From Earliella scabrosa (lineage: Eukaryota > Basidiomycota > Agaricomycetes > Polyporales > Polyporaceae): a DNA stretch of 64,000 bases. This document shows positions 1 through 64,000 of this stretch, piece after piece. The stretch spans positions 806,001 through 870,000 of the forward strand of contig JABYQQ010000004.1 of assembly GCA_022605405.1 (NCBI GenBank), written 5' to 3'. Both the position numbers and the translations under genes were made by a program. The first letter of the stretch is position 1. The number at the start of each line of letters is the position of its first letter. The notes beneath the pieces were generated by a model. That model made no database searches, was not told the origin of the DNA, and worked only from the letters and a program-made list of their open reading frames with translations.

Positions 1-975
1 TACGTCGGGTCCACTGGTTCCGCTCGTGCACTGTTCGGAATTGTCGGCGGGAAGAGACGGAACTCCTGAAGGAGGAGATGAGGCGGTGCCTCAGATTCGT
101 TGGGATGTCATATGAACTGGTGGTATTCGCGTGCGCGAGCATGACGAAGCCTCACTGCGCCCAGGGGAAGCAGCTTATGTGCGCCAGTACGTCTACTCAT
201 ATATTGGGTCAATGGGTTGCTGATCAGCTCTGTAGCCACGGGCAACGTATATCCGCTTGTTCGCATCGTGCCTGTGCTACTTCATCGGACGAATCGTCTT
301 TGTGAGCAGACGGTACCCTGATATGTCAAGCCCTACTAACTACCCGGTGCACGACCAGGACAAGCCTCCGCACAAAGCGATGACTGATGTACCATGACGA
401 AGCACTACCTGTATGCTACATTGAGTCGGACTGGCGGTGTCCGATATGCATCGCCACTTCACATTCAGCTCGCGAGCTGAGTTCGATGGCCTGCCTATAT
501 CGTGGAAGTTGCCAGCAATTTGAACGATCCAACCGTTGACGATTCACCCGGTACGGGTGCTCAAGAATGTTTCTTTCACCTTGTGTTATTCCGAGACTAG
601 GAGCGCTACATGCTACAGCTACATGACTCGTGCGGGGTGGAGGCCATCTCTACAGTAAAGCATACGGCGTGCGTACTCACTTCATGAACGCGTGAGGCAT
701 GATAATACATACATGATACGCCCGAGGGCGAACCATGGGGTCAGAGCCAATAGAAATCAACCATAGATACCGAGATCGAGGACTGGACCGAGAACGTAGA
801 ACCCGAACTCGAACGCAAAGAGGAGAAGATGGAAGATATGCGTGCATGGACGGAGGAATCGCGAGGCGGCGAAAGCGCCGCAAACACGAGTTCGCAGAGA
901 AGGGAAGGGAAGCAGGCCCCTCCCCCCACTCTACCTCTGATCAAGAAAAACCCCGAATACGGACTAGCTGGTGGC
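1..975. other. No gene supported (left edge and 3' flank of carboxypeptidase)
   Basis: Only short open frames without recognisable domains or convincing splice structure are present. The last 250 bases lie just downstream of the carboxypeptidase stop codon on the minus strand and probably include its 3' UTR. I see no repeats or RNA genes here. Confidence 0.5.
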
Positions 976-3900
976 TCACGCCAGAGCCAGCGACATCACG
1001 AATGCCGCCGCGCCCAGCGCCAGGCCAAAGCTTGCGCCCACGCTCGCGCTGAGAGCCCCGCTGCGCTTCTCAACGTGCGCGTGGTTCGATCGGGACGATA
1101 GGACGGTCGCAGTCGCGGTTGCGATGAATTCGTCCCACGCCGCGATGGTCGCCGTGGGGTACGCGACCGTCCCTGTCGTCGAGATCGAGCCGACGAAGAT
1201 GCCTTCCTGGCCGCGGATCGCGTCGACCGCGAGCGACGCGTCTTCGCCGCCCTCAACAACGGCGCCGTTGGGTCCTGTACGAACGAGCCCGGTCGGGTTG
1301 GATCCGAAGATGAACTCGCGGAAGAGGGTAAGGCCCTGCGGTCAATGAGATTAGGGAGTTATGGCGGGAGGATGAAACAGCGGACGTACTCGGGCTGGCT
1401 GGTTGTAGGGAATGAGGTGGCCTGCACCTTGGACGAGAACGTATGTCCAGTTGCGCTCCTGGTGTACCACGCCCGCGTGCAGGCCCTCGTCGTCCGTCCA
1501 GGGCGTCGATGGGCGGCGTGTGAAGCCCTGGATCCCGCCGAAGGTAGTGTTCTGGAAGGTCGTCATGCATCAAAAATAGCGTTCCTCGGGTATAGGCTCA
1601 GACTGCGCCGGACATACCTGGATTACGACTGGAGCAGCACACGATGTCGTAGTCAGTGAGTCGGATCAACACAGAGAGCACCGGGCCGGACAAAAACTCA
1701 CCTTCTGTGCCTCGGTGCGCAACGAGCGAATCGTCGTTGCCGGAATACAGAACGATGGGGACACCATGCGTGGACATATTCGTCGCGAGCTCGTCCAAGA
1801 ATGCCATCGGCCTATCACAGACACACGCCGCCAATTAGCATCTTCCAACACATAGCAGGCCTCATTCGGATACGGATTCAACTCACTCAACACCTGCAAT
1901 CAATGCAATGCACCGAAACCGAAGTCAGTCTCGGAAACAGAGCGGAGCGATCACGGAGCACGATGCAACACGCACTGGGGTCCTCGCCATTGACCGGGTC
2001 GCCGAGGAAGGGATACACGAAGAAGCCGGACCATGTCTTGCTCGTCGGTGCGTGCAGCGCAGCGACAACGCGGGCATCTAGGTTGAGTTTGAGGACGGTA
2101 AGCGCACCTGATGCGGAGAGAATCTCCGGAGAACTCAGCACCCACCAGTGAAGAAGCTCGTTCCATCAATGGGGAACTCCGGGCTCAGTGCATCGGGGAC
2201 TTGATAAACCTGTGGGAATCCACGACGTCAGAGGTCCGTCCGGCGATGCGGCTGCATCACCGTTCACTCACATCAAAGCCGTCGAACCCGACAGTGTCTG
2301 CACATGTACAAGTTGCGGTCAGCGCCCCATCAACTCGCGAGCTGGCACCCGCACTGAAGGCTGAAAGACGACTCACTCCAAGGGGCCGAGAAGTTGACCG
2401 CGAAGTCGATCATCTCGTCGTAGATGAAGCATCCATACCAGGGATCGAGGGTCCCGTTCGCGCGCATGCTCAGGACGCCGCCGCGCGCGAGCGCACCTTC
2501 CTCGGCACGTTTCGTGTTGGCCGGCGCCGCGAACGCGAAGCTCGAAAGCGTCTTGCGGAAGAATTCGCGCTTCGACGACTTGAACGCCTCAAACTCGTCC
2601 CGAAGCGGATCCGACGGGTCCACCGTGCGCAGCGTCGGGAAGTGGCCCCCGCGTTGCGGGTAGGTGAGGTTCAGGTCGTAGCCGCAGAGGTGTTCCCTGC
2701 AAACGTTCGAGCATTCACCGTCAGCAGTCGATACAGTCGGAGGGATGCTAATCGCAGCTTGAGAGAGGCCACTCACTGTTCCCTGAAGAACTCGTACACG
2801 TCGGGGTCGTAGCCGATGAGCTGAGGGTACGTTTCGATGACCGATAGCTACCGCGAACGCACTCAATCAGTCTTCGCGCAACGCTGGAATTCAGCCGGGC
2901 CTAGACCTACCGTAGGAAGGTACTCGAACTCGACGAAGGAGCCGAGGGTACCGTCTCCGATGGCAACCTTCGCGAGCTTCACCGGAGGGTTGGTCATCCC
3001 GAAGTAAGTCTTCATGATGTACGGCTGCGCCCATTGGTCAGCGAGCAGTACTCGGACCCAATAAGTGAAAATTTTGATCCTCACAATATAGGTCCCGGCG
3101 TAACTTTCTCCAGTCAAGTACAAGGGACGCTGCGCCAGGCTCGGGAAGACCTTGACGAGGTTCTCGAGGAAGCCCATCTGGACCACGATAACGTTCTGTC
3201 AGCCAGACCCTCAACTGATGGGCACTGTCGGGACCGCTTACGAAGTCTCGGCCAACTTCGTCTTCATCATGGACTGCAGCAATTATACTCGTCAGCTCGA
3301 CAGCGGAAATGTCGAAGATCTGAGGACGCTCACCGTATCCCGTCGAGTCAGCGGTGGAGAACCCGGTTCCACTGTGGAGGCAGGTCAGGTTCATGCAGCC
3401 GCCAGTGTCCCTCAGCACTCACACAGGTTGGTCGACCCAGATGTAGTCCGCGAGATGGTCGAAGCTAAAGGTGTTCTCAAAAGGCAAGCCTTGCGCGTCG
3501 AGCCGAATCGGGCCATTCTGCGCCACAGGGTGTCAGCGCCGTTTGCGGGGCGATGATGAGCCAGACAGGACCCACCTCGTACACGAATCCGAGCATGCTG
3601 GACGAGCCAGGGCTATAAATAACAACAGTGCGGAAACCGTTAGGGTCCGGAGTGCGGGCGTGAGGGCGTCTTGGAACCGGTGAGCTTACCCTCCATTGAG
3701 CCAGATCGCCCAGGGCACGTCGGTGCGCTCGTTCGCATCCGCAGTGAGGGAGCCGCGCTCCTGTTCCCACCCCCAGAAGAAGAGCGTATTGTTGGGATGG
3801 CCCGGACGGTTCACAGGGATGTTCCCAGCGAAGTTGCGGGAGAGCGACCAAGTGACGTTGGGTAGCGGATCGGTCACTTCGAAATCTGGGCATAGCGGGG

Positions 3901-4088
3901 GATATTAGCGAAACCGGACGCGGAGAGACGGAGACGTTGAGAGGCTTACATTGTTGCCATTCCGGACTGAAGTCACCGGTGGGCTTGCCAGGATAGTCGT
4001 GCGGGAAGGTGCTCGGGGTTGGAGGGAGCCTTGCTGACGCAAGTGAAGGGATGAGCGCAAGCAGCGCCAAAGAGGAGGGTCCCAGCAT
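976..4088 (-). CDS. Secreted serine carboxypeptidase, peptidase family S10
   Basis: Acid exopeptidase that removes C-terminal residues from peptides, acting in the secretory route, vacuole or outside the cell. The start at 4088 opens a signal peptide (MLGPSSLALLALIPSLASA). Many short introns follow. Checked junctions: exon 1 4088-3950, exon 2 3885-3690, exon 3 from 3612. The oxyanion-region motif NGGPGSSS spans the exon 2/3 junction. The nucleophile motif GESYAG has its Ser codon at about 3105. The catalytic Asp lies in YSGNDD (about 1750) and the His in GAGHLIP (about 1410), so the triad is complete. The last exon ends with a Ser/Ala-rich stretch and a hydrophobic tail of about 20 residues directly before the stop at 976-978. 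This suggests a GPI signal or tail anchor, less usual for soluble S10 enzymes. Family assignment is sure; substrate preference is not visible. Confidence 0.93.
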
Positions 4089-4154
4089 GTTGTAAGGGGA
4101 TGATTGGGGAGTAGAGGCTCGAGACACCTGGTCGGAAGGCAACCCCAAAGTCAC

Positions 4155-4163
4155 ATATATATA
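4155..4163 (-). promoter_or_regulatory. TATA-like element upstream of carboxypeptidase
   Basis: An alternating TATATATA run lies about 67-75 bases upstream of the carboxypeptidase start codon on the minus strand. That is a plausible core-promoter distance for a fungal gene with a short leader. It rests only on sequence and position. Confidence 0.45.
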
Positions 4164-4166
4164 CTG

Positions 4167-5286
4167 GAGTCAGCCTCCAGATCGGGCTGGCGTGACACGG
4201 CATTGGATTCCTGCCAGCCTCCGTATCCGCCGGCTTAGAAGAGAGTTTGATCGCATGGGGTGGGAGTGATAAACGCCTGGAATGTGGATGGCATTCTCCA
4301 CAATAGCGACGCTTGACAACCAGCCAAGGAAGGCGGATGGTATACCTTGGGCTGAAGTTCACATGCAATTGTCAAACGTGCAGGCGCATCCTCAGAACGT
4401 TGCTATGCGGCGACAGTGCAATACATTCAAACAGAATGTAAACCAGCCTGGTTGGGCGTGGTCCATGAGGTGAGGGTGATGAGTGACATAAATTCATGCT
4501 TACCCGACGCAATGCGGCAGGCTGGTCGGGAGGTGGGCGGCGCTAGGCTGACATGGTGATGTGAATAGTCCCAGGCGCCCGATCTGCGATATCCGTAGTG
4601 AGTAATTGAGAGCAATGAGGACAAACGCACACGTCATGGAAGCTGGAGACAAAGATGAGTAAATGTACTGGTAATGCACTTTCAAGGACTGGGACACTCG
4701 CCGAACGACGCCTATGTTTCTGAATGGAACTTCGGGTACTCACTCACATCCCGGGATTGTATGCAGGCCCGCTTAGACATGGATGACTCCGAACCTGGTC
4801 GAGTCAAACTGGCGGCACACACCACCTGTTATTGTTGTCAATCCGGTGAAGACGAGCCGGCGGGGTGAGCGCTGATCAACGACATGCGCTCCAGGCTTCG
4901 GTACGTGAGACATCCAAGTAGGGCTCAAAAGGATGGATGTCCTTGGCTGTTGAGCATCGGCGCAAAGAAGCACGGTGAGTATCAAGTACACCCGGCCTTT
5001 CGGAGAGCCTGAGATGGGACCCACGATGCAAGTCCAGAATAACCCATCCCAGTCAAACCGAGGATACAAGTGACAACTTCGAGTATCCGGCGCTGCATCA
5101 TTGCCGATTCCCGAGACGTCGCTGGTACAGAAGCTCGGCGCACCGTGCTCGCCGTGGGACGCATAAGCAGCATGGACCAACACCGAGGAAAGGTGGCAAT
5201 AGCTCGAAGGGATTTGGGCTTCGGCTACATCAGCAAAATTGTGGAAGCATCAGAACGTATTGGCAGCATTGAAAGCAGCTGGTCGA
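4167..5286. other. Intergenic, no gene supported
   Basis: Short open frames on both strands carry no recognisable domain. The carboxypeptidase promoter occupies the left end. Toward the right end the sequence becomes repetitive where an inverted-repeat element begins. Confidence 0.45.
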
Positions 5287-5810
5287 ATTGCAAGCGCCAG
5301 CAATCCAGCCAATCCCTTGCAATCCCAAGACGAGATCATAATCACATATAATTTCCAGCTGGGATTCTATAGCCTTACAACCCCTTTTAATCCACCGTGA
5401 GCCTCAGGTACATTCTAGTGATGAGAGCTCATGCATATTAACCGAAAACGTGCAGACACAACCATCGGGACCGGTGGAAGGGGAGAGTAAACTTCAGGTT
5501 GTAGAAGTCTGATTCAATTTGGACGAGTATGAGGAGAGTCTAGCTATGTAATCTTAAGCCAGTTTAGTGCAGTGGTTGAATGGACTGCTCAGTCACACCT
5601 CGTTCGGCTCAGGTCGCTGGTTCAATCCTGTGGAAAGACAATATAAATGCAATGGTGACATGGGCGATGAAAGGACGGTGCAGCGGGGGAGGGAAGGATA
5701 AGCCAGAAATAGAAAGGATAAGTTAAATATTTTCCCAATTACCCAGTACTTTCAGCCAAGTGGCACGGCGGATTGCAAGCACTTGGCTGGATTGCAAGCG
5801 CTTGCAATCC
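5287..5810. mobile_element. Candidate inverted-repeat (MITE-like) element with tRNA-like core
   Basis: The left end, 5287-5330, reads as an imperfect inverted copy of 5770-5810: both carry attgcaagcg, ccagcaatccagcc/cttgcaatccagcc and cttgcaatcc blocks in matching order. The right end contains a perfect 22-bp palindrome (5789-5810) built on ggattgcaagc. Between the ends, 5565-5632 has a Pol III A-box-like stretch (tagtgcagtggttgaatg) and a B-box-like stretch (ggttcaatcc). No target-site duplication was found and no protein is encoded. Confidence 0.4.
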
Positions 5811-6100
5811 CGCGGGGTCAAATTGTAAGGGCATACAAAGCCGGTCTAGGCTGCTGAAGCACACCGAATCCCAACCGCCAGGATTGCGTGAATCCTCTGC
5901 ATTACTTGTGCTTGCATGTACACGAAAGTGTTCCGGAATTTTGCTGATGTAACTCGAACTTGGTTATGTGTTGGCAAGATTAGATAAGGTTCGCGGGAAA
6001 GATTAGATTACACGCCCATCAAGTTCAACACCAGTTTGAGCGATTTCTGGCTTGTCTTCCTACCATCACCTCTAGCTCTCGCACACGACACCCCAGAGCC

Positions 6101-8078
6101 ATGTCTTACGCGAATATTGCGGGTCCATCATCCCTGACACAATCAACATATCCCTCACAATTGACCCAGTCGAGCCAGTATGCTTCCCAGTATCTGACAA
6201 GCGACATGCACATGGTCCACCCGTCGGTATCCATGTCTGAGATCCTGCTCGAACCCCTTGCGCAGATGCAGGCACTCTCACACACCCTCTTCCAATCCCT
6301 CGGGCCTCCGCAATCGCGCCCGCCACCTCCGCCGTCAGTGTCGGAGCTCCTGACCACAGATGCGCGGCTTGCGGCCGCCGTACAACTCGCGAGCGCACAC
6401 CAGGTCAAGCAGCGCCGCATTGAGCGACTGAAGGAGGAAGTCTTGGAGTCCGACCGTCGATGGCGCGAAATAGTGCGGACTTTGGACGAGGGGAGACGAG
6501 AACTCGACGCCATTGTGCGGGAGGGGGAAGAGCGCATCAAGGCTATCGAAGAGGCGAAGGCTGGTGCGTTACGTTCATAACTAAATATGAACCCAGCATA
6601 CATGGGACATGCGCCTGAAGTGGAAGTGGACCGTGAAGTGTGTTACCGCATGTCTATTCAACACATGCATTGTCCGCGTGAATTCTCGCGCGTAGGCGAC
6701 GCTCGGATGGTACCTTCCACTTCAAGCACATAACCTATCGTAATAGGATCATCGTGCCAGAGACTACGTCCGTTCCTCAATATGCCTCCTCCCTTGCCTT
6801 CCGGATGCTAACGGCTCGGAATGCGAGGGCTCTATAGAGGTTAATTGTGGACAGTGATCCATGTCATCCTGAGTTGAAAGTTGATCCTCCTAGTCACGAG
6901 TATGTCATCCTTGTGGCTTGTGAGACTAAGAAGGAAAGCGTTGTGTGGCAAGCGCTTGTTCCTGCTCTTAAATGAACATCAGAGAGGCTTTCATTCAGGC
7001 TCTTGAGTATATCGTAAGCCACCCAAGCTTCAGCCATACGTCTGACAGCGTCCGCAGTTTGCATCTCGGGGAATGGTGAGACGCCGAGCCTTCGATAACT
7101 CCACGATGTGCCGCGAATACATAGCCAACTTTCACTCCTGACAGGAGGACTGTGGCCAGAGTGATGATCCCTGGTCGGAGACCGCATGGCTTACCCACGA
7201 TGAGTATTCGGATTCCGACTCACCGAGTTCCATGCACCGGAGGAAGCTCCCTCTGTTGACATTACGCCCGCTCTGCTCGGGTCCATATTTGTTGCTCGTT
7301 GTACTTGGAGTACGTGGATCCCGTACTGTTTCCTTCTCCAGCCTCGCCTCGCGCTGTTCTCTAGACTCGAGAAACTGCGCGGTCATAGGCAGGACGGAGA
7401 AGAGAAGCGCGCGGTTCATGTCGCTTGGTCGAGGCAAACAGCTCTTCTCCGCTTCTCTCTCCAAGTCGGGCTCGAACCGCACACGCACACGCTGACGCCC
7501 CGTGTCCTTCTCCGTTTGTGTCCCTGCAGCCGCGATCCCGTACCCCGAGCTCCTCGCGTACGCACAAAGCCTGTCCGCGTTCACCTCCGCGCCGCCCAAC
7601 ATGCCCGACCTCGCCCCGGGCCAGCCGCCCCCGCCGCTCTTCTTCCCCCCATTCCCGAACGAAGAAAAGATGCGGCGCGGGCACATGAACGACGAGGCGC
7701 CGCTCGGCATCCTGGGCGAGACGCACTCGGTCGGAAAGCGTGCGTGTCATTCCTCCTCTCCCCTCTTCCCCTTCTATCCTCCTTCTTCGTGGCTTCTTCC
7801 CTCTTTCGTGTCCGCGTCCCTCGCCCCAGCTATGTTCCCAAATTGGCACGCAGCCCCACCCCACCCCGACCCTTGCTTGCTCTCCGTCTGCCCGTTCCAC
7901 GGCGGTACTAACGCGCGATCCGCTGCATGTCTCCTTTGTTTTTGCAGCGCCAACTGTATCCCCAACGGTCGAGCTTCCAGGCCACCTGGGTGCGAACCCG
8001 TACCGCCCAGACTTCCGCCCGCCGCCCCAACAGCAATCAATCTTCGACCTCGACCTCGACCTCAATCCGGATCTGTGA
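6101..8078 (+). CDS. MED4: Mediator of RNA polymerase II transcription subunit 4
   Basis: Subunit of the Mediator middle module, which links gene-specific activators to RNA polymerase II in the nucleus. Three exons close in frame: 6101-6563, 7530-7739 and 7948-8078, giving 267 aa. The N-terminal half is Ser/Gln-rich, then a coiled-coil stretch (around residues 100-150, rich in Arg, Glu and Lys) typical of MED4. Exon 2 holds the diagnostic block IPYPELLAYAQSLSAFTSAP followed by FFPPFPNEEKMRRG. The C-terminus is acidic (alternating Asp-Leu). Intron 1 is 966 bp, very long beside the roughly 50-200 bp introns elsewhere in the window, while its donor (GTGCGT) and acceptor (CTGCAG) look normal. The gene converges with the PB1-ZZ gene to its right. 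Confidence 0.88.
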
Positions 8079-8430
8079 CCGACATTGCCTCGCCAGCTTT
8101 CCCGGACATGGAGCAGTCCCAGTTAGCGTCACATTTGCCGCACCAGTACGCCGCAACTTGGACTCTAGATGGAGCCCACGGCCCGTCTCTCTTGCCGCGA
8201 CGGTGCGCGGAGAAATGGACATGTGCTGTATAGATATATGTAGGATGACTAACGTGATACATCGGCGATGGTGAACGTGGGCGATAGAAAGACAGAGCGC
8301 GGGCGACGACAGCGATACATCATGACTAGAGGGAAGACGCGGGGGAGTGGGGGAAGCATTGGCATTAGTACCGGGGAACCAGGAGAGGTCGTCGGACGAT
8401 GTTGAGGTCATAGGTGCCATCCTGCACGAA

Positions 8431-11400
8431 TCATGAAGTGTACACCGGGAACGGGATCAGGGGCGGGCTCCGCGACGGGTCTTCCTCGTTCATGAACCGT
8501 CTGCGCACATACATATCCTCGCCGTCAGTTTCTCCAAGCTTCGCCCGCGCGCACACAAAGGGTTGCGGGGAGGGAGGGAGGGAGGGAGGGAGAGAAGGAC
8601 GCACCGGAAGATACCCATGTTGACCTCGGCCTTGAAGACGACAAAGAGATGCATGTTGTCGTGCGTGTCGACCTCGGCGCAGCTGTCGCACAGGTCCTTC
8701 GGGCAGTACGCGCAGTGGAACCACTCCCCGGCGATGTGCTGCATGCACCGATCGCACACCGCGAATGCGTGCGTGAGCACGCGCAGGTACCCTGCGGTCG
8801 CATCGCCCGACGTTAGCACGCGTCCTATCCTACGCTCGCGCAACGAGACACTCGCCTTTCGGGTCCGAAAGGTTGACCGCGCCCGTCGGGGGCCCGGCCG
8901 GCTTCTTGTACCTGTGGTGTCATCGTCGCCGACATCGTCAGTTGTCTCCGCTACATTTCCGAGCCCAGGGGTGACTCACAGCTTCGGGAGGGGCGGCTGG
9001 AGGATGAGCGGCTGGTCGACCGGTTTCGGCAGCTTGAAGAAGACGTGCCACGGGTCGTGCAATGCGTACGAACGCGCCTCGCACCGTTCGCACTGCGCCC
9101 GCGCTGGTGTCAGCATCTGAAGCTCTAGCGTCTGGGGGTGGATGTGACGCACCAGACTGACAGACTTCGGATACGAGGGGCAGTTGGCGCACTGGTACCG
9201 CACGCCGATGATAGGCTGCGTGGCGCGGCGAGTCAGTCGATGGGAGGCTCGGGAAGGATAGAACGAGGGAGCAAGGGAACAAGGGAGCAAGGGGGCCGAG
9301 AACGATGTCGCGGGCACCACGTACCTGTGCGCATGCGTCGCACGCCATCTTGTGGTCGCTCACGATCGCGGCGGAGTCCGCGCGGACGGCGGTCCCGAGC
9401 ACGGTGTGCGAATACGACGACCCGAACGAGTTGCGCCGTGGGCGGCCATTTGATGGGCCGTCCGCCTGCGCGTACCGCGCGTCGCGTCCGGTCCACAGCC
9501 GGATCGCCATCTGGCTCGTCGAGTGCAGGTCCGCCGTCGACATCGGGTGTGGAATCTTTGCAATAGTCCACCGAATCAGCCCTTCGCCGTGGGTAGGCGA
9601 GAATTAGTGGAGGGAGAACCGACCTTGATCATGATGTGTGAGGAGACGTGGCCGCCGTCTTCCGAGTCCAGGTTCCCAGGAAGCCCGGCGGCATCGCAAT
9701 TCGAGCAGATGTCGACGTTCTCGCAGATGGCGCAGTGGAACCGGGCGCCGACGATGTCTTGCATGCAGCTATGGACGGAGATGAGCAGGCGGGCGGTATC
9801 AGCAACCTCGGGAAAGCGACGTACTGTGCGCATTTGACGCCGACGTGCGTCATCGCTGGGTCGGAGGAAGGTAATGGAAATGAGACCACGGTTCTGCATC
9901 TTCCGAGTACACGAGGATGGAGAGACGGCACTTACAGGGTTCTTCGAGGGAGGCGCTCTGCTGGGACATGTCCTTGGCTGTGCTCGATGAATTCGAACTG
10001 CTCGGCTTGTCCGGCACGGCGAGGAAGGCGTGTGCAGGATGCACTTCGTATACTTGCCTAGCACGGAAATATAAACATCGGAAGCGGCTGCGCAAGGACG
10101 CTCGCGACCACATACCTGTAGCACGCCCGGCACAAGTTGAAGTCGTCGCAGGACGCGCACTTGTACCGATGACTCGTGATCACGGTATTGCACGTCGAAC
10201 AGTGGCACGTCCCTTGTCCGCCCTGCTCTGCACGTCCAATTCCGGGTCAGCGTCCGCTCCGGTGAATAACGCAGCGCAGCGCAGTTCACCCCGCAGCCGC
10301 AGCCGCGAAAGGCGTGCTGAAGAAGACGCAGACACTCACCGACCGCCTCCCAACCGGTGTGCGTCCAGCTCATCTCAATGTAGGCATGCCGCAGCACGCC
10401 CTTCTGGCTCGGGGCGGTACGCCGCCAGCGCGACAGCGCACGCTCAGCGTCTTCCGGCGACGTCCCGGGTCCGGGCGAAGTACCAGGGGTGGCGCTAAGC
10501 TCGAGGGAATGTTGGACACCGTACGCTTGTACGCAGTTCGAGCACAACTCGTAGCCCGGAAGCCGTCTCTGCTCCGCCGCCGCGCCGAGCACGCTCCCGA
10601 GTGACGACGCGATGGGGCTCGATTGGCTCGGTGGAAACGGTGGAATCGCAGGCAGGGGTTTGTACGATGGAGTGAGATGGAGGTGGAGGGTGCTCTCCGA
10701 GTTCGAGCGCGTAGGGTGGTGGTCCGACGACCCGGAGCTCCCGCTCCCGCTCCCCGAGTGCTGGCTGCCAACGATCGTGAGCGAGGACGCCGACGCCGAT
10801 GGCGACTTGTGCCACGGCGGATAGGAATGCTCCCGGTGGATGTCGATGGCGCGCGTCTTCCCCTTCGGATCGTTCGAGTACTCGTCTTCTGCGGGTACGG
10901 GTGTAGGTGGCTTCTTCTCGCCGCAGGTCGAGCACACATACTTGATCATGTCGAGTAGCACGCCGCAGTTCGAGCAGCTCGTGGGATCCGGGGGCGGTCC
11001 GAGCGGGGATTCTGGACGCAGGAACGACAGGACTTCGGGCGGGATATCTGGATGGATGTATCCGTCCGCGAAGTGCTGCTGCTGCTGCTGTTGCTGCTCT
11101 TCCGGGCTGATGAACGGATTGGACGAGCGGTGCGGATGTGAATACTGCGTCGCCTGCAGGGATGTATGCCGGCTGACCATGCCCTTCTCGAACGAGTCCG
11201 CGAGGCTCTGCATTTCGGCAGCAGCCTCGTTGACACCCGCGCTCGCCCCGTCGTCATACACCCAATCGCGCACGCTCTGCGACGCAGCGGAGCCACTGCT
11301 GCCGGTGAGCGTGTACCTGTAGTTCCCGTGCTGGTTCTTCTCCAACTCCAGCGACACATTGTCCTCCAGCGAGAACTCGCTGACCGAGGCGCCGTCACCG

Positions 11401-12317
11401 TTCAGCATCGTCAGATGCGCGCTCTGCTCCCGCAACCAGTTCGCTCCCCGCTCGGTCTGGAAGGTAGATGCACCATTGAGGTTTCCGGGAGACAGCCCGA
11501 GTTGCTCCTCCTCCATCTTCAGCCGTGCGAACACCTGCGATGGATCCTCAGGATAGCGTGTGAGGGCGCTCTCGGACGAGAACGGATCCCCCTGTTGCTT
11601 CGAGCTGGACGTCCGAGGGGCACTGGACGCGGTGTAGGCCTCCCACCTGTCCGTCGGCTGGATAAGGGGTTCCCGGCTGGGCCCTGGGACGACGGTCTTG
11701 GGTCCCTTTGTGCGGTACGCATCGTACTTGGAGCCGACGTCCTTGGAACTCACCGTGATGTTATCGTCATCAAGCTCCCTCACAGACTCTGCGGCATACG
11801 AAAGAGAGTGACCGCTCCCGTTGCGATTTCGGTACTCCTCCAGACTGACGAGCGAGCCCGTGTCGGATAGACTGATGCCCTCGTAGTCTACCTCGATACG
11901 GACTCTGAGCACGATCTTGGACTTGCCCAGACTGCTCCTGGAGAGTATCGACGCGGCAGAGGAGAGGGGAGGGTCATCACTTGACGTCGGGTTGAAGTAG
12001 TTGATGGCCTCGGTGAGATCTGCCTCATTCGAGATGTAGGTCGGTTCGGAGTCGTCGTCGACGTAGACGATGTTGAAGGGGGTGGAAGAGAGGCTGAAGC
12101 ACTTCTCGACCTGGCGCAATGTTAGATGAATCACTCAACCTGCACAACGACGGACCTGTCTCCGAAGGTTGTCATACGTGCATGTCCGGGAGGATTGGTA
12201 AGAGATCTTCTTGCTCGCGCGGTCCTCGTAGGTGCATTTCACGACGAGGGCCTTGTCGGGACGCGGCTCAGACCGTCCGTAGCTTGATCCGCCATAGTCA
12301 GAGCCTACGACCGACAT
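8431..12317 (-). CDS. PB1 and multi-ZZ zinc-finger protein, NBR1-like
   Basis: Large multi-exon gene starting at 12317 (MSVVGSDYGGSSYGRSEP). Residues of roughly 20-110 form a PB1 domain: a basic first strand with LVVKCTYED, then the acidic loop YVDDDSEPTYISNEADLTEA, the OPCA-type surface PB1 domains use to pair with each other. A long Ser-rich linker with a short poly-Gln run (about 11080) follows. The rest carries repeated Cys pairs: CSNC...CSTC near 10950, FHCAICENVDICSNC near 9730, a CANC finger near 9190 and CDRCMQHIAGEWFHCAYCPK near 8720. These are ZZ-type zinc fingers. PB1 plus ZZ is the arrangement of NBR1/p62 selective-autophagy receptors, but I see no FW (NBR1) domain, so a receptor role is inference. 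The last small exon ends with FPVYTS at 8431-8433. A GGGA run at 8571-8592 lies in the last intron. Confidence 0.8.
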
Positions 12318-13039
12318 TCAGAGGGGCCAGTGAGGCTAGGTGAGCGGTGAGTCCAAACGCGAGTGGCTGCGCATGGGACTGCGCTCTCCGATCGACCTCG
12401 GATCTGCCTCCGGGTGTTACGTAACGCTTGAACGGCGCTTGAGCGCCTGCTCGAGGGCCGTGACCGTCATCGCGACTTCAAGTTCATCCTGGACCGGATG
12501 CTTATGTCTGGGAGTACATGTGGGATTGTGAAGGCTGCTACTTACATTTGTACTGTGCGTGCGCAGCCATGTCCACGTCTCACAGCGGCTACATAGCTGA
12601 TCAGGCCCCAGGGCGTCGAGGGGTGTAGGTGAACAACCGCCGCGCGGTGATGCCTGTATGCGGTCGGTGGTGCCTGTATGCGGTCGATGGTGCTTGTATG
12701 CGGTCATAGCTCGTGAATTGTGTCGCGATGGGGCATCTATGGGTGATTGGGGGCCCGGGGATGCACGTCAGGAGAGATGGTGGTGGTTAGAAACAAGAGA
12801 GACAGACTCATCGCTTCGCGGTTTATATACGGACAGATTTGTGAACTCTATCGTCCCAGACGCGTCATGACCGACAATAATCGGTAACCTCGCGCGAGGC
12901 AGTAAATATCGGGTAGTGACGCGTTCCTTCTTGGGCACGTGATCGTGTCCTCACGGCCGAGTCTCGAGTGTGTGTCAGTACTGTCACTGTGTGGGACCCG
13001 CTTTTCGACGTTCGTCGACTTTCTTGACCACCAGCCACA
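12318..13039. promoter_or_regulatory. Shared divergent promoter region
   Basis: The 722 bases separate two genes read away from each other, so they must hold both promoters. A TATA-like tttatata lies at 12822-12829 on the plus strand, about 210 bases before the right-hand start codon. A small 20-bp tandem repeat (12651-12710) lies midway. No convincing gene is present inside. Confidence 0.5.
12651..12710. repeat. Three 20-bp tandem repeats
   Basis: Three head-to-tail units of the form tgcctgtatgcggtcggtgg, drifting slightly in units two and three. They sit in the divergent promoter region. Length variation here would be easy to find between strains; a regulatory role is speculation. Confidence 0.75.
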
Positions 13040-13563
13040 ATGACCGAGCCCAAGGTCTACAAGCTCGTCACCGTGAACACAGCTCCGGAAAGAGCGCGGA
13101 GACTCATCGGCCGCGTCGTCGAAGATGTCAAGGAGCGATACACGGTCAAGCATGTCGCTAACGTTGACAGTGAGTACTGTTCTCAGGCAATGCATCTCGA
13201 CGAGTCACTTCATTTGCGCAGAACTAGAGGATGTGCGCGCCGCTCTGGAGAAGGAGAGACCCGATATCTTAGTGAGCTTCCCACTGCACTTGGTGCATGT
13301 GCGTGCGTACTGAAGACGTCTCACAGTTCACAGCGTCCATGTGGACGCCCGAGGAGTCCCAGGTAACTACAACTTAGCTATCTTATCCCTATCGCTGAGT
13401 ACCCTCAACTCCCTACTTCCCCTGGCAGCACATCGTCCAGGTCGCCAAAGAGACCGTCTCCGGAATCAGAACGTTCAGTCTACCATTCGGACTGCAGGCG
13501 GAGAAAGGACCAGACGCGGTGGTAGAGTACATCAAGGAAAACCTGCCAACAATCTTGGATTAG
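13040..13563 (+). CDS. Small conserved basidiomycete protein of unknown function
   Basis: Four exons close exactly in frame: 13040-13169, 13222-13271, 13327-13362 and 13429-13563, giving 116 aa. The protein alternates predicted strands and helices: KVYKLVTVNTAPERARRLIG, then VVEDVKERYTVKHVANVD, a helix with LEDVRAALEKERPDIL, the block FTASMWTPEESQHIVQVAKE, and a C-terminal EKGPDAVVEYIKENLPTILD. There is no signal peptide or membrane segment, so it is probably a cytosolic alpha/beta protein. From memory it resembles short hypothetical proteins in other basidiomycetes, but I cannot name a function. It shares a divergent promoter with the PB1-ZZ gene. Confidence 0.8.
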
Positions 13564-13717
13564 ACCAATCGAGGGTCAGGGACATGACGTGTTCAAATGC
13601 AGGTTCCGTGCATAGCAATATATGGTCTAAACGTCATTGGAACCCTCACCCTCCTCGTCAATCTACATACCACACGTTATAGCTTCGACTTGCTCGCGCC
13701 CTGGTTCGCAAACAAAA

Positions 13718-13855
13718 TCCCTCGCAGAACTCGACGTTCGGCATCTCCGTGCGCGACGTGACGGTGAACTGCAAGAAGTCGTCGAACCCGGACGTGTACG
13801 CGACGCCGGACCCGTCCGGCACGACGCCCTCGCCCCAGCCGTACGGCCCGAAGTT
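13718..13855 (-). pseudogene. Carnitine/choline acyltransferase C-terminal fragment
   Basis: A minus-strand stretch of about 46 codons matches the extreme C-terminal part of carnitine O-acetyltransferases: GPYGWGEGVVPDGSGVAYT, then GFDDFLQFTVTSRTEMPNVEF. In intact enzymes this VVPDGxGxxY...SRTEMPN region follows about 550 residues of catalytic domain. I find no other part of the enzyme upstream (13856-15400) on this strand, and the sequence past EFCEG does not continue like the family. It is therefore a relic or a captured exon. Confidence 0.6.
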
Positions 13856-15362
13856 CCTATGCTTCGCTTGTGTGCGCGTCGACTCTCTCGATTGCCATCC
13901 ACCATCGCCGACAACGAGTGACAGGCCGGTGGGGCGCGACGCCGTCCCTGCGACCAGGCTCATCGATCGCGACGTCGCCCGAGTAAAGCTGCTCTCCCTC
14001 CCTGGTTCTCTGTCGACACTGCGGGCGGCGCCCTCTTTCGCTCTCCTCTCTCGTTTGCTCACGCTCAGCCCACTCTCGCTCTCTCTCTTCCCGTGCATAC
14101 GAGCTTGCAGCCCCGAGATCCCCTCCTACACCGCCGCCATCCTGCTGTATGCGCCATCCCTCGTCCTCAGCTCCTCCGCCTGCTGGCGCTGCTTTCGCCC
14201 TCCCGCACTGCTCTGCCTCCCAGTCTCAACCGCCGCCTGTGTACTGTGGCTACCCGCGGGCATGGCGGTTCCGCACGGCGCGACGGAGCGCGCAAGCTGC
14301 GGTTCGCGCTCGAGCTCCCCGCCCGAGTCTCCCCACATCTCCATTCTCCCGTCTCCCGTCTGCACCCGGCTGCATTCTCTCTCACTCTCGCGCTCCAGCC
14401 TCAATCCTCCTCGGCTCGTACGTGAGTTGGCTAGCTCGTGGCTGACGTCCTCTACTAACACATCCTCGCTCTATGGTACCATAGAGCTCGACCTTGTACC
14501 AATACCCTGTGCGCCAGCCCCCGGTCTCTCTCGCGTCCAACCCACGCACCTCTCGTTACCCCTCTCCTCGCCATGTGCCGGCATTGCATCAACGCCAACC
14601 GCGCACACGACGGACCAAACCAGGACCAAACACGCCACGTCCGACATTGGCCTATCAACCACTGGCGCCCTGGCAACGATGGGGCTTTCTCATCTCGCGC
14701 TCGACGCCCCGGCACTACTCGGCTGGTCTCAGTACTCGCGGTGGTGGGGTGCGGATATGTGTACTTACCCTCTTCGACAAGCTCCATTACCACAGCCACC
14801 GGACTGAAGGGCACGCCCCGTTTTCACTCAACTATCGCCTCGAAGACTGGGTACGAGACCAGGCTGGGCTTGTGCGTCTGCCAGTGACAGATTACTCGAG
14901 CTTCTGGCCGACCCTCCAGGCCACAGATCAGGATACTACTGAGTAAGTAGAGTATCACTGCCATGATCCAGCAGTATCTGTGATGAGTCCATATATGGCA
15001 GGTGCACGACGGACTCGGACTCGAGCTCCAGCCTGGCTCCAGCACCCACTTGGAGCACTCTCACAAGCACAATCCCTGCGCTCCGGCCAATGGCTGCGTG
15101 TATCCGAGGGTGTCAGCGGCGGACAGCAGCATAGTCGCGCCATCGACGTGCCAATCGTTTCTGCCGCGGTGCCGCGCGCATATCGCCCGAGTCGCGCTGA
15201 TGCAGCCTGCCGTCCTCCTCGAACGGGTCAGTGCGATGCCAAGCGCTGTGGACCCCCACGAGCCCGTCTGTCACCTGCTCGAGCTTCAGACGATGGCGCA
15301 CCGCGTCTGTGGAGAGCCAACGTACGAGCATTGCCCGCCTCCTCGTCGACCGCGCAGCTCAA
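13856..15362. other. No gene supported, low-complexity open frames
   Basis: A plus-strand open frame of 352 codons runs from 13749 to 14807, but it is Ser/Pro/Leu-rich, overlaps the acyltransferase relic in antisense and has no recognisable domain. A minus-strand stretch near 14970 could encode one membrane helix. The region looks like decayed sequence. Confidence 0.4.
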
Positions 15363-15640
15363 GCCATCAGTACTTGCGGAAATTCCTTAACGTGTCTTAA
15401 CGGGCGCCTTAAGCCCGTTAAGACACGTTAAGGTGGTAAGTTGCTAAGGTCAAAACTTCGGACAGTTGAAATGACCTATGACGGCAATTTTTGCGTCATC
15501 CTGGCACCTGTTCCTTTGTACTTACGCATATTTGGTGGAGTACCAACGCGAAAACGACTCGGGGTAAAGCCGTGCCCGTGGGCGTCTAATACTGCTAAGT
15601 TTCGTAAGGCCCCTAAGCAATTTCCGGAAGTACTGATGGC
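15363..15640. mobile_element. MITE-like element with 27-bp terminal inverted repeats
   Basis: The left end (gccatcagtacttgcggaaa, from 15363) and the right end (15614-15640) are inverted copies with two mismatches, giving a 278-bp element. Just inside the left end lies a 21-bp perfect hairpin (arms 15385-15405 and 15413-15433, 7-nt loop) built on ccttaacgtgtcttaacggg. There is no coding capacity and no clear target-site duplication. The superfamily cannot be assigned. Confidence 0.65.
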
Positions 15641-18061
15641 CCCGGCTGACACGACGCCTCGGCGCCCGGGATGCCCTCGAATCTGTAGCAGTCATCCCGT
15701 CAGTGTCACCGTCAGCCTGCCAGACTCCAGTAACCTTCCATCTCACCGCTATGAGCTGGACGGACGCCGCCATCTTGTAGCACGAAGTACACCGACAACG
15801 GTCCGACGGTGGCCTCGATGACCCGACGATGGCGACGAGGACGAGGACGAGGACGGCGAGACGAACAAGGAGTCGGAGGGAGGTACCGGCGACTGAGCCG
15901 CGAGCGGAGGTGGGGACGATGTCTCTCCTCCTCCTCGCTCACCTGCTTATATACTCGTCTAGAGCTGACACGCGGGCCGCGGGATCGAGTCTACGCCGAA
16001 CATCCGGTACCGGGTACCATACGCCCTCTGGGCGGAGGAGACCCGTCGTCAGCGCTTCAGCAGTCGACGGTCGGACATTTGGCTCGCGTTGGCCCCTCGC
16101 GACCGCTACGCGCGACTCGTGAGTCGTCTGCCATGCACGACCCTGGATGACCGCCGTCCTCCGAGCTCCTACGAGCTCCTACCTAAACTGAGGACGCCTC
16201 TCAGTACATACTTCGTGCGCACCCCCTGAGCGGAACACCCGAACCCGACGTGACCAGGCAAGGCAACTGCTCAGCGCTCAGTTGCGAGCGCACGCGCAAC
16301 ACCGCGGCGGACGTACAGGTCAGACAGGCGATCGTCGGACCATTCGCCAACTGCCCCGAACGTAGAAGATCGGACCAGGAGAGCGAACGGGCGGACGTCT
16401 CCGCGCTGCTGCAGCACTTCCTGCACGCTACGGACACGAGCTCCCAGCTGAGCGCAAACGGTGTGTGCTTGCTTGCTGCTCATGCACGCAGCTCTGAGCT
16501 GACTCGTATGCTCTCCGTCGCCCATCTCAGCCTGCACGACATCTTGGGACGACGTGATAAACGTTCGACACTCGGCAGCGCGCTCGCGATCAATTGCGCC
16601 GAGCATCGCGTACAGTAGTTACTGTCTGCGAGCCAGCCTCGCAGCAACCTGCGACGCATCGCTTGTCATTGCCCTACGGTACGCGATCGGCGTCGTCCTG
16701 TTTCAGAAGCATGTCTACAGTCTCACGGCGCGTCCCTCGACGCTATCGCACGACCGCGGTGGCCATGGTCATTCAAATTGGTACGACAGTACCAAACGAA
16801 GGCGACGTCAGGTGCGGAGCGGTGCGTCCCTCTGTGACCTCCTCTGTTTGAGCCGCGAATGACTCAGATTCCTAGGCTGCGATGGGACAGGCGTGGCGTT
16901 GCAGCATCCATGTACGATACAGTTGTCTGTCGAGCACGATCCCCGCCGTGTCGTGTCTCGTCTCTTCTCACTTCAGGGCCCATTTTCAATACATTACAGA
17001 GCGATTTTGCGGCCCTGTCGCGCGACGCGATGGTCCGAGACTCCGAGCCCAGCCCCCCCATCGCGGCCGCTTGCATTCGCGCAACGTTCAAACACGTCCG
17101 TCCCTCGCCGGTACGTCTCCTTTCGGCTAGCGTACGTGCTGCCAGGCTGGTCCTGTCCAATCCCTGACGTCTGGACCAGCTCGCTCGACTTGCGATACGC
17201 GTTCCTCCGAGTCGATACTGCTGTGACATTCGAGTTGTACCGGTACCACACGTCGTACGATGAATGTGCAAGGCAGGCTTAGTTGCGGCCTGGTACGCTC
17301 GTTTGGATGATATCATCGTCGTTTGTTTCTGACGGGCTGCAGGGACGACTTTCTGAGCTGCACTCCGCCAAATGTCGGTCGAGCACGATTTGAGCACATT
17401 AATGGCAGGGATATCGCGCCCTCCAATATCGGTTCCCTCCGTCCATCAAGGCGCAATGAGTTTGCGGGCCTCTCGTAACCGCTCCAAGCTCGAGCCAAGC
17501 GGTCCCGTGCAGGCGCACGAACAGTTTCGGTATGTCTCGTTTTGGCTAGCTACACACTGATGCAAGTTCCCGATGTGAAACAGCTCAGAGGTCGGCTTCG
17601 CGTTCGTCGCACTCGTACCAAACCACGCAGTGCGCGCGTGCACGCCGATTGGATGGTGGGACGCGACCTGGACGTCTCGACGCGCGAGGCGTGCATGCGC
17701 GGAGTCCGGACAGGGAAGAGAAGTCGAGCTCTCGCGTACGCTCTCGCCGCTCGGCACTGAGCTCGTTCGAGTCGACGGTCCGTCTCTCATCTCTCAGACA
17801 CCGAGGACGCGCGCAGCCGGGGTTCATATACATAGTTCATAGTACTAGTCACAGCGCCCGACTAGACGCTGTTTTACATACAGACTGAGAATACTTACCA
17901 TTAGTAACCACTTTAGTAATACTTAAAGTGAGTAACCGCTAGTAGCGCCCAAGAAGTGCAAATAGAGACAAGCGAGGGAACAAGCAGATACAAACAAAAG
18001 GGAGGGATAGGCGATCTATCAGTGCCTCCTCACCCACCACCACCCCCAGCCAGTGCCCATC
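15641..18061. other. Gene-poor 2.4 kb, no gene supported
   Basis: Short open frames are numerous because of high GC, but none shows a domain or sound splice chain. Some phrases recur loosely: ggtacgtctcctttcggcta near 17111 against ggtatgtctcgttttggcta near 17530, and gtcgagcacgat near 16930 and 17376. This suggests decayed duplicated or mobile sequence. The last 100 bases are the likely promoter of the kinase-like gene. Confidence 0.45.
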
Positions 18062-20114
18062 ATGTCCACGTACACAGTGTTGTATCCTCACCCCGACAAT
18101 CCTGTCTTCCGCATAATAGCTGTGGAGAATATCAATCGACACTTGTCCTCGCTCGCCCTAGAAGCGGGAAAGCAATGCCCTGAACTCAAGGTTCCTGATC
18201 TTCCAATAAGTGAGATCTTGTTTTATAAGGTGCGTCGCTCCTCCTCGTGCATCTTGCGTGCTTGAACGAGCCATTGGGTAGCCGGGGCTGCAAGTTCCAC
18301 TTGCGCCCAAACAAACACTGTTTGAGCGCACCCGCAAGTGGCTCACCGAACACCTCGAGGACCCCAGCGTCCAGTTGGAACCATATGAGCTCATCAGCGA
18401 AGCCTTCCCTTTGGATCGTAACCAGCGTGCGCTTGACGTCGTCCTCGTTACGCCCGATAGTAAGCGATTGCGCTGACGGTGCCAGATATATCACTCACCG
18501 TCCACAGTCATAGAAGCCCTGGATACCGTGAGCGCACTCCCACCCGATGAGGGCAAGGCTTTGAGGGGTATGTCTCTATGTTTGATCATCCGTCACTATG
18601 ACTGCAATATTGTTGGTGTTGTCAGACCGTGAGGCTGGGGCCCGTGCCGCCCACAACACTCTACCCTCACCGTCGGTCGGCATCTCATCGTTCTCCGACT
18701 TGCAAAGTGTTTTCACAAAACACGCGGACGTCTTTCACGCAGGAAGGCCCCACGGCAACTACGGTCCCCCAGTCGCTCTGTACGATCCTATCCTAGGCTT
18801 GCTCGCGTTCCGCCTTTCCCATCTCGATGACGACCTTCCTGAGATCCGTCCGAACAGAGACGAGCTCAAATGGGCGCACGAGTTTATATGTCGGTCGCTG
18901 GCTTGCTACGGGAAGGAAGAAGAGCGTCGCGTCGCCATACAGTCGTCTATAGAGTCACTGGATCCCAACGTCGGGTGGAAGCCGACCATGGGCGGGATCA
19001 CTCCTGACGCGGTATTCGGCGGCAAGACAGGTGTGCCTCTGGGGATCAAGGAGCTGAAGAACGAGTTTGGTCTTGGTGGGGACGCGTCGACCCATGCTCG
19101 TCTAGCATACACGAAGATTGTGACGGGAAGTAACAACGAGGTCTGTACAGTGCCCACCGGTCGTTCCTGTTCTTTCCGCTGACGGAGCATTCGCAGATCA
19201 AGATGTGGCGGAGGAAGACCAACTGCCCGTCGGTGATGTGGGGCGGAATGGGCGACCTCGTCGAGATCGGTATCGCTGTCTACACCGACGGTTCATACAG
19301 CGATTACGTCTTCTCGTCTGGTCGTATGCGCCTCGATCATCATCAAAACGCCAACGTACTCCGCATCGCTCGTGCTTTCAAAGCTGTGAAGCTGGCTCTC
19401 TCTGATCTCCGCCGCTTCTACGAGCGCTTGGAAAGCACCCCTCCCGGAGTGAAGCACCTCTTTCCCTCGCCGCTTGCGGAGCCTTCCTGGACCGGTCGCA
19501 TGCCGCGTGTCACCTTCACCCACCGGATGTCGCGCAGTGGCGAGCTGTTCATCACGGCGACAACCGAGGATGAACGGCGTTCGAACATCTATGTCGGTAC
19601 CATGTCCTTGTCCTCCGGTGATGAAGCCGAAGTCGTTGTCAAATTCACCGCGGAGTACAACGCCGACGCCCATCACATCCTTGCCCGCGCTGGTCTCGCA
19701 CCTACACTACACGCTTGCGTCCCTGTCTGCGGCGGCATGCTGATGGTTGTGATGGATCGCGTTCATGGGAAGATGGCTTGGGTCGCTGAGCAGAGCTCCG
19801 AGCTCCTCCCGCACACTGTCTACGAAGATGTCAAGGCGGCGATAGACCTTCTCCATCACAATGGCGTTGTGTTTGGCGACCTCCGCACTCCCAACGTCAT
19901 GGTTCTCGATCGAACTTCCGGCGATCCGCCTAGGATGGGTGCCATGTTGGTGGATTTTGACTGGGCTGGCAAGGCGGACGAGAAACGCTACCCGGCCGTC
20001 CTCAACGACGGCTTGGATATCTGGCCACCAGGCGCGGACCGAGGTGCGATCATGCGCAAGGAGCACGATCTGTACATGCTTGAGCAGTTCAAGTCCTTGT
20101 GTCACTCAGCTTGA
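18062..20114 (+). CDS. Fungal protein-kinase-like protein
   Basis: Five exons close in frame: 18062-18229, 18282-18459, 18508-18567, 18626-19140 and 19197-20114, giving 612 aa. The C-terminal third carries a degenerate kinase core. HHNGVVFGDLRTPNVMV stands in the place of the catalytic loop (HxD replaced by F-G-D, Asn kept), and AMLVDFDWAG stands for the metal-binding DFG segment. The N-terminal 300 residues lack a known domain. Basidiomycete genomes hold large families of such atypical kinases, possibly phosphotransferases. Catalytic Asp and Asn are present, so activity is possible. No signal peptide is seen. Start choice: first ATG of the frame, directly after a pyrimidine-rich leader. Confidence 0.75.
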
Positions 20115-20319
20115 GCTACGTTCTTTCCACTGGTTGCATGTTCGTGTCGGTTGGTGTCGACTAGCAGCTTCCCGTGCTTACGCACGGCGATGGTTACAAT
20201 TGATGCCTAGTCAGTGTACTGTATGAATCATTGCGTTGATCGCAAAGGTGACAGTGTGATGAATCTGCCAGAGACTTGCGATGCGTCTTTGCCAGTGCTC
20301 ATAAGTATAGTGCACCTGG

Positions 20320-20380
20320 GGGCGCGATGGCGTAGCGGTATACCATCGAGCAACCCGGTTACAACCCCACGGAGCGCCCA
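20320..20380 (+). other. tRNA-like remnant
   Basis: A stretch of about 60 bases has complementary ends (gggcgc and gcgccc), an A-box-like tggcgtagcggtatacc and a B-box-like ggttacaaccc. It is at least ten bases too short for a tRNA and no anticodon arm can be placed. Most likely it is a decayed tRNA or tRNA-derived fragment. Confidence 0.25.
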
Positions 20381-20531
20381 TTGTGGCCTGTTTGTCCTTG
20401 TTAGTGCTAGCGTCTATGATGAGCGAACAATGAGATTTCAACTCGATTCCAACCACGTCTCCTACATATACCACGACAGGTCTGCGTTCTACCGTCTCTG
20501 TTTGCTCGGCCCACTACTCATTGCTCTTGTC

Positions 20532-21331
20532 ATGGCAAACGAACCTCGTCCGATCAAAGTCGCCCCACGCGCACTCTTCGCCCCAGCAGATGGTTGCACG
20601 TACACAGAAGAGGTGTGTACATCATGAACATCAACTGCAAACCCGTCGACGTCATCAGTGTTCGCTCATTTCTGCAATACAGGACCGAAAATGTGTCTTC
20701 TCACAGCAGCCATTCAATGGGCCGGAGCTCCCCATTTCCTATCTTATTCCCACCTCTACCTCGACCCTCAGACCACCTATCCTAAGGTACGGCTGGAGAC
20801 TTGGTCACGAAAGGCTCATGGACGTCATTCGTGATCACTTTCCTTCCGCTATCAAGCGCCGCCCCGGCCCTCCAACTCTAGGGTTGGACGACGACGAGGT
20901 GTTGAATCTCACGGAGGAGTCTTTCAACCACGTCAACGACAACATCGCGGACACCCTCTACGGGCTCGACATCATCATAGCTATAACTGCGTATCTGGGT
21001 TTGGACTGGAAGACGGAGAAGTGTATCGATATCAAGCCACTTCCCGACAAAGACGGCGAGCTCGAACCTGGCTTGACGATTGGCTCAAACTATGTGGGTC
21101 TACTTGCGGAGGAGCACATTGCGAAGCTACAAGCGCTCTTCGCCCCGAACGAGGACCCAATGTGGTACTTGGACGGTGTTTACTGGCAGTGGTACCGTGC
21201 GCCGCCAAAGGGTAAGCGCCTTTGAGCCCATCACAATGAACACGTACTGACACAATCGAACAGCCAAGAAGACGCAGGGCACGAAGAAGAGCCCAGCAGG
21301 ATGCATTCGCAAGACGAATCCGGTGGCATGA
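20532..21331 (+). CDS. Hypothetical protein, possibly HNH-nuclease-like
   Basis: Three exons close in frame: 20532-20612, 20683-21211 and 21264-21331, giving 225 aa. The block DRKCVFSQQPFNGPELPISY followed by LIPTS recalls the first half of fungal HNH-type domains (RxxCxxTG...AHIIP), but the His is missing, so this reading is weak. The middle is acidic (LGLDDDEVLNLTEESFNHVN) and the C-terminus is very basic (AKKTQGTKKSPAG). The frame stays open upstream and an ATG about 100 bases earlier would add a hydrophobic stretch (CLLGPLLIALV). I prefer 20532 because of the cleaner start of the protein. It lies 417 bases downstream of the kinase-like gene on the same strand. Confidence 0.5.
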
Positions 21332-21678
21332 TGATCGTTTGGGTCATCTTGACTGTTCACTCATCTAGTTCGTTTGGTCTCGCACACTTGCTCATGCCCT
21401 ATGCGTCGCTACTGGGTAGGAGGATGCCAGCTACAGATTGTATCATTTCCCAGTCGTCTATCAATTCTGCGCTTTGTCCTCGTTACGCATGTTGTTTTTA
21501 AAACTTGCATCGATCGCCGTGTCTTTACAATCCAGCATATATTCTACAACAACGTGGTGCACAGAGGCGACGATGTGACCGTCGGGTGTGGCGTTCATGG
21601 ATTTGAGAGCCTTCCTGAATCTAGTGGTGATGAGAAGAATAACACGGAGAAGGTCTTGTGGCACTGTAGGTTCTCAGT

Positions 21679-21834
21679 ATAGCGGATACATCCGCAAGGG
21701 TGGTCGATCGTCTCGCGGATGTATCCGCATAATTATATGGGGTGCTACGTGCGAGATTCGAACATTGAACCCTGGACTCAGCGCCCGAGCAAAACAAAGT
21801 ATTGTCGATAATCATCCCACTAGACCATAGCAAC
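21679..21834 (-). mobile_element. Candidate tRNA-derived SINE, copy A
   Basis: On the minus strand, 21834-21741 reads like an eroded tRNA: 6 of 7 acceptor-stem pairs (gttgcta with tagcacc), A-box tggtctagtgggatg and B-box tgttcgaatctc, but a broken T-stem. It continues into a tail with two inverted blocks, gcggatacatccgc and gcggatgtatccgc, around cgagacgatcg. The same head-plus-tail order recurs about 2.2 kb away. Confidence 0.45.
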
Positions 21835-22129
21835 TCTGCTGATGGCCCTATGTCCAGGCTCATGTGTGCCTATGACACAGTGAAGTGGCGACGAGAGCGC
21901 AGCATGTATGTAGGCAGGCAGGCAGGGAGCCTCCGCCGACGAGTAGCGCAAGCGGAGCTGTATAACAAATGAATGGTGTGACCCCGGTCCCCCATCCCCA
22001 CTTGTGGGAGGTGGGAGGGATGGAAACGTGGCACGAATGGAGGTGCTCTACATAGAGATCACAGACATCTATCGGCGTCAGGACATAAAGAGAGTGCTGC
22101 TCGGTGCACGACATGCAGCGTTCGACATC

Positions 22130-23930
22130 ACGGCGAGAGGAATGCCTGGCCACAATTCAGTTGAATTAACTTGTGGGGCGCGTAAACTCCCAGCCGCCCG
22201 AGAACAGGGTGGCCGAGCGATTGACAACGCACCTCAGGCTGAGGATCTGCGCGAGCTTGGGGCGCACGGGAGAGAGCTAGGCCGGGAGGCAGGTGGCGGA
22301 ACATCTTGAGCACCTCGGGGTTCGGCGGCGCGTGTGTGTAGAACACCGAGATCTTGAGCGACGTGTCACAGTACAACTCCTACGACTGCGCGACGAGCGC
22401 AGAGAAGAGCGGGACGAGCGGCATGAGTGCAGTTGGGGTCCTGGATGTATCACACGAGCGCATGGACTCGGATGCGGCGGGAGCGTTCCTCGAGGTCCTT
22501 CTTCATGGATCCTGCACCGCAGTGAGCGCAAATGTGCCCACTGCCACTGGTGACAACCATGGCGCTGGAGATGCTTGCGGAGATGGCATGTCCGGGGTCA
22601 CTGTACGGACCTTCAATGGGCACTCGAACCTCGCCACCAAGGCCGTTAGCTTCGGTGTAGTCCGAATTTTGAGCAAGCTCATAAAGCTTGTTTGTCCAGT
22701 CACCAGCCTTCTTAACCATGAGAATTAGGCCTTCGCCCCATGGACAACGGCTGACGCTCACGATGGTGAACAGATGCGCTTCCGGAGATGCCCCAAGAGA
22801 GGACACGGAGGCGCGCATGCTGGCGAGTGCGCCAGCCAGCGTCTATATCGCGGATCTCGACCACGAGTCATGTCAAGATCAACGAGGGGCAGCAGGCGAG
22901 CAATGGACTTCATAAAGTGCATCATGCAGTCGGTCGTAGATACTGGTGGCGACGAGGACGTAAAAGACCGCCTGGCTGACGTGGAAGCAGACTGTGACAA
23001 GCAGGAGGACGGCACAGACGATGTGCAAGGAGATGAAGATAGTGTCGTAGAACTTCTGCCTCAAGTCCGTGGACAGGAGCAGTCAGCACAGATAATGCAA
23101 CAGTTGCCCACTGTATGGACGGCGAAGCGATGCGTTTCGTGAAAGTGACGGCAATGGTCCATGAATAGACTAAGAGTGGATGACGCGTTAGTAGGGATTG
23201 CGATACGGGTGGACAGTCACTGATCACGAGTTTTGAGGTTTTGTACAGACTCCGTGCCTCGCAATCAGCAGCTGTGTCAAGACGAACATACAGCCGCTGC
23301 TGCCTACTCGAGGACCGGTCACATCGTCTCCCACGCACGATCCGCATTATGCAGCAAATGAGAACGACCGTGGCGCGGCGCTCGTAGATGAACAAAGCCG
23401 TTCCCAACAGATATCCACACCCTGGGAGGCACAGGCTGTGGATATCTCCAGGGCACGCCCCGTTTGGCATCGTTCCATCCCTCAGCGCCACTGGAGTCAA
23501 TTGGTTTTGCTGGCTACCCAAATCGGAACGCAGCAGGACCTCATCCGCAAATGAAGATGAATAGAACGAGAAAGTGGGGAGGTACTCACAGAACACGATC
23601 ACATGAATGTTCGCCGCGAGAACAAAGACATGGCCAGCAAACCGGTGGAAGTAGTTGAGCTGCACAACGCGCGACTGTCAGTACGAGACATGCACTCCGG
23701 GAGCCGAATACGCTGGAGCGCACATCCGCTCGTATCCAAAACCGATGAGCATGCCGAGCAGATTGTGCTTCGTTCCGAGGAGGACCACGGCCAGAATCTG
23801 CCCGTCCGGAGCGGGTCAGAGAGCGGACTCGACTTGAACAGCCCGGCATGGAGCATGATCGCGAAGTAGCCCAGTAGGACGGGAGGTACGAGGCGAGGCG
23901 GATTGCTCGGCGCAACGAGTGGTGCTTGAA
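22130..23930 (-). pseudogene. Ferric-chelate reductase (FRE/NOX family), decayed
   Basis: Plasma-membrane flavocytochrome that passes electrons from NADPH through FAD and two hemes to extracellular Fe(III). Recognisable in order on the minus strand: GQILAVVLLGTKHNLLGMLI (near 23770); the heme-binding helix LNYFHRFAGHVFVLAANIH with its two His 14 apart (near 23630); the second bis-His helix HIVCAVLLLVTVCFH (near 23010); the FAD-region HLFTIVSVSRCPWGEGLILM (near 22760); EGPYSDPGH (near 22600); and the C-terminal SLKISVFYTHAPPNPEVLKM (near 22350). The N-terminal membrane part is missing upstream of about 23930. Near 22270 the conserved reading moves by one base (LPPGLALS then PKLAQILS in another frame). 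I therefore call it a pseudogene; unrecognised introns cannot fully rescue the shift. Confidence 0.65.
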
Positions 23931-23994
23931 TCCGCGGCTACGGCCGAAGTCTGCATCCTATTATCTGTGGCTGAAGATGTGCATCTAGCTGCCC

Positions 23995-24151
23995 CATAGT
24001 CGACTGGTTAATGTGCTGGTGGGATCTCACAGAGGCGTGTGTTCGATTCCCGATTGTGTTTTTATACGCGTCAGACGCCTGTTATGACGGATGCATCCGT
24101 GTATTGCAGATGTATCCGCAAGACGATCGCTAGTCTCACAGATACATCCGC
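23995..24151 (+). mobile_element. Candidate tRNA-derived SINE, copy B
   Basis: The head has A-box tagtcgactggttaatg, B-box gttcgattcc (24041-24050) and a T-run (24059-24063) that could end Pol III transcription. The tail carries gcagatgtatccgc (24106-24119), aagacgatcg and agatacatccgct. It aligns over about 46 bases with the tail of copy A near 21700, in the opposite orientation in the window. Confidence 0.45.
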
Positions 24152-24153
24152 TA

Positions 24154-24398
24154 CTGTAGAGTTTCGACCTATCCGGCGCGTCACAGGTCACACGGGGGTC
24201 ATCCTCACCGGTCCGAGACATCGGTCACAGGTCACAGGGCGTTGTGGAGGTTCAAATCGGCGTCAAAGCTTCCCGAAATGGCAATTTTGCGCGCGCCTAC
24301 GGCGTGGTCTTACCAAGTTTGGGTGTCCGCCGCCGCCGCTTCATGACTCAGGGTGGTCACAGGTCACACCCGGCGCCGGATAGGTCGAAACTCTACAG
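24154..24398. mobile_element. MITE with 26-bp perfect TIRs and TA duplication
   Basis: The left end ctgtagagtttcgacctatc (24154-24179) is repeated as a perfect reverse complement at 24373-24398. Flanking TA at 24152-24153 and 24399-24400 fits a TA target-site duplication as in Tc1/mariner-type elements. Inside are three direct copies of gtcacaggtcaca (near 24181, 24227 and 24356), likely transposase-binding repeats. The element is 245 bp and non-coding. It abuts the tail of SINE candidate B. Confidence 0.75.
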
Positions 24399-24581
24399 TA
24401 TACTGAGACTGCTCTGGCACTTTCTTTTCGTTCGGGAAACGACGTCTATTTGGCGATCTCATGCGGCGTTCACGTACTACATGATGTCCGAAACTATCAC
24501 TCGGTCCATCTTCAACAACTCCAGTCATGCCTGAGTAGGTTGCTTGCTCACCTTTGGTACTCTTTGTACCCCCGCCGGCAC

Positions 24582-24945
24582 ACCTGTGGCTTCCACTCTT
24601 GTTGTACAAATATCCACTGGTGTGTTAGAATCATGTCTAATGGATGGCCACTTGTCACACTGCCTGTCCTACCCCCCTTTCTAACACATGTGGTAGCATT
24701 GTAACAAGCATGGCATGATTGTAACAGCTTGTCAGATTCCGTTCTAAGAGATTCTGTCAGATTGTGGCTGCTTGTGATAGCTCTTGTCAGATACTGTCCA
24801 TTTGTGAGAGAGTTGGTAAGTACACTAGTTAATAAATGGATAGTGTCTGTTAGAAATTTGCCACTTGTCAGATTGTGTTCTAGAGATTGTTACTATGCAT
24901 TTGTGAGCTTTGTGAGATTTCTGCCAGTTGTTAGATTCACGGCGG
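24582..24945 (+). mobile_element. Diverged left terminal repeat of a foldback/KDZ-type element
   Basis: The start cacctgtggcttccactctt closely resembles the ends of the two foldback elements of this window (cacctgtaggctccatactt). It is followed by loosely repeated cttgtcagattc...ttctaagagattctg phrases that mirror the 74-bp subterminal repeats (cacttgtcagaatccgctct) of those elements. The matching right end was not found, so this is an older, truncated or much enlarged relative. Confidence 0.45.
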
Positions 24946-25436
24946 GCATAGCCCCAGAACCGGCGACCTAAAATGCCATGTAAATCCTACTCGGAGGCCA
25001 CCTCCTCCTAACATTACCTGAGCATTTTCGCCTTCCTGATGTGTGACATCCGAGTAGACTTAGGATATCTTTCCCAACGGTCGCTAAGTATACCTTTGCC
25101 AGACCCAAATCCAATGGCTAGAAATGTTCGCCGTAGGCGATCTTCACGTTCTCTTTCGGGGTACAGACAATGGACGGGTAAGGTTTCCTTCAAGTGCGTT
25201 TTTCCGCTCATTTGTTTGTCATTTGTAGGACATTCTCTGGCACTAAACGCGACGCGGAAAGCTCACCTTTCTCGGCGTTCTTTACCGCAGCCGAGAAAGC
25301 ACCGGACATATCAACTAACCCGAGCGAGGAAAGGTCCGCAAAGGAAGGTCGCCTATCGCGCGACGGGAAATGTCACGAAAAGGCTGCGGAAAGGTCAGAT
25401 ATCCGGCCTCCCAGAATTCCGATCTCTACGCCACGC
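24946..25436 (+). pseudogene. Gene fragment cut by the Copia insertion
   Basis: From ATG 25113 a basic stretch MARNVRRRRSSRSLSGYRQW reaches a good donor (gtaagg, about 25178). After an acceptor (tttgtag, about 25230) Arg/Lys/Ser-rich coding-like sequence runs to the Copia target site CACGC. Beyond the Copia element a Pro/Asp/Thr-rich frame (APPSDAPNKDTATTTTPHLS) continues to about 32212. The pieces may be one disrupted, transposon-borne gene; no domain is recognised. Confidence 0.3.
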
Positions 25437-26016
25437 TGTTGAACTTAGGGTTATCCGGCACTGTCCGGACCGATATGTCCCCATATGGACTTGTGGCTAT
25501 GCGTTCACATGACGCACAGCATGGGCTATGCTTCTTCGTTACTATATATAGATAACTCTGCATCTGTACGATAGTTCTTTCTTTCCGGACTTTACCTCTA
25601 CGTACCAGTGCGTTCTACGATATTCCGGATAGTTCCAGACCTTATGTCTGACTCAGACTTGGTGCTCATCCTCGCGTCATACTGACTCATCCTCGCACCA
25701 TAGCCTCGTATGCCTCTTACTCATCGTCTTGTGGCTAACATGTGACTGCTTTCTACGCTTACTCAGCTACCTTCCCTCTCTCTATATAAGCAGCTCACAT
25801 TTCGCCTCTGCTCTTCAGTCGTTCGCTCACTGACTGAAGAGTAAGTCTCCTACATACATATGCCTTCTACTTACTTACTGACTAAGTACTTGTAGTCTCT
25901 CTCTGTTCGACTTACAGGTACTTATCTATGCAATATAGTCGTTCGCTCACTGACTGAAGATCTCTCTCTGTTCGACTTACAGTCGGCTCCCAGCCTTCCA
26001 GGTCTGAAGTTCATCA
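25437..26016 (+). repeat. Copia 5' LTR
   Basis: 580 bp, starting tgttgaactt and ending gttcatca. A TATA box (tatataag near 25790) fits the U3 promoter. Downstream, a block with tcgttcgctcactgactgaa and ctctctctgttcgacttaca occurs twice, a short internal duplication also present in the 3' LTR. Confidence 0.95.
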
Positions 26017-26031
26017 GGTTATGAGCCCTGC
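26017..26031 (+). promoter_or_regulatory. Primer-binding site for initiator tRNA-Met half
   Basis: Directly after the LTR, ggttatgagccctgc is complementary to the anticodon stem-loop of initiator tRNA-Met (gcagggctcataacc), not to a tRNA 3' end. This is the half-tRNA priming known from Drosophila copia and yeast Ty5. The match extends back into the LTR end (catcagg) with one base missing. Confidence 0.75.
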
Positions 26032-27075
26032 GCTCTGACCGGTTGCTACTTCGTCGACATCTTCGTGCGCACACCTCTCTCTTCGTTGACTCTCTGCCCG
26101 TGCTCCCTCCATCTTTCCTCACCTCTTGACTGTGCCCGCCGACACTGCTGCCAGGGGGACATTCCTGCGCTCGTGACGCAGCCCTGAGCGCTTTTGTTTA
26201 GTTGTCGCGTAGCTAAGTACTGTTGTACAGCCTGTTGTGCTCTCGAGGCATTTGGGCTTTCAGGTATCCCTCTGCCAGGCCACGCACTTGCGCCCGCCAG
26301 CAGTTGTATCTGGGGTGCTTATCACCTTTGGAGACAGAGGACAACCGTGTGGACCCTCCTTACCGTACCCTTTGCTCTCGTATAGCTACTATAGTCTTTC
26401 TGGGCACAGTTGGCAACTTCTATCCAGATTGTCGGGATCTCCAGCTTCCTGACTCTCTTGGCTCGCCTCAATAGGTGTTCCCCATCTACCGTTTCGCACG
26501 TGGCATCGTCAATCATCGCACCCTTCTAGACCACAGTTTTGGAGCCGACACCAGCATCTCCTCCCTCTGAGGCGGAAGTCGAGGATCTGATTGACTCCCA
26601 GTCGTCGTCTGACTCCTCTGACTACAAACCCACCGTCGACTCTTGTCAGGAACTTCCACACGTTCTCGACGAGGAATACCCTGCCGATTCTCATCTCCAT
26701 CCGGAGGACGGCTTCTGGTACAACTGTCACCGGAGTCCTTGTCCTCATCGGTACAACGGGGTTCCCGTTCAACCCGAAGATTATCCTGACACATTCAAGT
26801 GGGCTTTCCCCTCTCCTGACCAAGAGGATTTCCTTGCTGGAGTCAACACTGCCCTTCCAGTCGCATCAGACACACCCTATACCACTCCTCTTCCTTTCAT
26901 CGTCCTAATCCCTCCTACTCCGGAGGTTATCCCTGAGCCAATCGAGACTCTCCCTCCTCCTCTCATCGAGTTACCTCCTCCTATTGCAACACCGCTTCCA
27001 CCGGTCGCACCGGTAACAACATCCGTAGACTTCTCGGAGGACTATCTCGACTCATCGCACTTTCTCTTATCAATC

Positions 27076-30000
27076 ATGGGAGACGTCAAGCTCGACTCTA
27101 TCCCTTCCCTTTCGTCGGCAAACCAGTACACCGACTGGTCTGCCAAGATGAAGGACTACTTCATCTTCATGGGCTGTTGGGACGTCGTCAACGGCAAGAC
27201 CAAACGTCCAACTGCTGCCGACAAGCAGGAGTCCTGGGACAAGCTCGACGGGCAGGCTCGCGGCATGATGTACATGCGGGTCGCTCAGAGCTTCCATTAC
27301 ATCCTCGATGCGGAAATTCTCAACACCGTTACAACCAGTGGGTCCTCTACCACTACATCTCGGGAACAGACCGCAGCGGACATGTGGAAGTCCCTGAAGG
27401 ACAAGTTTGGCACGCCAAACAGCGCTCACGTCTGGGGACAGTTCGAGACCCTTGTGGCTGAACCTCGGATGAACGAGCAGAAGTCCCTCCAGGATCAGAT
27501 GATGCGTATCGTCAACCGCATGGATGACATCACCAAGAACAAGGTGACGCTCTCTGCCCAGATGAAGGCCCTCCTCCTTTTGTCGAAGATTCCGGAGTCC
27601 TATCGGTCTATGATCTCTGCGCTCATGGCGACCATCGACGTCGACAAGGTCACCGTCGAGGACATCATGTCCAAGACCTTGGCCGAGGAGTCGCTGCGCA
27701 AGGCCGGACAATCCGCGAACCGGGTCTCGCAGACCAAGCTTAAGCCTAAGGGTCCTTGCTCTCACTGCGGTGGCTCTAATCATCATGAGTCTAACTGCTG
27801 GGACAAGCATCCCGAGAAGAAGCCCAAGGGCAAAGGCAAGGGAAAGGGAAAGGCGAAGGACAAGGATAAGGACAAGGACAAAGGGAATAACAAGGACAAT
27901 CAGCCCCATGCGCATACCGTCGTCGAGTCTCAGTCTGTAAATGTAGTCGCGTCGTCTAACATTGTTGGTTCTTTCTACCCCGAGGCCCTCGTCGCCTCTA
28001 GTGAGAACTGGACTGCATGGCTGATGGACTCAGGTGCTTCTCAGCATATCACGGGCGACCTGAGTGACTTCTCCGAGTATCAACCGTTTGATACGCCCAT
28101 CAGCTTCAATACTGCTGATGCGAGCAACATGATCCTTGCTCTCGGGAAGGGCACAGTCCGTGGTAACACTTGGGTTGATGGTGACAAAGTTCCGATCGCG
28201 CTCACCCATGTGTACTACATCCCGAAGTTGAGAGGTCGTATCTTCTCGACAGGCACCATTGAACGCAACGGGTACTCCCTTGTTCAAGGAGATGGGAAGA
28301 TGTGCATCTTTGACAAGCTGCCGGAAGGCGCTGTCAAATTTGGTTCGACGATTCGGATCAAGGGTCGCAAGATCCTTGAAGCGGAGTACAACGTCCTGAG
28401 CAATATCTACTGGGCTAAGCTCGAACTTCACAATGGCCAGCGTGTTCATCTTAACGTCAGCCGTTTTCGTACCTTGCATTGCCACTTTGGTCATCTCGGC
28501 AAGGACGCGCTGCGCCATCTCCCGAAGAACGTCTGGGGGGTTGATTCAGTTGATTCCCCTGAAGACGAAGATGAACCGTGTGAGGGATGTGCCTGGGGCA
28601 AATCCACTCGTCTCCCCTTCCCGCCTTCTGATAAGCGTGCTACGGAACCACTCGAGCTCGTTCACACCGATCTTGATGGCCCGATGCGCACACAAGCTAT
28701 CGGAGGTTACAAGTATTTCGCCGGTTTCATTGATGACTACTCCGGACTCGCCCGTGCTTACTACCTTAAGTCGAAGTCGGATGCGTTCCAAGCGTTCCTC
28801 GACTACAAGGCGTGGGCTGAGACCCAGACCGGTCGAAAGATCAAGAAGGTCCGCTCGGACCGAGGGGGAGAATACACTTCTACCGAGTTCTCTGAGCTTC
28901 TTCGTTCGCACGGGATCGAGCACCAGAAGACTATGCCTGGCTCTCCGCAGCAGAATGGACGCGCTGAGCGCTGGAACCGTACTATCGTCGAAAAGGCCAT
29001 GGCCATGCTCCATCAGGCAGGTCTTAGTCACGGTTTCTGGCAACTCGCCGTTGATGCAGCCGTTCATATCTACAATCGTCAACCGATGCGTCGACACAAA
29101 TGGCAATGCCCCATCACCAAGTGGGACGGAACCGTTCCGGACGTCTCCTACTTCCGAGTGTTCGGGTGCAAAGCCTTTGTACACGTGCAGAAGGCAAAGC
29201 GCGAAGGGAAACTCGACAAGAAGGCTGTCGAGATGATCTTCGTGGGGTATGAGTCTGGTTCCAAGGGGTATAAGTTTTGGAATCCAGCCAACCGCTCTAT
29301 CGTAGTGTCTCGCAATGTGACATTCGATGAAGAGTCTTTCCCTGCTCGTAAACTCCCCGGCAACCATCCTGTTACCCCGGATGACCATCCGTTCCCAGAT
29401 GATCAGTCTGATAAGGCTTCCGAAGCCGATGTCGACGGTCATGAGGACGACCTCCATCCCGAGATTGTTCCTGAACTCCCAGATCTACCACCTGACCCTC
29501 CAGCGGATGCTCAGCCACCTCCTGCTGAAGCGCCTCCTCCAGCCGACGCCCCTGCTCCTCCGCCGCCGCAACCGCCTCAACCGCCTGCTGTACCACCGCC
29601 TAAGCCTGCTCACAAGCGAGGACGTCACCCTCCAGTGGGAGAACAACCTCCCAGCCTTGCACGTGACAGACCACGGCGTGAGAACGCGGGTAAACGGTCC
29701 GAGTCGAAGACTCGTGATAACGTATACGGCAACGAGCCACCGGCTAAAGTCGATGCCCGGACTGATCCGGATGGCACGCAGCGAGAGGACCAAGCGCTTC
29801 TCATGTTTCTCATGGCGTCTCAGTACAAAACTGGCATTCCGAACTCCCACAAGGAAGCCATGAAGTCGCCTGAAGCTGAGAAATGGCGCGATGCGGAGAA
29901 AGCGGAGTATGACTCGTTGCTCGAGAATAAGACTTGGGTCCTTGTCCCTCGTCCGAAAGATCGGCACGTGGTCTCTAACCGCTGGGTCTATGACATCAAG

Positions 30001-31380
30001 CACGATGGGCGGTACAAAGCTCGTCTAGTTGCTAAGGGTTTCACTCAGGTGTGGGGCGAGGACTATCACGAGACCTTCTCCCCCGTGGCGCGGTTCGAGT
30101 CTATCCGGTACCTTCTCGCGCATGCAGCGCTTGAGGACTGGGACATCGAGTCAATGGATGTCAAGACTGCGTTCCTTAACGGCGATCTGGATGAGGAGAT
30201 CTACATGGAACAGCCGGAAGGTTGGATCGTTCCTGGCAAGGAGGATCACGTGTGTCTGCTGAAAAAGGCAATCTATGGTCTTAAGCAGGCATCCCGTCAG
30301 TGGAACGTGAAAATCCACCAGTCGCTTATTAGCCTGGGATTCAAACGGACCTATTCCGATGCCGGGATCTATGTATATCGGCGACAAGGGGGGGATCACG
30401 TCACTATTGTCGTTCTTTATGTCGACGATCTACTTCTCCTCGGCGATCAGCCTGGCCACATACAGCACGTGAAGCGTTCGCTTTCTAAGCAGTACAAGAT
30501 GACGGACTTGGGACCAGTTCAGCGTTTCCTTGGTCTTCGCATCACTCGTGACCGTGCTTCTCGGATCATCGAGATCGACCAGGAAGAGTACATCCAGTCC
30601 GTTCTCGAGCGCTTTCACATGGCCGACTGCAAGCCGTCGCGTACCCCTCTCCCTGCTGGTGCTGTTCTAGAGTCATCTGAGCACACCGCCACCGATGCGT
30701 CGCGTCAGCGCTATCAGAGCTTGATTGGCAGTCTTCTGTACGCCATGCTCGGTACGCGGCCCGACATAGCCTTTGCTGTCACGTGGCTTTCGAAGTTCAA
30801 TGCCAATCCCTCAGACGCGCATCTCCACTATGCCAAGTATGTCCTTCGGTATCTTCAGGGTACTAAGGCGTACCGGCTGCGCTACCAGGGAGCGTCTAAT
30901 GACGGTCTGATTTCGTACTCCGATTCGGACTGGGCCGAAGACCGTGATGATCGGCATTCTACCTCTGGCTTCATCTTTCTGATGGCAGGTGCTGCTATAT
31001 CGTGGGCATCGAGGCGTCAGCCTACCATTTCGCTTTCCTCGACCGAAGCGGAGTATAAAGCGGCCTCTGACACTTGTCGTCAATTGGTGTGGCTGAGGAC
31101 GTTCGGTGAAGAACTCAGTGATGACATGTCTCGACCAACTCCCATGTGTCTTGACAATCAGGGGTCTATCTTCCTGTCCGTCAATCCCGTGATCGACCGC
31201 CGGACCAAGCACATCGAGGTTAGATACCACTTCATCCGAGAACAGGTGGAGTTGGGATCGACCGAGATCTTCTATGTAGCAACTGCGGATCAACTCGCCG
31301 ATGCTCTGACTAAGAATGTGCCTTTGGCAATTCAGTTGAAGTTCGTCCAAGAGATTGGTCTTGCTTATGTCACATCTTGA
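27076..31380 (+). CDS. Copia Gag-Pol polyprotein
   Basis: Single frame of 1434 aa from the first ATG (MGDVKLDSIPSLSSANQYTD). Order: Gag; zinc knuckle CSHCGGSNHHESNC; aspartic protease DSGASQH; integrase with HHCC finger (CHFGHLGKDALRH...CEGC) and the D, D, E residues in HTDLDGP, VRSDRGGEY and NGRAERWNR; a Pro-rich linker; reverse transcriptase with VDVKTAFLNGDL-type palm and the YVDD box (VVLYVDDLLLLG); RNase H with SDSDWAEDRDDR and STEAEYKA. PR-INT-RT-RH is the Copia order. No stop or frameshift is seen. The frame is open upstream to about 26537 with coding-like acidic/Pro-rich sequence but no ATG; an acceptor (accacag) ends at 26536, so a spliced start further 5' is possible. Confidence 0.93.
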   Translation: MGDVKLDSIPSLSSANQYTDWSAKMKDYFIFMGCWDVVNGKTKRPTAADKQESWDKLDGQARGMMYMRVAQSFHYILDAEILNTVTTSGSSTTTSREQTAADMWKSLKDKFGTPNSAHVWGQFETLVAEPRMNEQKSLQDQMMRIVNRMDDITKNKVTLSAQMKALLLLSKIPESYRSMISALMATIDVDKVTVEDIMSKTLAEESLRKAGQSANRVSQTKLKPKGPCSHCGGSNHHESNCWDKHPEKKPKGKGKGKGKAKDKDKDKDKGNNKDNQPHAHTVVESQSVNVVASSNIVGSFYPEALVASSENWTAWLMDSGASQHITGDLSDFSEYQPFDTPISFNTADASNMILALGKGTVRGNTWVDGDKVPIALTHVYYIPKLRGRIFSTGTIERNGYSLVQGDGKMCIFDKLPEGAVKFGSTIRIKGRKILEAEYNVLSNIYWAKLELHNGQRVHLNVSRFRTLHCHFGHLGKDALRHLPKNVWGVDSVDSPEDEDEPCEGCAWGKSTRLPFPPSDKRATEPLELVHTDLDGPMRTQAIGGYKYFAGFIDDYSGLARAYYLKSKSDAFQAFLDYKAWAETQTGRKIKKVRSDRGGEYTSTEFSELLRSHGIEHQKTMPGSPQQNGRAERWNRTIVEKAMAMLHQAGLSHGFWQLAVDAAVHIYNRQPMRRHKWQCPITKWDGTVPDVSYFRVFGCKAFVHVQKAKREGKLDKKAVEMIFVGYESGSKGYKFWNPANRSIVVSRNVTFDEESFPARKLPGNHPVTPDDHPFPDDQSDKASEADVDGHEDDLHPEIVPELPDLPPDPPADAQPPPAEAPPPADAPAPPPPQPPQPPAVPPPKPAHKRGRHPPVGEQPPSLARDRPRRENAGKRSESKTRDNVYGNEPPAKVDARTDPDGTQREDQALLMFLMASQYKTGIPNSHKEAMKSPEAEKWRDAEKAEYDSLLENKTWVLVPRPKDRHVVSNRWVYDIKHDGRYKARLVAKGFTQVWGEDYHETFSPVARFESIRYLLAHAALEDWDIESMDVKTAFLNGDLDEEIYMEQPEGWIVPGKEDHVCLLKKAIYGLKQASRQWNVKIHQSLISLGFKRTYSDAGIYVYRRQGGDHVTIVVLYVDDLLLLGDQPGHIQHVKRSLSKQYKMTDLGPVQRFLGLRITRDRASRIIEIDQEEYIQSVLERFHMADCKPSRTPLPAGAVLESSEHTATDASRQRYQSLIGSLLYAMLGTRPDIAFAVTWLSKFNANPSDAHLHYAKYVLRYLQGTKAYRLRYQGASNDGLISYSDSDWAEDRDDRHSTSGFIFLMAGAAISWASRRQPTISLSSTEAEYKAASDTCRQLVWLRTFGEELSDDMSRPTPMCLDNQGSIFLSVNPVIDRRTKHIEVRYHFIREQVELGSTEIFYVATADQLADALTKNVPLAIQLKFVQEIGLAYVTS

Positions 31381-31391
31381 ACGAGTGGGAG

Positions 31392-31971
31392 TGTTGAACT
31401 TAGGGTTATCCGGCACTGTCCGGACCGATATGTCCCCATATGGACTTGTGGCTATGCGTTCACATGACGCACAGCATGGGCTATGCTTCTTCGTTACTAT
31501 ATATAGATAACTCTGCATCTGTACGATAGTTCTTTCTTTCCGGACTTTACCTCTACGTACCAGTGCGTTCTACGATATTCCGGATAGTTCCAGACCTTAT
31601 GTCTGACTCAGACTTGGTGCTCATCCTCGCGTCATACTGACTCATCCTCGCACCATAGCCTCGTATGCCTCTTACTCATCGTCTTGTGGCTAACATGTGA
31701 CTGCTTTCTACGCTTACTCAGCTACCTTCCCTCTCTCTATATAAGCAGCTCACATTTTGCCTCTGCTCTTCAGTCGTTCGCTCACTGACTGAAGAGTAAG
31801 TCTCCTACATACATATGCCTTCTACTTACTTACTGACTAAGTACTTGTAGTCTCTCTCTGTTCGACTTACAGGTACTTATCTATGCAATATAGTCGTTCG
31901 CTCACTGACTGAAGATCTCTCTCTGTTCGACTTACAGTCGGCTCCCAGCCTTCCAGGTCTGAAGTTCATCA
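31392..31971 (+). repeat. Copia 3' LTR
   Basis: Same 580-bp sequence as the left LTR except for the T at 31758. It ends gttcatca and is followed by the second CACGC of the target-site duplication. Confidence 0.95.
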
Positions 31972-31976
31972 CACGC

Positions 31977-32496
31977 CACACCACGACGCACCGTGTCCCG
32001 ACGCACCGCACCCCGACATGCCGCGTCCCGACGCACCTCCCTCTGACGCACCGAACAAGGACACTGCCACGACGACCACGCCACACCTCTCCGCGTTGGT
32101 GACGCCCCGCTCCAGGCCGCTCGATCGCGACAAAGCAGCGTTGCTCCGCTCCGTGCATCAAAGAGCTCAGCACCACACTGCACGGCGACCGACTGGCAAT
32201 GCACGCTCATAGCGACCCATTCCGCGACACCCAGCAATCCCCATGCTATTACTCCCGCCGCGCCGCTCTCCTCCGCTTTTAGCGACGCGCGCCCTCCCCG
32301 CCGCACGCCTTTCCTCTCCCTTTCGCTTAGCCTCGCCCGACGCGCGCCTCCCCGCTCCCTTTCGTCGCACCCGTTGTCTCCTCCTTGCCCTTTTCGCTCA
32401 GCCTCGCACGTCGCCCGCTCCTCCCCGCCGCGCCTTTGCCCTTTGCCCCCCCCTGTGCCCTTCCTGCCTCCCGTTCCCTCCACGCCGCTCCACTCT
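31977..32496. other. Short Pro-rich frame and pyrimidine-rich tract, no clear gene
   Basis: The first 240 bases continue a Pro/Asp/Thr-rich open frame that ends at 32212. The rest is strongly C/T-rich. It ends with CCACTCT (32490-32496), one half of a target-site duplication whose other half is now at 51297-51303. Confidence 0.4.
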
Positions 32497-35478
32497 CACC
32501 TGTAGGCTCCATACTTGTATCACAAACCCCCAGACCTGTGGTGCTCCATTGTGACTTTTGGTGGGCCCGAGGTAACACACCTCATCTCACTTGTAACAAG
32601 GGCTTGTCAGAATGGGCTGCACTTGTTAAAAACAGCTCTAGGGCAGTTTGTCACATTTGTGTGTACTTGTAGCTAGTCTTGTAGCTTTATGCCCACTTGT
32701 CAGAATCCGCTCTAGGGCAGTTTGTCACATTTGTGTGTACTTGTAGCTAGTCTTGTAGCTTTATGCCCACTTGTCAGAATCCGCTCTAGGGCAGTTTGTC
32801 ACATTTGTGTGTACTTGTAGCTAGTCTTGTAGCTTTCTGCCCACTTGTCAGAATCCGCTCTAGGGCAGTTTGTCACATTTGTGTGTACTTGTAGCTAGTC
32901 TTGTAGCTTTCTGCCCACTTGTTAGAATCCATATTGGGGTGATCTTGATGGCTTTCCTGGTATAGTAGGGGTGCTTACCTAATGTTGTGGCGCTGTTTGG
33001 GCGCTTTTTTGACGCCCATAAGCGGTAGGTGACCCTATAGAGGGGCTACCTGCTTCCCCTCTAGCTCCTTCAAATCTACACCAATAGGGGTGTATGTGGG
33101 TGCGTTGGGTTCGCATTTTCAGCCTCTATTTGATGGTCGAATGTACAGAAGATAGTGTTCAGAATTGTGGGATTTGCAGCTGTATGTAGCTACTACTATT
33201 TGCTACCTACTGTACATTGGGGGAACCACTGATCCATATTTCACGTACAGGGTACCATTAGATGGGGAAAAATCACAGCTTTCCAACGCACCCTGTATCA
33301 TGGTATAAAATGGAGTAGCAGCGGAGCTATGGCCCAATACATTTTCGCAAAAAGTTGTACCATTGTTTGCCTGATATCTTGGAATATGTTGAATGGTGTG
33401 CCATGCCCTATACACCATTGGAATGGCATCGAGCAGGGCTTTCCAACGGTACCCTGATCACCCCAATCCGTAAAGGTTATCTGACCCTCTCCTCCTGACC
33501 CCATTCCCATCAATCCTCTAATAGCTCTGTGGCATCTCACCCTTTTGGCCTACAACTTTGGGACACACACCATCCAGTATTTATCCTCTGATGTGGGAAG
33601 TATCATGATCTGGTACTGCCTGTGTCATCTGTTCTGGATCTAACATACTTAGCATGCCTCTAGCAGTGCATCACTTATTGTGGACTCAGAACCTTATGGA
33701 TTGTCATGCTGTTTGCTGTATCTTATCAAGGCTTCATAGAAGTATGTCCATCTAGCTCCAGCCATTTAGATGTGCTTTTGATCACACTAGATTCTCTTAT
33801 CAGCTCCCTACCTTGCTCACCACTTAGCAAAAGATCCAGAGCATGATTTGCTCTCACAACCTCAGATAGAGTAGAGACTGATGCTCTACACAATGTGCAA
33901 AAAGAATCATGCCATTTGCTTATGTACTGGCAAAAATATGGTCAGAATGTTTCAGGATGCACTGAATGTGCACTGTAACTACATGCAGTGCACTGCAATG
34001 CTCTGTCAGATAAGCCTGAGAACACATGTTCTGCTATATCTCCACCACTTCTCCACCAATTCACATCATTCTTTTTGCATTGTGTAGTGGCTGTTTGACA
34101 GTATTGTATCTGAAAGTATGAGATCCAAGTATGCTCCAGATCTATTGGTAGGTGGTGAGCAAGGTAGGGAGCTGATAAGAGAATCTAGTGTGATCAAAAG
34201 CACATCTGAATGGCTGGAGCTAGATGGACATACTTCTATGAAGCCTTGATAAGATACAGCAAACAGCATGACAGTCCATAAGATTCTGAGTCCACAATAA
34301 GTGATGCACTGCTAGAGGCATGCTAAGTATGTTAGATCCAGAACAGATGACACAGGCAGTACCAGATCATGATACTTCCCACATCAGAGGATAAATACTG
34401 GATGGTGTGTGTCCCAAAGTTGTAGGCCAAAAGGGTGAGATGCCACAGAGCTATTAGAGGATTGATGGGAATGGGGTCAGGAGGAGAGGGTCAGATAACC
34501 TTTACGGATTGGGGTGATCAGGGTACCGTTGGAAAGCCCTGCTCGATGCCATTCCAATGGTGTATAGGGCATGGCACACCATTCAACATATTCCAAGATA
34601 TCAGGCAAACAATGGTACAACTTTTTGCGAAAATGTATTGGGCCATAGCTCCGCTGCTACTCCATTTTATACCATGATACAGGGTGCGTTGGAAAGCTGT
34701 GATTTTTCCCCATCTAATGGTACCCTGTACGTGAAATATGGATCAGTGGTTCCCCCAATGTACAGTAGGTAGCAAATAGTAGTAGCTACATACAGCTGCA
34801 AATCCCACAATTCTGAACACTATCTTCTGTACATTCGACCATCAAATAGAGGCTGAAAATGCGAACCCAACGCACCCACATACACCCCTATTGGTGTAGA
34901 TTTGAAGGAGCTAGAGGGGAAGCAGGTAGCCCCTCTATAGGGTCACCTACCGCTTATGGGCGTCAAAAAAGCGCCCAAACAGCGCCACAACATTAGGTAA
35001 GCACCCCTACTATACCAGGAAAGCCATCAAGATCACCCCAATATGGATTCTAACAAGTGGGCAGAAAGCTACAAGACTAGCTACAAGTACACACAAATGT
35101 GACAAACTGCCCTAGAGCGGATTCTGACAAGTGGGCAGAAAGCTACAAGACTAGCTACAAGTACACACAAATGTGACAAACTGCCCTAGAGCGGATTCTG
35201 ACAAGTGGGCATAAAGCTACAAGACTAGCTACAAGTACACACAAATGTGACAAACTGCCCTAGAGCGGATTCTGACAAGTGGGCATAAAGCTACAAGACT
35301 AGCTACAAGTACACACAAATGTGACAAACTGCCCTAGAGCTGTTTTTAACAAGTGCAGCCCATTCTGACAAGCCCTTGTTACAAGTGAGATGAGGTGTGT
35401 TACCTCGGGCCCACCAAAAGTCACAATGGAGCACCACAGGTCTGGGGGTTTGTGATACAAGTATGGAGCCTACAGGTG
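32497..35478. mobile_element. Foldback DNA transposon, copy 1
   Basis: 2982-bp near-perfect inverted repeat: arms 32497-33823 and 34152-35478 around a spacer of about 330 bp, with symmetry axis at 33987. Ends are cacctgtag...ctacaggtg. Each arm carries four tandem units of about 74 bp built on cttgtcagaatccgctctag and ggcagtttgtcacatttgtg. A few arm mismatches (for example near 33695 against 34280) are shared with copy 2. No transposase is encoded; 60-80 codon frames in the arms are mirror images. The 7-bp flanks (CCACTCT left, TGCAAGA right) do not match each other but match those of copy 2 crosswise. Confidence 0.93.
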
Positions 35479-37397
35479 TGCAAGAGTAAGTTTCAGTACT
35501 CTCTCACCCAAATGTGCGCCGTTCTTACCGACTGGGGCAGGCGAATCGATGCCTTGCCGAAGAAATTCCAGGATCTTGTCACGTCGTTCGAGTTGCAGAC
35601 GGGTTGGAAAGTGAGCGTCGTTATGGGAGGGATCGTACCCGAGACTGGCACTATGCGAACGCTGTGGTGAGTACAATCTCCAGACTATCATGTGGCAACG
35701 CACAGTCGCTAGTACACGTACCTGAGCTCATGCCGCCTCGCCAGCTTCCACCAAGGGCGTACCCTCAACCTTGGGAACACGTTGCCGGAGGCGTCCTCCC
35801 AATGGCAGCCGTTCTTGGATAGCTACAACTCGTTCCTTGTCAGCTGCTATCGTGAGTGCTCCGAGTCTTTGCTCCCGTCTCCGGATCCGAGTCCAAGGGC
35901 TAACGAGCCGTATTCAAATCAGCGCGAGACGCGGGTGAGAAGTTGCGCGCTGCGTACATGGACAAGTCTGGCAGCGAGCCCCCAAGTTCAGAGGCACCCA
36001 AGAGTTCTGACACGGCCTCAAACGTTCAGAGCCCTCCCGACCCCGTTCCTCCCTCGCAGCCGTCCAACCGTTCTGCGAGCAGCAGCACCGCCACCGTCGC
36101 CAAACCGTCGAGTGCGCCTGTTGAGGACTCGAGCCGCGGGACGTCACCGGACGACGGCGTGAGTTCAGCCTTGACATACGAGCTTGAGCGGCAGGCGAAC
36201 ATACGCAAGGTGCAGGAGGCTTTGAAGCAGCAGTTCGGAGAGGCGACCGCAGCTGCAGCGTCGTTGGAGAAGCCGAAGAAGCGCCCAGCAGCACGCGCGG
36301 TGAAGAAGCAGGGTGACCCTCCCACGTCTGTCACCCGCACCACCCGCTCTACCACCGCGGCCGCCGCGAGTGCTGCGGTAGCGAACGTGTCAGCTCCCGC
36401 CACGAGCCCGACTACAGGACCTACCGCCGCCAGCTCATCCCCGACGACAGTCACGGCGAGTCCCCAGGACGGCCACTCTCACGCTGCAAGCGTAGAGTCC
36501 GGCTCGGAGTCAGCACAACCCACAAGCTCTGGCGATGTGGGTACATCTGGCCCTGAAAGCGCGCCTGGAGACATCGAGAAAGCGGACACGACTGGGAGCG
36601 CGACTGAGTCGATCGATATCCCCGCCAACTCCGAAGCACTTCAGCTTCTCCCAGGTATCCCGGGCCAGGCTGGGACCGCAACGACTTTGGCCGGCCCGAG
36701 CCCTACTGTCTTCGCCGCCGTCGAAGAGCCGCCCATTCCTGGCGACTCTCTCCGGTTCACCGTTGTGGACCCGAACGCGCCCGACTGGCTCCGGGACGCC
36801 CTCGACTATTTCGAGCTGTTTGACGCAGGAGGCCGAGCGTGGTTCGATCTTGTCAACAAGTGGCAAGCATTCGAAATGCACATGGGATACCCGGACGGTC
36901 GAGTAAGTCCCGAAGCAACTGTCTTCTAACTTATGGCTGAAGCTCTCTTCTGGCAGAAAGAGCAAAATCGTCTTCCTCCCGCTCATCGGCCTCAGGAGGT
37001 GGGCGCGTGGATGAAAGACGGGCGCAGCTACGAGAAGCTTCCGGAGATCAACCCGGACGAGTTTCCGCCGCGCTGGAAGGCGTGGTGGAGCTCCCTGCAG
37101 CCCGCCTGCCGCATTACTGACGTGTCTGCCTGGCCGCTTTCACGTGTTGTCCCTCAAAGCCGCAATGAGTGGACGATGCTCTGGCGCGGAGGCCAGTGCG
37201 GCTTGTTCCTTGCTGTCATGGCTCTTGCGTGGTGGCTGGGTGCTGTTATAGAGGCCGGCGAGTCTCTTGAGGACGTGTTCTCGGCAATTGCCGACGTAAG
37301 CTGGGTTCTTGACGCCGCCGGCGAGGCACACAACCTCAAGCGTGCTGCGGAGGACGGCGTTGACTCTATGCCTGCTAAGCGAGTCCATGTCAAGTAG
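35479..37397 (+). pseudogene. Gene X, C-terminal half (KDZ element cargo)
   Basis: Starts directly at the foldback end with TGCAAGA, then a donor (gtaagt at 35486), so the coding part resumes at about 35538 with RIDALPKKFQDLVTSFELQTGWKV. It continues through LNLGNTLPEASSQWQPFLDS, a Ser/Thr/Ala/Pro-rich linker and a conserved end with APDWLRDALDYFELFDAGGR, then PPAHRPQEVGAWMKDGRSYE, a Trp-rich part (WKAWWSSLQPACR) and one hydrophobic stretch (LFLAVMALAWWLGAVI). The stop is at 37395-37397. From memory this matches a widespread transposon-borne Agaricomycete family of unknown function. The N-terminal half lies at 54360-55076 on the other strand. The split and inversion leave no promoter or start codon here. 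Confidence 0.8.
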
Positions 37398-37626
37398 CAC
37401 TGCATCTTATCATTCCTTACGCGTCAATCAATGCAATAGTGTTGCTTTCTGAATTCATAAGTGCGACAATGTCTGATAAGTAATTCTAACAACGTGTAGG
37501 CTGTGCATCTAATACACTGAATGGCGCTTATGAGTCTCTACTGCCCCCAACCCAGCATACTGATGCAATGGAAATTGAGATGAGCTTGCAAATTCCATAC
37601 AGACTGCTCCAGACATTTTGTGATCT

Positions 37627-38385
37627 ACACTATGCCCTGTAGAGGACATTTCAAACATGATGTATCAAAGCAGAACTGATTCAGATATAAATTGCCAGTA
37701 AATATAATGAGTAGCCGGTGGCAGAGTACTATCTGGGCTGGACAATTATCAATATATTCACTGTATACCACAAACGATTCACAAGGATCTAATCTGCCAG
37801 CTGATATAATCGGCGTCCACAGTATCACAATTGATTCACAAGAATCTAATCTGCGGGCTGATATAATCGGCGTCCACAGTATCACAATTGATTCACAAGG
37901 ATCTAATCTGCTGGCTGATATAATCGGCGTCCACAGTATCACAATTGATTCACAAGGATCTAATCTGCGGGCTGATATAATCGGCGTCCACAGTATCACA
38001 ATTGATTCACAAGGATCTAATCTGCTGGCTGATATAATCGGCGTCCACAGTATCACAATTGATTCACAAGGATCTGATCTGCCGGCTGATATAATCGGCG
38101 TCCACAGTATCACAATCGATTCACAAGGATCTAATCTGCCAGCTGATATAATCGGCGTCCACAGTATCACAATTGATTTACAAGGATCTCATCCATCGGT
38201 TTTACAATGTTTCTACAACAGCTGTATATCACAAAGAGTTTCACAACAGGAGGCTGGCAGGCTGTTGTACAACGGTCAGCCTGTAATACAGAAGCCCAGG
38301 GGTTGTACAACAGGGCACCATGAAATACACAACATATGTGCCAGGTTTGTGGTATTTTGTAATACAAAAGTGGTGACCACTGGTG
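37627..38385 (-). repeat. Terminal repeat of the KDZ element with seven 57-bp units (array 1)
   Basis: Seven tandem units of 57 bp built on gatataatcggcgtccacag, tatcacaattgattcacaag and gatctaatctgcc. A unique segment follows, ending tggtgaccactggtg at 38385. It is closely similar to 61076-61878. Next to the end stands aactcct, the reverse complement of the 7 bases after the other copy (AGGAGTT). It is the left terminal repeat of the KDZ transposon, displaced by the inversion. Confidence 0.85.
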
Positions 38386-39749
38386 AACTCCTCTCCCTCG
38401 AACCTCTCTGTCTTCGATCTATCAACCAGCAGCTCTAACGCTAAACCTCGTTCGAGCCGCCGGTCAAGTTCAGCATCTCCCCGTTCGAGCGTATCTGCGA
38501 GCGAGCGGTCGGACGAATCCAATTCTCAAGAATCTACGGCCCCGCTCGGCGCATCCCCAGAAGACGCATTCATTACACCGTTAGTGAGCTCACTGGTTGC
38601 TATGCAATTGCAATCTCGCCCTTCCACACCATGTCCTCCTGGCACACTGCCCCGTACGCACCTTGTCAGACCCCCGTCCATGTTCGTCTTCAGCATTACT
38701 GTTCCTCCTCTGGAAGATTATTCACTGCTCTTGATAGCGCGTCAGAGGTCACCGATGAACTTGAAGACCCCACCAACCCCTTGACCTTCACTGCTCCTCC
38801 GGCCTTGGGCGCCGCCATTCGCCAGATTCAACGCGCTCAAGTAAGCCCTATTGCAATCCTCGCATAGCTTGCGCTTAACGGAGCAACTGCAGGTTCGACT
38901 TGATAAACGGATGCAGGAGCTGGAGACGCAGCTGGCCTCAATGCGGGCTGCATTCGCCACCTCCCTTGAGAGTTCCAAGTCCCTCCTGCTCAAGACACAG
39001 AGTCAGTAGCTCGTTGCCCCGAGACGTGCACGTGTACTCACTCTCATGATAGAAACTATCACTAGCGAGCGTCGTAGCATGGAGAGAACGCAGGTAGGGT
39101 CCGCAACGACTATGGAGACGTTCGGTCGGACTCTCGCCAAAACCCAGCGTGCTGTTGCCACTCTGCAGGCGAAACACACCGCTGACGCGTCGTTGATGGA
39201 GTCCCTGGCTAACGACATAGCCGAAGTCTTGTCCATACAAGAGGAGATGGGGGGCCGACTCAAGCGGCTTGAAGAGTCGGAGAGTGCCATTCGCCTAGAG
39301 ACGGGGCAAACCAGGGAGCTCATCGCCGAGCTGAAGATTGACGACAAGCCCGTTGCTCTTCCTACGATCAACCCTACACTCGCCGATGAACTTGCCATCC
39401 CACAGAGTCAAGTTCAGCCCCTGCTGACTTCGATCCGAGTCGCCGTGGACCTCGGCTTTGAGCACGGCATTGCGAAGGTCTACGAACACGCGGAACGTCT
39501 CACAGCCCATGCGGGCAGTGTCGCGGTCAGTCGCCATGGCTCAGGACAGATGACACGGCTGATTCATGCTTCACTCTGTAGCATTTCGTCACAGCTGCCT
39601 ATCTCTGGTACGGGCCGGTGTACGTCTCCGTGGCTACAAGTCTCGTCGTATTCATGTTCTCCTCGGTATGGCTGTTCTCGTCCCGTACCTTGTCGTCATC
39701 TCCACTGCACAGCGCCAGCTCCATATGGGACGATCTATGAGAAGCTGAC
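38386..39749 (+). pseudogene. Gene Y, C-terminal part
   Basis: The coding frame enters from the transposon edge (NSSPSNLSVFDLSTSSSNAK), is Ser-rich, and continues over several short introns: ALDSASEVTDELEDPTNPLT, then VRLDKRMQELETQLASMRAA and a long coiled coil (KTQRAVATLQAKHTADASLM...EEMGGRLKRLEESESAIRLE). A possible C-terminal membrane helix (VYVSVATSLVVFMFSSVWLF) follows near 39650. No family is recognised. The first exon lies at 61879-62026 on the minus strand. Through the AGGAGTT duplication both parts join in one frame, so this gene was the target of the KDZ insertion. Without its start it is presumably dead. Confidence 0.65.
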
Positions 39750-39925
39750 GAGGAGCTTGCTCATCAATCAATCACTACGTTTCCACTCTATGGCCGGCGG
39801 ACATCTCAATCAAATCGTTTCGATTCTGTATATAAGTCCTTCTGCGTGATTGCTCGTCCGAGAACTTTCACACTCGTCATCGCTGCCTTACTCACAGTGC
39901 TATCCTTGTCAGTTCATGGGGCGAG

Positions 39926-42900
39926 CATGCCTATCTGCACCTGCCCAACCTGTGTGGCGACGTCCACGTACAAGGACGACTTTGGCGATCTACAGCCCGG
40001 TGCGCAGTTCTCTCTGACGGACTACGCGAAGCACATTGTGAGCCAGAAGAAACGCGGGAAGCGCGTTGCCAACATGAAGGTGGAGAATGAGCGCGTTGGT
40101 GCCAACATCGTACTCGCCACGCTGTCAGAACGCGCAGAGCCGTCTCTCCCTGTACGCCACCGCGATACTACAAACGAGGGGGACGTCGGGGTGCATCAAC
40201 CCGTCAACGTTGCAGGGCCTGATCCGCAACAGGCGAGTGCATTTTACAGATAATGCTGCGCCATTGTTCGATAACAGGTGGATCACGCTACACAGCGAGG
40301 AGCAACAGACGAAGTAGTTGCATCAATGCAGGATCTTACTCTCGAGGTACGCCCATCATCCTTCGGTCGATCTCATCCTAAGCTCTGGCGTGGCAGGATA
40401 CCACCAGGGCCCGCATTGTCGAGATGGGGAAGCTGGAAGAACAGATATACCGCCGTGCTCTGCACGTCCCACTTTCGACTCGACTCGTCTTCGAAGCACC
40501 TCCCACTTCTCACGCCGACCCCGTCGGCGTTCCTGCCTCTGTCCCTCAGAACAAGGCTTACTTGGAGTTTCGCTTGTGGTTGGAGGCAAGACAGCGGGAA
40601 CTGGAAACTATGGTATTGCCCCTCGGCAACGCGGACGTCGACGGAAGGCGACGAGCAAATCTCGGGAGGCTCCTGTACCAGCTCACTCGCCTCGGTCATA
40701 TACTCGACGTATCCTGGGACCATGCGAAGATCCTCGCGAAGGTTCCTGGCTACTATGTCCTGCCGGACGTGAAGCAGCCCGTTCTTATTGCACCTCGTGA
40801 GCCCTCTTACATCCGATCTTCCATCCTGCGCACTTATATCGTCCTGGTAGCGCCGAACATCGACAAGCGGCAGTCCCTAGAACCTTTCATACTCGCCGCA
40901 CTTGTCATGGTCACGGTCGTTCACGCGATGGCCGCGGTCTCTCGTCCCGTGGCAGCGTATATCCTCCGGACTCTGCAGGTAGTTCTTATGGGAGCCCTGT
41001 ATTTCGAGAAGCCCAGAAGCACCCCCATACAAGCTGCCTTGATGAAGAGTCTCCCGGGCGATGTACGTACAGCGATGAAGCTCCTCGACCTTGCCCCGGA
41101 CATCGTGACGTATGCATGCTGTAAGACATGCTTCGCCATCTACAAGGCCGATCCTTCCCATCCGGACGATCCCTACCCACGTCACTGTACGCACAAAGCG
41201 CACCCCGACCGGGACCCTTGCAACGAACCCCTGGTCTTCGAGCGAGCCATCGGACCCGTTCGTCGTGGCGGTCCGAGACGTTTCCAATGGCTGCCGTATC
41301 GCACGTATCCGTTCCGCAGTCTCAAGCGCTGGCTTGCAGACCTCCTAATGCGCGCTGGGATCGAGAACTTCATCGTGCAGTCTTGGGAGGCTCCCGAGTA
41401 CCCGGACAAATGGTCGGACTTCATGCAGGCACCTGGCGTACGCAGCTTCGTTGGGCCAGATGGGAAGACTATGTTCTCGGTACAGCGCGACGGCGCGCTC
41501 CATCTCGTCTTTAGCATGAACGTGGACTGGTTCAATCCCGGTGGTAACAGGGCGGCGGGGAAAAGTCGATCGATAGGCGCCGTCTATCTGGCTTGTATGA
41601 ACCTCCCTCCCCACCTGCGATACCGTCCCGAAAACATCTATCTCGCTGCGGTTATCCCCGGGCCTCGCGAACCCTCCATCATTCAGCTCAATCACCTTCT
41701 TCGTCCTTTGGTCGACGAGTTATTGGAATTGTGGCAGCCCGGGATCTTCATACAACGGACGTTCGAGAGGTCTTCTGGGCGGTTGATTCGTGTCGCTGTC
41801 ATCCCCCTCGTTTGCGACCTACCCGCTCTCCGCAAGACCGCGGGCTTTGCCTCGTACACTTCGAAGCACCTCTGCAACTTCTGCCCGCTTCTCGACGACG
41901 ATCTCAACAATGTCGATCGCGCAACTTGGCCGCCGGGAAGTTCGTGGACGGAGCATCTCAACCACGCGAGAGCATGGCGTGACACTCAGACGGCAGAGAG
42001 GCGGACAGCTTTGTTCAAGGCACACGGGATCCGTTGGTCCGAACTACTCCGCCTGCCATACTGGGATCCAACAAGATATGTGCTCGTCGACGCGATGCAC
42101 AACCTGTTCTTGGGCGAACTCCGGCATCACTGTGTCAAGATATGGGGTCTGAAGACCGCAAGCAAGCGCGGAAGAACAGGCAGGTCTGGAGAGCATTCCA
42201 CGGCGCAGCAAGAAGATCACCTCCGGCGTATCCGACGGGGCTGGGAGAACTTGTCGGTCAGTGGGATTTGTCGGGCGAGGCGGGACTACATCACAGCTGT
42301 AGCAAGGCTCAACGGGATCGTCGTCCCTTCACCCAATAAGGCGACAAAGGCCAACTTCGCCGCAGCTATGATTGCCTGGGTATGTAGTCCCTTCATCAGC
42401 TCGCCCGCAGCGTGCTGAATTTCTGCGTGCAGCTCAAGGATCTGCCTGGGGGTATAGCTGCGGTCGGATTCCCTCCTGCTCAAATATACGCCACGAAGGA
42501 GTTCCGTCTTGCCACCGACGAACCGGACTCTCCCAATGATGTCTTCACGAGCCCTGTCCTGGAGGAGCTTCGCAAGGACATTCGTGAGTCGTTCATCCCG
42601 TCTTGGCTGGAGAAGCCGCCATCCAACATCGGCGAAGCTGGTCATGGGAAATTGAAAGCGGATCACTGGCGCACACTCTGCACCGTATCCATGGTGATGA
42701 CCCTTGGACGCCTCTGGGGCACGCGCTACGCACCTCTGGCCGAGTCTCAAGCACTGATCAACTTCATGCATCTCGTCGCCGCCGTCGACCTCTGTACCCG
42801 GCGTTCCATGAGCCCTGATCGCGCCAACTTGTTCGACGTCCACATGGAGGCCTACGTTCGCGGCCTGCGGACCCTTTACGACGCCGATCTCGTCCCCAAT

Positions 42901-43899
42901 CATCATCTGTCACTGCATCTCAAAGATTGCTTGCTCTTGTTCGGTCCTACGCATGGCTGGTGGGCGTTTCCATTTGAACGATACAACGGACTTCTGCAAC
43001 GCTTGAACACCAATAACAAGCCATGTATGAACACTTTTCTCTGCATCCTTATTCTGGATTGTGCTGACTACATTGCAGCGGACATGGTGACGACATTCAT
43101 GCGATACTTCTACCTTGGTGCCGCACTACGGTGGTTGATGGAGGTTTTCGTATGGCCTTGCTTCCCCGAGTTTCGCGACATGGTTGAAGCATTCCGCGGC
43201 GCCTTCCACAGCTATCGGAAGGGAACACAATCGACGGACATACTCTCCTCGCTCAACGTGCCTGACGAAGACTCCCAGCAACGCCGCGCTCGCCCTCAGC
43301 ACCCTTTATCCCTCGACGTCTACGACACGCTTCTTACTCTCATCAATAACACGTCCGACAAACCTTACTCCTCAATCCACGAGGGTGCGATCGGGGAAAA
43401 CGACTACCTCCCTGACATGGCAGAAACGGTTCAAAGTATCGAGCATGGCGGGGTCACATATGCGACGTCAAGCGGAGGCAAACGCAACTCGTTCGTGTTG
43501 TTTACGCGGCGTGCGGGGAGCAACCAGGAGGTTGTGGCAGGTCAGATCACGTCCATCTACTACCATACTCGTGCGGCCGACGACCACTCTACGGTCACGG
43601 AGCCCTTCCTTCTTGTCAAGGCATTCAAGACGCTATCCGATCGTCACGGGGCGTTCGATCCATATACGAACTTTCCAGACGTTCCCACGTGGTTGTGCTA
43701 CAACGAGCTCGACCCACAGGCGCATCTCGTACGGCCGCACGACCTTGTCTCGCACTTCGCCGCCCTCATCTACACCCCACCGGACATCGAGCGCGAGTGC
43801 GTTGTAGTCCGTTCTTTGGACAGGGTTCGTCTCCGCTCAACTCTGGTCTCTGTATTATACTCATCGTTGCTCTACAGAGTTGACCAGCTCATCACGTAA
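39926..43899 (+). CDS. Tnp2-type transposase (CACTA/EnSpm-like)
   Basis: Large multi-exon gene. The N-terminus has a Cys cluster (MPICTCPTCVATSTYKDDFG), followed by KAYLEFRLWLEARQRELETM. The second Cys block CCKTCFAIYKADPSHPDDPY continues with a run of further Cys. The core has SMNVDWFNPGGNRAAGKSRS, the CNFCPLLDDD block and the hallmark RYVLVDAMHNLFLGELRHHC. After an intron near 42380-42435 come SNIGEAGHGKLKADHWRTLC and the C-terminal FGPTHGWWAFPFERYNGLLQ. These match tnp2-type transposases of basidiomycetes (Transposase_21 family) in order. The frames look open, so it may be functional. Element ends CACTA...TAGTG were not found with confidence; a cactacg at 39773 is suggestive only. The exact start (39926) is the first ATG in frame. 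Confidence 0.82.
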
Positions 43900-44130
43900 C
43901 TCATGTATTTATGGCTTGAGATCTCAATCCTTATCGTTCGTCGCATTGCACCACTCTTGTGCGCCGATTTACGCCAAGTTGCGCAGGCGAGTATCGTCGC
44001 ATTTTGTGGAGGGTGTTGCTTTGTACTGTCCATGATCCGAAATGCCACTGATAGCGAACAATCACTCTTTACAGTTTTCACAGTATACAAACCTCTCGTA
44101 TTCTTCCACGTCGCGACACTTTCCTCCAAA

Positions 44131-47100
44131 ATGTCCTCTCTTGACGACCGATCTCCCGGTGGGGGAGGGGAACATCGTGATCGTTCCGCGGCTACAGCAG
44201 CAAGTGAGCGCTTGCGAGCCACTCCGCCGTCAACGGTAAATCCTCCCGACGTGACTTCGCCACCGCCACCAGCGACATTGCACAGCCCTACTCCCGAAAT
44301 GGGTACGGTAGCCTCGTCCGCATCCACAGAGCCCGGCCCATCAGCCCAGCCTATCACTCCTCGCGTTCGTTCCCAGCAATTGGCTTCTGAAGCGTCAACC
44401 ACACTGAGTGGGAACCCTCCTAACCAGAGGCAGCCAAACACAGAGACGTTGACGAGCTCGCTGCACCCTGCGTCGTCAAACATGCCCGGCGGATCTCCTA
44501 CGCCAGCGCCCATCCCCGCCAGTAACGGACTAGCAACTATTGATAACGACTCTGCGCCGAAGCAGGGCAAGAAGAAGAAACGTCGCCCGATTGACGACGT
44601 CACCTTCGAGAACGCGAAGTCGACCAGAACGACCACTCGGGTGCGTGACCTGCCTGCTCCGGACTCGGTCTGTCTTCGTGTACTCATCAACATTGTAGCA
44701 GTGGGCTCCTGCCCTCACACCGGTAGAACCGCCGCCCCAGACCGGGGCGAGACTCAGACGCGCTGCGGCCCAAGCCTCGGAGAAGGAGCGTCGTGAGGCG
44801 GCGGCAGTGGAACCGGAGACAACAACTTCAGAGCCGGAACGTCCTCAGAAGCAGATCAAGCCCTTGGCACGCCCGCAAGGCCAACGGACGCGCCCTCCGC
44901 CTCAACCCCAGTATCCACCGCCGCAGCAGGCGCATCCGCCGCCGCAGCGCGCACATCTTCAGCCACAGCGTCTCCAGCCACAGCGTGGACCTACTCAGCC
45001 ACAGCGTGCGCATCCTCAGCAACCGCAGATGCATCCTCCACTCCAGCAGGGACATCCTCCGCAGCAGTCGTATTCTCAGCTGCAGCAGGGGCATCCAATG
45101 TATCAGCAACCGCGTCTTCCGCTCCAGCAGCCAGAGGCGCATCGTTGGTATCAGCAGGCGCATCGTCCCCTGGGCGGAGATCAACAGGCGTACAACCAAG
45201 CCGTACAACCTCCTACGCAGCTGGCTCCGAGGCCGCCAGTACACCAACAGCCGACCGATTACGCTCAGAACCCCCATCAGCAAAAGGTACTAGGTATTCG
45301 GAATGCCACCCGTACTCACCGCCGTCAGCCGACGCCGCCCAAGTCGCGGCAATGCGCCGCCGAGCACTGGAAAGGTTAGCCCTTGTTGGCAACGGTCGCG
45401 ATGCCACACAGAGCTCGGCGGCGCATCGTCGTCTATCCTGAACTACGGCGGTGGATCGCGTTGAGTTCGCAAGACATGACGGTGCACCGCCACGCTTTCG
45501 CAATGCATGGCGGAGCGCCGCCGCGCTCCGCGATGCATGGCGATGCATTGTCAGCGTTCTAGATGCACCGCCGGAGTATGGACGGAGCTTCTGTAATTAT
45601 AATACATTACAATCATCTTGAGCCACGTTCTGAACACACGCTTATAAAGAGAGCAAACAGTACGGGTTTTCATTAGTACAGTAGAATACAAATTTAACGA
45701 GCACATATCCATACACGAGCCGCCTGGCCAAGCACCAACGAGTCAGACAGAAGTGAAAGCCGTGAGAGCGCAACACCGTCGAAGCGAGAAACCGAGAGGA
45801 CCAGCAGAACAGGTTGCCGAGAGCTCAAGCGTCGTCCGATGGAGGCAAGGACTGCGGCAGAGGAGACGAGCGGGATGGCGAGGCCGGCTGCGAGCCCAGA
45901 GTGATCGATGACAACCCGGCATCGCCATCTTGACGACGACGAGGCGGAGAGAGCCTCCGAGTCCGTAGACTTGTCGGCAGCAGAGGGAGTAGCAGTCAGC
46001 TCGCGCTCGCTTAGAACGATCGTCAGCGTTGTCGAGCAGGTTGAGCAAGGTGCACGACGTACGGGTTCTATTGGCGCCGCGTGCGGCCCATCAAGTTGTC
46101 GCACCCGTGTGCAAGTTCCGCAATCGTCCGATGCGCGAGTGTTGTCTTCGCCTGGACGCGGTCACCAAAGTGTTCCCTGTAGAGCGTCAGTGTGTAGGTG
46201 CTCGTGCGGAACTTAAAAAGGCGTACCTCGGCGTAAGTGATCGTTCGTGAGGTCACACGCACAATATTGTACGTCTGCGCTGAAGGCAGCTTGCAGGGCG
46301 TCTTCTCTTTGCGACAGACGGACCGGTTCACTGAAATGGGTCTCGTCCTGCGCAATTTGAGGACCCGACATGGTGAGATGTGCACGCGAGAGGCCGCACA
46401 ACACGTATGAAGGCATGTTTGGATAGAAAGAGGTATGACGGTCAGTGCCAGTGTATGTATGCACGTATAACTCATGAAATGGGACTCACCTAGCTACCTT
46501 CTCACCATCCGCAACGCTGGCGTGTTGAGCTCATCCGGGGTTGAGCCGTTCGCGACACGGTGTATGCTGCGAGGTTGGAGCCAGAACCTGTCGTGCATGT
46601 TGGTAATGTTGTCTGAAGCGCTGACAGAACCAGACGTTAGCAGTCAGCGAGCTATATGCGCATACACTCACCTTCAAGTCTTCGCGTCGTCGTCCATGAG
46701 AGATGTCGACTGAATCGGACGATGTCTGGCCGGCAGGGGCTATGAGAAGTGGGTAGAGTTTTGTGTTTGTAGAGAGTCTGCTGTTTTCTTGAGGTATCCA
46801 TGGCCGGGAGAAGGGGAGGTAGGTGCGCCGACATGGGCGACGTTGTCAAGTTTCAACCATGACGTATGTGGGATACTAGTGACGGGTGCGATGACTTGCC
46901 TATTTTCCCTCGTCCTGATCCTTATTAGTTCAAGCCTAGGGCGTGCCATGGGGCCGTGAGGAAAAGATTATGGGCGGGAGGAGGGAGATGGTAGTGGAAC
47001 GAAGCCAAGAGGTTTGCAAGAGCACGGCGCAGCGGTGACGCGTTTAAGTGCCGTAGTCACGTGATCGCGGTGGGACGGTCGCCCAGTCTTATCAGAGTTT

Positions 47101-50100
47101 CAGGCTTCAGCGCTTCAGCTCAAATCTGCCGTCCGTGCCGGCGAGGGTTTTTGCACACAGCAGGCCCAGCTCATCGAATGCAACACAAGAGAAGGACACA
47201 TGATGGGAGGAGAGGGCTGCACGACGTGCCGAGGAGGCCCAAATAGTGCGTCGTTCTATTCTCACTCTGCGTTCCACCATACTGACCATCACTGTTGCTA
47301 TCGTAGAATGTGATGACCGTAGAGCCCGAGGTGAGCTTTTCCCAGACCCCACCTCTGCCTCCCAACCTTGCGATTGGGTCCCAAACGGCTCCTTTTTGCT
47401 CGTCTGCACCTCCTGCATCCCCCATCGTCCAGCTGAGGGCGTAGAAGACCGGGAAGAGGAGAGCAGGGTCGGAGTATCTGTCGCGGAGGAGTGCGATCAC
47501 GCTCGCGGGGTGCACGATCACGGATCTCCCTTGACAGTGACAGTCACTGGAGCCGATGCTTGTAAGGGACTCGTGGCGGGGTCGGGCTGCATGCAGTTCA
47601 GGTTCGACGGGCCTGCGGCGTTCTTGTTCATGGGTGCAGGGAGCACTTGTGCGGCGAGCTCTCCGTGCTGCTGGGCCTCAGCTCGCGCGTCGTGACTCGT
47701 GCAGCGCGAACACGACACAACCATTGTGCCGGCTGAGAAGAAGCTCAACCTCGAGTAAGTAGGCGGACACAAGTCGCAACGCTGCCGCTATTGCACCACC
47801 GGCTCAGCAGTCGGAGGATGTTCCAGTGGCACCAGTGCTACTCCCGGAGATCGCAGAGGGTGGGTGCATGAGGCGATCGTGCAAGAGCGTACGGCACGGC
47901 ACGGCGCACCTGCCTGAAGCAGACGGCGATGGTGAACGCGAAGACGTACCTAAGAACAAGGACAACGAGTATGGCTGCAGAGCCATCACAGGCAGCGGGG
48001 CCCAGGACTGGACGAGTACTCCCTCAAGGGCCAGTGTGCGCCACCATACTTAAGTGATACTGGCCCTCGATCCGCTGTGACCCGTCGAGCGAGCTCGCGA
48101 ATTGTGCATATACATTTGATTTGATCACCGCATCCACTTGTTACGCTCTCGAGTCTGTGCTACTATCATGTTACACTGAGTATCCAAATGTACTGCTATC
48201 TTACTCATACGTTATCAGAGCTTTGTTATGCATCCCATTAACATCCAATCACTCACGCATATCGTGGCAGTGCATCGCTGGGTACTGCGGATGTTCGCGA
48301 TGCATTGCAGGCATCGCAATGCATCGCGATGCGCCGTGACGCTCCTCAAGACCCCACGGTCCTTCGCGATCCATCGCTACGGTCCGCATTTCTCGGGATG
48401 CCATGTACGGCATCCCACTCATTTTGCACTTTTGCTGATGCCCATCCAATAGCACCAGTCCCACAGTTCCGGCATGTCGACCAGGCAGGATATCCGCCGC
48501 CGCAGTATCCACAGCCTGGAGCGCCGTACGTTCAGCACGGACAACTTCCGGAACAAGCCGCCATGCAACTGCAAAGAGACGTTCAATTCCAACCACCGCC
48601 ACAGATGCAGTACCCGCAAGCTGCTGTCGCCCACGCTTACGAGCAAGGAGACATGGATAACGTGAGCCGTGTGTGGGAGTCGACCATAATCACTGTCTAA
48701 TATTGCGACTGCCTAGCGCGTTCGTCAAGATTACGAGAATTATGGAGAAATACCATACGTCCAGCCATATCCGCTTCAAGAAGCTCCCCCTCGACATGCA
48801 CCGCCCACATCTCAGCGAGCTCGTAAGGCAACTGGCAATGAACATCCAGAGCACCCAAGGAATCGGACTCATGGCGCACCTCCGAGCCGTCACGTTCGAG
48901 AGCGCGCTCATCCTTACGCCGGAAAGCACAGCGCACCACGCAACTCCGCGCATACCGTCAAACTGGCAAAGGTGACTCCGTACTAAGGGCTGCTATGCTA
49001 GCATACTTACTCGTCTCTTACAGACGCTTGCGAAGACAAGAACAGAGAAGAAGCGCGTTATGACGTCGCAGAGTCAACCTCAAGCGACTGAAGGTGACAT
49101 AGCGGACCTCAGCCCGATGGATGAAGACGACGAGCATCTGGACATAGAGCGCGCGGACAAGTCTGACAGCACCGAAGACGGCTGGGGCCCAGAATACGAA
49201 GCGCCACCGTACGATGCCGACGATGCCGACGACGAGGAGACAGAGGACGAAGCTGGGGCTGCTTACGACGACCACTTGGACCGATACATGGAGGAGCTAG
49301 TGAGTGTTGCATCTGCATACGCAGATGTCATCTGACCTGTGTTCCCTCTAGCTCTCAGCGAATGGTGACCAGCAGGATGGGAATCAGCTGGACGCGGACG
49401 AAGGTATGGAAACAGAGGTACCACCGACGTGGGACCACAAGGTACGCCCTCCGCTCAGTTGTACTTGAGTGAATGATTCACGAGACGTGCAGGAGCTCGG
49501 TGGGTCGGGGCAGCTGTTCTTCCACATGCTGGATCAATTCAACACCTGGGTCACGGAGTCGCGCTCCCATAAGTGGGTCCACCTGAATTGAATGCACATT
49601 CATCTAGCTCACACATACTCAGCAACGCGGTGATGAGTCGCATGGGCAAGATCGAGCAGCGCCTCGAACGTATGGAGGCTGAGCGGGCGAGCACCGCTCC
49701 TCCGAAATGGACACCGCCGCAGAAGTCTCGCGCGCCCAAGGCTGCTCGCTCGAAGGCCTCGCGCATCATCATTCCGGAGCCAGAGCCTGGGAAGTCGTAC
49801 AGCCCAGAAGAGATCTCGCAACTGGAAGCCGTAGAGAGAGTGTACTTGAACCGGCTCGCGGTATGTCTTCATGCTAGCTCCTATTGCATTTACCATGTTC
49901 ATCGGCTGGCAGGTTATTACCCGGAGGCACGTCAGGAAGCTTCTGAACGCGCGGACATACGCCGAAATCGCTGAGAAGTGCAAACCTCTCACGGAAGCTG
50001 AACTCGCCGCGTATAACAACACTCCTAAGAACAAGGACTACTTCACGCCGGCCAAGTTCCGCTTCGACGTCTCGCAGTCTTGGACCAAGTCGCCCTTCAA

Positions 50101-50933
50101 TCTCGACGCACGGGACTATTACTGCCGCCATTTACTCCACGCGCTCAAGGGCGGACAATACGATCACGAATCCACGTTCATCCCCGATCGCTACCATACC
50201 ATGTACCATGTCGGCGCCGCCCTGGACTCGCACGTCGACACCATCCGCGCTGAAATTCGCAAGATCCAAGACCCTCACTCGAGCGATGATCCGGACGAGG
50301 ACGCGAGAACAGCGCGAGCGAGAGCACGCAGGACTACGGTGAGACTCATTGATGCCACTCGCAGTGTGCAGCATGCGCTGATGTCATGGTCTACAGCTTC
50401 ATCATCAGCGTGTTGGGGTCATAGTTAACCGAGGTTACGACGAACACCTTGATCTCATCTTGAGATTCGAAGGAAAGAACCACAGCGCAGACGAGAGCGA
50501 CCGTGGTCCGGATGGAAAGAAGCTATCAAGAACGTACTGGATCACGGAATGTGACTGGATGAGCGAGGAGCTGAGGAAATTCCTCCGCAAACTCGACGAG
50601 GCACACTACGACGACTCGTTGAATCTTCCCGAGAAGCAGTCGCAAGGCGGTAGCGGTCCCCGAGAGCGCAAGCCCCGTGATCCCCGCAAGTCTATCGTCG
50701 GCGTTGCCGTGAAAGGTTTATGGCGAAATTGCTATAACCCCGCTTGGCTGGCTACGCTCAAGCGTCACGAGATCCGCGACCTACAAATCATCGACGAGGG
50801 GTACGACTTCACGATCGTGGAGTACAGCGACGAAGAGGAGGAGGAAGAGGAGGAGGAAGAGGAGGAGGAAGAGGAGGAGGAAGAGGAGGAGTATGAAGGG
50901 CCGGAATTCGTGCAAGGAAGTAGCAGGGGATAG
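44131..50933 (+). pseudogene. Gene Z, Pro/Gln-rich protein with acidic tail, interrupted by insertion
   Basis: Starts MSSLDDRSPGGGGEHRDRSA and contains a basic block PKQGKKKKRRPIDDVTFENA. A Gln/Pro/His-rich repeat region (44870-45270) breaks off at 45274 and resumes at 48441 (APVPQFRHVDQAGYPPPQYP). Further exons: SPMDEDDEHLDIERADKSDS, VITRRHVRKLLNARTYAEIA, FDVSQSWTKSPFNLDARDYY, YNPAWLATLKRHEIRDLQII. It ends with an unbroken run of more than 20 Glu (50836-50890). No known domain is seen; low-complexity ends around a conserved 250-residue middle suggest a DNA- or chromatin-associated transposon accessory protein. It lies 230 bases downstream of the Tnp2 gene on the same strand, so it may be its element partner. 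The 3.2 kb insertion probably kills it unless spliced out. Confidence 0.55.
45275..48440. mobile_element. 3.17 kb insertion in gene Z with short inverted ends
   Basis: The segment starts catcagcaaaag and ends cttttgctgatg, a 12-bp perfect terminal inverted repeat. It is flanked by C runs that would allow a 2-bp duplication. Removing it with that duplication rejoins gene Z in frame. Near both ends lie gatgcat-rich motifs in opposite orientation (45495-45555 and 48295-48340). Inside, minus-strand open frames near 46100-46410 and 47100-47990 may be captured gene pieces; none is recognised and no transposase is present. The alternative is a very long intron: aaaag|gtacta and ccaatag|cacc could act as donor and acceptor. 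Confidence 0.5.
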
Positions 50934-51303
50934 AAGCGCGACATGGGGTTGGTAGCTTTTTCCCTCTGGCGAGGTTTTTGATGCACCCAACCATGTACAG
51001 CGCAATGGCAATCGCGTGCATTACGATGTATCTACGTCTGACTTGCTATCTATGTTGGTTCGAACTCGTACGAGTGCGCAACCGGCATTGTAGTTGGGCG
51101 CGGCGCAAATAAGTAGAGTGGTGCGGAGCCTTGTGTTCCAGCGAGCACGGAAGAGGCGACGGCTAGCGCGGTTGTCTTCGCCAACGCCGGAGAAGGCGGG
51201 ACGGCGTAGGGAGGGGCGTGGCGGGGAGAGATGTGAGGGAGAGGATTGCGGAGAGGCGCTGTGGAGGAGCAAGCGCATCAGGGAGGTATTCGGAGCAGAG
51301 TGG
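50934..51303. other. 3' flank of gene Z up to the foldback element
   Basis: Contains the gene Z 3' end and a purine-rich stretch with a short open frame that runs into the foldback element. It ends with AGAGTGG (51297-51303), the reverse complement of the CCACTCT at 32490-32496. Confidence 0.5.
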
Positions 51304-54300
51304 CACCTGTAGGCTCCATACTTGTATCACAAACCCCCAGACCTGTGGTGCTCCATTGTGACTTTTGGTGGGCCCGAGGTAACACACCTCATCTCACTTG
51401 TAACAAGGGCTTGTCAGAATGGGCTGCACTTGTTAAAAACAGCTCTAGGGCAGTTTGTCACATTTGTGTGTACTTGTAGCTAGTCTTGTAGCTTTATGCC
51501 CACTTGTCAGAATCCGCTCTAGGGCAGTTTGTCACATTTGTGTGTATTTGTAGCTAGTCTTGTAGCTTTATGCCCACTTGTCAGAATCCGCTCTAGGGCA
51601 GTTTGTCACATTTGTGTGTACTTGTAGCTAGTCTTGTAGCTTTCTGCCCACTTGTCAGAATCCGCTCTAGGGCAGTTTGTCACATTTGTGTGTACTTGTA
51701 GCTAGTCTTGTAGCTTTCTGCCCACTTGTCAGAATCCGCTCTAGGGCAGTTTGTCACATTTGTGTGTACTTGTAGCTAGTCTTGTAGCTTTCTGCCCACT
51801 TGTTAGAATCCATATTGGGGTGATCTTGATGGCTTTCCTGGTATAGTAGGGGTGCTTACCTAATGTTGTGGCGCTGTTTGGGCGCTTTTTTGACGCCCAT
51901 AAGCGGTAGGTGACCCTATAGAGGGGCTACCTGCTTCCCCTCTAGCTCCTTCAAATCTACACCAATAGGGGTGTATGTGGGTGCGTTGGGTTCGCATTTT
52001 CAGCCTCTATTTGATGGTCGAATGTACAGAAGATAGTGTTCAGAATTGTGGGATTTGCAGCTGTATGTAGCTACTACTATTTGCTACCTACTGTACATTG
52101 GGGGAACCACTGATCCATATTTCACGTACAGGGTACCATTAGATGGGGAAAAATCACAGCTTTCCAACGCACCCTGTATCATGGTATAAAATGGAGTAGC
52201 AGCGGAGCTATGGCCCAATACATTTTCGCAAAAAGTTGTACCATTGTTTGCCTGATATCTTGGAATATGTTGAATGGTGTGCCATGCCCTATACACCATT
52301 GGAATGGCATCGAGCAGGGCTTTCCAACGGTACCCTGATCACCCCAATCCGTAAAGGTTATCTGACCCTCTCCTCCTGACCCCATTCCCATCAATCCTCT
52401 AATAGCTCTGTGGCATCTCACCCTTTTGGCCTACAACTTTGGGACACACACCATCCAGTATTTATCCTCTGATGTGGGAAGTATCATGATCTGGTACTGC
52501 CTGTGTCATCTGTTCTGGATCTAACATACTTAGCATGCCTCTAGCAGTGCATCACTTATTGTGGACTCAGAACCTTATGGATTGTCATGCTGTTTGCTGT
52601 ATCTTATCAAGGCTTCATAGAAGTATGTCCATCTAGCTCCAGCCATTTAGATGTGCTTTTGATCACACTAGATTCTCTTATCAGCTCCCTACCTTGCTCA
52701 CCACTTAGCAAAAGATCCAGAGCATGATTTGCTCTCACAACCTCAGATAGAGTAGAGACTGATGCTCTACACAATGTGCAAAAAGAATCATGCCATTTGC
52801 TTATGTACTGGCAAAAATATGGTCAGAATGTTTCAGGATGCACTGAATGTGCACTGTAACTACATGCAGTGCACTGCAATGCTCTGTCAGATAAGCCTGA
52901 GAACACATGTTCTGCTATATCTCCACCACTTCTCCACCAATTCACATCATTCTTTTTGCATTGTGTAGTGGCTGTTTGACAGTATTGTATCTGAAAGTAT
53001 GAGATCCAAGTATGCTCCAGATCTATTGGTAGGTGGTGAGCAAGGTAGGGAGCTGATAAGAGAATCTAGTGTGATCAAAAGCACATCTGAATGGCTGGAG
53101 CTAGATGGACATACTTCTATGAAGCCTTGATAAGATACAGCAAACAGCATGACAGTCCATAAGATTCTGAGTCCACAATAAGTGATGCACTGCTAGAGGC
53201 ATGCTAAGTATGTTAGATCCAGAACAGATGACACAGGCAGTACCAGATCATGATACTTCCCACATCAGAGGATAAATACTGGATGGTGTGTGTCCCAAAG
53301 TTGTAGGCCAAAAGGGTGAGATGCCACAGAGCTATTAGAGGATTGATGGGAATGGGGTCAGGAGGAGAGGGTCAGATAACCTTTACGGATTGGGGTGATC
53401 AGGGTACCGTTGGAAAGCCCTGCTCGATGCCATTCCAATGGTGTATAGGGCATGGCACACCATTCAACATATTCCAAGATATCAGGCAAACAATGGTACA
53501 ACTTTTTGCGAAAATGTATTGGGCCATAGCTCCGCTGCTACTCCATTTTATACCATGATACAGGGTGCGTTGGAAAGCTGTGATTTTTCCCCATCTAATG
53601 GTACCCTGTACGTGAAATATGGATCAGTGGTTCCCCCAATGTACAGTAGGTAGCAAATAGTAGTAGCTACATACAGCTGCAAATCCCACAATTCTGAACA
53701 CTATCTTCTGTACATTCGACCATCAAATAGAGGCTGAAAATGCGAACCCAACGCACCCACATACACCCCTATTGGTGTAGATTTGAAGGAGCTAGAGGGG
53801 AAGCAGGTAGCCCCTCTATAGGGTCACCTACCGCTTATGGGCGTCAAAAAAGCGCCCAAACAGCGCCACAACATTAGGTAAGCACCCCTACTATACCAGG
53901 AAAGCCATCAAGATCACCCCAATATGGATTCTAACAAGTGGGCAGAAAGCTACAAGACTAGCTACAAGTACACACAAATGTGACAAACTGCCCTAGAGCG
54001 GATTCTGACAAGTGGGCAGAAAGCTACAAGACTAGCTACAAGTACACACAAATGTGACAAACTGCCCTAGAGCGGATTCTGACAAGTGGGCATAAAGCTA
54101 CAAGACTAGCTACAAGTACACACAAATGTGACAAACTGCCCTAGAGCGGATTCTGACAAGTGGGCATAAAGCTACAAGACTAGCTACAAGTACACACAAA
54201 TGTGACAAACTGCCCTAGAGCTGTTTTTAACAAGTGCAGCCCATTCTGACAAGCCCTTGTTACAAGTGAGATGAGGTGTGTTACCTCGGGCCCACCAAAA

Positions 54301-54359
54301 GTCACAATGGAGCACCACAGGTCTGGGGGTTTGTGATACAAGTATGGAGCCTACAGGTG
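51304..54359. mobile_element. Foldback DNA transposon, copy 2
   Basis: 3056-bp copy, nearly identical to copy 1 and in the same orientation by its asymmetric spacer. It is 74 bp longer because the left arm has five instead of four subterminal units. Ends are cacctgtag...ctacaggtg. The flanks AGAGTGG (left) and TCTTGCA (right, 54360-54366) do not match each other. They are the reverse complements of copy 1's left and right flanks respectively. Confidence 0.93.
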
Positions 54360-55076
54360 TCTTGCAGCGTCCGAGCTCGCTTGCGACGCTCGCTCGGACT
54401 AACCTCCGACGCCTGATCAATGAACATTTCCAGCCCATCCTCCTCAGGATTTTTGAGACGAGCGGCCTCAACCGCGTTACGGACGTCCAGCGGCTCCTCC
54501 TCGAGCATCTTTTTAGCCGTCTCGCTCATGAACGAGAGCCACGAGCGCGGCTTAGCGTCCGCAGGTAAGTCGTTCTTGTACTCTTGGAAGCGTTCTTTGA
54601 TGATTGGGAGAACACGGTCCTGGTATAGCGTGATGTACGCTTGGTAGGCCTGGAGTCGTACCGTCTTCTTAGGCGCCGCGTTGAGGTCGAGTCCACCGTC
54701 GGACTCCTTCTCCGTTGTCGCCCCTCCGCCCCTCTTATTGTAAAACCACCAGTACACTTGCTGTTGTGGGACGTACACGTGAGTCCTGTGCAATTTGTCG
54801 CGTCCGACTGCGACAAGCACTCACTTTCTTCCTCTCGAACGCCGACAGACTCGTCACTTGACCGTTCTCGTCGTGCTCAGTCTTCAAGATCACAAGCTTT
54901 GCAGCCGCCTTGTCCGCCGGGATGACGACTCCAGGGAAGAACGCGTCGAAGTACTCTTGCTGGGCGATCTGTATGAACGTCGTCGTGGTCCCCTGTGCGC
55001 GCGCGCAGTTCCACGCGCCCACGCGTGCTTCGAGGAACTTCTGCTCCTCCGCGTTTGCCCAGGACGGTCGAGGCAT
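54360..55076 (-). pseudogene. Gene X, N-terminal half (KDZ element cargo)
   Basis: The start at 55076 gives MPRPSWANAEEQKFLEARVG, followed by TTFIQIAQQEYFDAFFPGVV. A junction near 54830 (exact splice not settled) leads to VYVPQQQVYWWFYNKRGGG, then LQAYQAYITLYQDRVLPIIK, a helical Glu/Lys-rich part and SERRKRARTLQ. There the coding sequence is cut by the foldback element at TCTTGCA. The C-terminal half is at 35479-37397 in opposite orientation. The break lies in the last codons of an exon. The gene is divergent from the next gene (336 bases between starts), as expected for a shared promoter inside a transposon. The function of the family is unknown. Confidence 0.75.
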
Positions 55077-55411
55077 GACCCGTAATGCGCTGAGTGCGTG
55101 ATGTTTCGTTCGGGGAAATGGTCTGAGGAGGCAAGGACGGGGAGGGAAGGAACGTCGTCTGGGCGGTTGTGCGCCACGTCCCGCTAGCCTTGTGGTTGCC
55201 CACCTTGTAAAACTGGTGGCCCATCTGCTGTTCCGTCTCGTGACTCGTGTCCAACTAACATGTGTCAATAACAGCTCGTCTGGTATATAGGGGCGGTGTC
55301 CGATCATCGACTTGATCATCCGATTCTCTCTATCATCGTCTGGTACGCCCCGCCCACTCTTGTCCCTCCCGTTCTCTGTAACTCACATTTCTTGCCCTAG
55401 TGCAGGCTCAA

Positions 55412-56198
55412 ATGCGTCAACAGAACGTCGACACGACGAGCGAGGAGGACGATCTGGCTCAACTTGCGGCCGATCTGTCCCTGGACGCCTCAGGCACGCT
55501 GGGCGATCCTCTGGTGGGCTTGCAATCGCCCATGATCTCTCCTCGCACTTCACACCCGGACGCCCACCCGCCCCCGCCGTACATGCGTCGAGCCCCTGCT
55601 GCTGCTGCTGCTGCAGTAGCTAGCGGGTTGACCATTAATATCAATGTGCACGCCGGGACGGTCCCAGTCACGATCAATATGCCCGCTGCTCAGCCGGACG
55701 ATCGCGCGCGATCGTCTCAGTCATCCGCCGGTTCTCGCCCTCGTCACGACAGCACCGTCGTCATCAACGCCGCACCAGGCAACACCAATCGGTGGGTGGC
55801 CCCTCCTATGGACGAAGGGTCTCCCGGCCCGGCTCGTACTACGTCACCGCAGCAACCAACACCATCCGCCCCGCCCCCGTTCATTATGCGAGGCGGAGGC
55901 AAGGTGATTCCGTGGGACAGCCGCCGTGAGTTTCGCTGTTGCCCCGCCTATTCATTGACCCCCGACTTACTGTTTGAATTTAGTGGAGCATCTCGAACGC
56001 GATGATCCCGCCCATACGGGAAAGTGGTACGTGGTCATCGCAGGTCTTCGCGTCGGAATCTGGAGGTCGTGGCTGGACATGGAGGGTTTCGTCGATGTCA
56101 AGGGCTCTCGGTACCAGTTCTTCCCGACATTCGCGCTCGCCGATCATCATTACAAGCTTGCTCGACGCGAAGGACGGGTTCGCCTGCTGACGAAGTAG
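55412..56198 (+). CDS. KDZ-element protein with RNase H1 N-terminal-like domain
   Basis: Two exons (intron about 55928-55983). The N-terminal two thirds are low complexity: acidic start (TTSEEDDLAQLAADLSLDAS), Pro-rich middle, short Ala run (near 55605) and a strand-rich patch (GLTININVHAGTVPVTINMP). The C-terminal exon carries KWYVVIAGLRVGIWRSWLDM, then FVDVKGSRYQFFPTFALADH. This is the pattern of the small RNase H1 N-terminal/Cauli_VI fold (xYVVxxGxxxGIxxSW...F...F), which binds RNA-DNA hybrids or double-stranded RNA in other proteins. The catalytic RNase H domain is absent. An acceptor (cctag, 55399) before the first ATG suggests an upstream exon, so the start is uncertain. It lies between gene X and the transposase inside the KDZ element. 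Confidence 0.65.
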
Positions 56199-56794
56199 TG
56201 TAGTTCGGGACCGATTAGCACTTTGAAGTTTGTTACGGTAATAGTACTCTATCGAAGTCTATGTGTGCATGCAACGCGGCGAGAATGAAGGCGTCACAAA
56301 GTTCACTATACTCTCCAAACGCGAATGCAGGCTTCCTACGATGATGCCCACGAGTTGGATATAGCAGGACAATCATACGCAACAGCCTGGAGTCCATGCA
56401 CACGAGCCTCACGTTTATTCCGAGGCAAGGGCTTCGCAGCGCTGCGTTCGCTTCACGGTGTCACACATGTCGGACACGATTTCCACTGACTGGAGGCATG
56501 CATAGTATACCTGGCAGTGGCACCGCGATTTCCCAGTCAGACATTTTTGAAACAGCAAGATATATTATCTGGAGTGTCTAGTACGAATAGAAGCAGTGAA
56601 ATTTATGCATACTTCGCCGGGTGTATGTATGGTAGGCGAAGACGCAATGGTCGTCCCTCGTCAAGCATCTTGTGTGCGTCTTAAGCGCGTCTTGAAAGCA
56701 GCCTCGTTCGGTTCAGCGCTTGTTGCGCCTCTCTCCGCTCCGCTCATCTCGACGCCTGTATCGTGAGGATCGGCCGTCATCGGAACCAGGAGCC
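56199..56794. other. Intergenic within the KDZ element
   Basis: About 600 bases between the RNase H1-like gene and the transposase start. It is less GC-rich than the genes and contains no recognisable frame or repeat. The right half presumably holds the transposase promoter and leader. Confidence 0.45.
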
Positions 56795-59700
56795 ATGAGT
56801 GGTAGTAAGCGCAAGGGCCCAACGGGGGCTCATAAATCGAAGAAGGCCAAATTCCAGATGTTTGATATGCCCAACCCCGCTGCTTCGTCCTCTCACCTGC
56901 CCGACGCCGTTACGGTCGAGAATATCACATACCATAAGACGGCATCCGGACGGACAGGCGCACGTTCGGACGTCCAGCAAGTCCCTCTGAATCCACTAGA
57001 GCAGCTGTTCAACAGCGATATCATCAACGGAGATGCAGCTGGGACCGACGATACCTCGATGCGAGAACTCGAAGAAGCCATTATGAACGGGTTCCCAACG
57101 GCGCAGGCCGAGGGGTTAGAAGGAGCCGCAACAGAGCAAGTAGAGAAGTCTGCGGCCAAGCGTCGCAAACGCACGGAACAGCGAGCTGCGGTACGATAGT
57201 GACCTTGGTATATAAAGGTCTCGATGAAACTCACACTCCTTTGGCATGCGCACACTTCCGACTACAGAACAAACTACGAGCTTGGCTCCCTGCGCGCCAG
57301 GACTTCCTCGATGAGCTCATAGCCTTCAATGGCTGTGAGGAGCCTCTCGAGAACGGTCAAGTAGTATGCTCGATGTGCCAGGAGCGCATCGCGACCATCC
57401 GCTGTGAAGACTGCTTCCGGCGACCCATCCGGTGCACGACATGCGTCCTCGAGTGCCACGGTCAAGATCTTCTCCACCGACTTGAGGTGAGCTCCCTCGT
57501 CATCTCACTGAGTGGATTTGCGTCGCTCACAGTTTACTCCAGGCCTGGGATGGTGTCAAGTTTGTTCGTACGTCTTTGGAGACACTCGGGCTCAAGGTGC
57601 AAGTCGGACACGACGTCGGTTCTTGTCCTCATCCCACCCCAATCGCCCGTCGTGTTGTCGTCTGCGACTCCACAGGGATACACGTCCATCGTGTTCGATT
57701 CTGCAAGTGTCTTGACGAGACGAACCAGCATACCACCGAATGGCGTCAGCTCATCCGCCTCGGATGGTTCCCAGCAACTCTGGACCGCCCTGCCACCGTG
57801 TTCACCTTCCGCCTCCTCAAAACATTCCAAGAACTGAACTTTCAAGGCAAGACCAATTTGTACGACTACTGGAAGAGCATCGAGAGGATCACCGACAATT
57901 CAGGAGGCGCGGATGTCTTCGTGAGGTTCCATGACGTCATTCCTCTCGTCTCTGGACTTACTTACGTCTTGTCTCGATGATACGTAGAACCGGTACAAGC
58001 AGCTCTCGCATGCGGTCCGAATATGGCGGCACCTTCTCATGCTCAAGCGTGCAGGGCGCGGTCACAATCCGGCAGGTGCAGCTGCGACTGGACCCGGAGA
58101 ACTAGTGGTTGAGTGTCCCGCGTGTCCGCATCCTGGGAAGAACCTTCCCGACGACTGGGAAAGTGCGCCGCCGGAACAGAAGTGCGATTATCATCTACGT
58201 TACTGGGTGTACCGACTAACATATCATGTCATCCAGATGGCTGTATACTCTATTTCTCATGATCGACGCGAACTTCCGTGCGCGTCTGAAGGATCGCGGC
58301 TTCGACGACACGGAGCTCGCCCCCGGATGGGCATATTACGTCGAGGAGAAAGCATATCAGGCACATCTCTCCGGATGTGCGGATCAGAAGGCCGAGGTCG
58401 GTAACGTTGATGTCATCGGAGCGCCGAAATATGCTGACCGCGTCCTACCGTATCTCAACAGGACAACACATGCTCCGCGGAGCACAAGGCCATACTGAAG
58501 GCGAACCTTCGTAAAGAAGGCTACATCGCGTCCGGAATCGGCGCGGTATTGTGTGCGCGTCACGCTCTAGTGAGGAAGAACGGGGTCGGAGATATTCAGT
58601 ACGGCGAAAAGTATGTCCTAGATGCTCATCTTCGGCGATCACACTGACACCCGATCATCAGGTACGCCAACATGGACTACCTTGTCTTCTCGACCCTCAT
58701 AGGCCTCATATTGGCGCTCCTCATCTCATACGACATCGCGTGCCAATGGTGCAAAAACCTTTTCGCGCGCATGGAGCAGCACTTCCCCCCGCACATGCAT
58801 ATTGATCGCTCGAAGGTCAAAGACATCCGATTCGCGATCCCGAAGAAGCATTTCCGGGTGCATGGTGGTGAGCCGCACTCGCGCTGGTCTCTCAACCTCT
58901 TACGGTGGGTCGGGCGAACGTACGGCGAGTGGATTGAGGCGCACTGGTCGCACATGAATCCGTTGGCGACGAGCACTCGGGAAATGGGCCCCGGAATGCG
59001 CCACGAAGTCTACAACGACCATTGGGGTGCCTGGAACTGGCAGAAGACGATCAGCTTTGGTGAGTGCCTGTGACGTCTTCCCGCGGGTCTGATGAGCTCA
59101 TGCCCCAGCCGTAATTCAGGCCTCGTCATGCTTCGGGCCCTCCAGGAGGCGTGCGAGTTTATGGACAAACAATGCAAGATCCATGAGGAGTACTCGGCGA
59201 AATTTTCGGACAAGACTCGTGCGTCGTGGGAAGCTATGCTTGATGCATGGCACGCTGACCCGAGTCAGCCCGATCCCCATGAGGAGCCAACGACCGGTGC
59301 GTTCTAGGCTCTCGGAACACGGCTATTGATCTGATCATTCCGTCTCATAGCGATCTCTGTAGCGAGCGTCAAACTGGCGCTGAACGAGGAGGAAGCTATT
59401 GAGGCGGCAGCGGGGAAGCTCCCCAATCACGACGTCACACCGGGAGTGTTGCTGCAGGTCGGTTTGGAGTTGGAAGATCGACAGTAAGTGGGCGTGCTAC
59501 ACATATGCCTCCAACTATGGAGTTAAGGCTGACGACTGCTCTCTCCTGATAGGCGAGCCCTACGACTGCGCTCTGTCACCGGGCGCAGTGTCTCGGATCT
59601 CGCCGAGCAACAACAGAAGCGAAACGTCCTCATGCGGTGTATCGAGCTCTGGCAAGGGATCCAGGATATTCACATGCCCATGGTGGCCGCCCTCCGAGCA

Positions 59701-60681
59701 TCCGCATCAGATCCTTCCGCCTCCGATCTCGACTCTCCGCGCGCACCGACGAAAGCCGAGAACGTCAAGCTGTGGCTCCCGTCGGCTTTGCCCGAGCACA
59801 TGGCGTCGACGGAAACTCTCTCAGGCTTGCGCCAGAAGGAGGCCCGGTTACGGCTTGCGCAGATGGCGGACGCACTCGCTGACATCCGACGCATCCGCCG
59901 TGTTCTAGCTGCCATCTCCGAGTTTCAGAAGCTCAACGTACATGGCACTGGTCAGCGTGCCGTTACCCGCAACCTCGGCCTCTACGACCGCTTTCTCACT
60001 AAGCAGAAACGCTCAGTGCAGCGGTATCGTGACGCGCGAGTGGCGATGCAAGCTCTGGAGCCTCACGGGAACTGGCTGTCGACCTACAAGCCTCTTCTCG
60101 ACTCCGATCTTCGCGGACCGCGGCGCGATGAAGATGATGTCATTACCAGCGAGGGGCGGTACGAGATCAGCTGGATCTGGCTAACACCGCAATCGGACCG
60201 CGCCCCGAGCGACCAGGCGCGACCGGCAACCGACGAGGAGTTCATTGAGACAATGCGCTCAGAATGGGCTCGTTCTAAAGCACGCGCAGACCGGTGGACT
60301 GAGGAGAAGAGGCTCCTCTTGGAGGAAATGCGGCGAATCCTCGCCTATTTCGAGTGGAAGGCCGGGTGGTGGCGCGATCAGAGCGCGCGCCGCTCGGATG
60401 TCTCTGAGCGCCTTCGGCGAGGACTGACTATCTATGCAGAAGAACAGGCAAACGTCTTCGAGAACCTGGCAGCTCGGACAGCTTCGTTCTGGGTGAATGA
60501 GCTGAAGGAGATTGGTCCGCTACCGGAGTGGATCAAGCCATACGAGAAGTATGCTCGGAAGGTCCGTCCCCCGCGCCGCGGGGGCGTGATGGACAGTGCT
60601 GCGGATGGCGGGGCTGAGGCAGACGGTTCATCGTCGGATTCATCTGCGGGCGGTGACGATAGCGATGTAGACAGTATGTGA
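56795..60681 (+). CDS. KDZ transposase with CxC2 cysteine cluster
   Basis: DDE-type DNA transposase of the Kyakuja-Dileera-Zisupton class, common in mushroom genomes. The basic N-terminus MSGSKRKGPTGAHKSKKAKF is followed by the typical block ARQDFLDELIAFNGCEE. Next is the CxC2 zinc cluster CSMCQERIATIRCEDCFRRP, continuing CTTCVLECHGQDLLHRLE. TEWRQLIRLGWFPATLDRPA and TFRLLKTFQELNFQGKTNLY are family hallmarks. The catalytic core has ILALLISYDIACQWCKNLF, the KKHFRVHGGE block, EAHWSHMNPLATSTREMGPG and NDHWGAWNWQKT. The C-terminal part is helical (QQQKRNVLMRCIELWQGIQD) and ends in an acidic Ser/Asp tail. Introns are short. No internal stop was found in the joined exons, so it may be functional. 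A 57-bp-repeat terminal region follows 400 bases downstream. Confidence 0.9.
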
Positions 60682-61075
60682 GCCGAGAATGTCTGAAAGA
60701 TAGTAACAATGCAATTTGTATGTGTTCCATCGATACACTGACGCTTATTACTGGGCAATAAGACATCTAAAGCGGGGCAGGGCGTCGGCGCTTCTGCACC
60801 GCATTGTGAGTCATTTGTGACCCTCTCGCGCGCAGTCTATAGTGTCCTCTATTCACCACCGTTCAACATGAAACTTTGCGTGATAGTTGCCAAATGTATG
60901 GGTAATGTGCTGCTGAGATTTGATTTGAATTCATCAGATGATGGGCTAGCTATGTATGAAACTGTATACCTCGGAAATGGCAAATAAGTGGAATAGGTGG
61001 CATAAGCACACCAATGGGGTCACAATCAGGGCTTGCTATCCACTCTGATGTGATATCTTCCACAGTATGCTCTGC

Positions 61076-61878
61076 ACACTATACCCAAAACATGGTGTAT
61101 CCCAGAAGCACTAAATCAAATATAGATTTGCAGTGAATATATTTAGGAGCCGGTGGCAGATTACTATACAATTATCCGGGCTGGACAATATATTCACTGT
61201 ATATCACAAACAATTCACAAGAATCTAATCTGCCAGCTGATATAATCGGCGTCCACAGTATCACAATTGATTCACAAGAATCTAATCTGCGGGCTGATAT
61301 AATCGGCGTCCACAGTATCACAATCGATTCACAAGGATCTAATCTGCGGGCTGATATAATCGGCGTCCACAGTATCACAATTGATTTACAAGGATCTAAT
61401 CTGCGGGCTGATATAATCGGCGTCCACAGTATCACAATTGATTCACAAGGATCTAATCTGCTGGCTGATATAATCGGCGTCCACAGTATCACAATTGATT
61501 CACAAGGATCTAATCTGCCGGCTGATATAATCGGCGTCCACAGTATCACAATTGATTCACAAGGATCTAATCTGCGGGCTGATATAATCGGCGTCCACAG
61601 TATCACAATTGATTCACAAGGATCTAATCTGCTGGCTGATATAATCGGCGTCCACAGTATCACAATTGATTTACAAGGATCTCATCCATCGGTTTTACAA
61701 TGTTTCTACAACAGCTGTATATCACAAAGAGTTTCACAACAGGAGGCTGGCAGGCTGTTGTACAACGGTCAGCCTGTAATACAGAAGCCCAGGGGTTGTA
61801 CAACAGGGCACCATGAAATACACAACATATGTGCCAGGTTTGTGGTATTTTGTAATACAAAAGTGGTGACCACTGGTG
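61076..61878 (+). repeat. Terminal repeat of the KDZ element with eight 57-bp units (array 2)
   Basis: Eight tandem 57-bp units with the same consensus as the array near 38 kb, then the same unique segment ending tggtgaccactggtg at 61878. AGGAGTT (61879-61885) follows and pairs with aactcct next to the other array as target-site duplication. Inner ends of the two arrays also share the gccggtggcag block (61149 and 37712). This is the right terminal repeat of the KDZ transposon. Confidence 0.88.
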
Positions 61879-62026
61879 AGGAGTTGACGAGTACAGAACG
61901 ATTCGCGGAGGCAGAGAGCTGAGGCGAGGACATTGAGATGACGGATTTGGGAGGGGAAGGGTGCTTCATGGGTTCGCCTTGTCCTTCCGGGAGCTGCGCT
62001 AGGGTGCGCTGGATGTAGGCTGGCAT
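61879..62026 (-). pseudogene. Gene Y, N-terminal part
   Basis: The start at 62026 (MPAYIQRTLAQLPEGQGEPM) runs into Ser-rich sequence and is cut at AACTCCT by the end of the KDZ element. The frame continues at 38386 on the other strand. The first 50 residues show no signal peptide or domain. An alternative upstream ATG at 62126 lies in another frame. Confidence 0.55.
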
Positions 62027-62352
62027 ATATGAAACGATGGATAGCTGCGCGCAACGACAGCAGTTCGAGATAGGGATGCCAGCGAGAGTCGAGCAACGAG
62101 ACAGAAGCGTCGAGATTTGGAGGCATGGCGGGCAGATGGGAGCAGACGAGTGGCTAGCCCGAGTTGAACAAAGGGATTTGGCGGCTGGCCGGACCAGCGG
62201 CGAACGGCAGCATTTGGCGAGCGACAGCGTTTTTGGTGTCTATGTTACCCTCCTCGAGTCTCGACGTTCAACACTGAACACACACGGTCTCAGCCCGCAC
62301 AGTAGGGAGAATACACGGAAGGCTTCGGGGTTATATACAAGTACAGAGTTCG
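62027..62352. other. Intergenic, presumed 5' region of gene Y
   Basis: About 330 bases between gene Y and the F-box/LRR-like gene, both on the minus strand. It should hold the gene Y promoter and the 3' end of the next gene. No repeat or other gene is seen. Confidence 0.4.
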
Positions 62353-63667
62353 TCAATCGTCATCAAAAGTCATGACATGGTAGGGGTCCGGCTCCGACGT
62401 CCAAGTTCCTGTCCACACCCCGTCCTCCAGTTTCCACTCGCTAAGTATCCCACCGCGATCGTATACGCGCTGCCAGACGGTGATGTGGCGGAGAGTCGGA
62501 TGGGGGTCGTTTACGTCAACCCACTGTTGGAACATCTTGCGCTCGGCGTTCCGGCTATTGGGCGCACTGGTCAACGCGCCAGCAGTTCGGATGACCAGTC
62601 GTTCGAGGTGCGGCAGCTGCTTCAACGCAGAGATCCATTGGGTCCGATCACTCCAAGGACGCGCCTTGTGCTTTTGACCCTGAAGGTACGTGAGCATGAA
62701 TTGGACGTTGCCGGAAGGACTGTACACACCGGCGCCTTGCACTTCTCAATCAATTTGAGGTTGCGGAGGTAGCGGAATTTCGCCGCAACCTTGCGCAAGA
62801 TAGCACCGTCTTCAGGCTTGAACTCTGCAGTGAGGACATAGATCGCAGGGGGTGCCACGGGTATCTTCGTGATGACCGCAGAAGAAACAGTACCAGGGCG
62901 GCCGCTGTCCAAGCGAAGCCGGGTGATAGCTTCGTGAACGAGATGGGGCGCGCATTCGACCGGGCAGCGAATGTCGGTAACATGGTCGACATCGATCGAC
63001 GCAAGGGCGCACTTGACTGACCTCCCACACGAGTCTATGGATAAAGCACGCAGCCCGTAATGAGCAGCTACGAATGGCACCAAGACTCGGTGAGGCATGT
63101 TGGTCTTGAGTACCGTGACGAAGGGCAGGCGGGCGTTGAGGAGCGATGTAAGGGGGAGGGGGGGCGTTAAGAACAGTTCCAGGATGGAAATGTTTGGCAT
63201 CAGCGAGAGAACTGCCGAGATGGAGTTCTCCACGATATGCCGCTCCATTGCTGCGATCGACAGCGTGAGTCGGAGATGAGTAACGGCGGCGCCATACTCC
63301 GGTTTTATAAGCGCCACTTCAACGAAGGCAATCAAGTCCTTCAGAGAGGAGAACGCCCGCATATCCTGTGGGGACAGTGTCAACGATACGTGCAATAGAT
63401 AGGACGTCCGTTGAATATACTCGCCTGAAGTGGCATGACGGCGGCGGCCTGCGAATTGGTGTCAGTAACTCCGACCTCCGACTGGAGGAGTAAAGACGTA
63501 CTGCCTCGATAACACTGCGCTGCTGAGAACGGGTGACAACCATCGCAAACGGTCGATGTGCGGATGAGATTGGGATGCGAGAGAGGAGTCGATTGGAGTA
63601 AGAGGTAGAGTTGTCTGAGGGAAGGGGCGTGTTTGAGCGTACAAAGGCCATTGACGACCGGCGTCAT
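62353..63667 (-). CDS. F-box/LRR-like basidiomycete protein, possible frameshift
   Basis: Leu-rich protein of the type abundant in mushroom genomes, usually annotated as F-box-like substrate adaptors of SCF ubiquitin ligases. The start at 63667 gives MTPVVNGLCTLKHAPSLRQL. One or two introns near 63380-63510 lead to FSSLKDLIAFVEVALIKPEY, then LSLMPNISILELFLTPPLPL and AALSIDS-like repeats in the style of irregular LRRs, ending LRNLKLIEKC. The next conserved part (VYSPSGNVQFMLTYLQGQKH...LKQLPHLERLVIRTAG) is in another frame from about 62740, with no room for an intron. This means one missing base (mutation or sequence error). The C-terminus is acidic (FDDD). No canonical F-box is visible. Confidence 0.6.
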
Positions 63668-63770
63668 GAGGCGTAAGTCCCGCCGCCGACTGTTACGACG
63701 GTTACGGTCACGGTCACGGTCACGCCCAGCCCGTTCTTTTTCATCTTTCCTTTTTCGGCTCGACGGTCTC

Positions 63771-63915
63771 GCCCCAGTCTCGACCCCTTCCCTTTACGGT
63801 TAGCTCCGTTCCCCCGGTCCAGCCCCAGTCTCGACCCCTTCCCTTTACAGTTAGCTCCATCCCCAGTCCAGCCCCAGTCCAGACCCTTCCCCGTTACGGT
63901 TTAGTCCCGATCCCC
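63771..63915. repeat. Minisatellite, three units of about 50 bp
   Basis: Three head-to-tail units start gccccagtctcgaccccttc and contain ccctttacggttagctcc; the third is more diverged. A shorter run of ggtcac precedes it near 63700. The window end is C/T-rich without a gene. Confidence 0.7.
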
Positions 63916-64000
63916 ATCGCTCCGTGTACTTCCAGCCCTGGCTAGCCTCCCCCACCCAGACCCAGTCTGGATCCCCTCACCGGCTAGCCCCCTCTAACCC

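Follow-up and report, generated by a model that had tools for sequence, protein, structure and literature searches.

The window analyzed here is a 64,000-nucleotide stretch of the Earliella scabrosa genome (contig JABYQQ010000004.1, positions 806,001 to 870,000; coordinates below are window positions unless a contig is named). It carries two foldback elements that border a segment of 15,825 bp (35479..51303). Copy 1 (32497..35478) is 2982 bp long, with tips CACCTGTAGG..CCTACAGGTG, and copy 2 (51304..54359) is 3056 bp long; the two differ by one base and by one additional 74-bp unit in copy 2. The two arms of copy 1 (~1.2 kb each) have the same sequence; those of copy 2 are almost identical to each other, as are the arms of one copy to those of the other. 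Each arm contains a subterminal array of the 74-bp repeat, with 4.2 units in the left (32620..32930) and right (35045..35355) arms of copy 1 and 5.2 and 4.2 units in the left (51427..51811) and right (53926..54236) arms of copy 2. The arms enclose a core of 592 bp (33692..34283 in copy 1, 52573..53164 in copy 2), which is 100% identical in the two copies and lies in the same orientation in both. The core is asymmetric (148 of 596 alignment columns). Foldback elements known from other eukaryotes, such as Tetris and Tm1, share this architecture of a short core between very long, internally repetitive arms in inverted orientation. These two reportedly belong to other superfamilies, Tm1 being a Mutator element according to the title of its paper.

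The 7-bp sequences next to the two elements are exchanged. Copy 1 adjoins CCACTCT on its left side (32490..32496, plus strand) and TGCAAGA on its right side (35479..35485, minus strand), while copy 2 adjoins AGAGTGG, the reverse complement of CCACTCT, on the left (51297..51303, minus strand) and TCTTGCA on the right (54360..54366, plus strand). A sequence-only reading of the window had reported these elements and flanks, and its coordinates and letters proved exact. Compared with each other, the left and right flanks of copy 1 match at none of the 7 positions, and the same is true of copy 2. Between the copies, the left flank of one is the reverse complement of the left flank of the other, and the same holds for the right flanks. 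Turning 35479..51303 back, as that reading proposed, yields two perfect 7-bp duplications.

Paralogous sequences preserve the un-inverted order at both junctions. Copy 1 has entered a repeat unit, one piece of which lies at 31972..32496 (plus strand) and the other at the far end of the inverted segment (50939..51303, minus strand), as identified by paralogue alignment. In C4:935707-936589, on the same contig as the window, the un-inverted left junction is contiguous over 883 bp at 98.98% identity, without gaps and with a single CCACTCT. This stretch represents an unflipped and empty (element-free) version of the site, although the single target copy is here provided by a paralogue rather than an orthologue. 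The left junction had been described as splitting a "gene X". We could not confirm it as a gene: the junction falls within the repeat unit, and the frames that cross it look low-complexity. The contiguous 99% paralogue of the repeat unit is better evidence of rejoining than these frames.

At the other junction, copy 2 interrupts a KDZ transposon that is now in two pieces. The flipped piece (35479..38385, minus strand) ends with the tip CACCAGTGGTCACC, in minus-strand reading, at 38385, and the unflipped piece (54360..61878, plus strand) ends with the same tip at 61878. Next to these tips are AACTCCT (38386..38392, minus strand) and AGGAGTT (61879..61885, plus strand), and re-inversion of the segment restores both the inverted tips and AGGAGTT as the transposon's own 7-bp duplication. 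The terminal inverted repeats (TIRs) are ~0.6 kb, and long TIRs are present also in KDZ elements on contigs C1 and C25. Subterminal 57-bp arrays occupy both ends (37769..38193 and 61202..61686); today they read on the same strand (plus), and they become inverted relative to each other once the segment is turned back. The unflipped piece encodes, on the plus strand, a CxC2 cysteine cluster associated with KDZ transposases (57486..57977, E 2.6e-36) and the C-terminal part of a KDZ transposase domain (58648..59070, E 8.4e-34). A second gene of the transposon, gene Y, is cut at the breakpoint, leaving one open piece at 54362..54820 (minus strand) and the remaining part on the flipped piece (35479..37394, plus strand). 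As had been proposed, the two open pieces rejoin, and a paralogue on C1, which sits within another KDZ element, runs uninterrupted across the junction. The un-inverted junction lies inside an alignment of 739 columns with this paralogue (67.5% identity), with 28 gap-free bases around the junction itself; the single target copy in the paralogue, which is not an orthologue, reads TACAAGA in place of TGCAAGA. The tested gene Y pieces had no match in Pfam, and a protein search with the joined product scored 7986 candidates with none at E <= 1e-3; gene Y is a conserved transposon-borne frame.

Other copies of the family serve as controls. All three of the other full-length copies of the same foldback subfamily have perfect 7-bp duplications. 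When one pairing rule is applied throughout, 17 of 25 related tip pairs have duplications that match at 7/7 positions. The two window copies are among the 8 exceptions, and they form the sole pair that matches crosswise at both ends; this comparison left out 10 tips flanked by GGTAAAGACT, a repeat carrying a tip. Outside the window, 6 of 23 tip pairs are without a perfect duplication (one at 5/7, five at 1-3/7), so the lack of a duplication, taken alone, is not diagnostic. In these counts, a second possible partner of C1:896137 is not included. The pair C28:18112-28984, which was noticed through its matching duplications, also stands outside the counts, its tips agreeing at 15/20 positions only.

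The arms of the subfamily are more uniform than the cores: with the arrays left out, only 3 of 884 columns vary when all 10 arms from 5 copies are compared, and the cores of the copies outside the window diverge by 1.5-4.7% from that of copy 1. In the copy on C30, all 33 core differences from copy 1 correspond to the mirror base, and 30 of these fall within columns 392-463. Such a pattern would be expected if one half had converted the other, and it is clear in one copy only (the mirror base accounts for 2 of 10 core differences in the copy on C8 and for 3 of 10 in that on C21).

Which transposase moves the foldback elements? Two long copies were considered as autonomous partners and rejected. 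The insert in a 9.4-kb foldback copy on C21 is an LTR retrotransposon of a copia family that is present in the window, and the open frame in the 10.5-kb copy at C4:2480175 is, judged by eye, a gypsy-type polyprotein. The split element of the window, by contrast, provided a KDZ partner. The foldbacks share with Kyakuja-like KDZ elements the 7-bp target duplication and CA..TG termini, and the tips follow one pattern, CACCNGTRG..CCA. Foldbacks on C3 share 85 terminal bases with a KDZ element on C1 (92.9% identity), and the window foldbacks have in common with those on C3 only the tip pattern and stretches of the arms (89-153 bp, 70-81%). Of the 17 tip pairs whose duplications match at 7/7 positions, 3 enclose a KDZ domain, and the transposase found within matching tips is KDZ. 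With their similar tips and equal duplication length, the foldbacks look like non-autonomous relatives of the KDZ element and are probably mobilized by a KDZ-type transposase.

Collectively, the swapped flanks, the sibling copies, the paralogues at both junctions, and the restored AGGAGTT support an inversion between the two foldback elements, and a 15.8-kb inversion in the sequence as assembled is near certain. The sequence-only reading had counted four independent signals. The exchange of the duplications stands; the independence does not, as gene Y and the 57-bp arrays both belong to the one KDZ transposon that was split. Evidence beyond those signals, i.e., the controls from the same subfamily, the empty-site paralogue on the left, the contiguous paralogue on the right, and the third duplication, gives the inversion strong support.

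A model of how the arrangement arose begins with two nearly identical non-autonomous palindromes, probably mobilized by a KDZ-type transposase, which would have inserted with the same core orientation, one into the repeat unit and the other into a KDZ transposon, within gene Y. The left arm of one element and the right arm of its partner would then have undergone a reciprocal homologous crossover that inverted the intervening 15.8 kb with no detectable loss of bases, swapped the 7-bp target duplications, and split the KDZ transposon in two. Ordinary elements in the same orientation would not yield an inversion. Palindromic elements can do so in any orientation, because the crossing arms (the left of one and the right of the other) are mutually inverted. 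This property had been suggested before, and it fits the asymmetric cores, which place both copies in the same orientation; parallel asymmetric cores are what arm crossover between same-orientation copies predicts. We infer homologous arm crossover, KDZ mobilization, and the presence of the arrangement in the organism, and consider this full account likely.

Alternative explanations differ in how well they accommodate these observations. The organism might have the un-inverted order, and the assembler might have turned around the segment that the two 3-kb inverted repeats enclose. The ~1.2-kb arms, identical or nearly so within and between copies, would favor such an error, and the genomic traces of the ancestral order would look alike under it. 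However, the assembly comprises 48 contigs for 51.67 Mb, with contigs up to 5.4 Mb, and the window has no N. Spans longer than 3 kb are resolved in it, including a 6.5-kb LTR element from a multicopy family (at least 38 near-identical copies of its 3′ part), which is placed with its duplication CACGC intact. In addition, one base and one 74-bp unit tell the foldback copies apart, and searches with the right-junction flanks gave no second near-identical copy, so that no contig shows the other order. We therefore regard an assembly error as unlikely. A further alternative would ascribe the flank matches to coincidence or to sequences that the transposase prefers. There is one more crosswise 7-mer match, between right ends on C3 (1668641 and 1738575); the left ends there do not match, and the 7-mer is similar to the tip of the element. 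With the 7-mer frequencies of the window itself, one crosswise match has a chance of 8.0e-5, both together 6.4e-9, and the three restored duplications, AGGAGTT included, 5.1e-13. It had been noted that the swap argument would weaken if the same 7-mers were common flanks of unrelated copies. In a check of all 100 listed tips, each of the four 7-mers occurs once, at the four ends of the window copies. The junction paralogues in un-inverted order refute coincidence, with the 7-mer frequencies, their absence from other tips, and the duplications in three of three sibling copies also against it, and its probability is practically negligible.

The two remaining alternatives concern the mechanism and are separated from arm crossover by the cores. 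In a hybrid-element insertion, the ends of two sister copies transpose jointly to a second site, which gives an inversion, identical copies, and swapped duplications, an outcome described in parts of Delprat et al. (2009, PMC2775673) as strikingly similar to that of ectopic recombination. The almost identical copies and the junctions without visible loss agree with this scenario. By our own derivation, however, it would leave the copies in opposite orientations, whereas the observed cores have the same orientation, and a later flip of one core via recombination between the arms of that copy would be required. We consider it rather improbable. Long palindromes are prone to break, and cleavage of cruciforms at both palindrome centers, with the ends joined in inverted order, would be another route to an inversion. 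According to our derivation, symmetric cores would then result from same-orientation parents, and opposite cores from opposite parents. Both cores in the window are asymmetric, and they run parallel, which makes breakage at the centers very improbable.

Drosophila inversions are far larger than the short segment considered here. The kind of event is already known from Galileo, and the window has the corresponding features, i.e., element copies with exchanged target duplications at both breakpoints. The sections of Delprat et al. (2009, PMC2775673) on Drosophila buzzatii attribute the inversions 2j, 2q7, and 2z3 to Galileo. As described there, 2z3 resembles the present case in having two foldback-like, long-armed copies at both breakpoints, swapped 7-bp duplications, a single target copy when unflipped, and neither deletion nor duplication. 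There are differences as well: Galileo is a P-superfamily transposon (PMC2775673), whereas the likely partner transposase here is KDZ; the 2z3 copies have opposite middle segments, whereas the window cores are parallel; and Galileo targets lie near GTAGTAC, whereas the foldback targets here are varied. Moreover, the 2z3 arms are visibly chimeric (PMC2775673), whereas the window arms are too similar to reveal chimerism: outside the arrays, the arms of copies 1 and 2 have zero variable sites, so a Galileo-style chimerism test has no markers.

Among KDZ elements, the Kyakuja families of Agaricomycotina have 7-bp duplications, CA..TG termini, and a KDZ transposase like the elements here, and the portions of Kojima (2025, PMC12730594) that deal with them report TET-carrying families from five orders. 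The two Laccaria families are described there without TIRs (PMC12730594), whereas the elements of this genome carry TIRs several hundred bases long with subterminal arrays and have foldback relatives. KDZ1-3 of Cryptococcus neoformans, as far as covered by the relevant part of PMC12810828, likewise combine a KDZ domain with TIRs in elements of 9-11 kb. Their TIRs are 139-241 bp and their domain is CxC1, compared with longer TIRs and a best match to CxC2 here, and the duplications are 8 bp for KDZ1 and 4-8 bp for KDZ2 and KDZ3 (PMC12810828), compared with 7 bp here. In Cryptococcus, also a basidiomycete, inversions at the mating-type locus have been ascribed to repeats whose copies are nearly identical; there, however, the repeats are pheromone genes, and KDZ elements are noted only as insertions in the locus (PMC12510652). 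A search of the full-text literature, with most subscription journals outside its coverage, found no earlier description of the KDZ link or of same-orientation copies.

If real in the organism, the arrangement would be an inversion made by transposons whose history can be read from one genome alone, through two swapped duplications, a third that was split, and the unflipped paralogues, which act as internal controls. It also suggests that palindromic relatives of KDZ transposons exist and undergo ectopic recombination through their arms. The window pair could flip again. Since two nearly identical palindromes in any orientation can recombine repeatedly, a more speculative reading, which we consider unlikely, is that of a reversible switch: the segment may flip repeatedly, so that nuclei or strains differ in its orientation, and foldbacks derived from KDZ elements may act genome-wide in these fungi as orientation-independent inversion sites. 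Because they can invert DNA in any orientation, such elements could frequently give rise to structural variants in these fungi.

Copy 1 (32497-35478) and copy 2 (51304-54359), the two palindromic foldback elements that enclose the inverted 15.8-kb segment (35479-51303), carry exchanged target duplications. CCACTCT and TGCAAGA flank copy 1, AGAGTGG and TCTTGCA flank copy 2; the left flanks are mutual reverse complements, as are the right flanks. The swap claimed in the sequence-only reading is hence correct to the letter, with a crosswise match at both ends (chance of both, 6.4e-9 from the 7-mer frequencies of the window). That these 7-mers might be common, nonspecific flanks was not borne out: the four occur at no other tip of the 100 listed.

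The same genome provides controls. A search with the terminal bases (tips) gave 11 matches, i.e., both ends of five full-length copies (window pair included) and one lone end, and each of the three full-length copies lying outside the window is bounded by a perfect 7-bp duplication (CAGATAC, GGGTCAT, or GCTAACA). A wider pattern matched 100 sites, some by chance since the reversed control pattern gives 26 matches. Counting tips alike at ≥18/20 bases and 0.5-15 kb apart yielded 25 distinct pairs, of which 17 have 7/7 matching flanks; the duplication of a C14 copy also matches, though the pattern missed its left tip. The eight nonmatching pairs are the two window copies, C4:2480175 (5/7), and two on C2, two on C3, and one on C23 (1-3/7). 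A crosswise match at both ends is seen only for the window pair and is absent among the other unmatched pairs. Two C3 foldbacks (1665726-1668641 and 1735544-1738575), both lacking matching duplications, have reverse complementary right flanks (CTGGTGG/CCACCAG) and nonmatching left flanks; this single-end match possibly reflects an older rearrangement, or chance. The foldback-like pairs C2:1114026-1116747, C2:2593823-2596498, and C23:245937-248863, each with two unlike 7-bp flanks, are candidates for more rearrangements or decayed duplications.

Both window copies are near-perfect palindromes with arms of ~1195 bp that contain subterminal 74-bp arrays (4.2 + 4.2 units in copy 1, 5.2 + 4.2 in copy 2). 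The 592-bp core between the arms is self-complementary at only 79%. The two cores are 100% identical and in the same orientation; a single base and an additional 74-bp unit, each inside an array, are all that distinguishes the copies.

The core orientation bears on the mechanism. If the left arm of one copy crossed over with the right arm of its partner, the intervening segment would be inverted, and cores parallel beforehand would stay parallel; the cores seen here are both parallel and asymmetric. Insertion of a hybrid element would account directly for the near-identity of the copies, but by our derivation it predicts opposite cores, as does recombination between copies in opposite orientation, while breakage at the palindrome centers predicts symmetric or opposite ones. 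As to arm crossover elsewhere, the ten arms of five copies have three variable sites in 884 aligned columns (arrays left out), and the cores differ more. In the C30 copy (312063-315562), 33/33 core differences from copy 1 take the mirror base, with 30 falling in columns 392-463; this tract (~72 alignment columns) equals the mirror-image half, as expected from gene conversion between the halves of one palindrome. The C8 and C21 copies show the mirror base at only 2/10 and 3/10 differences. Low arm variation and the C30 core suggest arm recombination elsewhere in the genome.

The inversion also split a third transposon. The 57-bp arrays are its subterminal repeats; as proposed, re-inversion brings them into inverted orientation. 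Its tips, CACCAGTGGTCACCACTTTTG, at 38385 and 61878 now both face right, followed by AACTCCT and AGGAGTT, and re-inversion turns the tips into a correctly opposed left and right end flanked by a perfect 7-bp duplication, AGGAGTT. The first 617 terminal bases of the two ends match at 97.4%. Within 57486-59070 the element encodes a CxC2 domain (E 2.6e-36) and a KDZ domain (E 8.4e-34), and it carries gene Y, the insertion site of copy 2. Since its ends were left in the same orientation, it is presumably unable to transpose as one piece now. Outside this element, the inverted segment holds an ORF (40424-42418) encoding a transposase domain of tnp2 type (Transposase_21, E 8.3e-15), which resembles Plavaka.

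Unflipped relatives exist for both junctions. The rejoined left junction, a repeat unit entered by copy 1, aligns without gaps to C4:935707-936589 (883 bp, 98.98% identity, a single CCACTCT). The rejoined right junction, in gene Y, lies within a 739-column alignment (67.5%) to C1:5179620-5180335; locally, 28 bases around it are gap-free, with small gaps further out and identities of 67/95 and 64/95 by side. It reads TGCAAGA/GTAAGT in the window and TACAAGA/GTGAGT in the C1 paralogue, by eye probably an exon end and GT intron start. The paralogue alignments reveal no base loss at either junction. The ~1.7-kb repeat unit (window pieces 24578-25436, 31972-32496, and 50939-51303; locus L028, 2707-4444) carries a foldback-like tip on just one side, its other end being abrupt; the break position is shared by its two copies.

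That the inverted order is an assembly error appears improbable. The window, bases 806001-870000 of contig C4, contains no N bases (assembly 51.67 Mb, 48 contigs, handled as intron-bearing), and a genome search with both right-junction flanks found no second near-identical copy. Moreover, the same window contains a 6.5-kb Copia-type LTR retrotransposon (25437-31971; 580-bp LTRs 99.8% identical) with CACGC on both sides. Near-identical copies of its 3′ part number at least 38 in the rest of the genome, based on scoring 40 of 130 candidates. That such an element sits between matching duplications indicates that the assembly resolved spans >3 kb there.

A candidate for the transposase that moves the foldbacks is KDZ, whose domain has 129 matches genome-wide, counted exon by exon, and none in 14 control genomes. 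Together with the KDZ and CxC domains of the window, the tnp2-type transposase, and the probable GT intron start, this distribution points to a basidiomycete. A KDZ domain is enclosed by three tip pairs whose 7-bp duplications are perfect (C1:59352-70757, C1:5176998-5188050, and C25:665423-676828), by the restored window element, and by the less certain pair C28:18112-28984; of the eight tip pairs >7 kb whose duplications are perfect, five lack a KDZ match. Foldbacks on C3 have 85 terminal bases (92.9%) in common with a KDZ element on C1; arm segments of 89-153 bp connect these C3 copies to the window foldbacks (70-81%). Kojima (2025, PMC12730594) describes Kyakuja, a branch of KDZ, as having CA..TG termini and duplicating 7 bp, and gives 8 bp for Zisupton. 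The matching tip pairs, the C3 links, and these Kyakuja features indirectly make it likely that a KDZ transposase mobilized the window copies.

The event is of the same kind as the Galileo inversions described by Delprat et al. (2009, PMC2775673). It departs from them in its link to KDZ, its parallel cores, and a third transposon cut in two, which make it a new variety within the literature searched.
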